Origin: Arion vulgaris
Taxonomy: Eukaryota; Mollusca; Gastropoda; Stylommatophora; Arionidae
Assembly (NCBI GenBank): GCA_020796225.1
Contig: CM036753.1
Location: 69,183,865 to 69,247,864 of the forward strand
Direction: 5' to 3'
Length of the DNA: 64,000 bases
The translations under genes and the position numbers were made by a program. The notes under the pieces were generated by a model that made no database searches, was not told the origin of the DNA, and was given only the letters and a program-made list of their open reading frames with translations. Shown in pieces: positions 1 to 64,000 of the stretch (the stretch's first letter is position 1; the number at the start of each line of letters is the position of its first letter).

Positions 1-1308
1 AAGTGTTTAAGACGTTTGCCAGAAGTTTTGATACTTTGGGGGGTCTATGACGAAGTGTTTAAGACGTTTGCCAGAAGTTTTGATACTTTGGGGGGTCTAT
101 GACGAAGTGTTTAAGACGTTTGCCAGAAGTTTTGATACTTTGGAGAGTCTATGACATGAGGTTTAAGACGTTTCCAGAAGTTTGATACTTTGGGAGTCTA
201 TGACGAAGTGTTTAAGACGTTTGCCAGAAGTTTTGATACTTTGGGGGTCTATGACGAAGTGTTTAAGACGTTTGCCAGAAGTTTTGATACTTTGGGGGTC
301 TATGACGAAGTGTTTAAGACGTTTGCCAGAAGTTTTGATACTTTGGGGGTCTATGACGAAGTGTTTAAGACGTTTGCCAGAAGTTTTGATACTTTGGGGG
401 TCTATGACGAAGTGTTTAAGACGTTTGCCAGAAGTTTTGATACTTTGGGGGTCTATGACGAAGTGTTTAAGACGTTTGCCAGAAGTTTTGATACTTTGGG
501 GGGTCTATGACGAAGTGTTTAAGACGTTTGCCAGAAGTTTTGATACTTTGGGGGGTCTATGACGAAGTGTTTAAGACGTTTGCCAGAAGTTTTGATACTT
601 TGGGGGTCTATGACGAAGTGTTTAAGACGTTTGCCAGAAGTTTTGATACTTTGGGGGTCTATGACGAAGTGTTTAAGACGTTTGCCAGAAGTTTTGATAC
701 TTTGGGGGTCTATGACGAAGTGTTTAAGACGTTTGCCAGAAGTTTTGATACTTTGGGGGTCTATGACGAAGTGTTTAAGACGTTTGCCAGAAGTTTTGAT
801 ACTTTGGGGGTCTATGACGAAGTGTTTAAGACGTTTGCCAGAAGTTTTGATACTTTGGGGGTCTATGACGAAGTGTTTAAGACGTTTGCCAGAAGTTTTG
901 ATACTTTGGGGGGTCTATGACGAAGTGTTTAAGACGTTTGCCAGAAGTTTTGATACTTTGGGGGTCTATGACGAAGTGTTTAAGACGTTTGCCAGAAGTT
1001 TTGATACTTTGGGGGTCTATGACGAAGTGTTTAAGACGTTTGCCAGAAGTTTTGATACTTTGGGGGTCTATGACGAAGTGTTTAAGACGTTTGCCAGAAG
1101 TTTTGATACTTTGGGGGTCTATGACGAAGTGTTTAAGACGTTTGCCAGAAGTTTTGATACTTTGGGGGTCTATGACGAAGTGTTTAAGACGTTTGCCAGA
1201 AGTTTTGATACTTTGGGGGTCTATGACGAAGTGTTTAAGACGTTTGCCAGAAGTTTTGATACTTTGGGGGTCTATGACGAAGTGTTTAAGACGTTTGCCA
1301 GAAGTCTT
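1..1308 (+). repeat. 51-bp minisatellite derived from the SINE-A tRNA-like head
   Basis: About 25 head-to-tail copies of a 51-bp unit (52 bp where the G run has six G's), cut by the window start. One unit near 140-190 is diverged and shorter. The unit contains TGACGAAGTGTTTAAG and GACGTTTGCCAGAAG. These align with the 5' tRNA-like head of SINE family A (minus-strand copy at 40464-40704, head reads GGTCTCTGTGACTAAGTGG). The last unit runs directly into a SINE-A body, so the array is an expanded SINE 5' end. Because 51 is divisible by 3, frames stay open through the array. Those frames are not genes. Confidence 0.9.
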
Positions 1309-1482
1309 GAAGGTTGTAGGTTCAAATCCGGACCGACATGTGCAATTTTGTCGGAGATCACTAGCATTGTTGCTAGAGCTAGAGAGTGTGTGATTTGTGC
1401 AACGCTTACAGCAGTTGGCGTGATATTTCTTCTAAGAGGGACGGAGCCATATGGGAAAACCCGGTGCAATGAAGTAAAGTAG
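1290..1482 (+). mobile_element. SINE family A, body and 3' end
   Basis: Continues from the last 51-bp unit. A box-B-like GGTTCAAATCC (1319-1329) is followed by the family body: a variant of the GCACGAACTCCG block in reverse sense, then GAGCCATATGGG and TGCAATGAAGT at the 3' end. It matches the reverse complement of 40464-40704. It is a dead element fused to its own amplified head. Confidence 0.75.
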
Positions 1483-1510
1483 CCTTTAAACCCTTTTTAG
1501 CATTTTAATG

Positions 1511-1850
1511 AGCATAACTTCATGCACCAAATACATTGAAAGACAACAAAAATGTAACGGTTCGGACATTTAATGAGAATGGAATACAATCAACCACCAA
1601 TAACAGCATACAATAAAAATGGATCAGGTACTAGAGCCAAGGGAAGACCAAGAGAAAGATGGATAGACACTATCAAGACCACACTAAATAAACACGGATA
1701 TAACACAACAAGGGTGACTCACCTGGCCCTAGAACGCAAGCTAAAGCTCCCACCCCTACGCTTAACGGACAGAGTGGGCAACCAATTCCATCCACCTAGG
1801 GACAGACAATACACAATAGACCCCTTTTAGTTCACCAAGGAGCATTTTTT
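1511..1850 (+). mobile_element. Non-LTR retrotransposon, C-terminal coding tail
   Basis: Reads RMEYNQPPITAYN, then GRPRERWIDTIKTTL and ALERKLKLPP. This is the Arg-rich GRPRxRWxDxI tail that ends many invertebrate non-LTR reverse-transcriptase ORFs. A longer relative lies at 35890-36700. Only the end is present, it has no reverse-transcriptase catalytic motif, and its upstream part is frameshifted. Confidence 0.75.
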
Positions 1851-2555
1851 GGGCATTAAATAGTCTGGTATGCGAGCTACATGATTTTCCCAATGTGGCT
1901 ATAACTGCAACAAGATCGTGTAGATATACTTTGTAGACTGGCGTTCATTATCTTCCTCAGACAGGTTGTTGGAAGTGGTTACGTTGTTGGCATGCCACTG
2001 ATATACAACCCATTATTCACATGCATATAGCAGTACTAGAAACACAGCCGCTACATGTATACCTACCGCTTTGTATGTAATGTCAGCTCTACACAGGGTA
2101 GTATTGCATAGTTTGTTAAATGTTATGCAGGTCTTGTAGATAATAGTGTTTATTTCATCATCAGCTGTGACATTTTGAGAAATATGTTGCCAAAATATGT
2201 CCACGTCTCTCAGTCTCTGACAGCTTATTATTATGTTTGGTTCAGTATACGTTTTGTGAGGAACTGGTTGAATATTATTTAAGCTTTCTCAGTATTGATA
2301 GTATGCTGAAAGTTGGAACATACTGCATAGAAAATGCCTATGATTGTCTTAAATTGAAGACATAGTCTGTGGTAAGTACAAAGCTTCTAATGGTTTGTTA
2401 CTTAACCTTTGATCTTGCTTGAAGCTTCCTTAGGTTAAACAGTTTACCATTGAAATGTGAGTCAAACATTGATTCCCATATCATTGTCTCCTAACGTATC
2501 AGGCAGCACTGCAGAGAATATGATGCTGAACAGAGTCGGATAAATTCGTAGATAG
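1851..2555. other. No recognisable gene
   Basis: AT-rich sequence with short frames only. I see no domain, tandem repeat or RNA gene. Confidence 0.5.
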
Positions 2556-2559
2556 CAAA

Positions 2560-3010
2560 ATTGATAACACGCTACGCTAGTGGCCATGCGACGTGAAAAT
2601 CCCGAAGCTAGAGGCCAGCTTGGGCCAAACTTTCAGTGTTTGGTTGAACTATAGGAAGTCATGTTCTTTTATTTAGTGATCTAAAACTATAGAACATTGG
2701 AAGCCGGTGTAAGGCTTGAATGAACGACGTCGGACATGTGATAACGAAAGCAAGACTTCAAGTAAAAATCAGTCAATGACGCCTAGGCGCCATGACTGTT
2801 CCTGAACTCAAAACGGGTAAAGAAAAAACAACAGATTCAGATATATGATTTGACATATTCCTCTCCATTCCTCGTGGAGCATAGGGCTTAAACAGTTGTT
2901 CGTCGCTCTTCTCGGTATTTGACTGTTCTCTTTATGGTCTCCCAGGATAGTCGAGCACTTTTCAGTTCATCAAGAAGACTTCATCTCCAGGTCTGTTTAG
3001 AGCGTCCTCT
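2560..3010 (+). repeat. Dispersed repeat shared with 12440-12860
   Basis: Two blocks recur upstream of the oxidase gene. One (about 2858-3000) contains CGTGGAGCATAGGGC and TATGGTCTCCCAGGATAGT and is repeated at about 12494-12640. The other (about 2695-2800, GGTGTAAGGCTTGAATG) is repeated near 12770-12840 and again near 20580-20700. The block order differs between copies, so these are separate dispersed elements and not one duplication. Confidence 0.6.
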
Positions 3011-3404
3011 TTTTCGTTTTCCTTGCGGGTTCCACTCAAGTGCTTGCCTAATGACATTCGTCTGTGCCTTCCTTAGGATATGCCAGACCTATCGCCATTT
3101 TCTCCTCTTGATCTAGGTCATCATGGGTTCCTGTCCGGTTCTTATACACATGTCTGTGTTTGCAACTCTATCATATCATCTCAGTCGCATTCATATATGT
3201 ACACAACGATCAAATGTCGTTTTTGTTAAGCAACCATTTAGTATCTTATCAAAACATATATACATCCATAAACTACCATCTTGTTTGCAAAGAATCCATA
3301 CACTTATAATACCAAGACTACGTATTTATATGCGAATTAATGTATTAATTTACAGATTTATACAGCAGTAAGTGACTGTTTGATGGTGGTTTGGACACCT
3401 GACC

Positions 3405-3715
3405 AGAATGCCCTGGTATTATCTTACCCGAGAGCCAAACAGAAAAAGTATAATGAGTACAAGGCAAGAGGAAGACCACGCAAAAGATGGAGCGACGGCA
3501 TCAAGAACAACCTTACGAACATGAATATCAGCTTACAGAGTGCCTTAAAACAAGCACACACAAGATCACTACGTTTCACCCCCAACACTTCCATAAAGAA
3601 GTCAATGGTGGAAGAGAAGAAGAACAAGCACACACAAGATCACTACGTTTCACCCCCAACACTTCTATAAAGAAGTCAATGGTGGAAGAGAAGAAGAAGA
3701 AGAAGTGACTGTTGT
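3405..3715 (+). mobile_element. Non-LTR retrotransposon C-terminal tail with a 76-bp tandem duplication
   Basis: The frame reads ARGRPRKRWSDGIKNNL, the usual basic tail of a non-LTR ORF. Immediately after it, a segment of about 76 bp (about 3551-3626, containing CACACAAGATCACTACG and ending in an AGAAGAAGAA run) is repeated once at 3627-3703. The 3' end is GAA-rich, as expected of a retroposed tail. Confidence 0.65.
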
Positions 3716-3734
3716 ATAACCAATGGGAATATGT

Positions 3735-3806
3735 ATTGATTGATTGATTGAGAGGACCATCTTCATTGCACTTCGGTGACTAACCATGTGTGCTCCGATC
3801 TCCCGG
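3735..3806 (+). mobile_element. Family D element, 5' fragment
   Basis: TGATTGATTGATTGAG, then CACTTCGGTGACTAACC and TGTGTGCTCCGATCTC. The same block is at 14305-14435, inverted at 14609-14720, and at 33187-33310. Confidence 0.65.
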
Positions 3807-3965
3807 CAAAGAGGACAAGAAGAAGACCACGGAGAAGATGGATTTAGAATGTAACTGATGGTTTGAGCATTACGGCTGTAGAGTCGGGACATTTGGCCTA
3901 TGAGAGAGAGAAATTCAGAAGGACTGTTAGAGTGGAAAAGTTCTGCTCAGGACAAGCTATTTCAT
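3807..3965 (+). mobile_element. Non-LTR retrotransposon C-terminal tail
   Basis: In two frames this reads RRRPRRRW, NVTDGLSITAVESGHLAYE and then a Phe/Arg-rich end. It matches the minus-strand copy at 16978-17334, which has RRGQRRRW and GHLAYEREKFRRTVW. A stop and frameshifts make it a relic. Confidence 0.6.
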
Positions 3966-4282
3966 GATTATGATGATCCTTCGGATTTAACGTCATGCAT
4001 ATGCGAGGGATTGAGATTGAACTCTGGAAATTTCCATCACGCTATCTCACCACGTTTAACCATTGAGTCATATTCTATCTTGGATTAGATGGGAAATTAT
4101 TTGTGTATATCAAGTTCTTCTGGTGAAACCTAGTAACAGTTTGTTGTATTAAATTACTCTCTATCTTTTCTTTGTCTATGTTCAAACATAACCTTGAAAT
4201 TACGTTCCATTCTACGAACTCCTATCCATATTTAGTTATCCATCATATTTGGATCTATTATTAAATTTATTTAGTATTCATT

Positions 4283-4335
4283 GTATATATATATATATAT
4301 ATCCTTGAAAAAGTCCTATAGTCGAAACGTTGGAT
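4283..4335 (+). repeat. TA microsatellite followed by a hammerhead-like motif
   Basis: A short (TA)n run at 4283-4302 precedes CCTTGAAAAAGTCC...GTCGAAACGTTGG. The GAAACGTTG end resembles the 3' half of a hammerhead ribozyme core. The 5' half departs from CUGANGA, so it is probably a relic. Related motifs lie at 20259-20295 and 44684-44720. Confidence 0.4.
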
Positions 4336-4539
4336 TTTTGTTAGTTTCATGATTTCATTATTCATTTTGCTTACTTATGTGATACCATACATATGTGTCT
4401 TTGTCCTAAAACGCTAATTTATTAAGTATCCCCTCAGTTTTCTCCAGATCTGATCTGATCCGCTCTGACCACCCCAGATTTGTTTGCTTCCGTACATCGC
4501 CATGTATATTATTAGTAAACTGTTATCAGAATTCGAACC

Positions 4540-5410
4540 TTTGAATGTTATGTTTTACGATCAACATCATGAAACATTGAGCATTCCCATGCGTGCGCTG
4601 TCCTTCGCTGCGGCAGCCATCCCAAAGTCCCCCTGCTCATCGTACCCATTAGAAGATGATGAATATATATTCTCTCTCTACCACGAAGGTGTAACTGTCT
4701 AGAATGTCCAAACTTAACTCTTAATTCTCTCACTAATTCCAATGGCTGAGACTCGTCCATATCACATAAATGAGAGCGTACCGCTTTGATGACATTGGCT
4801 CTGTCCTTACTTCTTCCCGCTTGAGTGGAGAAATTATTTGCAACAAAGTCAGCACGATCGTTTCCCTGCACTCCTGTATGTCCAGGTGTTTACAGCCACA
4901 TCATTTTCTTGAGATGTGATCTCCGAATGCTGTCCACCCATTCCGCGAGCAGACTTCCAGATTCAATCATTTGAAGCATATTATTCGAGCCAGATATGAT
5001 AATCGTATGGGTTTGCTTCATGTTGTTCATCAAGCCATGAGAGCACTGGAGGCAACGGTGATCACAAGTCATGCTCGATGCTGTTGTCCTGAAAGCGCCT
5101 CAGTTCTCATCATGAAGTGTACTACCATTTCGTTGTGCTGAACAAGCCAACGATGAGCTTGTTCTGCGTCTGACATAACCATCAGTGTAAATAATGATAT
5201 CACCTGGATGGAAGTGCTGATCCACGAGTGCAAGAATCTCCGCATTGGCGACGCCAGGAGCCTATTCTCTACCGCACAGTTCAAGAGTACTGACAACCCT
5301 GGTGTAACCAAACATATCCTCTGATACTTGCATCCATTCTTCCCCATGCTTTTCTGCTCGTCTAGAGTAAAGCTCTGTTTAATAACAACCTCTGCATCGT
5401 CCATCCAGGA
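4540..5410 (-). mobile_element. Retroelement RNase H domain fragment
   Basis: Read on the minus strand, the pieces in order give FTLMVMSD-like and IYTDG-like starts in two frames, TIIISGSNNMLQMIESGSL (the I-S-D/G-S helix region), WLPGH-like sequence, then GVQGNDRADFVANNF. GVQGNxRAD near the end is the classic RNase H C-terminal motif of non-LTR elements. Several frame changes and stops make it nonfunctional. Confidence 0.65.
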
Positions 5411-6330
5411 TCAGCCTCTTTTCAAACGCTTACCTTTGTCTTCATTTATGGCACCTTTGTAGCCTATGAACTTGACTACACAAAATATATTTAGGTCAAC
5501 GTCGATCGACTCTCACATGGTGTAAGTGCACGAGCACAGCTGTCTGCTAAGTGTTTGTGTGTGTAACATAACCCAAACATGTACTGAACACACGCATATC
5601 ATTTTGACGGTCTTCAATATTTCTGCTATCCGTGTTAGTGTGGTATTATTTTCTGACACTCTTACATAATAATTTTGTTGGTAATAACATTGAAAACGCA
5701 CACATTCCCACATACACGAGCTCGCACATACACACACGCACACACAAACACCCACACAAATCCATATATACATATACACATGCATATACATGTAAACTCT
5801 TTGTACTTTTAAACAACAAGAACCACATCCGAAGCAATAGGCCGTCCTTTACATTTGACCTGCTTATTTAAATAGTGACCTAAATCAAAATCGGTTCGTG
5901 AACTTGCATAATTGTTAACATGCGTGGTCGGTCATCTGATAACTTCTTCAGCGTTTACTGCTATAGGTCGTTTTGAATATGTTACTTAAAAAAAAAAACA
6001 AGTGCTCAGCATTTAGCCTATTGACACATAGCTTCTTAAAGCTTGTTTAAGTATGCCTCTGGTGACGGCTATATAATCTTTGCCTGGTCTTCATATATTG
6101 AGACAATATTGAAAAAATAGCCAGTGATTATTCATTACAACATCTGCACATAACAAAAGTACTTATCTTTGGAATAGTGAACTTGGTAGAACTTAATTCA
6201 AGGTAAGTTTCAAACATTATTGTGTTACTTGGAAGTAACTCCGTACTGAAATTTGATTACTTGATTGATAGAACCAACATTGTTTCACTTCAGTCTATAA
6301 CAATGTGTATTCCAATATGGTTATTACGTA
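5411..6330. repeat. CA-rich microsatellite in otherwise unassigned sequence
   Basis: 5700-5790 holds an imperfect CA/ACAC tract (ACACACGCACACACAAACAC). The rest is AT-rich with no gene or repeat that I recognise. Confidence 0.5.
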
Positions 6331-6334
6331 GGAA

Positions 6335-6400
6335 TATCTCAGTGGCAGAGCACAAACTCCATAGCACAGGCGAAGGATACTAATGTAATTTAAAGAACGA
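6335..6400 (+). mobile_element. Family D/A-like fragment
   Basis: ATCTCAGTGGCAGAGCAC, then AACTCCATAGCACAGGCG, a diverged match to the internal part of the family D element at 33290-33320. Confidence 0.45.
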
Positions 6401-6587
6401 TTAATGAACATTTGAGGATTTTTAAAGTTTTTTTTTTTACCCAATTGCTACTTTTCAATCTATTCTTGCCGATTTTCTGATCTAAAATGTATTAACATAA
6501 ATATGAGAAAGTATGTGATTATTTTTATGACGGAATTTATCAAGTTATGTTTAAGCAAATCATTGTCAGTATGTTTGAGTCTACAAA

Positions 6588-6680
6588 GTCTAAAGCCGAG
6601 GAATTGACTTCATTGACCCGTGTTTTACCTGATATAGCTCGGCCCCACGACCCTCGGAAAGCAAAGCAAAGGCTTAGCCA
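6588..6680 (-). mobile_element. SINE family A, internally deleted 3' fragment
   Basis: AAAGCCGAGGAATTGACTTC and GTTTTACCTGATATAGCTCG match the 3' end of SINE A on the minus strand. The middle is missing, and a short stretch resembling the head (GCTTAGCCATATATG) follows. Confidence 0.5.
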
Positions 6681-7300
6681 TATATGTTTGAATACCACGA
6701 TATACATACCACCAACACTATGATCAATAAGAGCCGCGTCGATTGTTGTAGGAAATAGGTAAGCACGCAATCTATAATATCGACCATCCGATGGACTCGG
6801 TAGGTCATATATACATAAACAGGTAATTAAAAACTTGACGTAAGAACAAATGATGAAACGTGATAAAAACAACCGACTGTTCTACCTAAAGGACTTCATT
6901 GAGGTACATATAAATGTACCGTAATAATTAAAGTGTTTAGTAAATATGAACTAATGTGATCACAGGTAGAAGATATGTGATATTCAACCTGATAAATCGA
7001 ATAAGTTCTCACACTTTGTCGACAGCAGTTTCGATTCACTGTTCAAATGATCACTAAATGGCACAACAGGAACATGCGGTAGTCAAGAAAGATAAATATG
7101 CCAATAGTAGAAGAGTATGAGATAGACCGTCAGTTGGAACAATATCTACTCCGTATTGTACGTGGTTGACCTGTTACTTTATGCGAGAGAAGTATTAATA
7201 GTTATTGAAAATAACAAAATGCAATTCTACAAAAAATCACGCTACTCCGATACAGTGTATCCAACAAAGCAAAATATCTTCTTTTTTTTTCTTATCTGTT
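6681..7300. other. No recognisable gene
   Basis: AT-rich sequence. No coding, RNA or repeat signal that I can support. Confidence 0.45.
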
Positions 7301-7302
7301 TT

Positions 7303-7980
7303 GTCTACAGCGTCAGGATAAGAAGAGATTTCTCTAATCCTGTTTTGTCTCACAGCGTCAGGATAAGAAGAGATTTCTCTAATCCTGTTTTGTCTTACAG
7401 CTTCAGGATAAGAAGAGATTTCTCTAATCCTGTTTTGTCTCACAGTGTCAGGATAAGAAGAGATTTCTCTAATCCTGTTTTGTCTCACAGTGTCAGGATA
7501 AGAAGAGATTTCTAATCGCTTTGGTTCAGCTTCAGATAAGTAAAGTTCTTCTAATCCTGTTTTGCTCTTAGATCATTGGTAGAAGAGATCTCTTTGTTTT
7601 GTGTCCACAGTATAAGAAGAGATTTCTTAAGCCTGTTTTGTTTTACAGTTTGCAGAAAGAAGGTTTCTTAAGTTGCCTGATTTGTTACAGCTTTAAGAAG
7701 AGTTTCTCTAATCCTGTTTTGTCTTACAGCTTCAGGATAAGAAGAGATTTCTCTAATCCTGTTTTGTCTTACAGCTTCAGGATAAGAAGAGATTTCTCTA
7801 ATCCTGTTTTGCCTTACAGCTTCAGGATAAGAAGAGATTTCTCTAATCCTGTTTTGTCTCACAGTGTCAGGATAAGAAGAGATTTCTCTAATCCTGTTTT
7901 GTCTCACAGTGTCAGGATAAGAAGAGATTTCTTAATCCTGTTTTGTCTCACAGCGTCAGGATAAGAAGAGATTTCTGGAA
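7303..7980 (-). repeat. 45-bp minisatellite from a retroelement 3' end
   Basis: Two blocks of near-identical 45-bp units (7303-7510 and 7725-7980), separated by diverged copies. The unit contains AGGATAAGAAGAGATTTC and AATCCTGTTTTGTCT. Its reverse complement occurs once at 47690-47735 (TTCTGACACTGTGAGAC, AAAACAGGATTC), at the 3' end of a plus-strand retroelement. The same retroelement family lies immediately next to this array on the minus strand (8042-8692). The array is therefore the amplified 3' terminus of that element. Open frames in it are by-products of the 45-bp period. Confidence 0.85.
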
Positions 7981-8041
7981 TGGGCTTTGGTGTGCGCTTC
8001 ATAAATAGTACAATGTTCTTCGTCGCTTCTGTTATCTCTTA

Positions 8042-8692
8042 GATCCAAATTTGTGTGAAAGGCCTTTTGTTTTGTGTCCACAGTATTAGAGCAACATGGC
8101 TCTTAGAGGAGCACTGTCTGTTTGTAAATCTCCTTATGCTGCAGAACCATTGAATTTGTTGTTTCTTGATGAAGTTTAGTCCTGATATTGTACCAACCTT
8201 TTTTCCTGGTGTCTTCATTTCTAAACCCATCTCTTCTTGTTACTCCAAGCATTCTGCGCAGACACTTCATCTCTGTCCTGACAAGTTTTCTTCTATTGTT
8301 TGATGTCAGGTTTGACACTGATAGTGTAATGTTGGGGAGAATTATTGTGTTGAACAATGCTCTTTTTGTGTTCATGGTGACATGTTTGCTTTTGAAATTA
8401 GCACCATTTGTTCTCTGATTTGATTTGCTTAAATACAACTATGTTGGATTTCGTTAGTTATTCTACAGTTTACTGAATAAATGCTCCCTAGGTATGTCAA
8501 GTCCTTGATTTGTTTTAATGGGTATTTGTCGATGGAGATATTAGTAATGCTTTTCTCTTTAGTCAACGTCATTACTTCGGTTTTGTCAATGTTTATTCTC
8601 ATGTTGTATACATTGCATATTAAATGGAGACTGTTAATGCATTGCTGTAGCTGTTCCTCTGTTGACCCTCTCCCTCCCCTTTCTTGCCTCAA
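8042..8692 (-). mobile_element. Non-LTR retrotransposon reverse-transcriptase C-terminal part
   Basis: On the minus strand the frames read YNMRINIDKTEVMTLTKEK and LTYLGSI, the post-palm 'MxINxxKTEVM ... YLGS' region. After a frame change they read EMKCLRRMLGVTRRD and FIKKQQIQWF. A plus-strand relative is at 47395-47735. At least two frame breaks; no FADD motif is included. Confidence 0.8.
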
Positions 8693-9109
8693 GACACATG
8701 CGACGTCCCAGAGACATGAACAAAACAGTAAATATTAAATGAATATTGAAACATCGATCCTAAGTATAAGAATGAAGAGAGAAGAAAATACATCACATAT
8801 AATATGGTTGGATACCAACTGATTCGGAAGTCCGATCATGCTCAGAAGAAAATAAGATTTTATAATAATAGAATATTAGACAACGAGACAAACACATGGA
8901 TCTTGGTCATCAAAGGGGGAGAACTGCAAACAATCTTCCCTAGCCAGAAAGCCCAATTCATATTCTTACAACGAACACAAACCCATATCTATATACAGCC
9001 ACATCACTCTATAAATGTGCGTTATATGATATCAGTTGCATGCAATGCGATCAGTATTACCTTTTACTTGAACATTCTTTGTAACTCTGCCCGTATGTAC
9101 ACACGTGGT

Positions 9110-9325
9110 TTCTCTGGGCTATACCGAGATTACATTCTGACAATCGGTAAAATCAAAGGGAGACGAAACAGAGGAAGATACAGCGACAATTATTTAGATA
9201 GCCTGACTTCATGACACAGAAGAGCGTCAGCATCTGAGATGATATCAAATAACCAGGAATAGAGATTTGTAGAGATCCATGATCGCATACACCAGTCGGT
9301 ACGGCACCTGATGTTGATGATACCA
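9110..9325 (+). mobile_element. Non-LTR retrotransposon C-terminal tail
   Basis: IGKIKGRRNRGRYSDNYL, DSLTS, then RRASASEM and, in frame fragments, EIHDRI. Same family as 24590-24890, 43400-44310 and 46040-46645, which share 'GKIxGRRxRGR ... DGLTS ... SEM ... AYAGRHGT'. The end is broken by stops. Confidence 0.65.
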
Positions 9326-9984
9326 AAGATGGCGTCTGTGCTAAGTAAAGTATGTATTACAAATTACAACAGAAGCACAAATAAACAACCAAATCGACAC
9401 GTATATATATTTAAAATTGGAATAAAAACGAATAAAGAAATAAATGTAACACAAAAACAACATTTAAAGCTCAGAAATGAATGTGAAAAGCAAAGAAACA
9501 TCTAGTAAATAAAGCATTATCATACAACATAGACCCATATAGTTAAAAGTGGGAGGAGATTGTTTTAGAAGCATAATCAATGGTAATATAACTTATCTCA
9601 ACATTGTACCCTTTAGATTACAAGGGCTACGGAGAGAAAGGACATAAGAAAGAATGTACAACGAAATGAGACAGCGTGTCGAAAACTGGTACTCATACCA
9701 AATCAACTTCGTTCGTTTTAATCGCGATCGATGGTGTTGGAGAGAAGATGGATAAACGCTGATGGTACATCGTTGAGAACTAAATGGCCATTCATTAAAG
9801 TTGTTCATGGGTCACTATCATATTGGCCTCTATGTCGCTCAATGTGTTGGGCAGAATCGGTCATGACAGTCTTATCTGCTCTGCCGTTTATATGTTGTTA
9901 CCTTTATGAATATATGGCATAGATAAGATTTACAATCTGCATGTTACCCATCGTCATGAAGTGCCTAAGGAAGACAGTGCTCTG

Positions 9985-10165
9985 TTCATAACCACGTTTG
10001 ATTCGAACACGCTGGACAGTGCCAAATTTGTCTTGGATTTACAAGGACTTAAGGCGACCGTTGTAAAGCATATGGCAAACTACTGTCACAAGTGGTGCTG
10101 TATACAAACCGGATAAGTTGGGAAACAAGACTTGTTTACTCAGGATCTGTCTTAGGAAGAGATTT
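9985..10165 (+). mobile_element. SINE family B, degraded copy
   Basis: GATTCGAACACGCTGGACAG, CATATGGCAAACTACTG, then AAGTGGTGCTGTATACA, matching the better copy at 11232-11500. The tRNA-like head is largely eroded. Confidence 0.65.
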
Positions 10166-10309
10166 CAGATGATCAAGAGATAAACGATTTTCAAGGCATG
10201 CCTGGTTTGATGATTTTTTTACCTGTAAGTTAGTAGCCTATGTGGCTTGTAAGGCATAACTTGGCATAATTTTAATGAACTCGATGAATACGAGACACAC
10301 TTGGGCTCA

Positions 10310-10515
10310 CCGTATAAAAATACGTAGGACAGAAAATAAAATATCTAGAGACAATCAATAAAATATCGTAGACGAATAACAAAGAGGGCGAAAGATAAGA
10401 GGCAGAAAGAAAATACGTAAAGACCGAAAATAAAATATAGAGGAAGAAAACTAAAATGATCAGTAGGCTTGTAATATACTGAGCAGAAAAAATACGTAGA
10501 GATAAATAATGGTGA
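10310..10515 (+). repeat. Degenerate 24-bp repeat, copy-1 counterpart
   Basis: Scattered variants of ATACGTAGAGACAGAAAATA. This is the diverged counterpart of the clean array at 11700-11975 in the other duplication copy. Confidence 0.65.
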
Positions 10516-11231
10516 TGTATTATAGACAATAGAAACAGTCATCTCCAATTCCCGGGCTATTGAGATAATACACTTTAAATTTTAAGAAATAATAAAATAA
10601 CATTTTTTATCAAAATTGTTGCAGCAATATGTTACGAATACAACTATGTCAAATAACAGGAGATAGCAGCAATGTTAAAGTGATTGTGAGGTTATTGTTT
10701 GAGAAGCGGAACTCCACTAAAATATAGATAAGAATTCTTTCTTCTTAAACTTTATTGTTTCCTCTGAGGTATTTGCATGAGCGTCCAGACTTTTCCAGAA
10801 AGGATCATAAGAAAGAGTTAGTTTTACTACTGGAAATGAGAAAGCCAGATTCGAAAAAAAACTGAGGTGGCACTCACCCCCACTTTCCCCACCACCTCCA
10901 ACTTCTGCTTCAGTTCTAATCTGCGTCGATGGTGTTGGAGAGAAGGAGGTGTAAAAACCGTCTGTGGTCCTTGTTTTATGAACTTTGAAAGCAGGTATTC
11001 CTTCATCTAAAGTTGTTCATGATGCGATCACTCTATCTTATATATTGTGTTCCTCTTGCTCTGTATTCATTATATTTTTCAATGTGGCTCTATGTTGTAA
11101 ACGGTTCCATGGCATTCTTATCATGCGACCATACCGTTTAATATGTTGTTATTTTATGAATCGACTGACTGGTTTCATTTATAGATTTCTTCTAATTTCT
11201 TTACTTTTAATTATGTCATTGTTACTCCTGC

Positions 11232-11500
11232 AGTGGCGTCTCTGGCCTAGGGGTTAGTGACTCTGTCTATTAACCCCGACGTTCTGAGTTCGAATCACGC
11301 TGCGGACAGTTTGCTTGCAAATTGTTTCCGTTGATTTTAACAAAGGACGATGGCGCCACCCGTTCAGAAAGCAATGGCAAACTACTGAACATAAGTGGTG
11401 CCTGTATACATACTGTATAAGTGGTGCCTAGAAAATCAACGACTTGTTTACTGTGGTTGATGGCTACGTCCTTTGGGATATGCCACGATTTTCATTTTCA
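11232..11500 (+). mobile_element. SINE family B, near full length
   Basis: A tRNA-like head with box A (TGGCCTAGGGGTTAGTGA) and box B (GAGTTCGAATC), then a body with CAATGGCAAACTACTGAAC, TAAGTGGTGCCTAGAAAATC, and an end GGATATGCCACGATTTTC. Minus-strand relatives are at 17660-17890, 22971-23165, 34195-34335 and 43465-43640. It is a retroposon and not a working tRNA gene: the head lacks a credible full cloverleaf. Confidence 0.8.
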
Positions 11501-11699
11501 CTCCTGCATTGATTCTAAGAGATACTGTTGAATCGATTCTAAGGCATCCCTGTTCTGATGATTTTCTTTACAACAGCTGTTGTAGCGACTATGTTGGACA
11601 TTTATAACATAACTTGGATCATAAAATATTTAATAGAAATTACAGAAAAGAAATAACAGATACCACAAAAACTGTTGAGACCACAACCATAAAATATAC

Positions 11700-11975
11700 G
11701 TAGACGAAAATAAAATATACTAGAACGAAATAAAATATACGTAGAGACAGAAAATAAAATATACGTAGAGACAGAAAATAAAATATACGTAGAGACAGAA
11801 AATAAAATATACGTAGAGACAGAAAATAAAATATACGTAGAGACAGAAAATAAAATATACGTAGAGACAGAAAATAAAATATACGTAGAGACAGAAAATA
11901 AAATATACGTAGAGACAGAAAATAAAATATACGTAGAGACAGAAAATAAAATATACGTAGAGACAAAACATAAAA
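11700..11975 (+). repeat. 24-bp tandem array
   Basis: About ten near-perfect copies of a 24-bp AT-rich unit containing TACGTAGAGACAGAAAATAA. Homogeneous here but decayed in the duplicated copy at 10310-10515. This implies expansion or homogenisation after the segmental duplication. The minus-strand frame (YFIFCLYV repeats) is an artefact of a period divisible by 3. Confidence 0.9.
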
Positions 11976-12439
11976 TGGTACTGATATCTTACAACAATAA
12001 AGCACAGTCATCTGCCATTGCAGTGGTCTTTATTTTCTAGGGATAATAATTTAACTATAAGAAATAATAAAGATAACATTGTCCTACTTATCTAATTTAA
12101 TTAGTTGCGAGGCAATATGTTACGAATACAACTATGTCCAAATAACAGGAGATATGCAGCAGTGAGTCGCCATAAGGTGAATTGAAAGCAACGGGAACAT
12201 GTTGGGACGGCCAAGCTGGACAGCGTGCCACTAAAATATAGAAAGAATGTATATCTGGCTTTGGGGGAATGTGTGACGACTGGATTTCCAACTGAGTAAG
12301 TAAATATTATCAGAAGGCCAAGAAGACACATATGAAGGCATTGAAAACAATGTAAAACCTTCAACTGATGAAACATAAAAGTTATGAAGAAAGTAGAGAA
12401 ATATTAAAAAAACATAAATCACTGCAAGCACCAGATTGT

Positions 12440-12860
12440 CGACGATTGTGAATTTGATAACGCTGTGCTAGTGACTCGGGGCTACTTACTTATTCCTCTC
12501 CGCTCCTTGTGGAGCATAGGGCCTCAGTGGTTGTTCGTCATTTTTCCGGTCTCTGACTTTTTCTTTATGGTCTCCCAGGATAGTTGAGCGCTCTTCAGTT
12601 CCTCAAGAAGACTTCGTCTCCAGGTTTGTTAATGGCCGGGGTCGAGGCTAGTTTGACCACGAATTCTTGATGTGATCACGGTATGCAGCTGGATTACATG
12701 AGGTTCTAATCGTTTAATTCTTTTTTTTCTCAATCATTTACGTAGAAATCTAAATTACAAGTACATCTGAAGTCGGAGTAAGGCTCGCTTGAATGGAGAG
12801 GGACACTTGTGATATGAAAGACAATACTTCACGAAAATTTACAACTTAACAAACCTCCGT
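12440..12860 (+). repeat. Dispersed repeat upstream of the oxidase gene
   Basis: Matches blocks of 2560-3010 (TTGTGGAGCATAGGGCC at about 12517, TATGGTCTCCCAGGATAG, and GTCGGAGTAAGGCTCGC near 12772). It ends about 20 bp before the start codon of the oxidase gene, so the gene's proximal 5' region is partly repeat-derived. Confidence 0.6.
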
Positions 12861-12881
12861 TAATTAACAGATACGCAACTA

Positions 12882-13032
12882 ATGGCCAAGTACTCTACAA
12901 GTGTAGCTATCATTGGTGCTGGAGTAGCAGGTGTTACTGCAGCAGCCTGGCTAACTAACAGTGGCGTGGATGACGTCCTAGTATTGGAAGCGCAGAACTA
13001 CGTTGGGGGTAGAGTTAAAGGGGAGGTGGTAG
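12882..13032 (+). CDS. Polyamine oxidase exon 1 (start, FAD loop)
   Basis: ATG at 12882 (context ACTAATGG) opens MAKYSTSVAIIGAGVAG, a beta strand and dinucleotide-binding loop right at the N-terminus as the family requires, so an upstream coding start is unlikely. Ends in phase 1 before GTATGT. An AG at 12869-12870 upstream could be an acceptor of a 5' UTR exon. Confidence 0.88.
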
Positions 13033-16000
13033 GTATGTACTACATTCTAAATTATAATTGATGTAGCCGTTGTCTTTTATTTAAAGATATATTTCTTCAT
13101 TGTCATCTGTTGCGTTATTTACTTTAAGAAGAATTGTCTCTTTTAGTTATGAATACTAACTGACACACAACGATTAAATCTATATATCTGGCTGTCTGGT
13201 CGTATGGCTGTCCGTCCTTCGGTCCTTCCGTACTGACTGCCTCACCCGTACGTACTACTGATCATCCGTGTCTGTCTTTCTATCTTATTTGCTTGTCTGC
13301 CTGTCTATATTAACTGTATATCTGTATAACTATCTATATCTGATTTTTAATTATTTTTTAATGTCTTTCGCTGCTTTTTTTTGCCGTTAGACGTAGCAGG
13401 TTTAACTGATGATCGGTTTCCGAGATAGTGTACGCTCGGTAGCTTGATATGTTGTGGTATTGAGGAGTTTTAAAATGTATGTAATTCCATCAAGCCATCT
13501 TTTTCTTGGTCTACCCTATCTCGATCTATTTCTGCAACTAATCTTATTCTCTGTTTGTTGGCTGCATTACTGGATGTCGATTTACCTTGCCTATCAATCT
13601 ACCTGTCTGAGTGCCTGCATATTTGTAACTTTGTACCTTCTCACTAGTCTCTTTGTTTTAACTGTATCTTTGTAACTTTGTTATAACATAGTTCTATCTG
13701 TGTTTTCCATTAGCTGTTGTACTAGTTTATATTCTTGAATTAAAATAAAAAATCTGAAAATATTTAGATGGCAAGATCATCGACATAGGAGCTCAATTTC
13801 TTCATGGATGGGAGGGAAATCCTGTTTACGAAATTGCACACAAACTTGGAAGAGTTGTTTTCCCCTGATGAAGATTACTTAAATGCACACTTACAAAACA
13901 CGCCAAAGGAATTTATCACATCCAATGGAGAGAAAGTAAGATTTGTCCTGTTGTGTGTATGTAATTAAGTATATTAGCTTTATGCTTCCTTGAGTGGTGA
14001 GAGAGAAAGATAAGATTTGTCCTGTTGTGTGTTATGTAATTCTAAGTATATTAGCTTTATGCTTCCTTGAGTGGTGGAGAGAGAAGTAAGATTGTCCTGT
14101 TGTGTATGTAATTAAGTATATTAGTTTATGCTTCCTTGAGTGGTGGAGAGAAAGTAAGATTTGTCCTGTTGTTGTATGTAATTAAGTATATTAGTTTTAT
14201 GCTTCCTTGAGTGGTGGAGAGAGAAAGTAAGATTTTGTCCTGTTGTATGTATGTAACCTATAGTATATTAGCTTTATGCTTCCTTGAGTGGTGAGAGAGA
14301 AAGGGAATGATTGAATGATTGATTGATAGGACCAGCATCACATCACTTCGGAGAGTAACCATGTGTGCTCCGATCTTTCTTTCACACAGAAAGATCTCAG
14401 CGGCAGTGCATGAGCTCCGTAGTACCGGCGAGGGTCCCCGACATAATTTAGAAGATCGTAACATTACTTTGTATTTATTTATTTTCTTCAATTTTAGTAA
14501 TGAAATGTGCCCAAGCAACAGCTTTCCCGCCTTTTCTTTTGGATTTTGAACTGTTAAGATTTCTTTTATTTGCTCAACATGAACACGGGACCTACGTTCT
14601 GCCTCGCTAGCACTACGGAGTTCGTGCACTTCGGCTGCGATCTACCTGTGTAAGAAAGAGATGGGAACACACATGGTTATTCACCGAAGTGCAATGATGA
14701 TGATTAAATCAATCAGTCAAATCGATTAAATAGTTTCCGTCTGCCCAGCGTGTTCGTAGCGCGTTGGACTACGGGTGACTATCCCTCTGTGTGTGCGGGT
14801 TCAATTCCGCGGGATGGCAGAAAAAGCCACAGATTCCACAGATTTACGGTGTTCGTGGCACCGAACCGAAGGGTCACAATGTCCATGGCACCGAGCCGAA
14901 GAGCTGAAAAGCTCAAGTGTCTTCGGAGGATGAAAGAGGAAATTGGTAGTGGGGAATGTAACAGAGGAGATCATAACATTTTCCTGATTCAAAAGTATAA
15001 TTCATAGATTAAGTCCCTTGACAAAGCAAGATATAAAACCGTAAATGGTATAGGTGCTGTAAAAACAAAGATTAAAGCTGTTCGAATCATGTGTTTGCTA
15101 ATTAGTATTTTTCGAAATATCAATGTTTTCTTCCGCCCATGTGTTGTGGGAGCAGCGACTAAAAACACTGCGACCTACAGAAGTATGTCATAAGAGGCGA
15201 CTGAGGTATAGTGGCCTAGGGAAGCTACCTTAGTAAATAAAAAGCATCGCAGAAATCGGATGTGCTGGCCTCCTTGTACGTGCATAAATGACACAACGTA
15301 CAATCGCTCTTAGGCTCAGATCACATACAAATCGCAAAGATTGGTTAACAAGTGGTCGATATGTAGCGTTCGAAAAAGAAGAAGAATTTTGTTCACTGTC
15401 TATTTATTAACCAGTAACAAAGACAACAAAGATGTCATAAACTCTGATTACGTTAACTTCATAGTAAGAGCAATGGCGTGTAAAGAAAACAGATGACAAA
15501 TCTGAACATTGCAATTAATCATTATTAGTTATATACATCTGACTCTGTTCCTATCATCTCTATGTTAAAGTATGGTAGTCATTAGATCAATATAATCAAT
15601 ACAAAGATCATCATCAAGTAGCTTGTCCTTTCTGGAACTTGGCTCACGTGAGAGCTCTCCTGAAAAACTCTCTCTTCTGGACAAGTTCATCGGCGTCAGC
15701 AGCAGTCATTCTCAGATCGCATGTGACCCATCGTTTTCTAGATCTTCCTCTAATTCTTCTTCTAGGCACCATTCCTTGAAAATTTCTTCCTACGCACTCA
15801 TGTCATTTGATATATATTTTCATGAAACTTGTATAAGAAAATAGTCTAAAGCCAAAGGATTGATTTCGTTGCCCGGTTTTACCTCATGTAGCTAGGTCTC
15901 TCTACGTCAAATTGACACGCCACCTGCCGCGAGCATTGCACAAAGCACGAACTCCGTACATCCGGCAACAATCCTAGGAGTTTCTGGAAAAAATGCGCCC

Positions 16001-19000
16001 GTAAACAGAACGGTACGGTCCGGATTCGAATCCACGACCTTTGGACCACAAGGCGAAGACTTAGCCACTTCTCCACAGAGATCCCCCATGAAAATTGTGT
16101 AACGTAAAGGAATGACGGACATCTCAAAACATTTTGAACTCCACGTGTATCACGCATGAAGTATAGTAAACAAGTGTAATAATCTCGAACTGACCTGAAC
16201 AAACTGTCAGACTAATAGTTCATGACATAGTCTATTTTAGGTTTCTAGAGGTTTTAAAAACGTATATTGGAGAAATAATACTACTAGAGTATGTGTATAA
16301 CGAAAATAAGTGAGTTTGGTGAATATATAGTACATACTTGGGCAGGTTCATGTTTTGAGCAAGGTAGGTTGAGCACGCTTTCTTGATGAATACCTTGACG
16401 ACCTTTGTCAAAATGACAGAAAGCACAACACCCCCATGTCTAACCTTGATCATATATGCTCCACCTGTGATAGGGGATTGTGCTCGATGATTGGACTTTA
16501 CAATCACCTCCGCACATATCAGAGATGTGCAGCAGCACACGTCTGAGGCTGTTGTCATCATCGCTTGCGATGGAAGATTATTATGATATTAACAAATTGT
16601 TACTCTAATCCATCAAATTTGCAGATTCCTTATGAACAAGTCAGTCATGTTCTACAGTTTCTATATGATGATCTTGAGCAGCGCTTACTTGAGCCTGTAG
16701 AAGACGACGGAACAAGCATTGGTGCATCATTTGAGAAGGTTTACAAGAACTTCATAGAGTCACATTCAGAAGATAACGTAGAACTTGCTGCTGCTTTGTT
16801 TAGGCAAGAATTTAACATGTTATCTTTTACTTTATTACTTAACGCAGTTTCAACAAAAACAAATAAAGTTGACAATTGATACAACAATAACAGTGTGTTG
16901 TTAATATAACAAACAAATAAACAAATGCAAACATTACTGAAAATATGCTTGCACCTGATATAGTATACTCATAATCATTAAATAGCTTGTCCTAAGCAGA
17001 ACTTTGCCACCCAAACAGTCCTCCGGAATTTCTCCCTCTCATAGGCCAGATGTCCCGCCTCTGCAGCCGTCATGTTCAAACCATCAGTTGCATCCCGATT
17101 CCATCTTCTCCGTTGTCCTCTTCTTCTCTTTACCGTTATGCCTCCTTCCATGATGGTCTTGTCCAGTCCTTCGTGTCTTTTCATATGTCCAAAATACCTC
17201 AATTTTCTCTTTCTTATTTGTAGAGAAATAAGACAGTTTGCTTTGATTTTGAGTTCTATCTGTTTAGATCTATTTGTTCTCTTCTCTGTCCATAATATAC
17301 GAAGGACTCTTCTGTAACACATATTCAAAAGCACATATATGTATCTTCACTGCCTTATTAAATGTTAATGCTCCACACCCATACGCTGCCACTGGGAATA
17401 TGTATGCTCTTGGTATTCTTATCTTTGTTTTCCTATCAGTTCCGTTCCAATAGTGATTTTAGTTGTTTAATTTTTGGTAAAGCCATGTTTGTTCTTCTTT
17501 TAATTTCCTACGTCCCATTTCCATCTGGTGTATAGTAAAATATGTAGTATATTTCTCTTTGTTTTGATTTAAATCCGTTACAAGGAACGCTGTAGCAGGA
17601 TAATGATAAAGAAATTCAATGACGAAAAATGACTGATCAGACTTCATTTGTCTAGTTAATTGCATATGCTTTACAGGACTTTGCGAATTAACCCCAGCTT
17701 TTTAACGCTGTTTGTGAGTTTTCTAGCCATTATTATTTTCTGTAGTTTGCCATTCTTTTCAGAACGGGTGGTGTCATCTTCCTTTTGTAAAAATCTACGC
17801 GAAACAATTTGCAGCCAAATTGTCCGCAGCGTGATTCGAATTCAGAACGCCGGGGTTAATTGACCGAGTCACTATCCCCTAAACCATATACTCTACCGAT
17901 AAACAAATACAATGACGATAAATGACAGATCAGACTTCATCTGTCTAAAGTACTCTACTGGGTCTATATATGATGGGTTGACTGCATTGCACAATGTTCT
18001 ATAGATCCGTCCCTCTTGGCAGAAATCGTAAACACCTTACATGAGGATGTTGTACAAAGCACGAACTCCGTAGATCCAGAAACAATTCTAGGAATCTCGA
18101 GGAAAATGCATATGTGAACCGAATGACGCTATTCGGATTCGAACCATTAACCTATAAAACGCAATGTACACTTCTTCGCCACATAAACCCCAAGGTTTCA
18201 TCTGTAATAGAAAAGTATACTAACATTTTTTAATGGATTTCCTCTGTGTCATTGTTCTCTTGCTTTCAGTGGACACTTGTAAACAAAAATGCACTTAGAC
18301 TTCAGATTTCATGTCTAAATGATAGCGTCTTGGTGCTTAATGTCAACATTAAAAGTTCAGCTTTCAGTGGGAGAAAAGTAATGCTGAATATTGACCAAAT
18401 GTTGACTAAATGTTGACTAAATATTGATCAAAGTTGACTAAATGTTGAATAAATGTTGGTATGATTTACAAATATGTCGTGAGCTCTGTTTTTGGTCTTT
18501 TTAAAAATACAGATGGCATGCAGCCTACCACAAGATTGACAATGCCGTTGCTGATCTACGTGATATTTCTGCATGGGGTGCTTCCAAATACATTGTCTTG
18601 AAGGGAGATCGCTTTACAGATATTATTGGAGGAATGACAGGGTTATTAAAAGTTGTACTTGACCTGGTTCCTAAGGCTATTATACGACTCAATACTCCTG
18701 TAAAGGAAATTGATTGGGTGAGTCTATTATAGTTATAGGTAGATTTTGAAGCGAAACGTTCAACTTACTATTTAGTTCACCCAAATTCTGTACCAAATTG
18801 GTGCTCACCTTTCATCCCCACAATGCCCCTGCTGTCCGTATCCTTCTCCGTGAGCTGCGGATCTTCCGGGAAGACCCAGCTTCCTCACGGATCTTTTCCT
18901 CTCCTCCCTGGTGGCCTTCCGGAGGAACAAGAACCTACGCGACCTTCTGGTCCGCAGTAGGCTCCGCCCCTCTGGGGACACGTGGGGACTGTCACGTGCT

Positions 19001-22000
19001 CTAGGTCCCGTTGCTACACCTGTCCTTACATCTTCCAGGCCACTACTATCTCCTTCCCTAACACTTCCTTTACTATCCGACAAAGCTTCACTTGTGTCTC
19101 CCGCAACCTTATTTATGCTATTCTCTGCAAGCGCTGTGGGATGGCATATATAGGTGAGACAGGCTTGCGCCTTGGTGACCGCTTCGCTCAGCACCTCCGG
19201 GACATCTCTAACAGTGCACCCACCCCGGTAGCTGTCCATTTCAATGGCCCCTGTCACCACGGCAGGACAGATGTCTCTATCACCGGTCTTGTGTCGTGCT
19301 CCTCCGATGACCGCAGCAGGTTATCATTGGAATGTCGGTTGATTGACCGTTTGGGTGTAGTGTCACCCAAAGGCATCAATGTACGACTTCAGCACGCGTA
19401 GTGTCTATGCCCACTGGTCCTTTTTCTTCTTATTTCATTCTCTCTATTTCATCTACCCCCCTCCACAAACCCATTGACTCACTACCATTTCCTCTTCTGT
19501 CTGTCCACTCTCCAGCCACCTCCCTGTTCTTATTCCTTTCACGCAGTATCACATGACACTATCATCCCTATTCATCGTCAGAATTCGGCTCACACTCTAG
19601 GGTGTCACTTTTGACACTTCTCTCCCCTCTGTTCCAGCCACACGACATTGGATTCTGCCTGTGTTCGTTCCCGGGACACACAGGATGCATATTAGCCAAG
19701 TAGGACTCGAGTCGTTCTTGGTGAACGGTGGTCGAGACATTCCTAGTTTAGTCACTGGGACCCGTTCTAGTGTCATGTTCTATCCCATTTTCTTACTTGC
19801 ATACTTATCTTCTGCACGTTATCGTCTGGTATACATATCTGTGGGACACTTACAGTGTCCCCCCCCCGGGAACATTGGAGTACATACCTGCCTTTGTTAT
19901 CGGAGTGTATGCAATCCATATTGGCCGAATAGGGCTCATGTTGTATGGGGTTGTACGTGTTTACACAGCAGTATGCTATGTCGGTCATTAACGCTATTAT
20001 CTGACGTTTCTTCCACCTACCTCTCCTGCTCTTCCCACGTGGGGTCTTTGTTCCCACCTGTACAAACAATATCTTACGTAACCTGCCACTGACCCTTTCC
20101 GATTGGCCAGCCAATTGGTAACCTAATAGTCTTCCTATTTCCTGTCCATTCTTTCATTCACGAGATGCTGACCACGCAGGTACGTATGCCAGTATCTTTT
20201 GATGCAGATCATTTGTTAGTGTCATGTTTTAGTTAATTTAGTTTTTCTGTTTTTTCTGTTCTTGATAAAGGTCTTAAGCACCGAAACGTTGAGTGTTGTT
20301 TTTTTCATATCTTATAATTAATTTTTCCTTCTTATGTAATACTGTATATACCAGTCTTTGCTCTATCGCGTGTTTGTATTAAACAATGTGAGAGAAACTA
20401 ACATTTGGAATGAGATGAACAAAGTAGCAACAAAATGTGTTAGTGGGTAGTAAAACAATGTGATGTAATAATGGATAGTTAATTAGTTAACATAAATATA
20501 CTTCACTGTGTTTCAGTAGATGGCGTAAGGAAATGTCAGAAAAAAAAAAAAGTACAAACATTTAATCATTTTTATTAACTATGAAGTCGGAGTAGGCCGC
20601 CTGTATGGTAGGGTGCACTGATAATAATTAAAGCAGGTCTTGACTCAAAAATTCTGTCAGAAACGCCAAACTAGGCGCTCTGACTACGCTTGAATTTACA
20701 GCTCGTTGAATCGCCTGTGTGGCACGGGAGCTATAAATGGGCAAAGCATAGTAACACTGCGACCTACAAGGCATGTCGTAAGAGGCAACTGAGGTAGAGG
20801 TCTTGTGAAGCTACCCTAGTACATAAAAAGCGTCGTAGAAATCGAATGTGCTGCCCTACATGTAGGTGCATAACTGGCACAATGTAGAGTCGCTCTTAGG
20901 CTTGGATCACATACAAATCACACAAAGCGTTGTTAATAAGTGGTCGATATGGGGCTTTTGAAGAAGAAGAAGAATAGCGGGTGAGTTCAGAATAAGAAAA
21001 AAATATCATTGTCTACACTTGGTGAAAATTTACCTTCAGAGTTTGTCTAGGCAGATGATACAGTTCTCCTTTCGAATAGTGTAAAGCAGCGTTTCCCAAA
21101 GTGGGCGGACCCGCCGCCCAGTGGGAGCTGAATCAGTCCTGGGGAGCGGAGGGGGTGGCGATAGTGGATTCAGAAACATTTGGTGGAGTATTTTTTGTTT
21201 TTTTGTCATTGAATAATCATTACAAATTTGAATTCTGCATTTTAATTCATCTTATGTCCGTCTTACACGATCCATTTTTCATCCATTTTCTATTTCATGT
21301 ATATAATCATTTGAAAATTGACTATGTATGACAGAAATATATATCAATTATCTATGACAAAGAGAAAATAGAGCATGTATATATGTGGGAGGGGGCCGTT
21401 GGCAAACTGTTATAATGAGGAGGGGCGTGGCGTTACAAAGTTTATGTCGTGCAAAGTGGGCGGTGAGCCGAAAAAGTTTGGGAATCTATGGTGTAAAGGG
21501 ACTAGGATTACGATTTTCTATTTAAATATACAGCAAAGAGCAAAAACTTTTTCCTGAATACAAAGAAGACTAAAATTATGTTCACTGACAAAGCTAAATA
21601 TTAATTTAAAATTACCATCAGTAATGGAGACATTGAAAACGTTACACATCTCGAATACTTTGGCTCCATAATTAATAACAACGAAGATTATACAAAAGAA
21701 GTGCCAAACATTGTCCCTGACTACGACACAAGAAAGAAAGATTACAACATGTGAAATGAGATGTCTACGAAAAGCTGTCAACGTTACAATGCGAGATAGA
21801 GTGAGAAACGAGAATATCATAAGCATCGTTACTACTATACCATGCATACAGTACATCGAGAAGCAAAGAATCAAGTGATCCGACCATCTAATGAGAATGG
21901 AACAAAATTTACTACCATCACGTGCCTACAATAATCGACACTCAGGGCGCAGAGCAGGAGGCAGGCCAAGAACACGATGGATAGATAACATCTCAGAGTC

Positions 22001-25000
22001 CCTACGAAAGCATGGACTGACAACGTCAAGCAAACACACCTGGCACAAGATAGAAAACTAACTCTCACCACGTCACTTCAAGGCAAATGTGGTTAAGATA
22101 AGATACAAAAGAAATAAGAAGGAGACTAGCCATCGCATTTCAGAAAGTGGTTAGTATGGAGAAACTATAGACAAACTATATCACACCTCAAACAAAGTAC
22201 TACAGAAAATGGTTAGAATGGAGAAACTATATCACACCTCAAACAAAGAAACAAAAGTAAAACATCTAAAGACGTACACTTTGACAATAAAGCAGTATGA
22301 ATCCATGACTATAACACAAGTATTAAAGAACGAAGTCGAATCTTTTCAAAACAAAGTACTACAGAAAAATGGTTAGAATGTTTTGGACAGAGGTGAACAA
22401 AATCTAGACATTTTTCAAGACCTGAACATCGATGAACATTGACCCATAAACAACATTATGTCTCAAAAATTCAAATAATCTGGTCCCATTAAATGTCAGT
22501 GTTTTGGAGAGAGTTGTAATACAGAACATAATTTCTCAGAGACAAGGCAACGGTCAACAAAAACGATGGCGGCAACTAAACATTAATAAAACCTTAAACA
22601 TAACATTGGAGGAGATGGGAAAACTTACAAGACTAGCCTTTACTTGCATTCTGAAAATCGTGGGTTCGAATCCAGACCCTCGCCGTTCTGTTCACGAGTG
22701 CATTTGTTTCTAGATTCCTTGGATTGTTGCCGGGACTACGGAGTTTGTGTTTTGTGCAATACTCTGGCAGGTGACGTGACACTTATGTGGAGAGGGAACG
22801 AGCTAAATGGGGTCAAATCCAGTGGTATGAAGTCAATCCTTCGGCTTTTTAAAATTTAAAATAGAGAAGAAGACTATTTAAGAAGGACTGATGAAAGTAC
22901 CGCGACGAACCGCAAAGGACATAATATAATATATATATATATATGTTAGATATATATATATATGAAATGAAAATCGTGGCATGTCCCAAAGGACGTAGCC
23001 ATCAACCACAATAAACGAGTCGTTGATTTTCTAGGCACCACTTATACGTTCAGTAGTTTGCCATTGCTTTCTGAACGGTGAGGTCTATTTTTACCTTTCG
23101 TAAAATCCCACGGAAACGAATTTGCTTCCAAACTTGCCCACCGTGGGGTTTGAACCAGGTAAGCTTAAATGTCTAGATGTGTATATTAGAGAGCGACAGA
23201 GAAAGAAAAAGAGAATCATGAAGGTGACAGTTCAGTGCCATTATTAAGATCTCCCTCTGATATAGTTACCTCTATTCTATACCCCAGAGTTCAGCACAGA
23301 AGCAGTCTCCAAACAGCAAAGTTCTTATAATCTGTGAGAATGGAGATGAGATAGAAGCTGATCATGTGATTGTTACAATAAGCAGTGGTTGCATGCAAGC
23401 AGTCCACAAACAGATGTTTCATCCGTCTCTGCCTATACAGTTTCAGACAGCTCTAGGGCATGTTGGGTTTGGTGGCATTGGAAAGGTATATTACTCCATG
23501 TTCAAATGTTGTTATTGTTGTTTGAGTGTTAGATTTATAATAATAATAATAATTCCTCACGTACCGTTATACGTTACACAGATACGGCAAACAATTTCAC
23601 CATACCGCTCTATCCTGGGCAACTCGCTCAATCTCCTCTATGGAACTGAGACCGATATTTCTTGCCTCTCTCAGCAAAGTTCGTTTCAGGGTCTCCTTAG
23701 GTCGTCCTATCTTTCTTGAACCCTCTGCATCCTGCTTCAATGCCTGCTTTGATATTCTTTGATCATTTCTTCTCAAGGTGTGTCCACATATCTCCATCTT
23801 CTCCTTCTTATAATAGTTATATAACAGTCATTGAGTGCTAGCTTTTCTGAACTGGTAAATAATTCACAGACAATGCTTAAACAAGGACATTGTACTTGAC
23901 ATCACATGAATTTAATATTCCTGTGCTTTCTTTCTTAATATTGTACAGCGGCAGCCTGCTGACCTAGAGTCAAGAGTATCAAACACTTTACGTAGCAATT
24001 AATCTCAGTTCTTCTCACACATAAAGTGTCTTCATTTCTGATTCTCAACCAGGTTTAATTACAGAGGTCTAGCTGCATACGATTTATTGCCGTCTTCTAC
24101 AGCTGTTTCTCAAATAAGATGGTTGAAATAAATATATGTACAAGTTTTGGAATGTAAATTTGATGTCGTATCTACTGTGTAAGTGCTTGGTAGTTGAGAC
24201 TTTCAGGTAACTTCAGCCAAAAGCAATTCAGAGCCTATGTGGACTCATAGTCCATTGACTCCTATTCGACTTTCAGGTAACTTCAGCCACAAGCAATTGA
24301 TAGCCTATGTGGACATAGTAAATTGACTCCGACTCGACTTTCAGGTAACTTCAGCCAAAAGCAATTGAGAGCCTATGTGGACTCATAGTCCATTGACTCC
24401 GATTCTATCCAGTTGTTTTGTTTAGTTTCAACATTCATGTGACGAGACCATTATTAGTGGTACGTTTATGGTTGTCGAGATCTGTAAAGAACTTGTCCTG
24501 AAATGACGCTAATGAAATTACAGTTGTAAGCTCTCGTACGTTGGTGCTGAAAATTCCATGGACAGCGAAGAAAACAAATGATGAAATTTTAAATCAGGCT
24601 GCACACAAAGAAGCCTTGTCCAAAGAATAAGAATCAGACAATCAAGGTTCTTCGGGCATATAATGCGAAGAGAAGGTTTAGAACATTTGGTGACTACAGG
24701 TAAAATTCAGGGAAGGAGAGATCGTGGAAGACGGAGGAAGAAGATGGATGGTCTGACATCGTGATTCGACAAAAGATCGACGTCAGAACTGATGATCTGC
24801 ACCAAGACGATAGAGTTGTGGAGAGACATGATCGCCTACGCCGGCAGGCATGGCACTTGATTGACGCTAGTCACCATTGTCAAAGACGTTTAGAAGTCAA
24901 TATATCTCTGCAAGGAGTTCAGTCTCATTTATGTTTGTTGTCATACACTCTCTGATAAAGCAACCAACAACAAAAAAAAAACTAAAAAAACTCGTTCTTG

Positions 25001-28000
25001 AGTTAACTGGGCGTGCTTCGGCTTAATTAGGATTTAATCCTCTACATAACAAATTGTCAGTGCCACAAATTGAAAAAGACGTGTGAAATGCCAAGACGGT
25101 TCGCGCTTTGCATTATAATTCAAAGCTAGGAAACATTCTGCTCATCCCCTCACTTAGTGAGCCTTGGATATATGTTTTTACTTGTGTAAAAAAGCAATTA
25201 TCAACATCATAGCTATAATGTGTTCTGTTGAAAAACTGAAGTCACATTTGCTATGAGAAACGCAACCTTTAATCATCAGCACAAATGGAGATTGTACGAA
25301 ACTTAGCCAAGTTACTGTCCGGAGTAGAGGACTGACGATTTCACCCGATGTTTTCATAAGTAAACCAGCCTTCTGGAACTTGAAGCAAAGGTCTGGAAAA
25401 CTACCCAATCAGAAAGAGTGACCAGGAGATCCACCAACCTGAAATGTAAAGTATAAACTCCAGGTTTTGATACAGCAAACATGACAATAAACTTACACTT
25501 CACTTGCAGTTAGAAAACAACTACAACAATGTGGCGTGTTTTGAAGAATTTATTTAGAAACAAAAATTAAATTTTATTCCATTCATAAAAAGACTCCCTT
25601 GTCAGGATTAGCACATAATAATTCCTCTCGTACCGTTATACGTTACATAGGGCCTGCAAGTAATTTATCCATACCGCTCTATCCTGGGCAACTCGCTCAA
25701 TCTCCTCCATGGAACTGAGACCGATATTTCTTGCCTCTCTCAGCAAAGTTCGTTTCAGGGTCTCCTTAGGTCGACCTTTCTTTCTTGAACCCTTTGCATC
25801 CCACTGCAATGCCTGCTTTGATATTCGTTGATCATTTCTCCTCAAGGTGTGCCCAACATATCTTGATTATAGATTAGCACATACATCCTGATATTTATTC
25901 CTACTCCTTCGAACTGGTGATACATCTTTAAACTATACGTACACGTCTTGCCAACAAAGAAAGGATGGACATTACCGCATCTACTGTGTTCTAATAAGCA
26001 AGTATAAGTGATTTATTCTGATGTATGTAGAAGCATCTAATGAGTAGTTATTAGTGCCCATGTTTCGTAGATAAATGGCTTCTGTTAGATCCCCAGTTGA
26101 TGTGGAACTTTTCCTATCATACAAGACTCTCAGGTCGACTCAGCCTCAAGTGGGTACCAGAAGAACAGTGGCGACTCGTCATTAGGGCCAGTGGGGTTTG
26201 TGATCAAGCTCACTACCACTTAAGCCACAGACGCCCACAGTAGAAAAAATACAAGCCTAAAATAATTGTGTTTCTTGTTTCAGGTGTTTCTGAAGTGGGA
26301 GAAACCATTTTGGAGAATTCCAAGCGAAGATTATTTTACTTCATTCGAGCTTCTATGGCTCGATTCTCATCCTATTTCAATCAAAAGTGACAGGTGCCAG
26401 AAGAAAACTAGGGTAAACGTTACAGTTTATGGACATTATTATTCTCTTGTAGAACAAAATCGATTCTTTTTCTTTATTAATAGATCATAATCTATTATGT
26501 TTCTTTATTAATAGATCATAATCTATTATGTTTCTTTATTAATAGATCATAATCGATTCTTTTTCTTTATTAATAGATCATAATCTATTATGTTTCTTTA
26601 TTAATAGATCATAATCTATTATGTTTCTTTATTAATAGATCATAATCTATTATGTTTCTTTATTAATAGATCATAATCTATTATGTTTCTTTATTAATAG
26701 ATTCTAATCTTCTTCTTCGAACGCTCCATATCGACCACTTGTCAAACCACTCTGTGTAATTTGTGAGTGACCTGTATGTGATCAGAGCTTAAGACCGATT
26801 GTGAGTTGGGCCAGTTATGCGCCTACAAGTAGGCCAGCACATCCTATTTCTGCCTTGCTTTTTATTTACTAGGGTAGCATTCCTAGGACCTCCATCAAGT
26901 CGCCTATTACGACATGCCTTGTAGGTTGCAGTGGTACTATTCTTTGCTTCCCTGCGGGCCTCGGCATCAAAGGGCAGATCCTAATCTATACTGTTTATTC
27001 TTGTGTAGATCATAATCTAGTAAGACTCTTCACTTGCAGATCATTATCTATTCTCTTCTTCTCTTGAAGATCATAATCTATAATGTTTCTTTATTAGTAG
27101 ATCATAATCTATTATGTTTCTTTATTAGTAGATTATAATATAATATGTTTCTTTATTAGTAGACCCTAATCTATACTGTTTATTCTCGTGTAGATCATAA
27201 TCTATTCTGATTATTCTCTTGTAGATCATAATCTATACTGTTTATTGTCTTGCAAATCGTAATATATTATGTTTCTTCTATTGTAGCTCGTAATCTATTC
27301 TGTTTCTTCTTTAGTAATTCATAATTTTTCTGTTTAATGTCCTATAGATCATAAGTATAATGCTGTTTTTCTCTTAACATGCTGCAATAGCCAATTTTCT
27401 GTTATGTTTCTTATGAATATATATATATATATATATGAGCCTTGATTACACATGAAGCACTAAAAACGAAATTATGCTACGAATTATCAAAGCAACATCA
27501 GCTTCTAAAAGTCGAAATAAAATTTGAAACTCCAAGTTATATAGTTTTAAAGTTAAATTACTAATTTTCAATTCCGATGTTATATCAATCCGAACATATA
27601 CCAGCGAGGATTGTAAAATAACTAACGATATATAAAGTAAGATAAATTCATTTGAAAATAGATGTTTGCGAAAAAGAATTCTCATAAAATGGAACGAATT
27701 CAAGAGATGTGTTGAACACAGAGACACTAATAACAAATGTCATTAGAAAGATTGAGATATGTTGCTCTGAGAAGAAATGATAAAGAAACATAAAGCAGGC
27801 ATTGCAATGAGAGACAAAGGGTTCAAGACTGAAAGGACGTTATAGAAAAACCCTGAAACGAACATTATTGAAATAAGTAAAACATTTCTGACTCAATTTC
27901 GTAGAAGAGATTGAACGAGTTGCCCAGGATAGAGCGATACAGAGAAATTGCTTGCAGGCGATATGAAATGTATAACGGTACGAGAGGAATACAATAATTA

Positions 28001-31000
28001 TATTTAAGTGAAGAGCATTGTCTTCTTCTCTTCTTCTTTCGATCACGGCCAATTTTATCATTCTTGTTGTGATGTATAATTGGTCTTTGACAAGAACGGG
28101 GGGATCTACGTCGGGACGATTGTGCGCCCATGGTGACTAGGCTCGCCCGTCCGGTTTCAGCAAGCTTTTGATTTACTAGGGTGAACTTTCCCTAGGGTAC
28201 GATCCTTTCTGCCGACTATGTCGGCCCAGATCTACGCCTTTTCAATCAGCTTTGCCGTATATTTTTGCTTTGTGATCTACGCCAAGACAGTGAGTTACGC
28301 TGTTATGCCCTTTCTGACTTTGAGGTCGTTCCGGGGAACATTTTTCGGGGCGTATAAGCTTGTCCTCGGACAGCGTCTTACTCGTATAAAACACCGTGTA
28401 AAGTATCGGATTTCGCCAATGTTCGGATCCGGATAGCCTGTCAGATCTTTACATTGTCGACCTTACTTTACCGTTCACTTTTGAGTTTGATCCGGAGTAG
28501 GAACATTCTCAACCTTTTCTAGACGCGCGTTGGTACGTGGCAATTCGCAGTTAACCTCTTAACACACCAGCCTGGGGCCAAGCACAAATAATGTAGAGGT
28601 TCGTTTCAATCGGCGCTAGCAACGCAACTGAGGATTTTGCGCTCGTCACCATCACCGGCCCCAGTTCTTCCGGGGATGTTAGTTGTGACTGCAATAATAC
28701 CTTGCCCGGTTGCCCCAAGGCTGGCATTTCCGTTAGGCATCACCCACTCAATTATTCCGGGGATGTATGTATTGTTATCGCAACAGTACTTTGCACGGTT
28801 TTCACAGGGAGGGTAGTTTCGTTATGCACTAAAAATGCAACTTTTTGTTTTGCGCTCTGCAAACCATGCCCAGTACATGTAGCTGCACTATGCCACCGAT
28901 GCAGAGTCAGCTGCAATCTTCCCTCGTACCGACACGAGGGTAGACTTTTATTCGTTACGCATCTGACTTATTTATTCTGGCCCCCGAGCTGGCAAAGTTT
29001 GCCCCTCTTCAGGGCTTCGATTATCTCCCGATGTGGGCATACGTTTTGACACTGGATGCACCTCTCATCCTTTAATGTTTACCAGTCTCCCCATCGGCAG
29101 AGAAACTGGTAATTTGTGACGGAACATTTGACTTACACGTCGAGCTTGTATATGGAGTCTCCTGCTCCGGAGATTACGATTTACGTTTGGCCCTTACTCC
29201 GGGGGAGTGATGCTTATGTCAGAGACGTTTCGCTGCTGTTTTTGTTCGGGAACTTCTGGAATATTTTGTTGGACGTCGACCAGGAGATTTGTGCATTTTG
29301 TTCGTATTGACCTGCATTTCTTTTTTCGTACTTGCACTACTACCACTACCAGTAGTTCTCCCGATCCCTGCCCCCATTAGCCAGACCGGAACCAAAGTAT
29401 GTTTCCAGGGTCACCACGTGGAGGTAGGGGCAGGGTCTTGCCCCTTCGCTAACCCTGGCACATGTTGCCGCCATGAGCCTCTGACCCCGAGCATTGTCTA
29501 GGACAGCTCATCGATGGACAGCGGATGGGCGGATAAGATATGGTTGCCCAAGGGAAACATTGAGAAGAACTACACAAAGAGAGTTGAAAAATGGTCGCCT
29601 GAAGTCGGAAACAATTGGTAGAAAGGCGGCAGAACGACAACAATGGAAATCTCTTGATAAAGTCTTATGTGTGAAATAGGACAAGGAAAAAATATAGATA
29701 TAATGACAGATGACATTTGAATCTGCTCACTCTGTTTGGTTAGAGTCTCAAGTCTATTGTCTCATGTCCATGATTTTCTGAACCAGCTCCAATACTTCTG
29801 ACGAGCAGTGTAAGCTGACTAGATAAGCAAATTTATATATTATTTTATGGGATTAGAACTCAAGGTAAAGTGTATAGATTTTTGTGGGAAGTTCCACTAA
29901 AACTAATTATCTGACTTCTAGATTAACAAATGTGTATTATACATTACGTGACTAGGACTTAACCCTTTAGCTGCTAAAGATGTATATATATATACGTTTT
30001 TCCCATTCACTTCTAAAGACGTATTAACACTTATGTTATTATCTCTCCTCTGTGGGCTAAAGACGTGTTAACACGTTACACATTGCTACTGTCAAAGCTA
30101 TAGGTGTACATTCACGTTTGTGACCTAGAAACAAAGAGTAGCTATTTTTAGCCTAGCCTTCAAAAAGTATGTAGCAGCGAAAGGGTTAAAGATTTGCATT
30201 AATATTTTATTTATTTCGTTATTCGTTTTTAGTTACAAATTTTCATTTTAGGGCCGTTAGGAATGTATTGTCCGATTCTACAAGTTCTGTGCTGTGCTGT
30301 GCTGTGCTGGCTGTGCTGTGCTGTGCTGTGCTGGCTGTGCTGTGCTGTGCTGTGCTGTGTAAGAAGTGAATTTCTTCACTTCTATTGTTTCCTTTGCTTT
30401 GCCTTTTTGTCGAAAGGTTGCTGTGTATTGTTATTATTTTTGTAACACTACATTACTTTATTTTTACTTGTTTCGCCATTGCTACATAGTTTTACTGCAG
30501 TCTTCCCTTAAAAATATATAATTTATAACATTTTGAGAGTTTACGATTTGGAATGACTATTTTTACTTTTAGTTTGGCAAGCCATGGTGGTATGGAATCC
30601 TGGCTGTAGAGACTGTCTTTGACCATCCAGACATGTTGGAGTTTTGGCTGTCTCTAGATCAGGTTAATATTGTTGTTGTTAGCTTTTTTTCTGTCTTTAC
30701 TGCCTGTGTTACCACTTTTTAGTACGGTGTAGGACAGGCGGAGGAAGGGGGTGTTGCATGAATCTGAAGAATTTAATGGTCGAATGGCTAGTGCAGTAGG
30801 ACAGAAGGGACATGAATCTGAAGAATTTAATGGTCGAATGGCTAGTGCAGTAGGACAGAAGGGACATGCATCTGAGAAATTTAATGATCGAATGGCTAGT
30901 GCATTCACCGAGAAACTGTTCAGGATATTATTTTTTCTTTATGCCCCGACAGAAAAAAACGTCCGTATCTTTACTGAGGATTGAACCCAAGTCTTCTCAA

Positions 31001-34000
31001 TGGGAGCTCATGCTCTAATCTATTCGAACAGACGCTTCCCCTGCTGTTAGTCATTAGACTTAAGTTATTATGATGATGAAGATATATTGTGTTGTAGTTA
31101 TGTCTGTCTTTAGAAGAGGCTGCTGTTGTTAGTTATTAGTGATCATCATCACTTCAGTCTGGATATGCCCATAGTGGCTCAGATCTCATCCTCAGCATGT
31201 TCACATCAGCAAAAGGTGACTGTTCAATATAGTTCTGTGTTTTTATTAATCAAACGTCTTGTTTCCCTAGCAAAGTGTTCATGTTTGGCAGTTTTCATCT
31301 CCTTTACTCTGGATAGAGATGCTAAAGTATATGATTGTGTGAAAAATGCACCCGTATGTTGCCGTGGTCAATAGGGGGAGCAAAGAATAGTAACACTGCG
31401 ACCTACACTGCATGTCGTAAGAGGCGATTGAGGTAGGAGCCTTAAGAAGCTACCCTAGTAAATAAAAAGTGTCGCAGAAATCGGATGTGATGGCCTACTT
31501 GTAGACGTATAACTGGCATAACGCAAAATTGCTCTTAGGCTCAGAGGACATACACATCGCAAAGAGTGGTTAACAAGTGGTCGATAGGGAGCGTTCGAAG
31601 AAGAAGCATGAAATATCGATTTGATCTGCTTCTCTTGTGGCAACGATTGTGTTTGACCTGTCCATTCATTACCCGTTTTCTTGATCAGTACTATATCAGC
31701 AAGCCTATCTGTTCGCTCATTGCCTTCATGCCCTTATGACCAAGTACCAAAATAAATGTTCTGTGAGTCACTTGTAATGTATTAAGTGTATCGAGCCATT
31801 CATGTCATATATAGCTAGAATTACATTTCTTGGGCATGTTCATTGAGTCACTTAGAATACAGGCATGTTTGTATTCCTGTGTGTCCTGAAAGCTGAACGT
31901 CCTGGTCACTGCCATTGTGTCTTTTCTGAGGTTACTTGTTGCTACAGAAAAAGCACCATTTGCATCTTTAACAATTTTTTCTCTGATACTTACTATGAAG
32001 ACCTGATCACTTCACTTGCCCCGAACTACTGAACCGTCCGAGAAGACCACAGTGTCACCATCTTTTGTGTTTTCATATATTTGGACTTGGACTATCGTTT
32101 CCTTTTCCTTTTATCGTTTGTTACATTATCCGCCTCGTCTGTTCATTGGACTCTTCCTTCATTGCCTTATTTCTTTATCGCATTGTTCGCGGAATGTCTT
32201 GTCTCTTCATCGCTTTGTCCTCACATTGCGATTTACCACCGTGTCCCCTCATCGTATTTTATCTTCAGCGTCTTCTTCCATTGTTTCCTTCTCATTTTAT
32301 CGTTTGTCTGATCATTCGCCTTATCTGTTCATCGTCTTGTCTCCTCATCGTTTTATTCCTTCATCACATTGTTCTCGCTATAGCTTGTCTTTTCATCGCT
32401 TCGCCGTTCTATAGCCATTTACCACCCTGTCTACACCGTATTTTATGTTATCTTCAGAGTCTTCTTTCATCGTTTCTTTCTCCTTTTATCTTCTGTCCGA
32501 TCATCCGCCTTGTCTGTCTTCGCACTATCTCTTAATCGCCTTCTTCCTTCGTCGCATTGTTCGCGCAGTGCCTTGTCTCCTCATCGCTTTTGCTTCTTTG
32601 TCTCTTTTTCGCCATGTCCCACTATTGTTTCTAATGTCACGTGGTGTTGCTATTACACACGATTCCACTAAGTAAGATCTGAATGCAACGCTTTCTGTTA
32701 TGACTTATTAATCTCCTTGTTTGCATGACCTAGCAGTTAATCTCCCACACAATCTCGGTGTATTTTTTGTGTTGCTCTTTAAACATTCCTGACCTAGCTA
32801 TCTACCTCCATTATCTGGTATAGTATAGAAACAGGGGATTACTATATAACACAGCTGTGCGCTATCAAATTTACTGTACGGATCAGAATGCTGGAGAATG
32901 ACAGAACAAGATAAATCCAAACTGTCCACCTTCCATACAACTTGTCTGTGAAAGAGTTGACGCGTGTTCTATTTATGTAGCGCCAGAAGAAGAATATGAA
33001 TACCATCAACCCAGAAGAGACGCTGGATTTCGATCGAACACGTGTTACGCATGAAGACTAACTGTTACAAAAACTGCACTGAGATTAACACCGAAGGGTA
33101 AACGAAAACGTTGAGGATTCAAAACCATCTGGAGGTAAACAGTAGAACAGAAGGTGAAAGAAACGAATCACAGCTGAAACACAATAAATATTGATTGATT
33201 GATTAATCATAAGACCATCATCATTGCACTTCGGTGAGTAACCATGTGTGCTCCGATCTCTTTCTTACACATGAAGATCTCAGCTGCAGTGCACGAACTC
33301 CGTAGCACCGGTGGGAATCCCCGATGTAATTTTGAAGATGGTGAAGATATTTTTGTAAGGATTTAAAAAAAAATCTTTTCTAATGAATTTTGCCTAGGCA
33401 GCGGCTTTCCACCATGCTCTTCTCGATTTTGAACTGCCAATGTTTTTTTATACGTGCTCATATTGAACACGGGACCTACGTTTTATAGTCAGTCTCCGAT
33501 AGGACTAGACACTCGATCTCACCTACACTGAGATCACGGATCTCTATAAAAATATCCAGATGGCTCTACGTGGGAGCTAACCTTGTACCTTTGACACGAG
33601 AGATCACCACCTAACCTTTACACCACAGAGACCCAGAAACACAATAAAGAGGACGGTCAATGATAGCGAAGAATGATGCGCTTTTGTTGTGTTCTAAGTA
33701 CGAAATGCGCCACAGACTAGAGAGACACGCACAGATGTTAGAGATACGTATTGGTCATGATGTACTTTTAGGGAATTGCTTGTTTTTCTTAGAGTGCACA
33801 TTTATGTCTAGAACTATCTCTAAAACCGTTTTAACCCAAATATTCAGGTTGAAATCGCTGAAGAACTATCGGATGAGGAAGTGAAGTCTGTCTGCCATGA
33901 GCTTCTCTCTGTTTTTCTGAAAGAATATGAGAATATTCCAGAACCAGTGGAGATATACAGGTAAATTAAGTTAATATCGTGAGATTTTTCTTTTGTTTTT

Positions 34001-37000
34001 TAGTTCGACTGTCTGTATCCGTTTGATGAAAGTTTTTAACTGCAGCGTTCAGAGGCTCCAAAGTCGATTATACAGTTGTATCTGAGAAGAACTCTAACAA
34101 GAATGACAAGGGGGAGATGGAGGGAGAGAGAGAGAGAGAGAATGATATTGTTGTCCCCGCTAATTATTCAGTATTGTTATTAAAAAGTTAATTGCATATT
34201 CTTTACAGGACTTTGCGAATCAACTCCCAGCTTTTTAACGCTGTTTGTGATTTTTCTAGGCATTATTAAGTTGAGTAATTTGCCATTGCTTTCTGAACGG
34301 GTGGTGCCATCGTCCTTTTGTAAAAATTGTGGCCACACACGCCACCATACTGTTATTACATTTACAAAATATTTGATGTGTTATAAAAACACAGTCCATG
34401 TCAAGAGCTATAACTACGTGAGCCTAATCTGGTGTCCTAATAAAGAACCAGCTAATTTCCGATGCAGTCACTAACCGTCATCTCGGATTATGAGCTGCCA
34501 TTTCCAAACTCACAACCATATCTTAAACTTGAGTCATGAATATTCATAAGATTCCTATCATACATGACATACGAACATCGGATTGAATATACGGTACTTA
34601 AAATACAATTTGTATCTCAAGTTTACAAAAATATTGTGTTGTACATCATTTAATGCGATTAAAACTTCGAAAATAAAAATTATAAAAACTACAATACATA
34701 TTTACTCAGGGCCGTGCTGTGCTATGATACAGAGAGGCGGCAGCACCAGGCGGCCCGGTAAGAGGGGCGGCATAAGCATCGAAATCAAAATCACAATTGA
34801 AAGTTATGTTAAAGAAAAAACATTTCTAGGGCGGCATTTCGAAGACTTGCATCATACTGAGAAAATATACCGCACTACCCTGCATTTATTAGTACCAGAA
34901 ATCTCATAATAACTATTTTTATATGTGCCAAATTTGTATTTTTTTTTATATGCTTTCTTTATTCTTTGTTTTGTTTTCCCACTGTTACCGGGTTATTGCC
35001 CAGTGTCGTGGTTTTCTGTTTTTCTCTTGCGCTGCTCTAGTGACTTCGGTGATAGTTGTCTTTCTCTTTTTCAGGAACCTGTTGTACCATCTATCCTTCT
35101 TTTTCATGAATATGTTGTACCATCTATCCTTCTTTTTCAGGAATCTGCTGTATCATCTATCCTTCTTTTTCTTCTCTACCCCCCCTTTCCCAGCTTTCTT
35201 TCCTGATGTTCTGTTGTAGAAGACTCTGTATACCGTGGAATTTGGTTGATTGATAAATCTTACTGTCAATGTTATTTTCTAACAATTATCTGATGTCTAT
35301 GCTCCTACTGATCTCTCTTCTAGTAATGATGATACGTCAAAACAAGGTAATCTTGCACAATTTTAAATTCTTATATTACATGAGTCTTAGATTTGCTTCT
35401 TCTCCTTCGTTCACTCGTAACAAACACTTGCTTTGTGGTGGATATGTGGTTTCGCCGTATAGAATGGGGTTTCGTTGTACCTGTTAGGTGCCTACAGATC
35501 TGTAGGTCAGCAAGTACAGTTTCTACATGATTGTTTATTTTAGTCGGACTCGTCTCCCGACATAGGACACAAAGAACAACATGATTGAGGAAAATGTATT
35601 CCCTAGATGGGGGAGCACCCCGTTAGCCTTTGATCTTGCGGTTAAAGTTTGTACCCATGGAAACTGGACAGGCTTTTGTGTTCCACAGATCGTTAGCAGG
35701 CTATTCATTTTCACTGTTGATTTTTCCTAAGAGAGATTAGCCGACTTCAACTTTGTTTGTTTGTTTGCAGAGCCTGGCGCAGAACACACCTTGCATACTT
35801 CATCTTAGACAAAGTCCATGACTGACATTGAAAGCAGAAAATTGATTTGTATATCCTATTTATAATTTGCATTTCTAGCTTGTATAGTATACTATAGACG
35901 ACCAAAGTCTAATCTATGAAGATGAAGATCATCTACAGCATCACATTAATTCATTGCTAATAGCATGCAGGAAGTACAACATGAAAATCAACAAACAAAA
36001 AACCGAGACCATGAAAATCAGCAGAACACCAAGCCAAACAAACATACAAATAGACAACACTAGAGTAAAGCACGTTTCTGAATTCAAATATCTATGCAGC
36101 ATTTTCACAGAAAACGGAAAACTCGATAGAGAAATAAAGACAAGGTGTTAAAAAGCAAATGCAATGACCTACCAGCTGGCACCTTTACTACAACACCCAA
36201 AGATCAAGATGGAAGTGAAAAGACATGATAAAAGTATTTTCCTACCAACACTTTGTTACCAGTGCCAAACTTGGTCTCTTACAGCAACACATCACAGAAA
36301 GCTCACCATGTGTGAAATGAAATACTTGAGGAAGGCAGAGGGGATCACCAGGAAAGATAGACTACGAAACGAGGACATCAGAAGCAGAGTGGGCATAACT
36401 TTATGCAGCGAATACATCGAAAGACAACAAATGCAGTGGTTTGGACATTTAATGAGAATGAAATACAACCAACCACCAATAACAGCATACAATAAAAAGA
36501 ATCGGGTACTAGAGCTAAGGGATGACCAAAAAAAAAAAAATGGACAGACAATCTCAAGACCACACTACAAAAACACGGATACAACACAACATGAACGACT
36601 CATCTAGCTCTAGAACGCAAATTAAAGCTCCCATTCCTACCATTAACGGCAATAGTGGACAGCCAACTATATCTTTCACCTGGAAATAGACAATAAACAA
36701 TAATATACTTTTTCTTCTGTATCAATCATCTTGTTTTGTTTTCTGTAAGTTCAATGTTTACTGCTTCTGTCTCTACAGAACGAAATGGTTGACAAACCCA
36801 TATACACGTGGAACTTATAGTTATCTCAATTGTGGCATTCGTAAGGAGGATATTGATAATCTGGGGGCCCCTTTGCCTTCAACTGAGGTATGTTCTATTT
36901 TATACATGATGTATGCAGTGTAGAATGTTATGTCTAAAACAATAACGAAAATGTAACAATATTCTCAATGAATGTTGAGATGTACAGAACTACATAATAA

Positions 37001-38469
37001 ATAACATTTACAAGTGTTAATAATTCGTTGAGAAGCGTCTGGTCGAATGGTTTAAAGCGCGGCTTTCATGCGGGTTCAATCCACGGTAAGGCCAAGGATT
37101 TTTGTTGTTGTGGACATAAACGAAAAATTTAAACCTGAACAACGTCGATGTGAGTGCGCTAGCCATGCGGCATTAAATTCCTCTGGCTCACGTCCCATCT
37201 GTCCTATACTGCCCTAAAAGGCTGTACTACAGACAGTAACGACAGAGAACGACAGAGAATGCTTCATTTACAATATTGTATCAAACCTAACATGTACTAG
37301 TGATAGTTGGAAAATAACTAAAGCTATACAAAATAAGCTGAGTGCATTTGAAAATAGATGTGTGCAAAAAATAATGAACATAAAATGGGACGAATTCAGT
37401 GAAGGTGATGAAATTAGAGAATGGCCTGCTGAACCACTAGTAACAACTGCTAAGAAAGAGATTATGAGATATGTTGAGCATACTTTGAGAATATATGATC
37501 AAAGTATAATAGAGCAAGCATTGACGTTGGAGGCAATGGGTTCAAGAAAGAAGTGACGCCATAGAGAAAACTCTGATCCGAACTTTATTCAGAGAGGCGA
37601 AAAATATCGGACTGAATGCCATAGAAAATATTGAGCGAGTTGCCCAAGACAGAGTGGTACTACTTGCAGGCCCTAGATAGCGTATAGCAGTAAGAGATGA
37701 TTTTAGTATTATAATTATATTATATTGTATTATATTATATTACATTACATTACATTACATTATATTATATTATATTATATTATATTATATTATATTATAT
37801 TATATTATATTATATTATATTATATTATATTATATTATTGATGTATATAAAAGGTATAAAGCAAAGGATTGACTTCATTGTACCTCGTTTCCCTATGTGG
37901 CTTCTTCCCTGTGCTGCAGAAACGACACGCCATCTACGCAGTGTGTTGTTCAAAGCACGAACTCTTAGAAATGTCAGGAAAACATTGTACATGTATCTCG
38001 GTGTTATATTCACGATGTTTACCTGAACATTCGCTTTTCTGCTAATTTTTATCGACTTTCACTGTCATTAGTTTTTTGTGCGCTTTTCTGGAGCAACGTT
38101 TACTCATCCGTCTCTCATATAACTATATCTTTATCTCTTACCTACAGTAAGAACAGAGATGATTGAAAAATATCTCCAGATGGAGTTAATTCCACAAACA
38201 ATAACCAGTAAAACTCACAATTAATTTGATAGTTGATTATTTTTACCTTGAAACATTTTCGAACTTGAAACTATAAACAAATCTTTGATTTTCATCTTTC
38301 TCAGAATCCACGAGTATTGTTTGCAGGTGAAGGATACGCTAACGGTTTTATATCCACATTCCATGGAGCATTACAAAGTGGATTAGATGCAGCAAATACT
38401 GTTCTGAAAGCTCGTGGGATTCATACTTCCAGGAAATTGGTTGATTTAATTGGTACTTCCAAAAAGTAG
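12882..38469 (+). CDS. FAD-dependent polyamine oxidase (spermine oxidase-like), 10 exons
   Basis: Flavin amine oxidase that, by family, oxidises spermine or acetylated polyamines to an aldehyde, an amine and H2O2. Exons: 12882-13032, 13768-13935, 16625-16818, 18513-18717, 23288-23485, 26284-26412, 30573-30662, 33848-33960, 36779-36887, 38305-38469. These give about 506 residues, a normal family length, once one extra base in exon 2 is ignored. Visible marks: GAGVAG dinucleotide loop (residues 12-17), Glu36 and GGR (42-44) for the FAD ribose and phosphate, FLHG with the conserved His63, GKVFLKWEKPFW before the substrate domain, NPYTRGTYSY, and LFAGE plus HGALQSG at the C-terminal FAD site. There is no signal peptide or transmembrane segment. 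The end (TSKK) is not a canonical peroxisomal PTS1, so cytosol is likely. Splice phases agree at every junction. As sequenced, exon 2 shifts frame near 13848 and hits TGA at 13866. That is either an assembly error or a recent null allele. Spermine and acetyl-polyamine preference cannot be told apart here. Confidence 0.9.
13380..13565 (-). mobile_element. Non-LTR retrotransposon 3' end in intron 1
   Basis: Shares CGTAGCAGGTTTAACTGATG, GCTTGATATG and AAGCCATCTTTTTCTTGG with the 3' end of the minus-strand element at 41450-42430. Only the tail is present. Confidence 0.7.
13768..13935 (+). CDS. Polyamine oxidase exon 2, with one-base frameshift
   Basis: Starts after TATTTAG. It reads DGKIIDIGAQFLHGWEGNPV in frame. 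Near 13848-13852 the frame must shift by one base to continue as EELFSPDEDYLNAH to NGEK; without the shift there is a TGA at 13866. Exon length modulo the flanking phases is exactly one base too long, which supports a single inserted base. The donor is GTAAGA at 13936 and it is copied several times downstream (see 13925-14295). Confidence 0.85.
13925..14295 (+). repeat. Tandem repeat (about 72 bp, 5 copies) containing the exon-2 splice donor
   Basis: The unit begins with the last bases of exon 2 and its donor (GAGAGAAAGTAAGATTTG), then CCTGTTGTGT, AATTAAGTATATTAG and TGCTTCCTTGAGTGGTG. Four more copies follow, near 13999, 14073, 14140 and 14212. Each carries a variant of the AAAGTAAGAT donor, so the exon 2 5' splice site has several near-identical neighbours in the intron. 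Confidence 0.85.
14300..14722. mobile_element. Family D element in inverted-repeat (fold-back) arrangement
   Basis: 14305-14435 on the plus strand and 14609-14720 on the minus strand are the same block of about 110-120 bp (TGATTGATTGA, CACTTCGG, AACCATGTGTG, CAGTGCA, CTCCGTAGTAC). They flank about 175 bp that includes GAACACGGGACCTACGTT. This could be a TIR or fold-back element, or two copies inserted head to head. The plus-strand copy at 33187-33630 keeps the central GAACACGGGACCTACGTT but not the second arm. Confidence 0.65.
14738..14930 (+). mobile_element. SINE family C, copy 1
   Basis: tRNA-like head: CGTAGCGCGTTGGACTACG (box A region) and GGGTTCAATTCCGCGGG (box B), then a body with CATGGCACCGAGCCGAAG. 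Almost identical to 38624-38815. Located in intron 2. Confidence 0.8.
15136..15388 (+). mobile_element. SINE-like family E copy
   Basis: AACACTGCGACCTACAGAAG, CATAAGAGGCGACTGAGG, CAGAAATCGGATGTGCTGG, CTCTTAGGCTCAGATCACAT, and a 3' (GAA)n end after GTGGTCGATATG. The same structure is at 20735-20972, 31368-31608, 26711-26975 (-) and 42785-43036 (-). Confidence 0.8.
15845..16088 (-). mobile_element. SINE family A copy in intron 2
   Basis: From the 3' end to the head: AAAGGATTGATTTCGTTGC, AAGCACGAACTCCG, AACAATCCTAGGAG, CCGGATTCGAATCC (box B, reverse), GACTTAGCCACTTC and CAGAGATCCCCC at the head. Near full length. Confidence 0.8.
16625..16818 (+). CDS. Polyamine oxidase exon 3
   Basis: Follows TTTGCAG. 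Reads IPYEQVSHVLQFLYDDLEQR to ALFRQEFN, the helical substrate-side segment. The end is chosen at 16818 (phase 2) because it joins exon 4 to give FNIWHAAYHK, with the family's conserved Trp. The donor GTTATC is weak, so the boundary may be off by a few codons. The open frame continues beyond, but that part is intronic. Confidence 0.75.
16970..17460 (-). mobile_element. Non-LTR retrotransposon C-terminal tail in intron 3
   Basis: The minus strand reads CYRRVLRILWTEKRTN, RKRKLRYFGHMKRH, KRRRGQRRRWNRDATDGLNM, then AGHLAYEREKFRRTVW and a stop. This is a typical end of an RTE/CR1-type ORF. Relatives: 3807-3965 (+) and 47160-47390 (-). Confidence 0.85.
17660..17890 (-). mobile_element. SINE family B copy in intron 3
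   Basis: GTAGTTTGCCATTC, AGAACGGGTGGTG, GTGATTCGAATTC (box B, reverse) and GTCACTATCCCCTAAACC (box A, reverse). Matches 11232-11500 inverted. Its 3' part (CAGGACTTTGCGAATTAAC) recurs at 34205. Confidence 0.8.
17966..18191 (-). mobile_element. SINE family A, diverged copy in intron 3
   Basis: GGTTGACTGCATTGC, AAGCACGAACTCCGTAG, AACAATTCTAGGAATCTC, TCGGATTCGAACC, then TTCTTCGCCACATAAACCCC at the head. Confidence 0.7.
18385..18465 (+). repeat. 12-bp short tandem repeat
   Basis: About six copies of TGTTGACTAAA variants, about 50 bp upstream of the exon 4 acceptor. Confidence 0.7.
18513..18717 (+). CDS. Polyamine oxidase exon 4
   Basis: After AAATACAG. Reads WHAAYHKIDNAVADLRDIS, then KGDRFTDIIGGMTGLL, the equivalent of the 'GG.QGL' stretch, and ends NTPVKEIDW before GTGAGT. 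Phase 0. Confidence 0.88.
18790..20300 (+). mobile_element. Penelope-like element, GIY-YIG endonuclease part and 3' tail, in intron 4
   Basis: Three frames joined by two frameshifts give LTFHPHNAPAVRILLREL, then AFRRNKNLRDLLVRSRLRP, then CYTCPYI, NLIYAILCKRCGMAYIGETG and RLGDRFAQHL. The Cys pairs plus LIYAI...AYIGETG, followed by an Arg and a His, are the C-terminal GIY-YIG nuclease of Penelope-like elements. The reverse transcriptase is absent, so this is 5'-truncated. The noncoding tail, C-rich in places, runs to a hammerhead-like GATAAAGG...CCGAAACGTTG at 20261-20292. Confidence 0.85.
20259..20295 (+). ncRNA. Hammerhead-ribozyme-like relic at the Penelope-like tail
   Basis: TTGATAAAGGTC...CACCGAAACGTTG. 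The GAAAC half of the hammerhead core follows a short GGT/ACC helix. The CUGANGA half is changed (TTGATAA), so self-cleavage is doubtful. Type I hammerheads are known in Penelope-like elements, which makes the placement sensible. Confidence 0.4.
20580..20720 (+). repeat. Dispersed repeat fragment
   Basis: GAAGTCGGAGTAGGCCGCC and a downstream CTAGGCGCTCTGAC. Related to 2695-2800 and 12770-12840. Confidence 0.45.
20735..20972 (+). mobile_element. SINE-like family E copy in intron 4
   Basis: AGTAACACTGCGACCTACAA, GGCATGTCGTAAGAGGC, GCTCTTAGGCTTGGATCACA and a terminal GAAGAAGAAGAA run. Confidence 0.8.
21087..21490. mobile_element. Short hAT-type nonautonomous DNA transposon with 8-bp target duplication
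   Basis: Ends CAGCGTTTCCCAAAGTGGGC and, inverted, CATAGATTCCCAAACTTTTT. These are imperfect terminal inverted repeats with the CA..TTCCCAAA core of hAT ends. GTGTAAAG stands on both sides (21079-21086 and 21491-21498), an exact 8-bp target site duplication as hAT transposases make. It is 404 bp with no transposase, so it would have been moved by a partner elsewhere. Confidence 0.88.
21540..22085 (+). mobile_element. Non-LTR retrotransposon C-terminal part in intron 4
   Basis: Frames in order: KKTKIMFTDKA, THLEYFGSIINN, TTCEMRCLRKAVN, YIEKQRIK, HLMRMEQN, GRRAGGRPRTRWIDNISESL. This is the post-palm 'K-T-K ... LGS' region, then the Cys/Arg tail. Several stops and frameshifts. Confidence 0.8.
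22380..22640 (+). mobile_element. Non-LTR retrotransposon C-terminal tail, joined to a SINE A
   Basis: RVVIQNIISQRQGNGQQKRW, then LNITLEEMGKLTRLAF, a basic tail followed by a 'LxxxEAGxLAxDR'-type end. A SINE A begins at once after it. Confidence 0.6.
22633..22856 (+). mobile_element. SINE family A copy in intron 4
   Basis: CGTGGGTTCGAATCCAGACC (box B), TGCCGGGACTACGGAG, GCAATACTCTGGCAGGTGA, then GAAGTCAATCCTTCGGC. The head upstream of box B is cut by the retroelement junction. Confidence 0.8.
22971..23165 (-). mobile_element. SINE family B copy in intron 4
   Basis: GTGGCATGTCCCAAAGGACG, AAACGAGTCGTTGATTTTC, TTCAGTAGTTTGCCATTGC and GGGGTTTGAACC (box B, reverse). Preceded by an (AT)n run at 22925-22961. 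Confidence 0.8.
23288..23485 (+). CDS. Polyamine oxidase exon 5
   Basis: After ACCCCAG. Reads KVLIICENGDEIEADHVIVT, the FAD-domain strand with the ADHVIVT signature, then PSLPIQFQTALGHVGFGGIG up to GTATAT. Phase 0, 66 codons. Confidence 0.9.
23560..23815 (-). mobile_element. Non-LTR retrotransposon C-terminal tail in intron 5
   Basis: Minus strand: GHTLRRNDQRISKQALKQDA, KIGRPKETLKRTLLREARN, then IEEIERVAQDRAVW. GRPKxTxxRT ... AxDRxxW is the hallmark end of these ORFs. A near-identical copy on the same strand is at 25615-25865. Confidence 0.88.
24197..24415 (+). repeat. Tandem repeat, three copies of about 70 bp, intron 5
   Basis: GACTTTCAGGTAACTTCAGC recurs near 24200, 24270 and 24337, each followed by GAGCCTATGTGGAC and CATTGACTCC. 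Every copy includes CAGGTAACT, which looks like a splice donor. Confidence 0.85.
24590..24890 (+). mobile_element. Non-LTR retrotransposon C-terminal tail in intron 5
   Basis: QSRFFGHIMRREGLEHLVTT, GKIQGRRDRGRRRKKMDGLT, then, past a stop, TSELM and LWRDMIAYAGRHGT. Best-preserved example here of the 'DGLTS ... AYAGRHGT' family. It serves as the reference for 9110-9325, 43400-44310 and 46040-46645. Confidence 0.85.
25615..25865 (-). mobile_element. Non-LTR retrotransposon C-terminal tail in intron 5, second copy
   Basis: NDQRISKQALQWDAKGSRKK, GRPKETLKRTLLREARNIGL, VAQDRAVWINYLQALCNV then stop. Same family and orientation as 23560-23815 and slightly more complete at the 3' end. Confidence 0.88.
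26284..26412 (+). CDS. Polyamine oxidase exon 6
   Basis: After TTGTTTCAG. Reads VFLKWEKPFWRIPSEDYF, completing the GKVFL...PFW motif, whose Lys next to the flavin is usually conserved. Ends at GTAAAC, phase 0. Confidence 0.9.
26455..27360 (+). repeat. 31-bp tandem array in intron 6, interrupted by a SINE E
   Basis: Clean copies of a 31-bp unit (TATTATGTTTCTTTATTAAT, AGATCATAATC) at 26455-26700, then diverged copies at 26990-27360. A SINE-like element splits the two parts (26711-26975). Confidence 0.88.
26711..26975 (-). mobile_element. SINE-like family E, inserted in the 31-bp array, with target duplication
   Basis: Minus-strand element from a (GAA)n tail (26711) to a head at 26975. Flanked by AGATTCTAATCT (26699-26710) and AGATCCTAATCT (26976-26987), a 12-bp target duplication with one mismatch. 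Body marks: AGGCCAGCACATCC, TATTACGACATGCCTTG. Confidence 0.85.
27440..28000 (+). mobile_element. Non-LTR retrotransposon C-terminal part, heavily decayed, intron 6
   Basis: Fragments line up with 37240-37690: GAAAATAGATGTTTGCG, AAAATGGAACGAATTC, GCAGGCATTGCAATG, then GAACGAGTTGCCCAGGATAG, the nucleotide trace of ERVAQD. The ends AATGTATAACGGTACGAGAG match the inverted copies at 23560 and 25615. Confidence 0.65.
28019..28200 (-). mobile_element. SINE-like family E variant, truncated
   Basis: CTTCTTCTTTCGATCACGGC and TGATGTATAATTGGTCTTTG match the variant at 42785-43036. The head side is lost where the GC-richer block begins. Confidence 0.6.
28200..29495 (+). pseudogene. GC-richer block with broken Cys-rich coding sequence, unrecognised
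   Basis: This part of intron 6 is clearly richer in G+C than its surroundings. Plus-strand frames look coding-like but break every 100-350 bases. Pieces include DLYIVDLTLPFTFEFDPE, ALVTITGPSSSGDVSCDC, CNNTLPGCPKAGISV, DLHVELVYGVSCSGDYDL and KVCFQGHHVEVGAGSC. Two neighbouring stretches (28675-28745 and 28757-28830) look like an old duplication (TTCCGGGGATGT start). The pieces suggest a secreted or extracellular repeat protein, but I recognise no family. It could also be a noncoding repeat with chance frames. Confidence 0.3.
29495..29685 (+). mobile_element. Non-LTR retrotransposon C-terminal tail, intron 6
   Basis: CPRETLRRTTQRELKNGRLK, SETIGRKAAERQQWKSLDK, VLCVK then stop. The GRPxxTWRRTxxxExK...A.DRxxWRxxVxALC pattern is clear although residues have drifted. 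Confidence 0.8.
29963..30186. mobile_element. piggyBac-type MITE with TTAA target duplication
   Basis: 224 bp. Ends CCCTTTAGCTGCTA and, inverted, CCCTTTCGCTGCTA, flanked by TTAA at 29959-29962 and 30187-30190. CCC-starting inverted ends plus TTAA are diagnostic of piggyBac-type transposition. There is no transposase. A second copy is at 48042-48255. Confidence 0.9.
30283..30360 (+). repeat. GCTGT pentamer microsatellite
   Basis: Runs of GCTGT (reading GTGCTGTGCTGTGCTG) broken by GGCTG, about 210 bp upstream of exon 7. Confidence 0.9.
30573..30662 (+). CDS. Polyamine oxidase exon 7
   Basis: After TTTACTTTTAG. Thirty codons, FGKPWWYGILAVETVF to WLSLDQ, then GTTAAT. Flanks and phase (0) agree with exons 6 and 8. 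Confidence 0.85.
30745..30910 (+). repeat. 54-bp tandem repeat, three copies, intron 7
   Basis: GAATCTGAAGAATTTAATGG and CGAATGGCTAGTGCAGTAGG recur at 54-bp spacing. The period is a multiple of three, so a frame stays open; no gene is implied. Confidence 0.9.
31368..31608 (+). mobile_element. SINE-like family E copy, intron 7
   Basis: GGGGGAGCAAAGAATAGTAA, CATGTCGTAAGAGGCGATTG, AGAAATCGGATGTGATGGCC, end GCGTTCGAAGAAGAAG. The best plus-strand reference for the family. Confidence 0.85.
31610..32045 (-). mobile_element. Retroelement RNase H domain fragment, intron 7
   Basis: Minus strand: DTVVFSDGSVV (first catalytic Asp strand), YKHACILSDSMNMPKK (second), WLDTLNTL, then GHKGHEGNERTDRLADIV, the closing His/Asp motif. 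A stop follows the first strand and another interrupts the middle. A different family from 4540-5410. Confidence 0.82.
32090..32670 (+). repeat. CT-rich tandem repeat, three copies of about 185-190 bp
   Basis: CTTTTATCGTTTGTTACATT (about 32108), TTTTATCGTTTGTCTGATCA (about 32295) and CCTTTTATCTTCTGTCCGAT (about 32481) start three diverged copies that share CATTGTTCGCG and CTTCATCGC. Pyrimidine-rich on this strand. Frames are open because of base bias. Confidence 0.75.
32850..33180 (+). mobile_element. Non-LTR retrotransposon C-terminal part, intron 7
   Basis: LLYGSECWRMTEQDKSKLST is the conserved 'YGSExW' helix after the reverse-transcriptase palm, then FHTTCL. The rest is frameshifted traces (RRRWIS, GKRKR). 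Confidence 0.75.
33187..33635 (+). mobile_element. Family D element, longest copy, intron 7
   Basis: TTGATTGATTGATTAATC, TTGCACTTCGGTGAGTAACC, GTGCACGAACTCCGTAGCAC, GAACACGGGACCTACGTT, then a tRNA-like end in reverse (ACGAGAGATCACCACCTAAC, TTTACACCACAGAGACCC). The shared GCACGAACTCCG block links it to SINE A. Confidence 0.65.
33848..33960 (+). CDS. Polyamine oxidase exon 8
   Basis: After AATATTCAG. Reads VEIAEELSDEEVKSVCHELL, the family's 'LSDEEV' helix, to PEPVEIYR. Ends in phase 2 before GTAAAT. Confidence 0.9.
34195..34335 (-). mobile_element. SINE family B fragment, intron 8
   Basis: CAGGACTTTGCGAATCAACT, GTAATTTGCCATTGC, GAACGGGTGGTGCC. Ends before the tRNA-like head. Confidence 0.75.
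34690..34915. mobile_element. Possible DNA-transposon-type fragment
   Basis: CAGGGCCGTGCTGTGCTATG, GGCGGCAGCACCAGGCGGCC and GGGCGGCATTTCG form a GC-rich block in AT-rich surroundings. The CAGGGCCG start resembles hAT-type ends, but I find no matching opposite end or target duplication. Confidence 0.3.
35068..35170 (+). repeat. 33-bp tandem repeat, three copies, intron 8
   Basis: CATCTATCCTTCTTTTTCA recurs with TGTTGTACC or TGCTGTATC between copies. CT-rich, each with TTTTTCAGG or TTTTTCATG that looks like a splice acceptor. Confidence 0.85.
35171..35885. other. Intron 8 sequence, nothing recognised
   Basis: Mixed composition. No domain or repeat that I can assign. Confidence 0.4.
35890..36700 (+). 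mobile_element. Non-LTR retrotransposon reverse-transcriptase C-terminal part, intron 8
   Basis: EDEDHLQHHINSLLIACRKY, MKINKQKTETMKISRT, HVSEFKYLCSIFTENG, then after one stop TYQLAPLL, CEMKYLRKAEGITRKDRLRN, IERQQMQWFGHLMRMKYNQP. Continuous except for one stop and a frameshift in an A-run near 36530. Same family as 1511-1850; this copy shows the region upstream of that fragment. Confidence 0.9.
36779..36887 (+). CDS. Polyamine oxidase exon 9
   Basis: After GTCTCTACAG. Completes Arg across the junction, then TKWLTNPYTRGTYSYLNCG, the strongly conserved PYTRGSY-type motif. Phase 0 end before GTATGT. Confidence 0.92.
37240..37690 (+). mobile_element. Non-LTR retrotransposon C-terminal part, intron 9
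   Basis: FENRCVQKIMNIKWDEFS-like, KKEIMRYVEHTLRIYDQSII, EQALTLEAMGSRKK, then frameshifted traces of LIRTLFREAKNIGLN and IERVAQDR. The same family as the inverted copies at 23560-23815 and 25615-25865, but covering more of the upstream segment. Confidence 0.8.
37700..37842 (+). repeat. TATAT/TACAT pentamer microsatellite
   Basis: Uninterrupted (TATAT)n, with a few TACAT units early on. Directly followed by the 3' end of a minus-strand SINE A. Confidence 0.95.
37850..37998 (-). mobile_element. SINE family A, 5'-truncated copy, intron 9
   Basis: AAAGGATTGACTTCATTGTA, CACGCCATCTACGCAGTG and AAAGCACGAACTC. The tRNA-like head is missing. Confidence 0.75.
38305..38469 (+). CDS. Polyamine oxidase exon 10 (C-terminus)
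   Basis: After TTTCTCAG. NPRVLFAGEGYANGFISTFH, then GALQSGLDAANTVL and a TAG stop. LFAGE and HGALxSG close the FAD site. GYANGF stands where most relatives have a ATHxxxYS-type sequence. I see no AATAAA in the 400 bases after the stop. Confidence 0.92.
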   Translation, partial: NPRVLFAGEGYANGFISTFHGALQSGLDAANTVLKARGIHTSRKLVDLIGTSKK

Positions 38470-38623
38470 AGAAACAAAAACACGATATAATTTGAATCGG
38501 TTGTTTAATTAATCATAAGTATTATTTGGAATTCTGAAATTCTCTCTCATTCACATTCTCTATATGGTTTCCACTATCGTTACGCCTTTATTTCTTGTCA
38601 TTTATCTTTATGTCCTCTGTGTG

Positions 38624-38815
38624 CCCGTCTGCCCAGCATGTTCGTAGCGCGTTGGACTACGGGTGACTATCCCTGTGTGTGTGCGGGTTCAATTCCGCGG
38701 GATGGCAGAAAAAGCCACAGATTCCCCAGATTTACGGTGTTCATGGCACCGAACCGAAGGGTTACGATGTCCATGGCACCGAGCCGAAGAGCTGAAAAGC
38801 TCAAGTGCTTCTGGA
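38624..38815 (+). mobile_element. SINE family C, copy 2
   Basis: Almost the same sequence as 14738-14930, including CGTAGCGCGTTGGACTACG and GGGTTCAATTCCGCGGG. Starts about 155 bp after the oxidase stop codon and abuts the 69-bp array. Confidence 0.85.
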
Positions 38816-38854
38816 TCGGAAAAAATGTCCACTGTGTGTTGTCAGGGCCCGGAA

Positions 38855-39893
38855 GGGAAGCATAAAATAGTAACACTGCTACATACGAGGCACGTAGTAA
38901 GAGACAACTGAGGTAAGAGTCTAGGGAAGCATAAAATAGTAACACTGCTACATACGAGGCAGGTAGTAAGAGACAACTGAGGTAAGAGTCTAGGGAAGCA
39001 TAAAATAGTAACACTGCTACATACGAGGCAGGTAGTAAGAGACAACTGAGGTAGGAGTCTAGGGAAGCATAAAATAGTAACACTGCTACATACGAGGCAG
39101 GTAGTAAGAGACGACTGAGGTAAGAGTCTAGGGAAGCATAAAATAGTAACACTGCTACATACGAGGCATGTAGTAAGAGACAACTGAGGTAAGAGTCTAA
39201 GGAAGCATAAAATAGTAACACTGCTACATACGAGGCAGGTAGTAAGAGACAACTGAGGTAAGAGTCTAGGGAAGCATAAAATAGTAACACTGCTACATAC
39301 GAGGCATGTAGTAAGAGACAACTGAGGTAAGAGTCTAGGGAAGCATAAAATAGTAACACTGCTACATACGAGGCAGGTAGTAAGAGACAACTGAGGTAGG
39401 AGTCTAGGGAAGCATAAAATAGTAACACTGCTACATACGAGGCATGTAGTAAGAGACAACTGAGGTAAGAGTCTAGGGAAGCATAAAATAGTAACACTGC
39501 TACATACGAGGCAGGTAGTAAGAGACAACTGAGGTAGGAGTCTAGGGAAGCATAAAATAGTAACACTGCTACATACGAGGCATGTAGTAAGAGACAACTG
39601 AGGTAGGAGTCTAGGGAAGCATAAAATAGTAACACTGCTACATACGAGGCATGTAGTAAGAGACAACTGAGGTAGGAGTCTAGGGAAGCATAAAATAGTA
39701 ACACTGCTACATACGAGGCAGGTAGTAAGAGACAACTGAGGTAAGAGTCTAGGGAAGCATAAAATAGTAACACTGCTACATACGAGGTACGTAGTAAGAG
39801 ACAACTGAGGTAAGAGTCTAGGGAAGCATAAAATAGTAACACTGCTACATACGAGGTACGTAGTAAGAGACGACTGAGGTAAGAGTCTAGGGA
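38855..39893 (+). repeat. 69-bp minisatellite derived from the SINE-E 5' part
   Basis: About 15 near-identical 69-bp units (GGGAAGCATAAAATAGTAAC, ACTGCTACATACGAGGC, GTAGTAAGAGACAACTGAGG). Variants at the GGCAGG/GGCATG position alternate. The last unit continues into the remainder of a SINE E (39893-40060), so the array is an expansion of that element's 5' part. The minus-strand frame of several hundred codons is an artefact of the period. Confidence 0.92.
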
Positions 39894-40065
39894 AGCTACT
39901 CTAGTAAATAATAGGTGTCCCAAAAATTGGATGTGCTGGCCTGCTTCTAGGTGCATTGCTGGTGCAACGTACAATCGCTCTTAGACTCGGATCACATACA
40001 GATCACAAAGAGTGGTTAAACAAGTTGTTGGTTTGGAGCGTTAGAGGAACAAGAAGAAGCCTTTA
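39893..40065 (+). mobile_element. SINE-like family E, 3' part after the array
   Basis: GAAGCTACTCTAGTAAATAA, AATTGGATGTGCTGGCC, CTCTTAGACTCGGATCACAT, AGTGGTTAAACAAG and a GAACAAGAAGAAG tail. Confidence 0.85.
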
Positions 40066-40460
40066 TGTTATATTTGTATTTATATTTTGCGTATTTTGAA
40101 GTTATTGTTGAAACTTGTTACCTTTCCATGTTAGAATGAACCACATGACAATCATTGTCATTATCATTAGTTCTCGTCCCGCCCAATGTCACATAAAGGA
40201 AAGACAAGAAATGTCCACTGCATTCAATCTTGTATCTTTCTTTCTATAGTCTCATGCATGTCTCTGAGCTCTGCTTCTATTTTGTCCTTCATTATTGACA
40301 GTTGTTTCGTCTACTATCATTATGAGATCCAGATCTGCATGCATAGTTTTGTGTTTTCTTTCTCTGCTTCTGTAGCTGTTTATTTTTTCATAGTGTGGAT
40401 CTCAATCGTCTTATACGACATGTGATGTGAAGCAAAAGAGGTTCTATACCTTTAAAGAGT
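40066..40460. other. Unassigned
   Basis: No gene or repeat recognised. Short frames have no domain signal. Confidence 0.4.
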
Positions 40461-40463
40461 TTT

Positions 40464-40704
40464 AAAGCAGAAGGATTGACTTCATTGCAGCGGGTTTTAC
40501 CCCATATGGCTTGGTCCCTCTCCACAGAAGTGACACTCCACCTGCCGAGAGTATTGCACAGAGCACGAACTCCGCAGCTACGGTAACAATCCTAGAGATC
40601 TCTGGAAAAAAATGCGCTCGTGGACATAATGGCGATGTCCGGATTCGAACCCTCGACCTTCAACTCGCAAGGCAAGGACTTAACCACTTAGTCACAGAGA
40701 CCCC
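40464..40704 (-). mobile_element. SINE family A, reference full-length copy
   Basis: 241 bp. Read on the minus strand it starts GGGGTCTCTGTGACTAAG, with box A continuing as TGGTTAAGTCCTTGCC and box B as GGGTTCGAATCCGGAC. The body then has CGGAGTTCGTGC and CAATACTCTCGGCAGG, and the 3' end TGCAATGAAGTCAATCC. Used here to interpret the 51-bp and 47-bp arrays. Confidence 0.88.
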
Positions 40705-40709
40705 TTCTA

Positions 40710-41280
40710 TTCCTTACTACCCTGAAAATCTCACAAGGGGAACCCTCGCTGTATATAATTTATTTTGGATCATCTATCTTTACGTCTTCCTCTTTCTCTC
40801 ACACACACAGAAAATATACACATACACACACATGTGCAGTGTGAACTGACTTAGATGACACTGTAACTGCACAACATACCTCTATTACTGCAACCCCTTC
40901 TGTTGTTTATTCTCGACCATGAAATATGTTTAAATTGACAAGTATCACCTTAATTTGTTTTCCTCTTTCTTTTTGTCCATTAAATTTGTTTACTGGTCCG
41001 ATGTAATTCGTTCCTACTTTGTTCAACAGTATATGCCACAAGCACACATACACTGCCATTGCCATTTATTTTTAACAAACAACAGTGTTTAATACAGTTG
41101 AAATATTTTGCTTATAATTAAATTACCCAAGCGTTTTATCTGATCAAAGGAATACATATCTGACATTCAATATTGTTCCATTTCCTTTATCAAGGAAACA
41201 TATGAAGGAATGAAATGCAGAATCATACATGAGGACCAATTGACGGAATCCTTTGAGATAAGAACCGGGAAGGGGGTGGG
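40710..41280. other. Unassigned, short CA tract
   Basis: A CACACA run at 40799-40835; the rest shows no gene. A G-rich stretch precedes the retroelement at 41285. Confidence 0.4.
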
Positions 41281-41449
41281 GCGGGGGTGGGAGGGGGAGA
41301 TCTCTTATCACCATTCCTGTTCTTGATGGCCATAGATTCAATCATGAAATCAACAACAACAGATAACAGATTGGAAATACAATGGACACTTATGAAACAA
41401 CTAGAGGACCTGGATTTTGCAGACGATCTGGCATTCTTCTTTCTTTCTC

Positions 41450-42430
41450 TTCTGTCCTTCTCTGCTTTTTTGCCGCTAGGCGTAGCAGGTTTAACTGATG
41501 ATCGGTTTCGGAGATAATGCACGCTCGGTCGCTTGATATGGTGTGGTATTGTAGAGTTTTAAGATGTCTGTAACTTCATCAACCCATCTTTTTCTTGGTC
41601 TGCCCTTCCTCTTGATGATTCCATTTTCAGGTTGTACGCTCTGCAACTGGTGTATTCGGGTTCATTCTGACCAAGTGGCCAAACCATTTGAGTCTCTGTT
41701 TTTCAATAAATCTAATAGCAGGTGTTGTTCCGACTGTTCTTCTAATTTCCTCATTTCTTATATGGTCTCTTCATGTTTTATTTACTGTTTTCCTCAAGCA
41801 TCTCATTTCGTTTGTGGTAATTTTCCTTTCTTGTTCTTTTGTCAGTGCCCATATTTGGCTCTGGTAGCACAGTGTTGATATAAAGATTGCATTTATAATC
41901 TGTCTTTTAGTCTCTACTGGAATTGCTGGGTGTTTCAAAATTGGGGTAAGCTGGTATGTAATATTGTTGGCTTGCTGGATTCTAGTTTCGATCTCTCTAT
42001 CCAGTCTACTATCAGATGTGAAGATACTTCCAAGGTATTTGAATTCTCTCACCTGCTTTAGTGTTTGATCATTTATTTGAATGTTGATATCTTTATGTTC
42101 TCTGCTTATAGTCATGACTTCTGTCTTTTGAATGTTGATCTTCATGTTGTATTTGAGGCAGCTATTGTTGAGTAAGTTTATGTGTTCTTGAAGCTGTTCA
42201 ATATTATTATGGAATAAACACTGGTCGTCAGCAAAGAGCAGTTCATTTTGTTGGTCTACGTCTCATGATGTTTCGTCTATTTTGGTGATACTGTCCATGT
42301 ATATAATAAAGAGGAGAGGTGATAAAACACATCCTTGCCGTACTCCTGATGTTACTGGAAACCAATTTGTGAGTCCGGCGCTTGTTCGTATGGCCCTGTC
42401 TATATATATGGCTCTAACATATATTCAAAA
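41450..42430 (-). mobile_element. Non-LTR retrotransposon nested inside the preceding element
   Basis: Minus strand: IYIDRAIRTSAGLTNWF, VRQGCVLSPLLFIIYMDSI (RT finger/palm motif), LLFADDQCLFHNNIEQLQE (catalytic FADD near 42222-42240), YNMKINIQKTEVMTISRE, REFKYLGSIFTSDSRLDRE, CYQSQIWALTKEQERKIT, EMRCLRKTVNK. One in-frame stop upstream of FADD. The 3' end (TAGCAGGTTTAACTGATG) also survives alone at 13380-13565. Confidence 0.9.
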
Positions 42431-42784
42431 TAATAAGTCTCAGCAACTAGGTTTGAAAATACACAGGGAAAGACCAAGGTCATGAGAATAAATGCAGTAA
42501 ATGTAAATCAGATTATACTGCAGGAAACATCTCTACAGGATGTAGAATCATACACATACCTTGGTAGTAACATAGACACAGAAGGTGGAACAAACAAAGA
42601 TGTCAAGATAAGAATACAAAAAGCAAGGAGAAACTTTATTGCACTGAGTTAGATTTGGAAGTCAAAGGACATCAAAACAAACACAAAGCTGAGAATCTTT
42701 CAATCAAATGTGAAGTTAGTGCTGTTCTATGTCTCGGAAACATGGAAGACAACAAAAGATACCACCAGAAAACTACAGACTTTC

Positions 42785-43036
42785 TTCTTCTTCTTTGCGT
42801 TCGTTCTTTACGACCAATTTTAATCACTTTTTGTGATATGTTTGATCTTTGCCAAGAACGTGTATACGTTGCACATTGGTTTGGTAGGCCCCTAAACGCA
42901 TAGACTTCTACACGTTTAGGACACATGCATCCGATTTCAGCCAAACCTCCTTAGTAGCCTCTTACGACATGCGTGGCAGGTAGCAGTGGTGCTATTCTTT
43001 ACACCCCAAATTTGAGCCCCGGTAACCACTCGGGCG
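42785..43036 (-). mobile_element. SINE-like family E, complete, with 13-bp target duplication
   Basis: 252 bp flanked by ACTACAGACTTTC at 42772-42784 and 43037-43049. The minus-strand head starts CGCCCGAGTGGTTACCGGG and the tail is (GAA)n, defining both ends of family E. It sits in the reverse-transcriptase ORF of 41285-43395. Confidence 0.93.
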
Positions 43037-43464
43037 ACTACAGACTTTCATAAATGAATGTTTACGTAGAAAAGAGGAACTGAGATGGTATGATAAGATT
43101 ACGAACGAAGAACTCAGAGAAAGAACTAAACAGATTCCAGTAGAGGAAGAGGCACTGGCGATGAATAGGACATACATTGAGAAGACCGACCTGAAGCATT
43201 GCAAGACAGGCACTGTTTTGGAACCCGCAGGGAAAGAGAAGTAGGGGAAGGCTTAGAAAGATCTGGAAAACAGAGCTGGAGGCTGATTTTAAAAGGATAG
43301 GTAAATCATGGAAAGAAGTGGAAGGGATGGCAAGTGAGGAAGACTTGGTTCAAGACCTGTGTGCCGTTTGGAAGTTGAAAGGTGAAGAAGAAGAAGAATA
43401 TTATTATTCCGGTACATAATGTGAAAAGAAGATTTGATAGACTTGGGGCATATCCTTTACAGGA

Positions 43465-43640
43465 TGTCACCATTAACAATAGTAAACGAGTCGTCGATTT
43501 TCTAGGCACTATTTATACGTTCAGTAGTTTGCCATTGCTTTCAGAACGGTGAGGTCTATTTTGATCTTTCGTAAAATCCAAGGAACTAATTTACTTCCAA
43601 ACTTGCCCGCCGCGTATTTTAAACCATGTACGCCTGGGTT
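43465..43640 (-). mobile_element. SINE family B copy
   Basis: AAACGAGTCGTCGATTTTCT, TTCAGTAGTTTGCCATTGC, AGAACGGTGAGGTC. Nested in the retroelement tail. Confidence 0.8.
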
Positions 43641-43683
43641 GGGATCGAGCTCACTACCGTTTCAACTAGAGAACAAGTAAAAT

Positions 43684-44165
43684 ACAGGGAAGAAGATATC
43701 GTGGTAACATACAGAGATAGAAGATATTGTGGTAACATACAGAGGTAGAAGATGTTGTGGTAACATACAGAGGTAGAAGATGTTGTGGTAACATACAGAG
43801 GTAGAAGATATCGTGGTAACATACAGAGGTAGAAGATGTTGTGGTAACATACAGAGGTAGAAGATGTTGTGGTAACATACAGAGGTAGAAGATATCGTGG
43901 TAACATACAGGGTAGAAGATGTTGTGGTAACATACAGAGGTAGAAGATGTTGTGGTAACATACAGGGTAGAAGATATCGGTAACTACAGAGAAGATGTTG
44001 TGGTAACATACAGAGGTAGAAGATGTTGTGGTAACATACAGGGAAGAAGATATCGTGGTAACATACAGAGGTAGAAGATATTGTGGTAACATACAGAGGT
44101 AGAAGATATTGTGGTAACATACAGGGAAGAAGATATCGTGGTAACATACAGAGGTAGAAGATGTT
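43684..44165 (+). repeat. 28-bp minisatellite inside a retroelement coding tail
   Basis: About 17 units of AGAAGATGTTGTGGTAACAT plus ACAGAGGT, with AGATATCGTGG variants. Its flanks are the two halves of the GKIQGRRDRGRRRKKMDG tail. Minus-strand frames across it are artefacts. Confidence 0.9.
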
Positions 44166-44405
44166 GGATGGTGTAACATCATGGTTCGTCAAGAGATCGA
44201 AGTCAGAACTGATTGACTGCACATTGGAAAGAGAAAGAGAGGGAGTTATGGAAAGACATGATCGTCTACGCCGGCAGTCATGTCACTTGTTTGAAGCTTG
44301 CTATCAAAATGTATTATCCCCTCTGTTACTATTGATCATGCTTTTAGTCACATATTTTTATTTTAGGGCTTTTATGGATTTATTGTCAGATTTTCTAAAG
44401 GGTTC

Positions 44406-44632
44406 AAAGGGAAAGGATTGACTTTATTGTACCAGATTTCCCCCTATGGCTCCGTTCCTGTCGACAGAGATAACATGTCATCTGCCAAGAGGATTGCACA
44501 AAGCGCGGATTCCGTAGCTCCGACAATAATCATAGCAATCTCACGAAAAAATTGCACGTGTCTCAGTCCGGATTGGAACCCACAATCTTCAGTACGACAG
44601 ACAAACGACTTAACCACTTTTCCCAGATTGTA
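44406..44632 (-). mobile_element. SINE family A copy
   Basis: GGAAAGGATTGACTTTATTG, ATGTCATCTGCCAAGAG, AAGCGCGGATTCCGTAG, AACAATAATC, CCGGATTGGAACC, GACTTAACCACTTTTCC. Confidence 0.8.
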
Positions 44633-44683
44633 TATGTTATATCTTCTGTATAAGAAGTCTATCTTCCCTTATGTTGTATCCTT

Positions 44684-44720
44684 TGCTTGATAATGACCTT
44701 TTGGTCGAAACGTCTCTGGT
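44684..44720 (+). ncRNA. Hammerhead-ribozyme-like relic
   Basis: CTTGATAATGACCTTTTGG followed by TCGAAACGTC. GACC-TTTT-GGTC is a perfect helix-II hairpin directly before GAAAC. The 5' core is TTGATAA where CUGANGA is needed, so catalytic ability is doubtful. Confidence 0.45.
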
Positions 44721-45620
44721 ATTATTTTTTGTTCTTCGTAAAACTACAGAACTTTGTTTTTCGTGTTTCTTTATTATTGATTATGAAACATGATTGCATT
44801 TTAAAATAAATATTTTATTTTCATTTCCAAGTGTTCCTTGTTCATTTTTCAACATACAATTGCCATGACATCGTGACGTCAGTGTTATTGTTTCTAAAAC
44901 ACAAAAAAAAGCTATCTAAGTTACCATTAAATTAATTTTAATTTGTTACTATAAAGTTCTCTCTCTCTCCCTCTCTCTCTCCATGTCAATGTGTGTGCCT
45001 GTTTGTTTACGTGTGTGTTATTTTGTTAGCTGTGTGATTATGATCTAGTACCATAGCAAGCATCCGAGTTGTACAGTTCAACAATTTTTTAGAACTGTCT
45101 CTATATTTAGAATGTTGTATTCTATATTTTATATAATTTTATAGATTAAGCGTTAGTGAGCTCGATTATAACCCAAGCGTAAAGTTCCTTTCAAGAAAGA
45201 CTTAAATAACCTTTAAGGTAATACCCAAATTTTGAACTATTGACATTTTTCTGCTTACTGGGTAATACCCCATCAATTAAGTGAGAATAATAGAACCATG
45301 GACTAATTTTGACTTGTGAAATATTTCCAATGTTTAATTGATATATGCATAACCTGAGTTCGTTATTAAATGATTTATCCATCTTGTTGCTAATTGATTA
45401 CAACGGTGTTAGGTCAGTTGTATTCACTCAAATCTTGGTTTGTAGTAAGACAGAAGTGTGGAAAGAGTGATGTTATATTTTAAATCAAGAATATATAATC
45501 AGTGGACTTTCACAAGCCTTTCTTTTGGGCAACCTATTTTCCTTAGACTTATTATACTTTCCTGGGACCTTGTACCAGCAGTTTCCCGTCAAGTTAGCTG
45601 ATCTATTACAATAAACTTTA
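44721..45620. other. AT-rich, no gene recognised
   Basis: A CT run at 44958-44980 and a GT-rich patch near 44990-45020. Nothing else assignable. Confidence 0.45.
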
Positions 45621-45625
45621 TTTAG

Positions 45626-46008
45626 CGGCATACTCTATTTAGTCATAAACTTGGCATACTCTATTTAGTCATAAACTCGGCATACTCTATTTAGTCATAA
45701 ACTTGGCATACTCTATTTAGTCATAAACTTGGCATACTCTATTTAGTCATAAACTTGGCATACTCTATTTAGTCATAAACTCGGCATACTCTATTTAGTC
45801 ATAAACTTGGCATACTCTATTTAGTCATAAACTTGGCATACTCTATTTAGTCATAAACTTGGCATACTCTATTTAGTCATAAACTTGGCATACTCTATTT
45901 AGTCATAAACTTGGCATACTCTATTTAGTCATAAACTCGGCATACTCTATTTAGTCATAAATTCGGCATACTCTATTTAGTCATAAACTCGGCATATTCT
46001 ATTTAGTC
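45626..46008 (+). repeat. 26-bp tandem array
   Basis: About 15 units of GGCATACTCTATTTAGTCAT plus AAACTT or AAACTC. The T/C variant recurs irregularly. I cannot identify a seed element. Confidence 0.95.
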
Positions 46009-46039
46009 CCACACTTTATATTTGGACACTGTATATTTT

Positions 46040-46645
46040 TGTGTATGGGGTTTGGACAAGTACGACAATTTAAATATCTTGGAGTCCTGGTAACATCAGA
46101 TGGCAAATACAGATCAGATATAAACAGCAGAATAGGGCAGGCCAAAGCAGAATTACAGAAACTGAGAACCAAGCAGCATATGCAACAAGTCATTGCCAAT
46201 TGAGATCAGAATGAGAGTTATGCAGTGCTACATAGCACCAATACTGACATACGGATGCGAGTCATGTGCAATAAACACAGATCGAGACATCTCTGACAGC
46301 CACAGAGATATGGCCTTAGAGAAGAATGATGCGAATTCCATGTACTGCTAAATTGACTAATGCGGAGGTGTTGAATGAGGTCATAACACAAAGAAAGCTT
46401 ATCATCAATATGAGAAAGAGGCAGTCATCGGACATGTTTTTCGGACATATGATGAGAAAGGTAGGTTAAGAATACATTGTAACAACTGGTAAAATCGAAG
46501 GTATACGTGACTGAGGAAGACAGAGAAAATTGTGCATAGTTTGACTTCATGGCACGGAAGAGCGTCAACATCTGAGATGATAGTAAACACCAGAGATTGG
46601 TAGAGATCCACGATCGCCAGCCGGCACGACACCTGATGATGATTG
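46040..46645 (+). mobile_element. Non-LTR retrotransposon C-terminal part
   Basis: RQFKYLGVLVTSDGKYRSDI, SRIGQAKAELQKLR, then frameshifted LTYGCESC, FFGHMMRK-like, GKIEG, and MARKSVNI/ETHDRQPARH traces. Same family as 24590-24890 and 9110-9325, with more of the upstream region. Confidence 0.8.
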
Positions 46646-47155
46646 GACATGGGCCTCTTTAAGTGGAGTCATGTATTTTCAAATTAACATTTGGTTATAT
46701 CATGGCGTTTTGTCTATACAATCATTAACAATTTTTTTTAAAACGTATTGCAAATAATCCTATTACATTTAAACACATTTGGTCTAGTATGAGTTGTAAA
46801 TATCAACTTTTTTCCAATCTGGTTACTGAATCCTCTATTGGTCCTGTAAAGTATATACTTAGTTTGTCACTTGGATAACGCCACAAAACTAATCATAACG
46901 AACTGAGTGGGAATTGATTGTGAGTATAAGAACACGTCGGTAACAGACACCCCAGTTTTGTACAAGAGGAATAACCCGACCTAGGATTATGACTTCTGAT
47001 TTGTTCAGAACTCTTACGTCCGCTTGTTACTTCCACCGCAGAAGTAGCATTGACTGAGATTATTTTAGTACTCACATACTCCGTTACTTCATTGATGAAT
47101 ATGAGATTATTTTAATACTCACATACTCAGTTACTTCATTGGTGAATACATCATA
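46646..47155. other. Unassigned, one short duplication
   Basis: TGAGATTATTTTAGTACTCA, CATACTCCGTTACTTCATTG occurs twice (about 47056 and 47101). No gene. Confidence 0.45.
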
Positions 47156-47159
47156 ATCA

Positions 47160-47390
47160 AATAGCTTCTCCTAAATAGATCGTTCCTATCTTAACAATCC
47201 TTCGGAATTTTTCTTTCTCTCATATGACAGATGTCCCGCATCAACAGTCGTCATGCTCAGATCATGTTACATTCTGAATCCACCTTCTCCTCTTTGCCAT
47301 GATTCTTCCTTCTATAATGGTCTTCTAAAACTCTTCGTCTTTTTTTAGATGACCAAAGTACTTCATTTTTTCTCATTAGTGAATATCACC
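47160..47390 (-). mobile_element. Non-LTR retrotransposon C-terminal tail
   Basis: TAGCTTCTCCTAAATAG, TTTCTCTCATATGACAGATG, TTCTATAATGGTCTTC are diverged equivalents of 16978-17180 (FCLGQAI end, GHLAYERE, KTIMEG). Confidence 0.7.
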
Positions 47391-47394
47391 CACT

Positions 47395-47735
47395 ACCTGA
47401 TATATAAAAGAATGCTGGGAATAACAAGAAGAGACCGGTTTAGAAATTAAAGCATCAGTAAACAAAGTGAGTACATCATCAGTACTGCTTCATCAAGAAA
47501 CAACAAATTATATGGTTCGGCCACATACACAGATTACCAACAAACAGTGCGCCTCAAAGAGACATGTTACTCCGATACAATGGATACAAAGAAAACGGCC
47601 ATCCATGCAAAAAGTGGACCACATAGGTAACAGAGACAGCGAAAATCACGGTTTTTGAAGCACACACAAAAAGCCCGTTCTAGAAATCTTTTCTTATTCT
47701 GACACTGTGAGACAAAACAGGATTCGAGAGAAGAA
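47395..47735 (+). mobile_element. Non-LTR retrotransposon C-terminal part and 3' end
   Basis: RMLGITRRDRFRN, then IKKQQIIWFGHIHRLPTN, YNGYKENGHPCKKWTT, FEAHTKSPF. After the stop the 3' end reads TTCTTATTCTGACACTGTG, AGACAAAACAGGATTC and a (GAA)n tail. This single copy of the end is what the 45-bp array at 7303-7980 multiplies. Confidence 0.82.
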
Positions 47736-48041
47736 GAAGAAGAAGAAGACATAATATATTGTATTAATTTGTATTACAAATTGGTAATGATTATAAGAAA
47801 ATAATCAAATTCAATATTGCTGAAGCAGTCAGTTACACATGACCTGGTCTATTAAATGACTGCTGTAAAACTGAGCGGACATGCAATAAATTAGTGGCAT
47901 TTAATTGACAGCTTGACATGAGCAAAGCAATATCATGTATATTGGTTACTGAACTGACGTCACAACACTCCGGGCAGACGCGGGGGTGCGCAGTCTTCTC
48001 TAACAGATGTCGAAGGGTTATAAAGAAATAATAATAATTAT

Positions 48042-48255
48042 CCCTTTAGCTGCTAAGGACGTATATATACGTTCTTTCTCTTCCAAAGACGCATTAACAC
48101 GTCTGTTATTATCTCTCCTCTGTGTGCTAAAGACGTGTTAACACGTTATACATTGCTACTGTCACTGCTAAAGGCGTAGATTCACGTTTGTGACCTAGAA
48201 ACAAAGAGTAGCTATTTTTAGCTCAGCCTTCGGAAAATATGTAGCAGTAAAAGGC
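48042..48255. mobile_element. piggyBac-type MITE, second copy
   Basis: CCCTTTAGCTGCTAAGG start and GTAGCAGTAAAAGGC end, internally the same as 29963-30186 (GACGTGTTAACACGTTA, TGTGACCTAGAAACAAAG). Flanked by TTAT on both sides (48038-48041, 48256-48259) in place of TTAA. Confidence 0.85.
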
Positions 48256-48289
48256 TTATGAAACCTATAACCTGTTTGGGTTGTAGGGG

Positions 48290-48690
48290 TGTCACTGTGG
48301 AGACATCAGCACTAAAAACACGCCATGAGTGTCTGCCTTCAACTCCTCGAGCGAGTGGAGAGAAATTCTGTCCTGACCAGCTCTTGATGTTGTCAAACAG
48401 GATTTTCTCTGCCTTCCTTTCCTTCTTCCACCCTCAACTGTTCCCTGTAGGATAATCTTGGAGAGTGAGCCATGTTTCATCACATGCCCGAAGCACGCAA
48501 GTTTACGCCTTTTCACGATTGTCAAGAGTGGCACTTGTCGACATGCAAGATTGTTTATTTGGTCTCTTACATAAATATTCGTCTTATGATCTATATAACT
48601 AGTACGTAATACCCGTCTGTAACACTTATTCGGAAGCCTGGAGTCTTCGCTCCAGTTCTGCATTGAGCGTTCAGTTCTCACAACTTATAC
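48290..48690 (-). mobile_element. Non-LTR retrotransposon C-terminal part
   Basis: CYRRVLRTSYIDHKTNIYVR, KRRKLACFGHVMKHGSLSK, IILQGTVEGGRRKGRQRKSC. KTILQGTxEGGRRxGRQRK is a widespread invertebrate non-LTR signature. The end is truncated or frameshifted. Confidence 0.88.
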
Positions 48691-49029
48691 AAAAGAAAGG
48701 ATAGCACCAGCAATCTGCTGATATTGATTTTTGTCAGAGTGCTGATTTTGCTTTTCCATATCACGCTTAGCCGCGACATAGCAACTGACACCATCTCAAG
48801 TCTTGACTTGATCTCCTTACCAGAGTTTCCATCGTTATATATGTAGGACCCAAAGTATTAAAATGGTTATGCATACTGATGGTTCCTGTGCCTTGCTGGA
48901 TAAATACACTCCTATGTCTAGCTATCAAGCATCCACCTCTACTTGTACAATAAGTAATTCCAAACTCCTTAAATCTCTGGATTGATTAAACGTCAATTTC
49001 AGTGTCATCCTCCAGTTGTAGGTCGCCAA

Positions 49030-49125
49030 CAGATTGAAAAACAATCGTATGGATCTCTCGAAAAAATCGGCCTCATTCGATAACACAACCTTCGGAACAC
49101 ATGACATATGACTTAACCATATATT
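49030..49125 (-). mobile_element. SINE family A remnant at the satellite edge
   Basis: AAACAATCGTATGGATCTCT, CGAAAAAATCGG, ATTCGATAACACAACCTTC and ATGACTTAACCAT align in order with the minus-strand SINE A (AACAATCCTAGAGATCTCTG, GGAAAAAAATGCGC, ATTCGAACC...ACCTTC, GGACTTAACCACTT), with some internal deletion. The satellite starts exactly where the head (box A) should be. Confidence 0.7.
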
Positions 49126-49676
49126 TATATGACTTAACCATATATTTATATGACTTAACCATATATTTATATGACTTAACCATATATTTATATGACTTAA
49201 CCATATATTTATATGACTTAACCATATATTTATATGACTTAACCATATATTTATATGACTTAACCATATATTTTATGACTAACCATATATTTATATGACA
49301 ACCATATATTTATTGACTTAACCATATATTTATGATGACAACCATATATTTATTGACTTAACCATATATTTATATGACTTAACCATATATTTATATGACA
49401 ACATATATTTATGTGACTTAATCATATATTTATATGACTTAACCATATATTTATATGACTTAACTATATTTATATGATTAACCATATATTTATATGACTT
49501 AACCATATATTTATATGACTTAACCATATATTTATATGACTTAACCATATATTTATATGACTTAACCATATATTTATTGACAACCATTAACCATATTTTG
49601 TTGACTTCCATATATTTATAGACTTAACCATATATTTATGATGACTTAACCATATATTTATATGACTTAACCATAT
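49107..49676 (+). repeat. 21-bp satellite, derived short form
   Basis: Units of ATGACTTAACCATATATTT plus AT, period 21, with many single-base losses in the right half. Equivalent to the 47-bp unit minus about 26 bp (the AGCCAAAGAGATCTTCATT part). The MVKSYKY frames are artefacts. Confidence 0.93.
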
Positions 49677-52600
49677 AGCCTAATGATGACTTTATCTTTC
49701 ATATATTTATGTGACTTAACCATATATTTATATGCTTAACCATATATTTATTGACTTAACCATATATTTATATGACTTAACCATATATTTATATGACTTA
49801 ACCATATATTTTATGTGACTTAACTATAATATTTATATGACTTAACCATATATTTATATGACTAACCATATAGCCAAGAGATCTTTATTTCATGTTTATA
49901 TGACTTAACCATATATTAAAGACCATTCATATATTTATATGACTTAACTTATATGAAAGAGATCTTATTTACATATATTTATGACTTAACCATATATGAT
50001 TTATTTTCATATATTTATATGAGCTTAACCATATAGCAAAGGATTTTCATTTTCATATATTTATACTGACTTAACCATATAAAAAGAGTCTTCATTTCTT
50101 ATATTTATATGACTTAACCATATATAAAGAGATCTTCATTTCATATATTTATATGACTAACCATATATAAAGAATCTTCATTTTCATATATTTATATGAC
50201 TTAACATATATGCAAAGATCTTCATTTTCATATATTTATATGACTTAACCATATAGCCAAAGAGTTCTTCATTTTCATATATTTATATGACTTAACCATA
50301 TAGCCAAAGATCTTCATTTCATATATTTATATGACTTAACCATATATCAAGAGACTTCATATTTTTCCATATATTTATATGACTTAACCTACTATAGCCA
50401 AAGATCTTATTCACCATATATTTATATGACTTAACCATATATTAGCCAAGATTTCATTCTTAACCATATATTTATATGACTTAACCATATATAAAGAATC
50501 TTATTTTCATATATTTATATGACTTATATATATTGCAAAGAGATCTTATTGATTTCATATATTTATATGACTAGCCATATAGCCAAAGAGATCTTTTTTT
50601 CATATTTATATGACTTAACCATATATTATTGCTGCCATATATTTATTACAACCATATAGCCAAAGAGATCTTTATTTTCATATATTTATATGACTTAACC
50701 ATATAATAAAGATCTTCATTTTTCATATATTTATATATGACTTAACCATATAATTAGAGTCTTCTATTTATCTATATATTATATGACTTAACCATTTATA
50801 TGCCAAAGAGATCTTCATTTTTCTATATATTTATGTGACAACCATAGTAATAGAGATCTTATTTCATATATTTATATGACTTAACCTATATAGACAAAAG
50901 TCTTCATTTCCATATATTTATATGACTTAACCATATATGCAAAAATCTTGTATTTCATATATTTATATGACTTAACCAATTTTTAGCCAAAGTCTTCATT
51001 TCATATATTATATGACTTAACCATATAAAGAGAACATTATTTTCACATATATTTATATGACTTAACCATATAGCCAAAGAGATCTTAATTTTCATATATT
51101 TATATGACTTAACCATATAGCCAAAGATATCTTTATTTTCATATATTTATATGACTTAACCATATAGCCAAAGAGATCTTTATTTTCATATATTTTAATG
51201 CTTAACCATATTAAAGATCTTCATTTTCATATATTTATATGACTTAACCATATAGCCAAAGAGATCTTTATTTTCATATATTTATATGACTTAACCTTAT
51301 ATAGCAAAGATTATATTTTCATATATTTATATGACTTAACCATATAGCAAAAGAGATCTTCATTTTCATATATTTATATGACTTAACCATATAGCCAAAG
51401 AGATCTTCATTTTCATATGTTTATATGACTTAACCATATAGCCAAAGAGATCTTTATTTTCATATATTTATATGACTTAACCATATAAGCAAAGAGATCT
51501 TCATTTCATATATTTATATGACTAACCATATAGCCAAAGAGATCTTCATTTTCATATTTATATGACTTAACCATATAGCAAAGATCTTCATTTTCATATA
51601 TTATATGGCTTAACCATATAGCCAAAGAATCTTTATTTTCATATATTTATATGACTTAACCATATAGCCAAAGAGATCTTCATTTTCATATATTTATATG
51701 AGCTTAACCATATAGCCAAAGATATCTTCATTTTCTATATTTATATGACTTAACCATATACAAAAGAATCTTCATTTTCATATATTTTATATGACTTAAC
51801 CATATAGCCAAAGGATCTTATTTTCATATATTTATATGCTTAACCATATAGCCAAAGAGATCTTCATTTTCATATATTTATATGACTTAACCATATAGCC
51901 AAAGAGATCTTTCATTTTCATATTTATATGACTTAACATATACCAAAGAGATCTTCATTTCATATATTTATATGACTTAACCATATAGCCAAAGAGATCT
52001 TCATTTCATATATTATATGACTTAACCATATAACCAAAGAGATCTTTATTTTCATATATTTATATGACTTAACCATATAATGAGATCTTCATTTTCATAT
52101 ATTTATATGACTTAACCATATAGCCAAAGATATCTTTATTTTCATATATTTATATGACTTAACCATATAGCCAAAGAGATCTTCATTTTCATATATTTAT
52201 ATGACTTAACCATATAGCCAAAGAGATCTTCATTTTCATATATTTATATGACTTAACCATATAGCCAAAGAGATCTTTATTTTCATATATTATATGACTT
52301 AACCATATACCAAAGATCTTTCATTTTCATATATTTTATGACTTAACCATATGCAAAGAGATCTTTATTTTCTATATTTATATGACTTAACCATATAGCC
52401 AAAGAGATCTTCATTTTCATATATTTATGACTTAACCATATAGCCAAAAGAGATCTTCATTTTCATATATTTATATGACTTAACCATATAGCAAAAGAGA
52501 TCTTCATTTTCATATATTTATATGACTTAACCATATAGCCAAAGAGATCTTAATTTTCATATATTTATATGACTTAACCATATAGCCAAAGAGATCTTCA

Positions 52601-55600
52601 TTTTCATATATTTATATGACTTAACCATATAGCCAAAAGATCTTTATTTCCATATATTTATATGACTTAACCTTATATAGCAGAGATCTTTATTTTCCAT
52701 ATATTTTATATGACTTAACCATATAGCCAAAAGATCTTTATTTTCATATATTTATATGACTTAACCATATATTTATATGATCTTTATTACATATATTTAT
52801 ATGACTTAACCATATATTTATAAAACTTCATATTATCTTATATATTTATTGACTTAACCATATTAATATTTTTTCATTTTATGACTTAACCATATGATTT
52901 ATATTTCCCTATATTTATATGACTTAACCATATGATTTATTGACTTAATATTTATGAACCATATATTATATGACTTAACCATATATTTATATGACTTAAC
53001 CATATATAATGACTTAACCATATATTTATTGACTTAACCATATGAAGAGATCTTCATTTCATATATTTATGACTTAACCATATATAGACTTCCATATATT
53101 ATATGACTTAACCATATAGCCAAAGAGATCTTCATTTTCATATATTTATATGACAACCATATATATATGGACTTATTCCATATATTTATATGACTTAACC
53201 ATATAGCCAGATCTTTTTCATATATTTATAACCATATATTTATATGAACTTTATTTTCATATATTTATATGACTTAACCATATATTTAAGTGATCTTCAT
53301 TTCATATATTTATATGACTTAACCATATAATAGAGATTTCATTTTCATATATTTATATGACTTAACCATATACATAGAGATCTTCATTTTCTATATTTTA
53401 TGACTTAACCATATAGTAAAGAGATCTTTATTTTCATATATTTATATGACTTAACCATATAGCCAAAGAGATCTTTATTTTCATATATTTATATGACTAA
53501 CCATATAAATGAATCTTCATTTCATATATTTATATAGCTTAACCATATACCAAAGAGATCTTCATTTTCATATATTTATATGACAACCATATAGCCAAAG
53601 AGATCTTTATTTTCATATATATTTATATGACTTAACCATATATAAAAGATCTTCATTTCATATATTTATATGACTTAACTATACAAAGATCTTCATTTCA
53701 TATATTTATATGACTAACCATATAGCCAAAGAGATCTTCATTTTCATATATTTATATGACTTAACCATATAGCCAAAGAGATCTTCATTTTCATATATTT
53801 ATATGACTTAACCATATAGAAAAAGATCTTCATTTTCATATATTTATATGACTTAACCATATAGCCAAAGAGATCTTTATTTTCATATATTTATATGACT
53901 TAACCATATAGCCAAAGAGATCTTTTTTCATATTTTATGACTTAACCATATAGTCAAAGAGATCTTCATTTTCATATATTTATATGACTTAACCATATAG
54001 CCAAAGAGATCTTCATTTTCATATATTTATATGACTTAACCATATAGCCAAAGAGATCTTCATTTCATATATTATATGCTTAACCATATAGCCAAAGAAT
54101 CTTTATTTTCATATATTTATATAAATTAACCATATAGCCAAAGAATCTTTATTTTCATATATTTATATACTTAACCATATAGCCAAAGAGATCTTCATTT
54201 TCATATATTTATATGACTTAACCATATAGCCAAAGAGATCTTCATTTTCATATATTTATATGACTTAACCATATAGCAAAAGAGATCTTCATTTTCATAT
54301 ATTTATATGACTTAACCATATAGCCAAAGAGATCTTCATTTTCATATATTTATATGACTTAACCATATAGTAAAGGATCTTTATTTTCAATATTTATATG
54401 ACTAACCAATAAAAGAATCTTTCATTTTCATATATTATTGATAACCTATAGCAAAGAGATCTTCATTTTCATATATTTATAGACTTAACCATATAACAAA
54501 GAGATCTTCATTTTCATATATTTATTGACTTAACATATAGCCAAAGAGATCTTCATTTTCATATATTTATATGAGCTTAACCATATAACAAAGATCTTCA
54601 TTTTCATATATTTATATGACTTAACCATATACCCAAAGAGATCTTCATTTTCATATATTTATATGACTTAACCATATAGCTTAAAGAGATCTTCATTTTC
54701 ATATATTATATGACTTAACCATATAGCAAAGGATCTTTATTTTCATATATTTATATGACTTAACCATATAATAAAGAGATCTTCATTTTCATATATTTAT
54801 ATGACTTAACCATATAGCCAAAGAGATCTTCATTTTCATATATTTATATGACTTAACCATATACATAAAGATCTTCATTTTCATATATTTATATGACTTA
54901 ACCATATAGCCAAAGAGATCTTATTTTCTATATTTATAGTGACTTAACACTATAGCCAAAGGATCTTTCATTTCATATATTTATATGACTAACCATATAG
55001 CCAAAGATATCTTCATTTTCATATATTTATATGACTTAACCATATAGCCAAAGAGATCTTCATTTTCATATATTTATATGACTTTAACCATATATGCAAG
55101 AGATCTATTTCATATATTTATATGACTTAACCATATAGCCAAGAGATCTTCATTTTCATATATTTATATGACTTAACCATATAATAAAGAGATCTTCATT
55201 TTCATATATTTATGTGACTTAACCATATACAAGAGATCTTCATTTCCATATATTTATATGACTTAACCATATAGCAAAGAGATCTTCATTTTCATATATT
55301 TATAGACTTAACCATATAGCCAAGAGATCTTCATTTTCATATATTTATATGACTTAACCATATAGCCAAAGAGATCTTCATTTTCATATATTTATGTACT
55401 TAACCATATAGCCAAGGATCTTTATTTTCATATATTTATATGACTTAACCATATAGCCAAAGAGATCTTTATTTTCATATATTTATATGACTTAACCATA
55501 TAGCCAAAGAGATCTTCATTTTCATATATTTATATGACTTAACCATATAGTCAAAGAGATCTTCATTTTCATATATTTATGTGACTTAACATATAGCCAA

Positions 55601-58600
55601 GAGATCTTCATTTTCATATATTTATATGACTTAACCATATAGCCAAAGAGATCTTTATTTTCATATATTTATATGACTTAACCATATAGCCAAAAAGATC
55701 CATTTCATATATTTATATGACTTAACCATATAGCCAAAGAGATCTTCATTTTCATATATTTATATGACTTAACCATATAGCCAAAGAGATCTTCATTTTC
55801 ATATATTTATATGCTAACATATGAAGAGATTCATTTCTATATTTATATGACTTAACCATATAGCCAAAGAGATCTTCATTTTCATATATTTATATGACTT
55901 AACCATATAAGCCAAAGAGATCTTCATTTTCATATATTTATATGACTTAACCATATAGCCAAAGAGATCTTCATTTTCATATATTTATATGACTTAACCA
56001 TATAGCCAAAGAGATCTTCATTTTCTATATTTATTGACTTAACCATATAGCCAAGAGATCTTATTTTCATATATTTATATGACTTAACCATATAGCCAAA
56101 GAGATCTTTATTTTCATATATTTATATGACTTAACCATATAGCATAAAGAGATCTTTATTTTCATATATTTATATGACTTAACACATAGCCAAAGAGTCT
56201 TCATTTTCATATATTTATATGACTTAACCATATAGCCAAAGAGATCTTCATTTTCATATATTTATATGACTTAACCATATACCAAAGAGATCTTTATTTC
56301 ATATATTTATATGACTTAACCCATATAGCCAAAGAGATCTTCATTTTCATATATTTATATGACTGAACCATATAGCCAAAGAGATCTTCATTTTCATATA
56401 TTTATATGACTTAACCATATAATAAGAGATCTTCATTTTCATATATTATATGACTTAACCATATAATAAGAGATCTTCATTTTCATATATTTATATGACT
56501 TAACCATATAGCCAAAGAGATCTTCATTTTCATATATTTATATGACTTAACCATATAGAAAAGATCTTCATTTCATATATTTATATGACTTAACCATATA
56601 ACCAAAGAGATCTTTATTTTCATATATTTATATGACAACCATATAACCAAAAGATCTTATTTTCATATATTTATATGACTAACCATATAGCCAAAGAGAT
56701 CTTCATTTTCATATTTATCCTATATATGCAAAAGATTTCATTTCATATATTATATGTAACCATAACAAAGAATCTTCATTTCATATATTTATTGACTTAA
56801 CCATATAGCCAAAAGATCTTTATTTTCATATATTTATATGACTTAACCATATAAGCAAGAGATCTTTCATTTTCATATATTTATATGCTTAACCATATAG
56901 CCAAAGAGATCTTCATTTTCATATATTTATATGACTTAACCATATAGTAAAGATCTTTATTTTCATATATTTATATGACTAACCATATAGCCAAAAGAGT
57001 CTTCATTTTCATATATTTATATGACTTAACCATATAGCCAAAAGATCTTTCATTTTCATATATTTATGACTTAACAATAGCATGAGATCTTTATTTTCAA
57101 TATTTATATGACTAACCATATAGCCAAAGATCTTCATTTTCATATATTTATATGACTTAACCATATAGCAAAGAATCTTTATTTTCATATATTTATATGA
57201 CTTAACCATATATAGCAAAGAGATCTTATTTTCATATATTTATATGACTTAACCATATAAGCCAAAGAGATCTTCATTTTCATATATTTTATGACTTAAC
57301 CATATGAAGAGATCTTTATTTTCTATATTTATATGACTTAACCATATAAAAGAGATCTTCATTTTCATATATTTATATGACTTAACCATATAGCCAAAGA
57401 TCTTATTTTCATATATTTATACTATAACCATATAGCCAAAAGAGATCTTCATTTTCATATATTTATATGACTTAACCATATAGCCAAAAAGATCTTCATT
57501 TTCATATATTTATATGACTTAACCATATAGCCAAAGATCTTATTTTCATATATTTATATGACTTAACCATATAGCCAAAGAGATCTTAATTTTCATATAT
57601 TTATATGACTTAACCATATAGCCAAAAGATCTTATTTTCATATATTTATATGCTTAACCACTATACCAAAAGTCTTTATTTTCTTATTATGCAACCATAT
57701 AGCCAAAGAGATCTTCTTTTTATATATTTATGATACTTAACCATATGCAAAGAATCTTCATTTTCATATATTTATGTGACTTAACCATATAGCCAAAGAG
57801 ATCTTATTTTCATATATTTATATGACTTAACCATATAGCCAAAGAGATCTTCATTTTCATATATTTATATGACTTAACCATATAGCCAAAGAGATCTTCA
57901 GTTTTCATATTTTATAGTGACTTAACCATATGCAAAGAGATCTTATTTCATATATTTATATGACTTAACCATATAGCCAAAGAGATCTTCATTTTCATAT
58001 ATTTATATGACTTAACCATATAAAAGAGATCTTCATTTCATATATTTATATGAGCTTAACCATATAGCCAAAGAGATCTTATTTTCATATATTATAGACT
58101 TATATAGCCAAGAGATCTTCATTTCTATATTTATATGACTTAACCATATGCCAAAGAGATCTTATTTTCATATATTTATCATGACTTAACCATATAGCCA
58201 AAGAGATCTTCATTTTCTATATATTTATATGACTTAACCATATAGCCAAAGAGATCTTCATTTTCATATATTTATATGACTTAACCATATAGCCAAAGAG
58301 ATCTTCATTTTCATATATTTATATGACTTAACCATATAGCCAAAGAGATCTTCATTTTCATATATTTATATGACTTACTATATAGCCAAGAGATCTTCAT
58401 TTTCATATATTTATATGACTTAACCATATAGCAAAAGAGATCTTTATTTTCATATATTTATATGACTTAACCATATAGCCAAAGAGATCTTCATTTTCAT
58501 ATATTTATGTGACTTAACCATATAGCCAAGAGATCTTCATTTTCATATATTTATAACTTAACCATATAGCCAAAGAGATCTTCATTTTCTATATTTATAT

Positions 58601-61600
58601 GACTTAACCATATAGCTAAAGATCTTCATTTTCATATATTTATATGACTTAACCATATAGCCAAAGAGATCTTTATTTTCATATATTTATATGACTTAAC
58701 CATATAGCCAAAGAGATCTTTATTTTCCTTATATTTATATACTTAACCATATAGCCAAAGATCTTCATTTCTATATATTTATTGCTTAACCATATAGCCA
58801 AAAGATCTTCATTTTCATATATTTATTGACTTAACCATATAGCCAAAGATCTTCATTTTCATATATTTATATGACTTAACCATATAGCCAAAAGATCTTC
58901 ATTTCATATATTTATATGACTTAACCTATAGCCAAGAGATCTTCATTTTCATATATTTATATGACTTAACCATATAGCCAAAGAGATCTTCATTTTCATA
59001 TATTTATATGACTTAACCATATAGCCAAAGAGATCTTCATTTTCATATATTTATATGACTTAACCATATAGCCAAAGAGATCTTCATTTTCATATATTTA
59101 TATGACTTAACCATATAGCAAAAGAGATCTTCATTTTCATATATTTATATGACTTAACCATATAGCCAAAGATCTTCTTTCATATATTTATATGACTTAA
59201 CCATATAGCCAAAGATATCTTCATTTTCATATATTTATATGACTTAACCATATAGCAAAAGAGATCTTCATTTTCATATATTTATATGACTTAACCATAT
59301 ATAAAGAGATCTTCATTTTCATATATTTATATGACTTAACCATATAGAAAGAATCTTCATTTTCATATATTTTATGACTTAACTCATATACCAAAGATCT
59401 TCATTTCTATATTTATATGACTTAACCATATAGCCAAAGATCTTCATTTTCATATGTTGTGATTAACCATATAGCCAAAGAGATCTTCATTTTCATATAT
59501 TTATATGACTTAACCATATAGCCAAAGATATCTTCATTTTCATATATTTATATGACTTAACCATATAGCCAAAGAGATCTTCATTTTCATATATTTATAT
59601 GACTTCAACCATATATAGCCAAAGAGATCTTCATTTTCATATATTTATATGACTTAACCATATACAAAAGAGATCTTCATTTTCATATATTTATATGACT
59701 TAACCATATAGCCAAAGAGATCTTCATTTTCATATATTTATGACTTAACCATATAGCCAAAGAGATCTTCATTTTCATATATTTATATGACTAACCATAT
59801 AGCAAAGATCATTTTCATATATTTATATGACAACCATATACCAAAGATCTTCATTTTCATATATTATATGACTTAACCATATAATAAAGAGATCTTCATT
59901 TTCATATATTTATGACTTAACCATATAGCCAAAGAGATCTTCATTTTCATATATTTATATGACTTAACCATTATAAAAGATCTTCATTTCATATATTTAT
60001 ATGACTTAACCATATAGTAAAGATCTTCATTTTCATATTTTATGTGACTTAACTCTATAGCCAAAGAGATCTTCATTTTCACTATATTTATTGACTTAAC
60101 CATATAGCCAAAGAGATCTTCATTTTCATATATTTATATGACTTAACCATATAGCAAAAGAGATCTTCATTTTCATATATTTATATGACTTAACCATATA
60201 GCCAAAGAGATCTTCATTTTCATATATTTATATGACTTAACCATATAGCCAAAGAGATCTTCATTTTCATATATTTATATACAACCATATACAAGAGATC
60301 TTCATTTTCATATATTTATATAACTAACCATATAGCCAAAGAGATCTTCATTTCATATATTTATATGACTTAACCATTAGCCAAGAGATCTTATTTTCAT
60401 ATATTTATTGACTTAACCATATAGCCAAAGGATCTTCATTTTCATATATTTATATGACTTAACCATATAGCCAAAGAGATCTTTATTTTCATATATTTAT
60501 ATGACTTAACCATATAGCCAAAGAGATCTTAATTTTCATATATTTATATGACTTAACCATATAGCCAAAGAGATCTTCATTTTCATATATTTATATGACT
60601 TAACCATATAGCCAAAGATCTTCATTTCATATATTTATATGACTTAACCATATAGCCAAAGAGATCTTTATTTTCATATATTTATATGACTTAACCATAT
60701 AGCCAAAGAGATCTTCATTTTCATATATTTATATGACTTAACCATATAGCCAAAGAGATCTTCATTTTCATATATTTATGAACTTAACCATATAGAAAGA
60801 GATCTTCATTTTCATATATTTATATGACTAACCATATAGCCAAAGAGATCTTCATTTTCATATATTTATATGACTTAACCATATAGCCAAAGAGATCTTC
60901 ATTTTCATATATTTATATGACTTAACCATATAGCAAAGAATCTTCATTTTCATATATTTATATGACTTAACCATATACCCAAAGAGATCTTCATTTTCAT
61001 ATATTTATATGACTTAACCATATAGCCAAAGAGATCTTCATTTCTATATTTATAGATTTAACCATATAGCCAAAGAGATCTTCATTTTCATATATTTATA
61101 TGACTTAACCATATAGCCAAAGATATCTTCATTTTCATATATTTATATGACTTAACCATATAGCCAAAGAGATCTTCATTTTCATATATTTATATGACTT
61201 AACCATATAAAGAGATCTTCATTTTCATATATTTATATGACTTAACCATATAGCCAAAGAGATCTTCATTTTCATATATTTATATGACTTAACCATATAG
61301 CCAAAGAGATCTTCATTTTCATATATTTATATGACTTAACCATATAGCCAAAAAGATCTTCATTTTCATATATTTATATGACTTAACCATATAGCCAAAG
61401 AGATCTTCATTTTCATATATTTATATGACTTAACCATATAGCCAAAGAGATCTTCATTTTCATATATTTATATGACTTAACCATATAGCCAAAGAGATCT
61501 TCATTTTCAATATTTATATGACTTAACCATATATCAAAGAGATCTTCATTTCATATATTTATATGACTTAACCATATAGCCAAAGAGATCTTCATTTTCA

Positions 61601-62892
61601 TATATTTATATAACTTAACCATATAGCCAAAGAGATCTTCATTTTCATATATTTATATGACTTAACCATATAGCAAAAGAGATCTTCATTTTCATATATT
61701 TATATGACTTAACCATATAGCCAAAGAGATCTTCATTTTCATATATTTATATGACTTAACCATATAGCCAAAGAGATCTTCATTTTCATATATTTATATG
61801 ACTTAACCATATAATAAGAGATCTTCATTTCATATATTTATATGACTTAACCATATATGCCAAAGAGATCTTCATTTTCATATATTTATGTACTTAACCA
61901 TATGCCAAAGGATCTTCATTTTCATATATTTATATGACTTAACCATATAGCCAAAGAGATCTTCATTTTCATATATTTATTGACTAACCATATACCAAGA
62001 GATCTTCATTTTCTATATTTATATGACTAACCATATAGAAAGAGATCTTCATTTTCATATATTTATATGACTTAACCATATAGCAAAAGAGATCTTCATT
62101 TTCATATATTTATATGACAACCATATAAAAGAGATCTTCATTTTCATATATTTATATGACTTAACCATATAGCAAAAGAGATCTTCATTTTCATATATTT
62201 ATATGACTTAACCATATAGCCAAAGAGATCTTCATTTTCATATATTTATATGACTTAACCATATAGCCAAAGATCTTCCATTTTCTATATTTATATGACT
62301 TAACATATAGCCAAAGAGATCTTATTTTCATATATTTATTGACTTAACCATATAGCCAAAGAGATCTTCATTTTCATATATTTATATGACTTAACCATAT
62401 AGCCAAAGAGATCTTCATTTTCATATATTTATATGACTTAACCATATAAAAGAGATCTTCATTTTCATATATTTATATGACAACCATATAGCCAAAGAAT
62501 CTTCATTTCATATATTTATTGACTTAACCATATACAAAGATATCTTCATTTTCATATATTTATGTACTTAACCATATAGCCAAAGAGATCTTTATTTTCA
62601 TATATTTATATGACTTACATATAGTAAAGAGATCTTCATTTTCATATATTTATATGACTTAACCATATAGCCAAAGAGATCTTAATTTTCATATATTTAT
62701 ATGACTTAACCATATAGCCAAAGAGATCTTCATTTTCATATATTTATATGACTTAACCATATAGCCAAAGAGATCTTCATTTTCATATATTTATATGACT
62801 TAACCATATAGACAAAGAGATCTTCATTTTCATATATTTATATGACTTAACCATATAGACAAAGAGATCTTCATTTTCATATATTTATATGA
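49677..62892 (+). repeat. 47-bp satellite array, about 280 units, derived from the SINE-A head
   Basis: Consensus unit in overlapping parts: TTCATATATTTATATGACTT, GACTTAACCATATAGCCAAA, GCCAAAGAGATCTTCATTTT; period 47. On the minus strand the unit reads ATCTCTTTGGCTATATGG then TTAAGTC, matching 21 of 25 bases of the SINE-A head (GTCTCTGTGGCTAAGTGG, TTAAGTC). Each unit therefore carries a degenerate box A plus about 20 bp of AT-rich flank. Most units have an AGATCT (BglII) site; some read GATATC. Units are more uniform from about 58 kb to 62.9 kb and most ragged at 49.7-51 kb and near 53 kb. No gene. Confidence 0.93.
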
Positions 62893-64000
62893 TCTTGAAC
62901 AGATATTTTTAATCATAGCTTTACCCAAGAAAGAATCACTAATAAAACAATTTAATATATTTCATATTTTTATTTAACACTTATTAGCAAAGAGATCATT
63001 CATTTCATATATTTATATGAAACTTAGACCATGATATTTGCTTCAAATATAGAAACCATATTGATCATTTCATTTTAACTCTATATAATGGTCTATATTG
63101 AGCTTACAAGTCCATATGACCACAAACTAGCAGCCTATTTATCTTACTATGAATTTACATATTTATTTCATTAATTGGAGACCTACTAGAAAGAGATCTT
63201 CATTTTATATATTTATAGATAACAACCAAATTTTCTAGTTATAGCCAAAGATATCTTCATTTCATATATTTATATGTTTAAATTCAGACTCTTTATTTAA
63301 GTTAAACTAACAGAGATCTTCTATTTTCATATATTTATATGCTTAACCATATAGTAAAGAGATCTTCATTTCATATTATTGACCTATAGAAGCGATTTAT
63401 ATTTGCCATATACTCAAGAAGATCTATTTCTCATATTTTTATTTACTATGAAGCTTTTCCTTTTACATATAACCTATACGAAGAGATCTTACTGTTCTTT
63501 TATGACAGTATTGCAAGTACTTATTGACTTAACCATATAGCAGAAGATCTCATTTTATAATTTATGTGACAACCATATAGTAGAGATCTTCATTTTCATA
63601 TATTACTATGACTTAACCATATAGTCACAAGAATCTTCATTTCATATATTTATATACTTAGAACCTGCCTAGATTAAAGATCTTCATTTTTCATATATTT
63701 ATATGACTTAACATATAGCCAAAGATATCTTCATTTCATATATTTATGATGACAACCTTAGCTTAAAGATATCTTCATTTCATATATTTATAGATAACCT
63801 TTAGCTCTAAAGAGATTCTATTTTCCATATATTTTATATGACTTCATATAGCCAAAGAGATCTTCATTTTCATATATTTATATGACTGTAACATATAGCC
63901 AAAGGAATCTTCATTTTCATATATTATGACTAACCTTAGCCAAAGATTCTTATTTCATATATTTATATGAGCCCTTATAGACTCAAAGATATCTTCTTTA
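62893..64000 (+). repeat. Diverged edge of the 47-bp satellite
   Basis: Recognisable pieces (AGATCTTCATTT, CATATATTTATATG, ACTTAACCATATAG) are interspersed with unrelated or strongly mutated AT-rich sequence, for instance 62895-62990 and 63030-63180. More regular units return after about 63580. The window ends inside the satellite. Confidence 0.8.

Follow-up and report, generated by a model that had tools for sequence, protein, structure and literature searches.

Probable descent of a 47-bp satellite from the 5′ end of a tRNA-derived SINE in Arion vulgaris

The question raised by the locus

In the Arion vulgaris genome (assembly GCA_020796225.1), a tandem array of 47-bp units begins at position 49106 of the window head-on against a degraded copy of the SINE that we call SINE-A, and the question is whether the satellite grew out of this SINE or came to lie beside it by accident. 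The window is the whole stretch of DNA analysed, 64,000 nucleotides long (C1:69183865-69247864); the genome searched comprises 1.52 Gb in 3227 contigs. We consider it quite probable that the satellite descends from the SINE-A head and that the 5′ end of this SINE is a preferred seed of arrays, and the evidence for both is given below.

The 47-bp satellite

An earlier, sequence-only reading of this DNA had described a satellite of at least 14 kb, and the array was indeed found at that place, extending from position 49106 to about C1:69249230, roughly 1.4 kb outside the window. Its parts and the adjoining SINE remnant are the following.

49030 to 49104, minus strand: degraded copy of SINE-A that passes at its head into the array, in register and with the box A to box B spacing kept
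49106 to 50035, minus strand: zone of 21-bp sub-units adjoining the SINE remnant (Tandem Repeats Finder)
50003 to 62892, minus strand: 47-bp satellite (Tandem Repeats Finder; comparison with SINE-A copies and consensus; unit profile)
62893 to 64000, minus strand: degenerate units that continue the satellite to about 1.4 kb outside the window

For 50003-62892, Tandem Repeats Finder reports 284 copies with 87% matches and 8% indels, and it places further degenerate copies at 63521-63970. The unit, written on the minus strand, is GATCTCTTTGGCTATATGGTTAAGTCATATAAATATATGAAAATGAA, and its first ~26 to 32 bp are attributed to the SINE-A head from their likeness to it. The locus lies at 69.2 Mb of a 114.2-Mb contig, and the far edge of the satellite is unreadable, consisting of homopolymer-rich sequence that by eye resembles bad assembly. 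One genome search, which skips very common words, found the satellite at this locus only (two first-look candidates, one of them scored).

The first ~0.9 kb beside the SINE is made of a 21-bp sub-unit that lacks TGGC. The 18-base word that had been said to occur in each unit is therefore not present in all of them. The sub-unit resembles a 47-bp unit shortened by the 26 bp that separate its two TATATG words, and we read the zone as a 47-bp array after such a loss, because the likeness to the SINE covers just the part that the 21-bp unit lacks. Within the core of the 47-bp unit (positions 14-39), deletions reach 12% and substitutions at most 4%, in a profile that takes in the 21-bp zone; this excess of deletions suggests that long-read error is probably behind much of the apparent divergence of the array.

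SINE-A and its copies in the window

The SINE-A consensus was built from the best 30 of 40 scored loci, the query copy included, out of 8257 first-look candidates. As in tRNA-derived SINEs, the head of this 30-locus consensus holds both box A and box B words, and the copy number is high, judging from the 8257 first-look candidates, of which 40 were scored. Target-site duplications were found at two of five loci checked, with a weak one at a third and none at two, all five being array loci. Neither ARAGORN nor Rfam reported a tRNA in the window. Apart from the remnant, the window contains the following copies.

40451 to 40704, minus strand: SINE-A copy with intact head, 89% to the consensus
1265 to 1496, plus strand: SINE-A copy where a 51-bp array ends, with box B present once, in this terminal unit
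15847 to 16086, minus strand: SINE-A copy without a head array
22637 to 22860, plus strand: SINE-A copy, head unmatched
44396 to 44618, minus strand: SINE-A copy, older variant, with the top remnant score among the copies compared
17972 to 18182, minus strand: SINE-A copy, diverged
37848 to 37964, minus strand: SINE-A fragment
6591 to 6646, minus strand: SINE-A fragment

Likeness of the unit to the SINE-A head

The 47-bp unit matches the SINE-A copy at 40464-40704 in 20 of 24 positions without a gap, which none of 1000 dinucleotide shuffles equals, and the match to the window copy at 16085 is likewise reached by none of 1000. For the copy at 44627, 20 of 1000 shuffles are as good when the head is compared and 161 of 1000 when the full length is, and the other three of the six window copies give no signal, with 254, 422, and 806 of 1000 shuffles as good on the head. 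The claim that the satellite is an amplified SINE 5′ end came with a proposal to align the unit with a genome-wide consensus. That alignment supports it: the unit and the consensus head agree in 18 of 22 positions, only 4 of 5000 shuffles equal this, so that the consensus head aligns better than nearly all shuffles, and box A of the terminal unit is in register with the remnant. The match is short and AT-rich. A chance AT-rich resemblance was considered as the source of the likeness and judged unlikely from the shuffles and the test of register that follows.

The remnant at the array edge

The remnant was represented by the minus strand of 48850-49104, without any letters of the array. When it is compared with the six SINE copies, its score is reached by none of 1322 control stretches taken from both strands of the window; for the single copies, the score is reached by 0, 4, 0, 0, 19, and 70 of 500 shuffles. 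The best gapless diagonal of the remnant on the consensus lies at offset 35 (23 of 36 identical), and one of 5000 letter shuffles is as good anywhere. The offset predicted from box A in the last unit of the array is also 35, identical to this diagonal, in agreement with the proposal that the array begins where the SINE-A remnant would reach its own head. The remnant is the longer terminal unit of the 47-bp array continuing into the SINE, in degraded form, and its box B is degraded as well.

A second array in the window

The window holds another array, at the plus-strand SINE-A copy listed above.

1 to 1310, plus strand: 51-bp array of ~44 bp of SINE-A head and ~7 to 9 bp of flank (Tandem Repeats Finder; SINE comparison)

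The array starts 278 bp left of the window, and its unit is formed by the first ~44 bases of the SINE-A copy at its end. The remaining ~7 to 9 bp agree with the flanking DNA at the array's far edge, where likeness to the array begins 9 bp upstream of the run of G with which the SINE starts, and therefore the duplication there took flanking DNA along, as the sequence-only reading had supposed for the 47-bp unit. A search for a target-site duplication around this array found none better than 12 cross-paired controls, five of which gave a short word.

Head arrays elsewhere in the genome

If SINE-A heads do seed arrays, intermediate arrays are expected at other SINE-A loci, a prediction of the sequence-only reading that was borne out by arrays of 45-bp, 28-bp, and 23-bp units and by 45 loci with two heads. 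Of the 40 best SINE-A copies, counting the query, only the one at locus L029 has a head array, of 5.8 tandem 45-bp heads. A genome-wide pattern of two exact box-A 16-mers 15 to 45 bases apart gave 1014 matches and its reversed control 0. These are matches, not loci, and many come from a few long arrays; about the first hundred were listed, most of them from one array, and the matches listed fall in four arrays on C1. Two of the four, read around the matches listed, are a 28-bp array (L063) and a 23-bp array (L064). The third is a 45-bp array of at least 4.1 kb at C1:21.98 Mb (L065, L066, L069, and L070, with 0.8 kb unread), in which the SINE-body side was not reached. The fourth is a 45-bp array of ~96 units (L067 and L068), which begins at the 5′ end of the SINE itself and closes with a complete SINE body (88.5% to the consensus); its middle is known through the listed matches only.

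The array and SINE together are enclosed by a target-site duplication at L063 (12 of 12) and at L064 (14 of 15). The ~96-unit array has a weak duplication (11 of 13), and at L029 none was better than cross-paired controls.

A stricter pattern requires a box-B word behind two head words and should for this reason count each array about once. It gave 45 loci on 20 contigs (reversed control 0), which is a lower bound, as the exact pattern misses L063, L064, L029, and both window arrays. The dimer period is 45 bp at 26 of these loci, 44 bp at four, and 28 bp and 38 bp at three each; periods of 21, 24, 39, 40, 43, 49, 50, 52, and 56 bp occur once each, and some of the long ones might be two neighboring insertions. 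The junction between units reads TCGA(A or G)/G(G or A)TCT at 31 of the 45 loci, with other junctions at 14. By eye, the two units differ at several loci, and at seven they have unusual variants in common (C3:60.2, C5:19.8, C8:17.4, C10:49.5, C21:27.3, C22:11.3, and C24:15.9 Mb).

Preference for the 5′ half of the head

The same dimer test with one 16-mer from the SINE body and one from box B gave 0 and 0 matches genome-wide (two control words, exact matching). These words are not scarce, since the body and box-B 16-mers are present in 22 and 19 of the 40 best-copy loci and the box-A 16-mer in 14. In 104 kb of other loci, the box-A, body, and box-B 16-mers occur at one, three, and one places, respectively, and in the window at none. 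Box-A words are also found in true tRNA genes. The position of the arrays is specific among the three words tested, and the 5′ half of the head of SINE-A appears to be a hot spot of tandem amplification. Old SINE copies can form arrays elsewhere than at the head, as a 31-bp array starting in box B (L043) illustrates.

The preference is to be seen against a genome rich in minisatellites, with 42 arrays called in 178 kb, or 39 distinct ones in ~176 kb without overlaps after three split or overlapping calls were merged. Two of the 39 distinct arrays in ~176 kb are SINE-derived, by itself no clear excess. A 69-bp array at L009:3412-4297 has a SINE-like look and aligns only with many gaps; it was not counted as SINE-derived.

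Origin of the arrays

We propose that the 47-bp satellite goes back to a SINE-A copy whose 5′ half, with box A and without box B, was duplicated in tandem; the descent itself is supported by the sequence. About 17 to 21 bp of flank were probably taken along in the unit, and slippage or unequal exchange would have brought the array to about 300 units. The first ~50 bp of SINE-A would then be the preferred seed in general and the 47-bp satellite one product among many. In most cases, the first duplication may have been a short-homology join between two words, GRTC close to base 4 and GGTC close to base 49, for a unit of 45 bp; other joins would account for periods of 21 to 56 bp, and the last unit would remain fused to the SINE body. 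Whether most first duplications arose in DNA, at or after insertion and at the 5′ junction, appears to us about evenly balanced. Mutation at a locus before its duplication is expected to leave variants shared by the units, and the seven loci with shared unusual variants fit this. The later expansion would be the ordinary minisatellite behavior of a minisatellite-rich genome. The reason why the 5′ end is preferred is something that we infer, and the broader suggestion, that the SINE 5′ end is a nursery of satellites in which events linked with retrotransposition or with the region of the pol III start duplicate the box-A half-head again and again and so seed satellites at the SINE's own promoter, is put forward tentatively, as somewhat short of an even chance.

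The heads may instead have been repeated during retrotransposition itself, the reverse transcriptase jumping from the 5′ end of the SINE RNA back onto a SINE RNA and recopying the head, so that the element would insert with at least two heads, and slippage then extending the array. Such an origin agrees with the arrays of L063 and L064 lying within their target-site duplications, with arrays that begin at the SINE's own 5′ end, with dimers restricted to the 5′ half in the test of three words, and with an identical 28-bp junction at C3:70814906 and C5:59844867. It sits badly with the flanking DNA inside the 51-bp unit and with the unusual variants shared at seven loci (by eye), though these could also come from a common source RNA, and the identical junctions across the units of an array need a later expansion in DNA anyway. 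We regard this origin as rather unlikely.

A further possibility is a multi-head SINE subfamily that spread by retrotransposition, so that most loci would go back to one ancestral duplication. It would account for the 26 of 45 junction dimers of exactly 45 bp and for the single junction type of 31 of 45. Short homology explains the same recurrence, however, and the 14 loci with other junctions, the range of periods from 21 to 56 bp, and the agreement of unusual variants between units within seven loci (by eye) all argue for separate events, which makes a single ancestral duplication unlikely to lie behind most loci.

An older, unrelated satellite, with SINE-A inserted at its edge by accident and the likeness to box A due to chance, seems improbable to us. 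Coincidences of this kind do occur in a genome rich in minisatellites, given a SINE located inside an array (L021) and an unrelated-looking 39-bp array that abuts a SINE 5′ end (L041), yet the register between the remnant and the terminal unit is exact, only 4 of 5000 shuffles match the consensus head as well, and clear head arrays exist at other loci.

The weakest reading makes the satellite a box-A-driven pol III unit that produces small RNAs or shapes chromatin, for which a box-A-like word in most units speaks, and it is very improbable by sequence criteria, since box A is altered and the unit lacks box B. The box A of the 47-bp unit departs from the consensus at a normally conserved A, and no box B stands at a working distance from it within the unit as a pol III transcription unit would have. 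Transcription of the array is for these reasons unlikely, and with the box B of the remnant also degraded, the role in pol III transcription or chromatin that had been suggested for the satellite finds no support here.

Relation to other SINE-derived satellites

How satellites begin is an old question, and this genome shows many stages side by side, from arrays of two heads up to one of about 300 units; the junctions and some target-site duplications of the head arrays are still readable. The contrast between the box-A dimers and the zero counts for one word each from the body and box B points to a position-specific trigger that can be tested.

SINE-derived satellites are a known kind, and the box-A-only form described here is a variant of the kind found in squamates. 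In squamates, such satellites (sSat) are tandem arrays of a few to ~1000 units that repeat a portion of a SINE with a tRNA head; in most of them the terminal unit is longer and reaches the SINE end, and their origins are mostly independent (PMC10702118). The SINE-A arrays likewise consist of part of a tRNA-headed SINE and have a longer terminal unit running into the SINE, at 1265-1496 of the window, L029, L063, L064, and L068. Homology of the unit to a SINE of the same genome is direct for the 51-bp, 45-bp, 28-bp, and 23-bp arrays, and for the 47-bp array it is given by the 18 of 22 identities together with the register. Some gecko units derive from the 5′ part (~150 nt, including ~30 nt from an unknown source) or from the tRNA part, and the main snake unit extends over box B and some of the body (67 nt, positions 42-108) (PMC10702118). 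Unlike the latter, the SINE-A 5′-end units read are 23 to 51 bp long and contain box A but no box B, and the two words tested gave no exact dimers of the body or of box B.

Among molluscs, the PcH-sat of the limpet Patella caerulea derives from Nin-SINE, with a 179-bp unit that makes up ~10% of the genome of that species (PMC11121367). Like the 47-bp satellite it is a mollusc satellite from a tRNA-headed SINE; its unit, unlike those of the SINE-A arrays, is a 3′ part without box A or B. Other satellites derived from transposable elements are listed in two reviews (PMC9659126, PMC12692304). Small duplications inside a SINE are known from the literature consulted; those of SINE-A differ in that they arise repeatedly at a single end and grow to tens or hundreds of units. 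In the limited part of the literature examined, we found no description of a short box-A half-head as a recurrent seed, with none for box B or the body.

Hy/polIII, Rana/polIII, OAX, and PolIII/TAN are tandem repeats with tRNA-like parts, for which the squamate report judges a link to SINEs inconclusive, and their units are longer (~200-360 nt where given there) than the SINE-A head units (PMC10702118). Unlike these repeats as described there, each head array whose SINE side was read has a SINE-A copy at its edge.

Further arrays at SINE copies

The clearest local case of an array built from a SINE head, separate from the 47-bp satellite, is the 51-bp array that occupies window 1-1310 and C1:69183587 onward (C1 being the same contig), the unit of which is the head of the same SINE that ends the array. 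A 31-bp array of 3.7 copies lies inside an old SINE copy and starts in box B (L043:1985-2282; L numbers denote other genome stretches, with local coordinates), which indicates that arrays can form elsewhere in diverged copies too. The SINE terminating the 28-bp head array of L063 carries, besides that array, a duplicated 15-bp box-B stretch (L063:418-684).

At L021:1301-1981, a 50-54-bp array encloses a young SINE-A copy, and the order of events there is the reverse of an array growing from a SINE. Another young SINE-A copy (L041:1743-2301) is adjoined at its 5′ end by a 39-bp array, seemingly unrelated to the SINE.

Other repeats and protein-like stretches

Minisatellites are dense, with 39 distinct arrays in ~176 kb (window, L009, L011-L014 and L055-L062), counted at a period of at least 15, at least 2.5 copies and a length of at least 100 bp. 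Past the 47-bp satellite, the stretch L011:3240-4400 (C1:69249240 on) is low-order, rich in homopolymers and seems to be misassembled. Several separate loci share a 30-bp dimer, either TTACGATGTCCATGGCACCGAACCGAAGGG or a slight variant of it, which is possibly a second repeat family:

L057:144-201, 30-bp dimer
L058:2603-2660, 30-bp dimer
L058:3063-3119, 30-bp dimer
window 38732-38789, 30-bp dimer

The window also holds two protein-like stretches:

23261-23719, amine oxidase-like stretch (PF01593)
41771-42262, reverse transcriptase fragment (PF00078)
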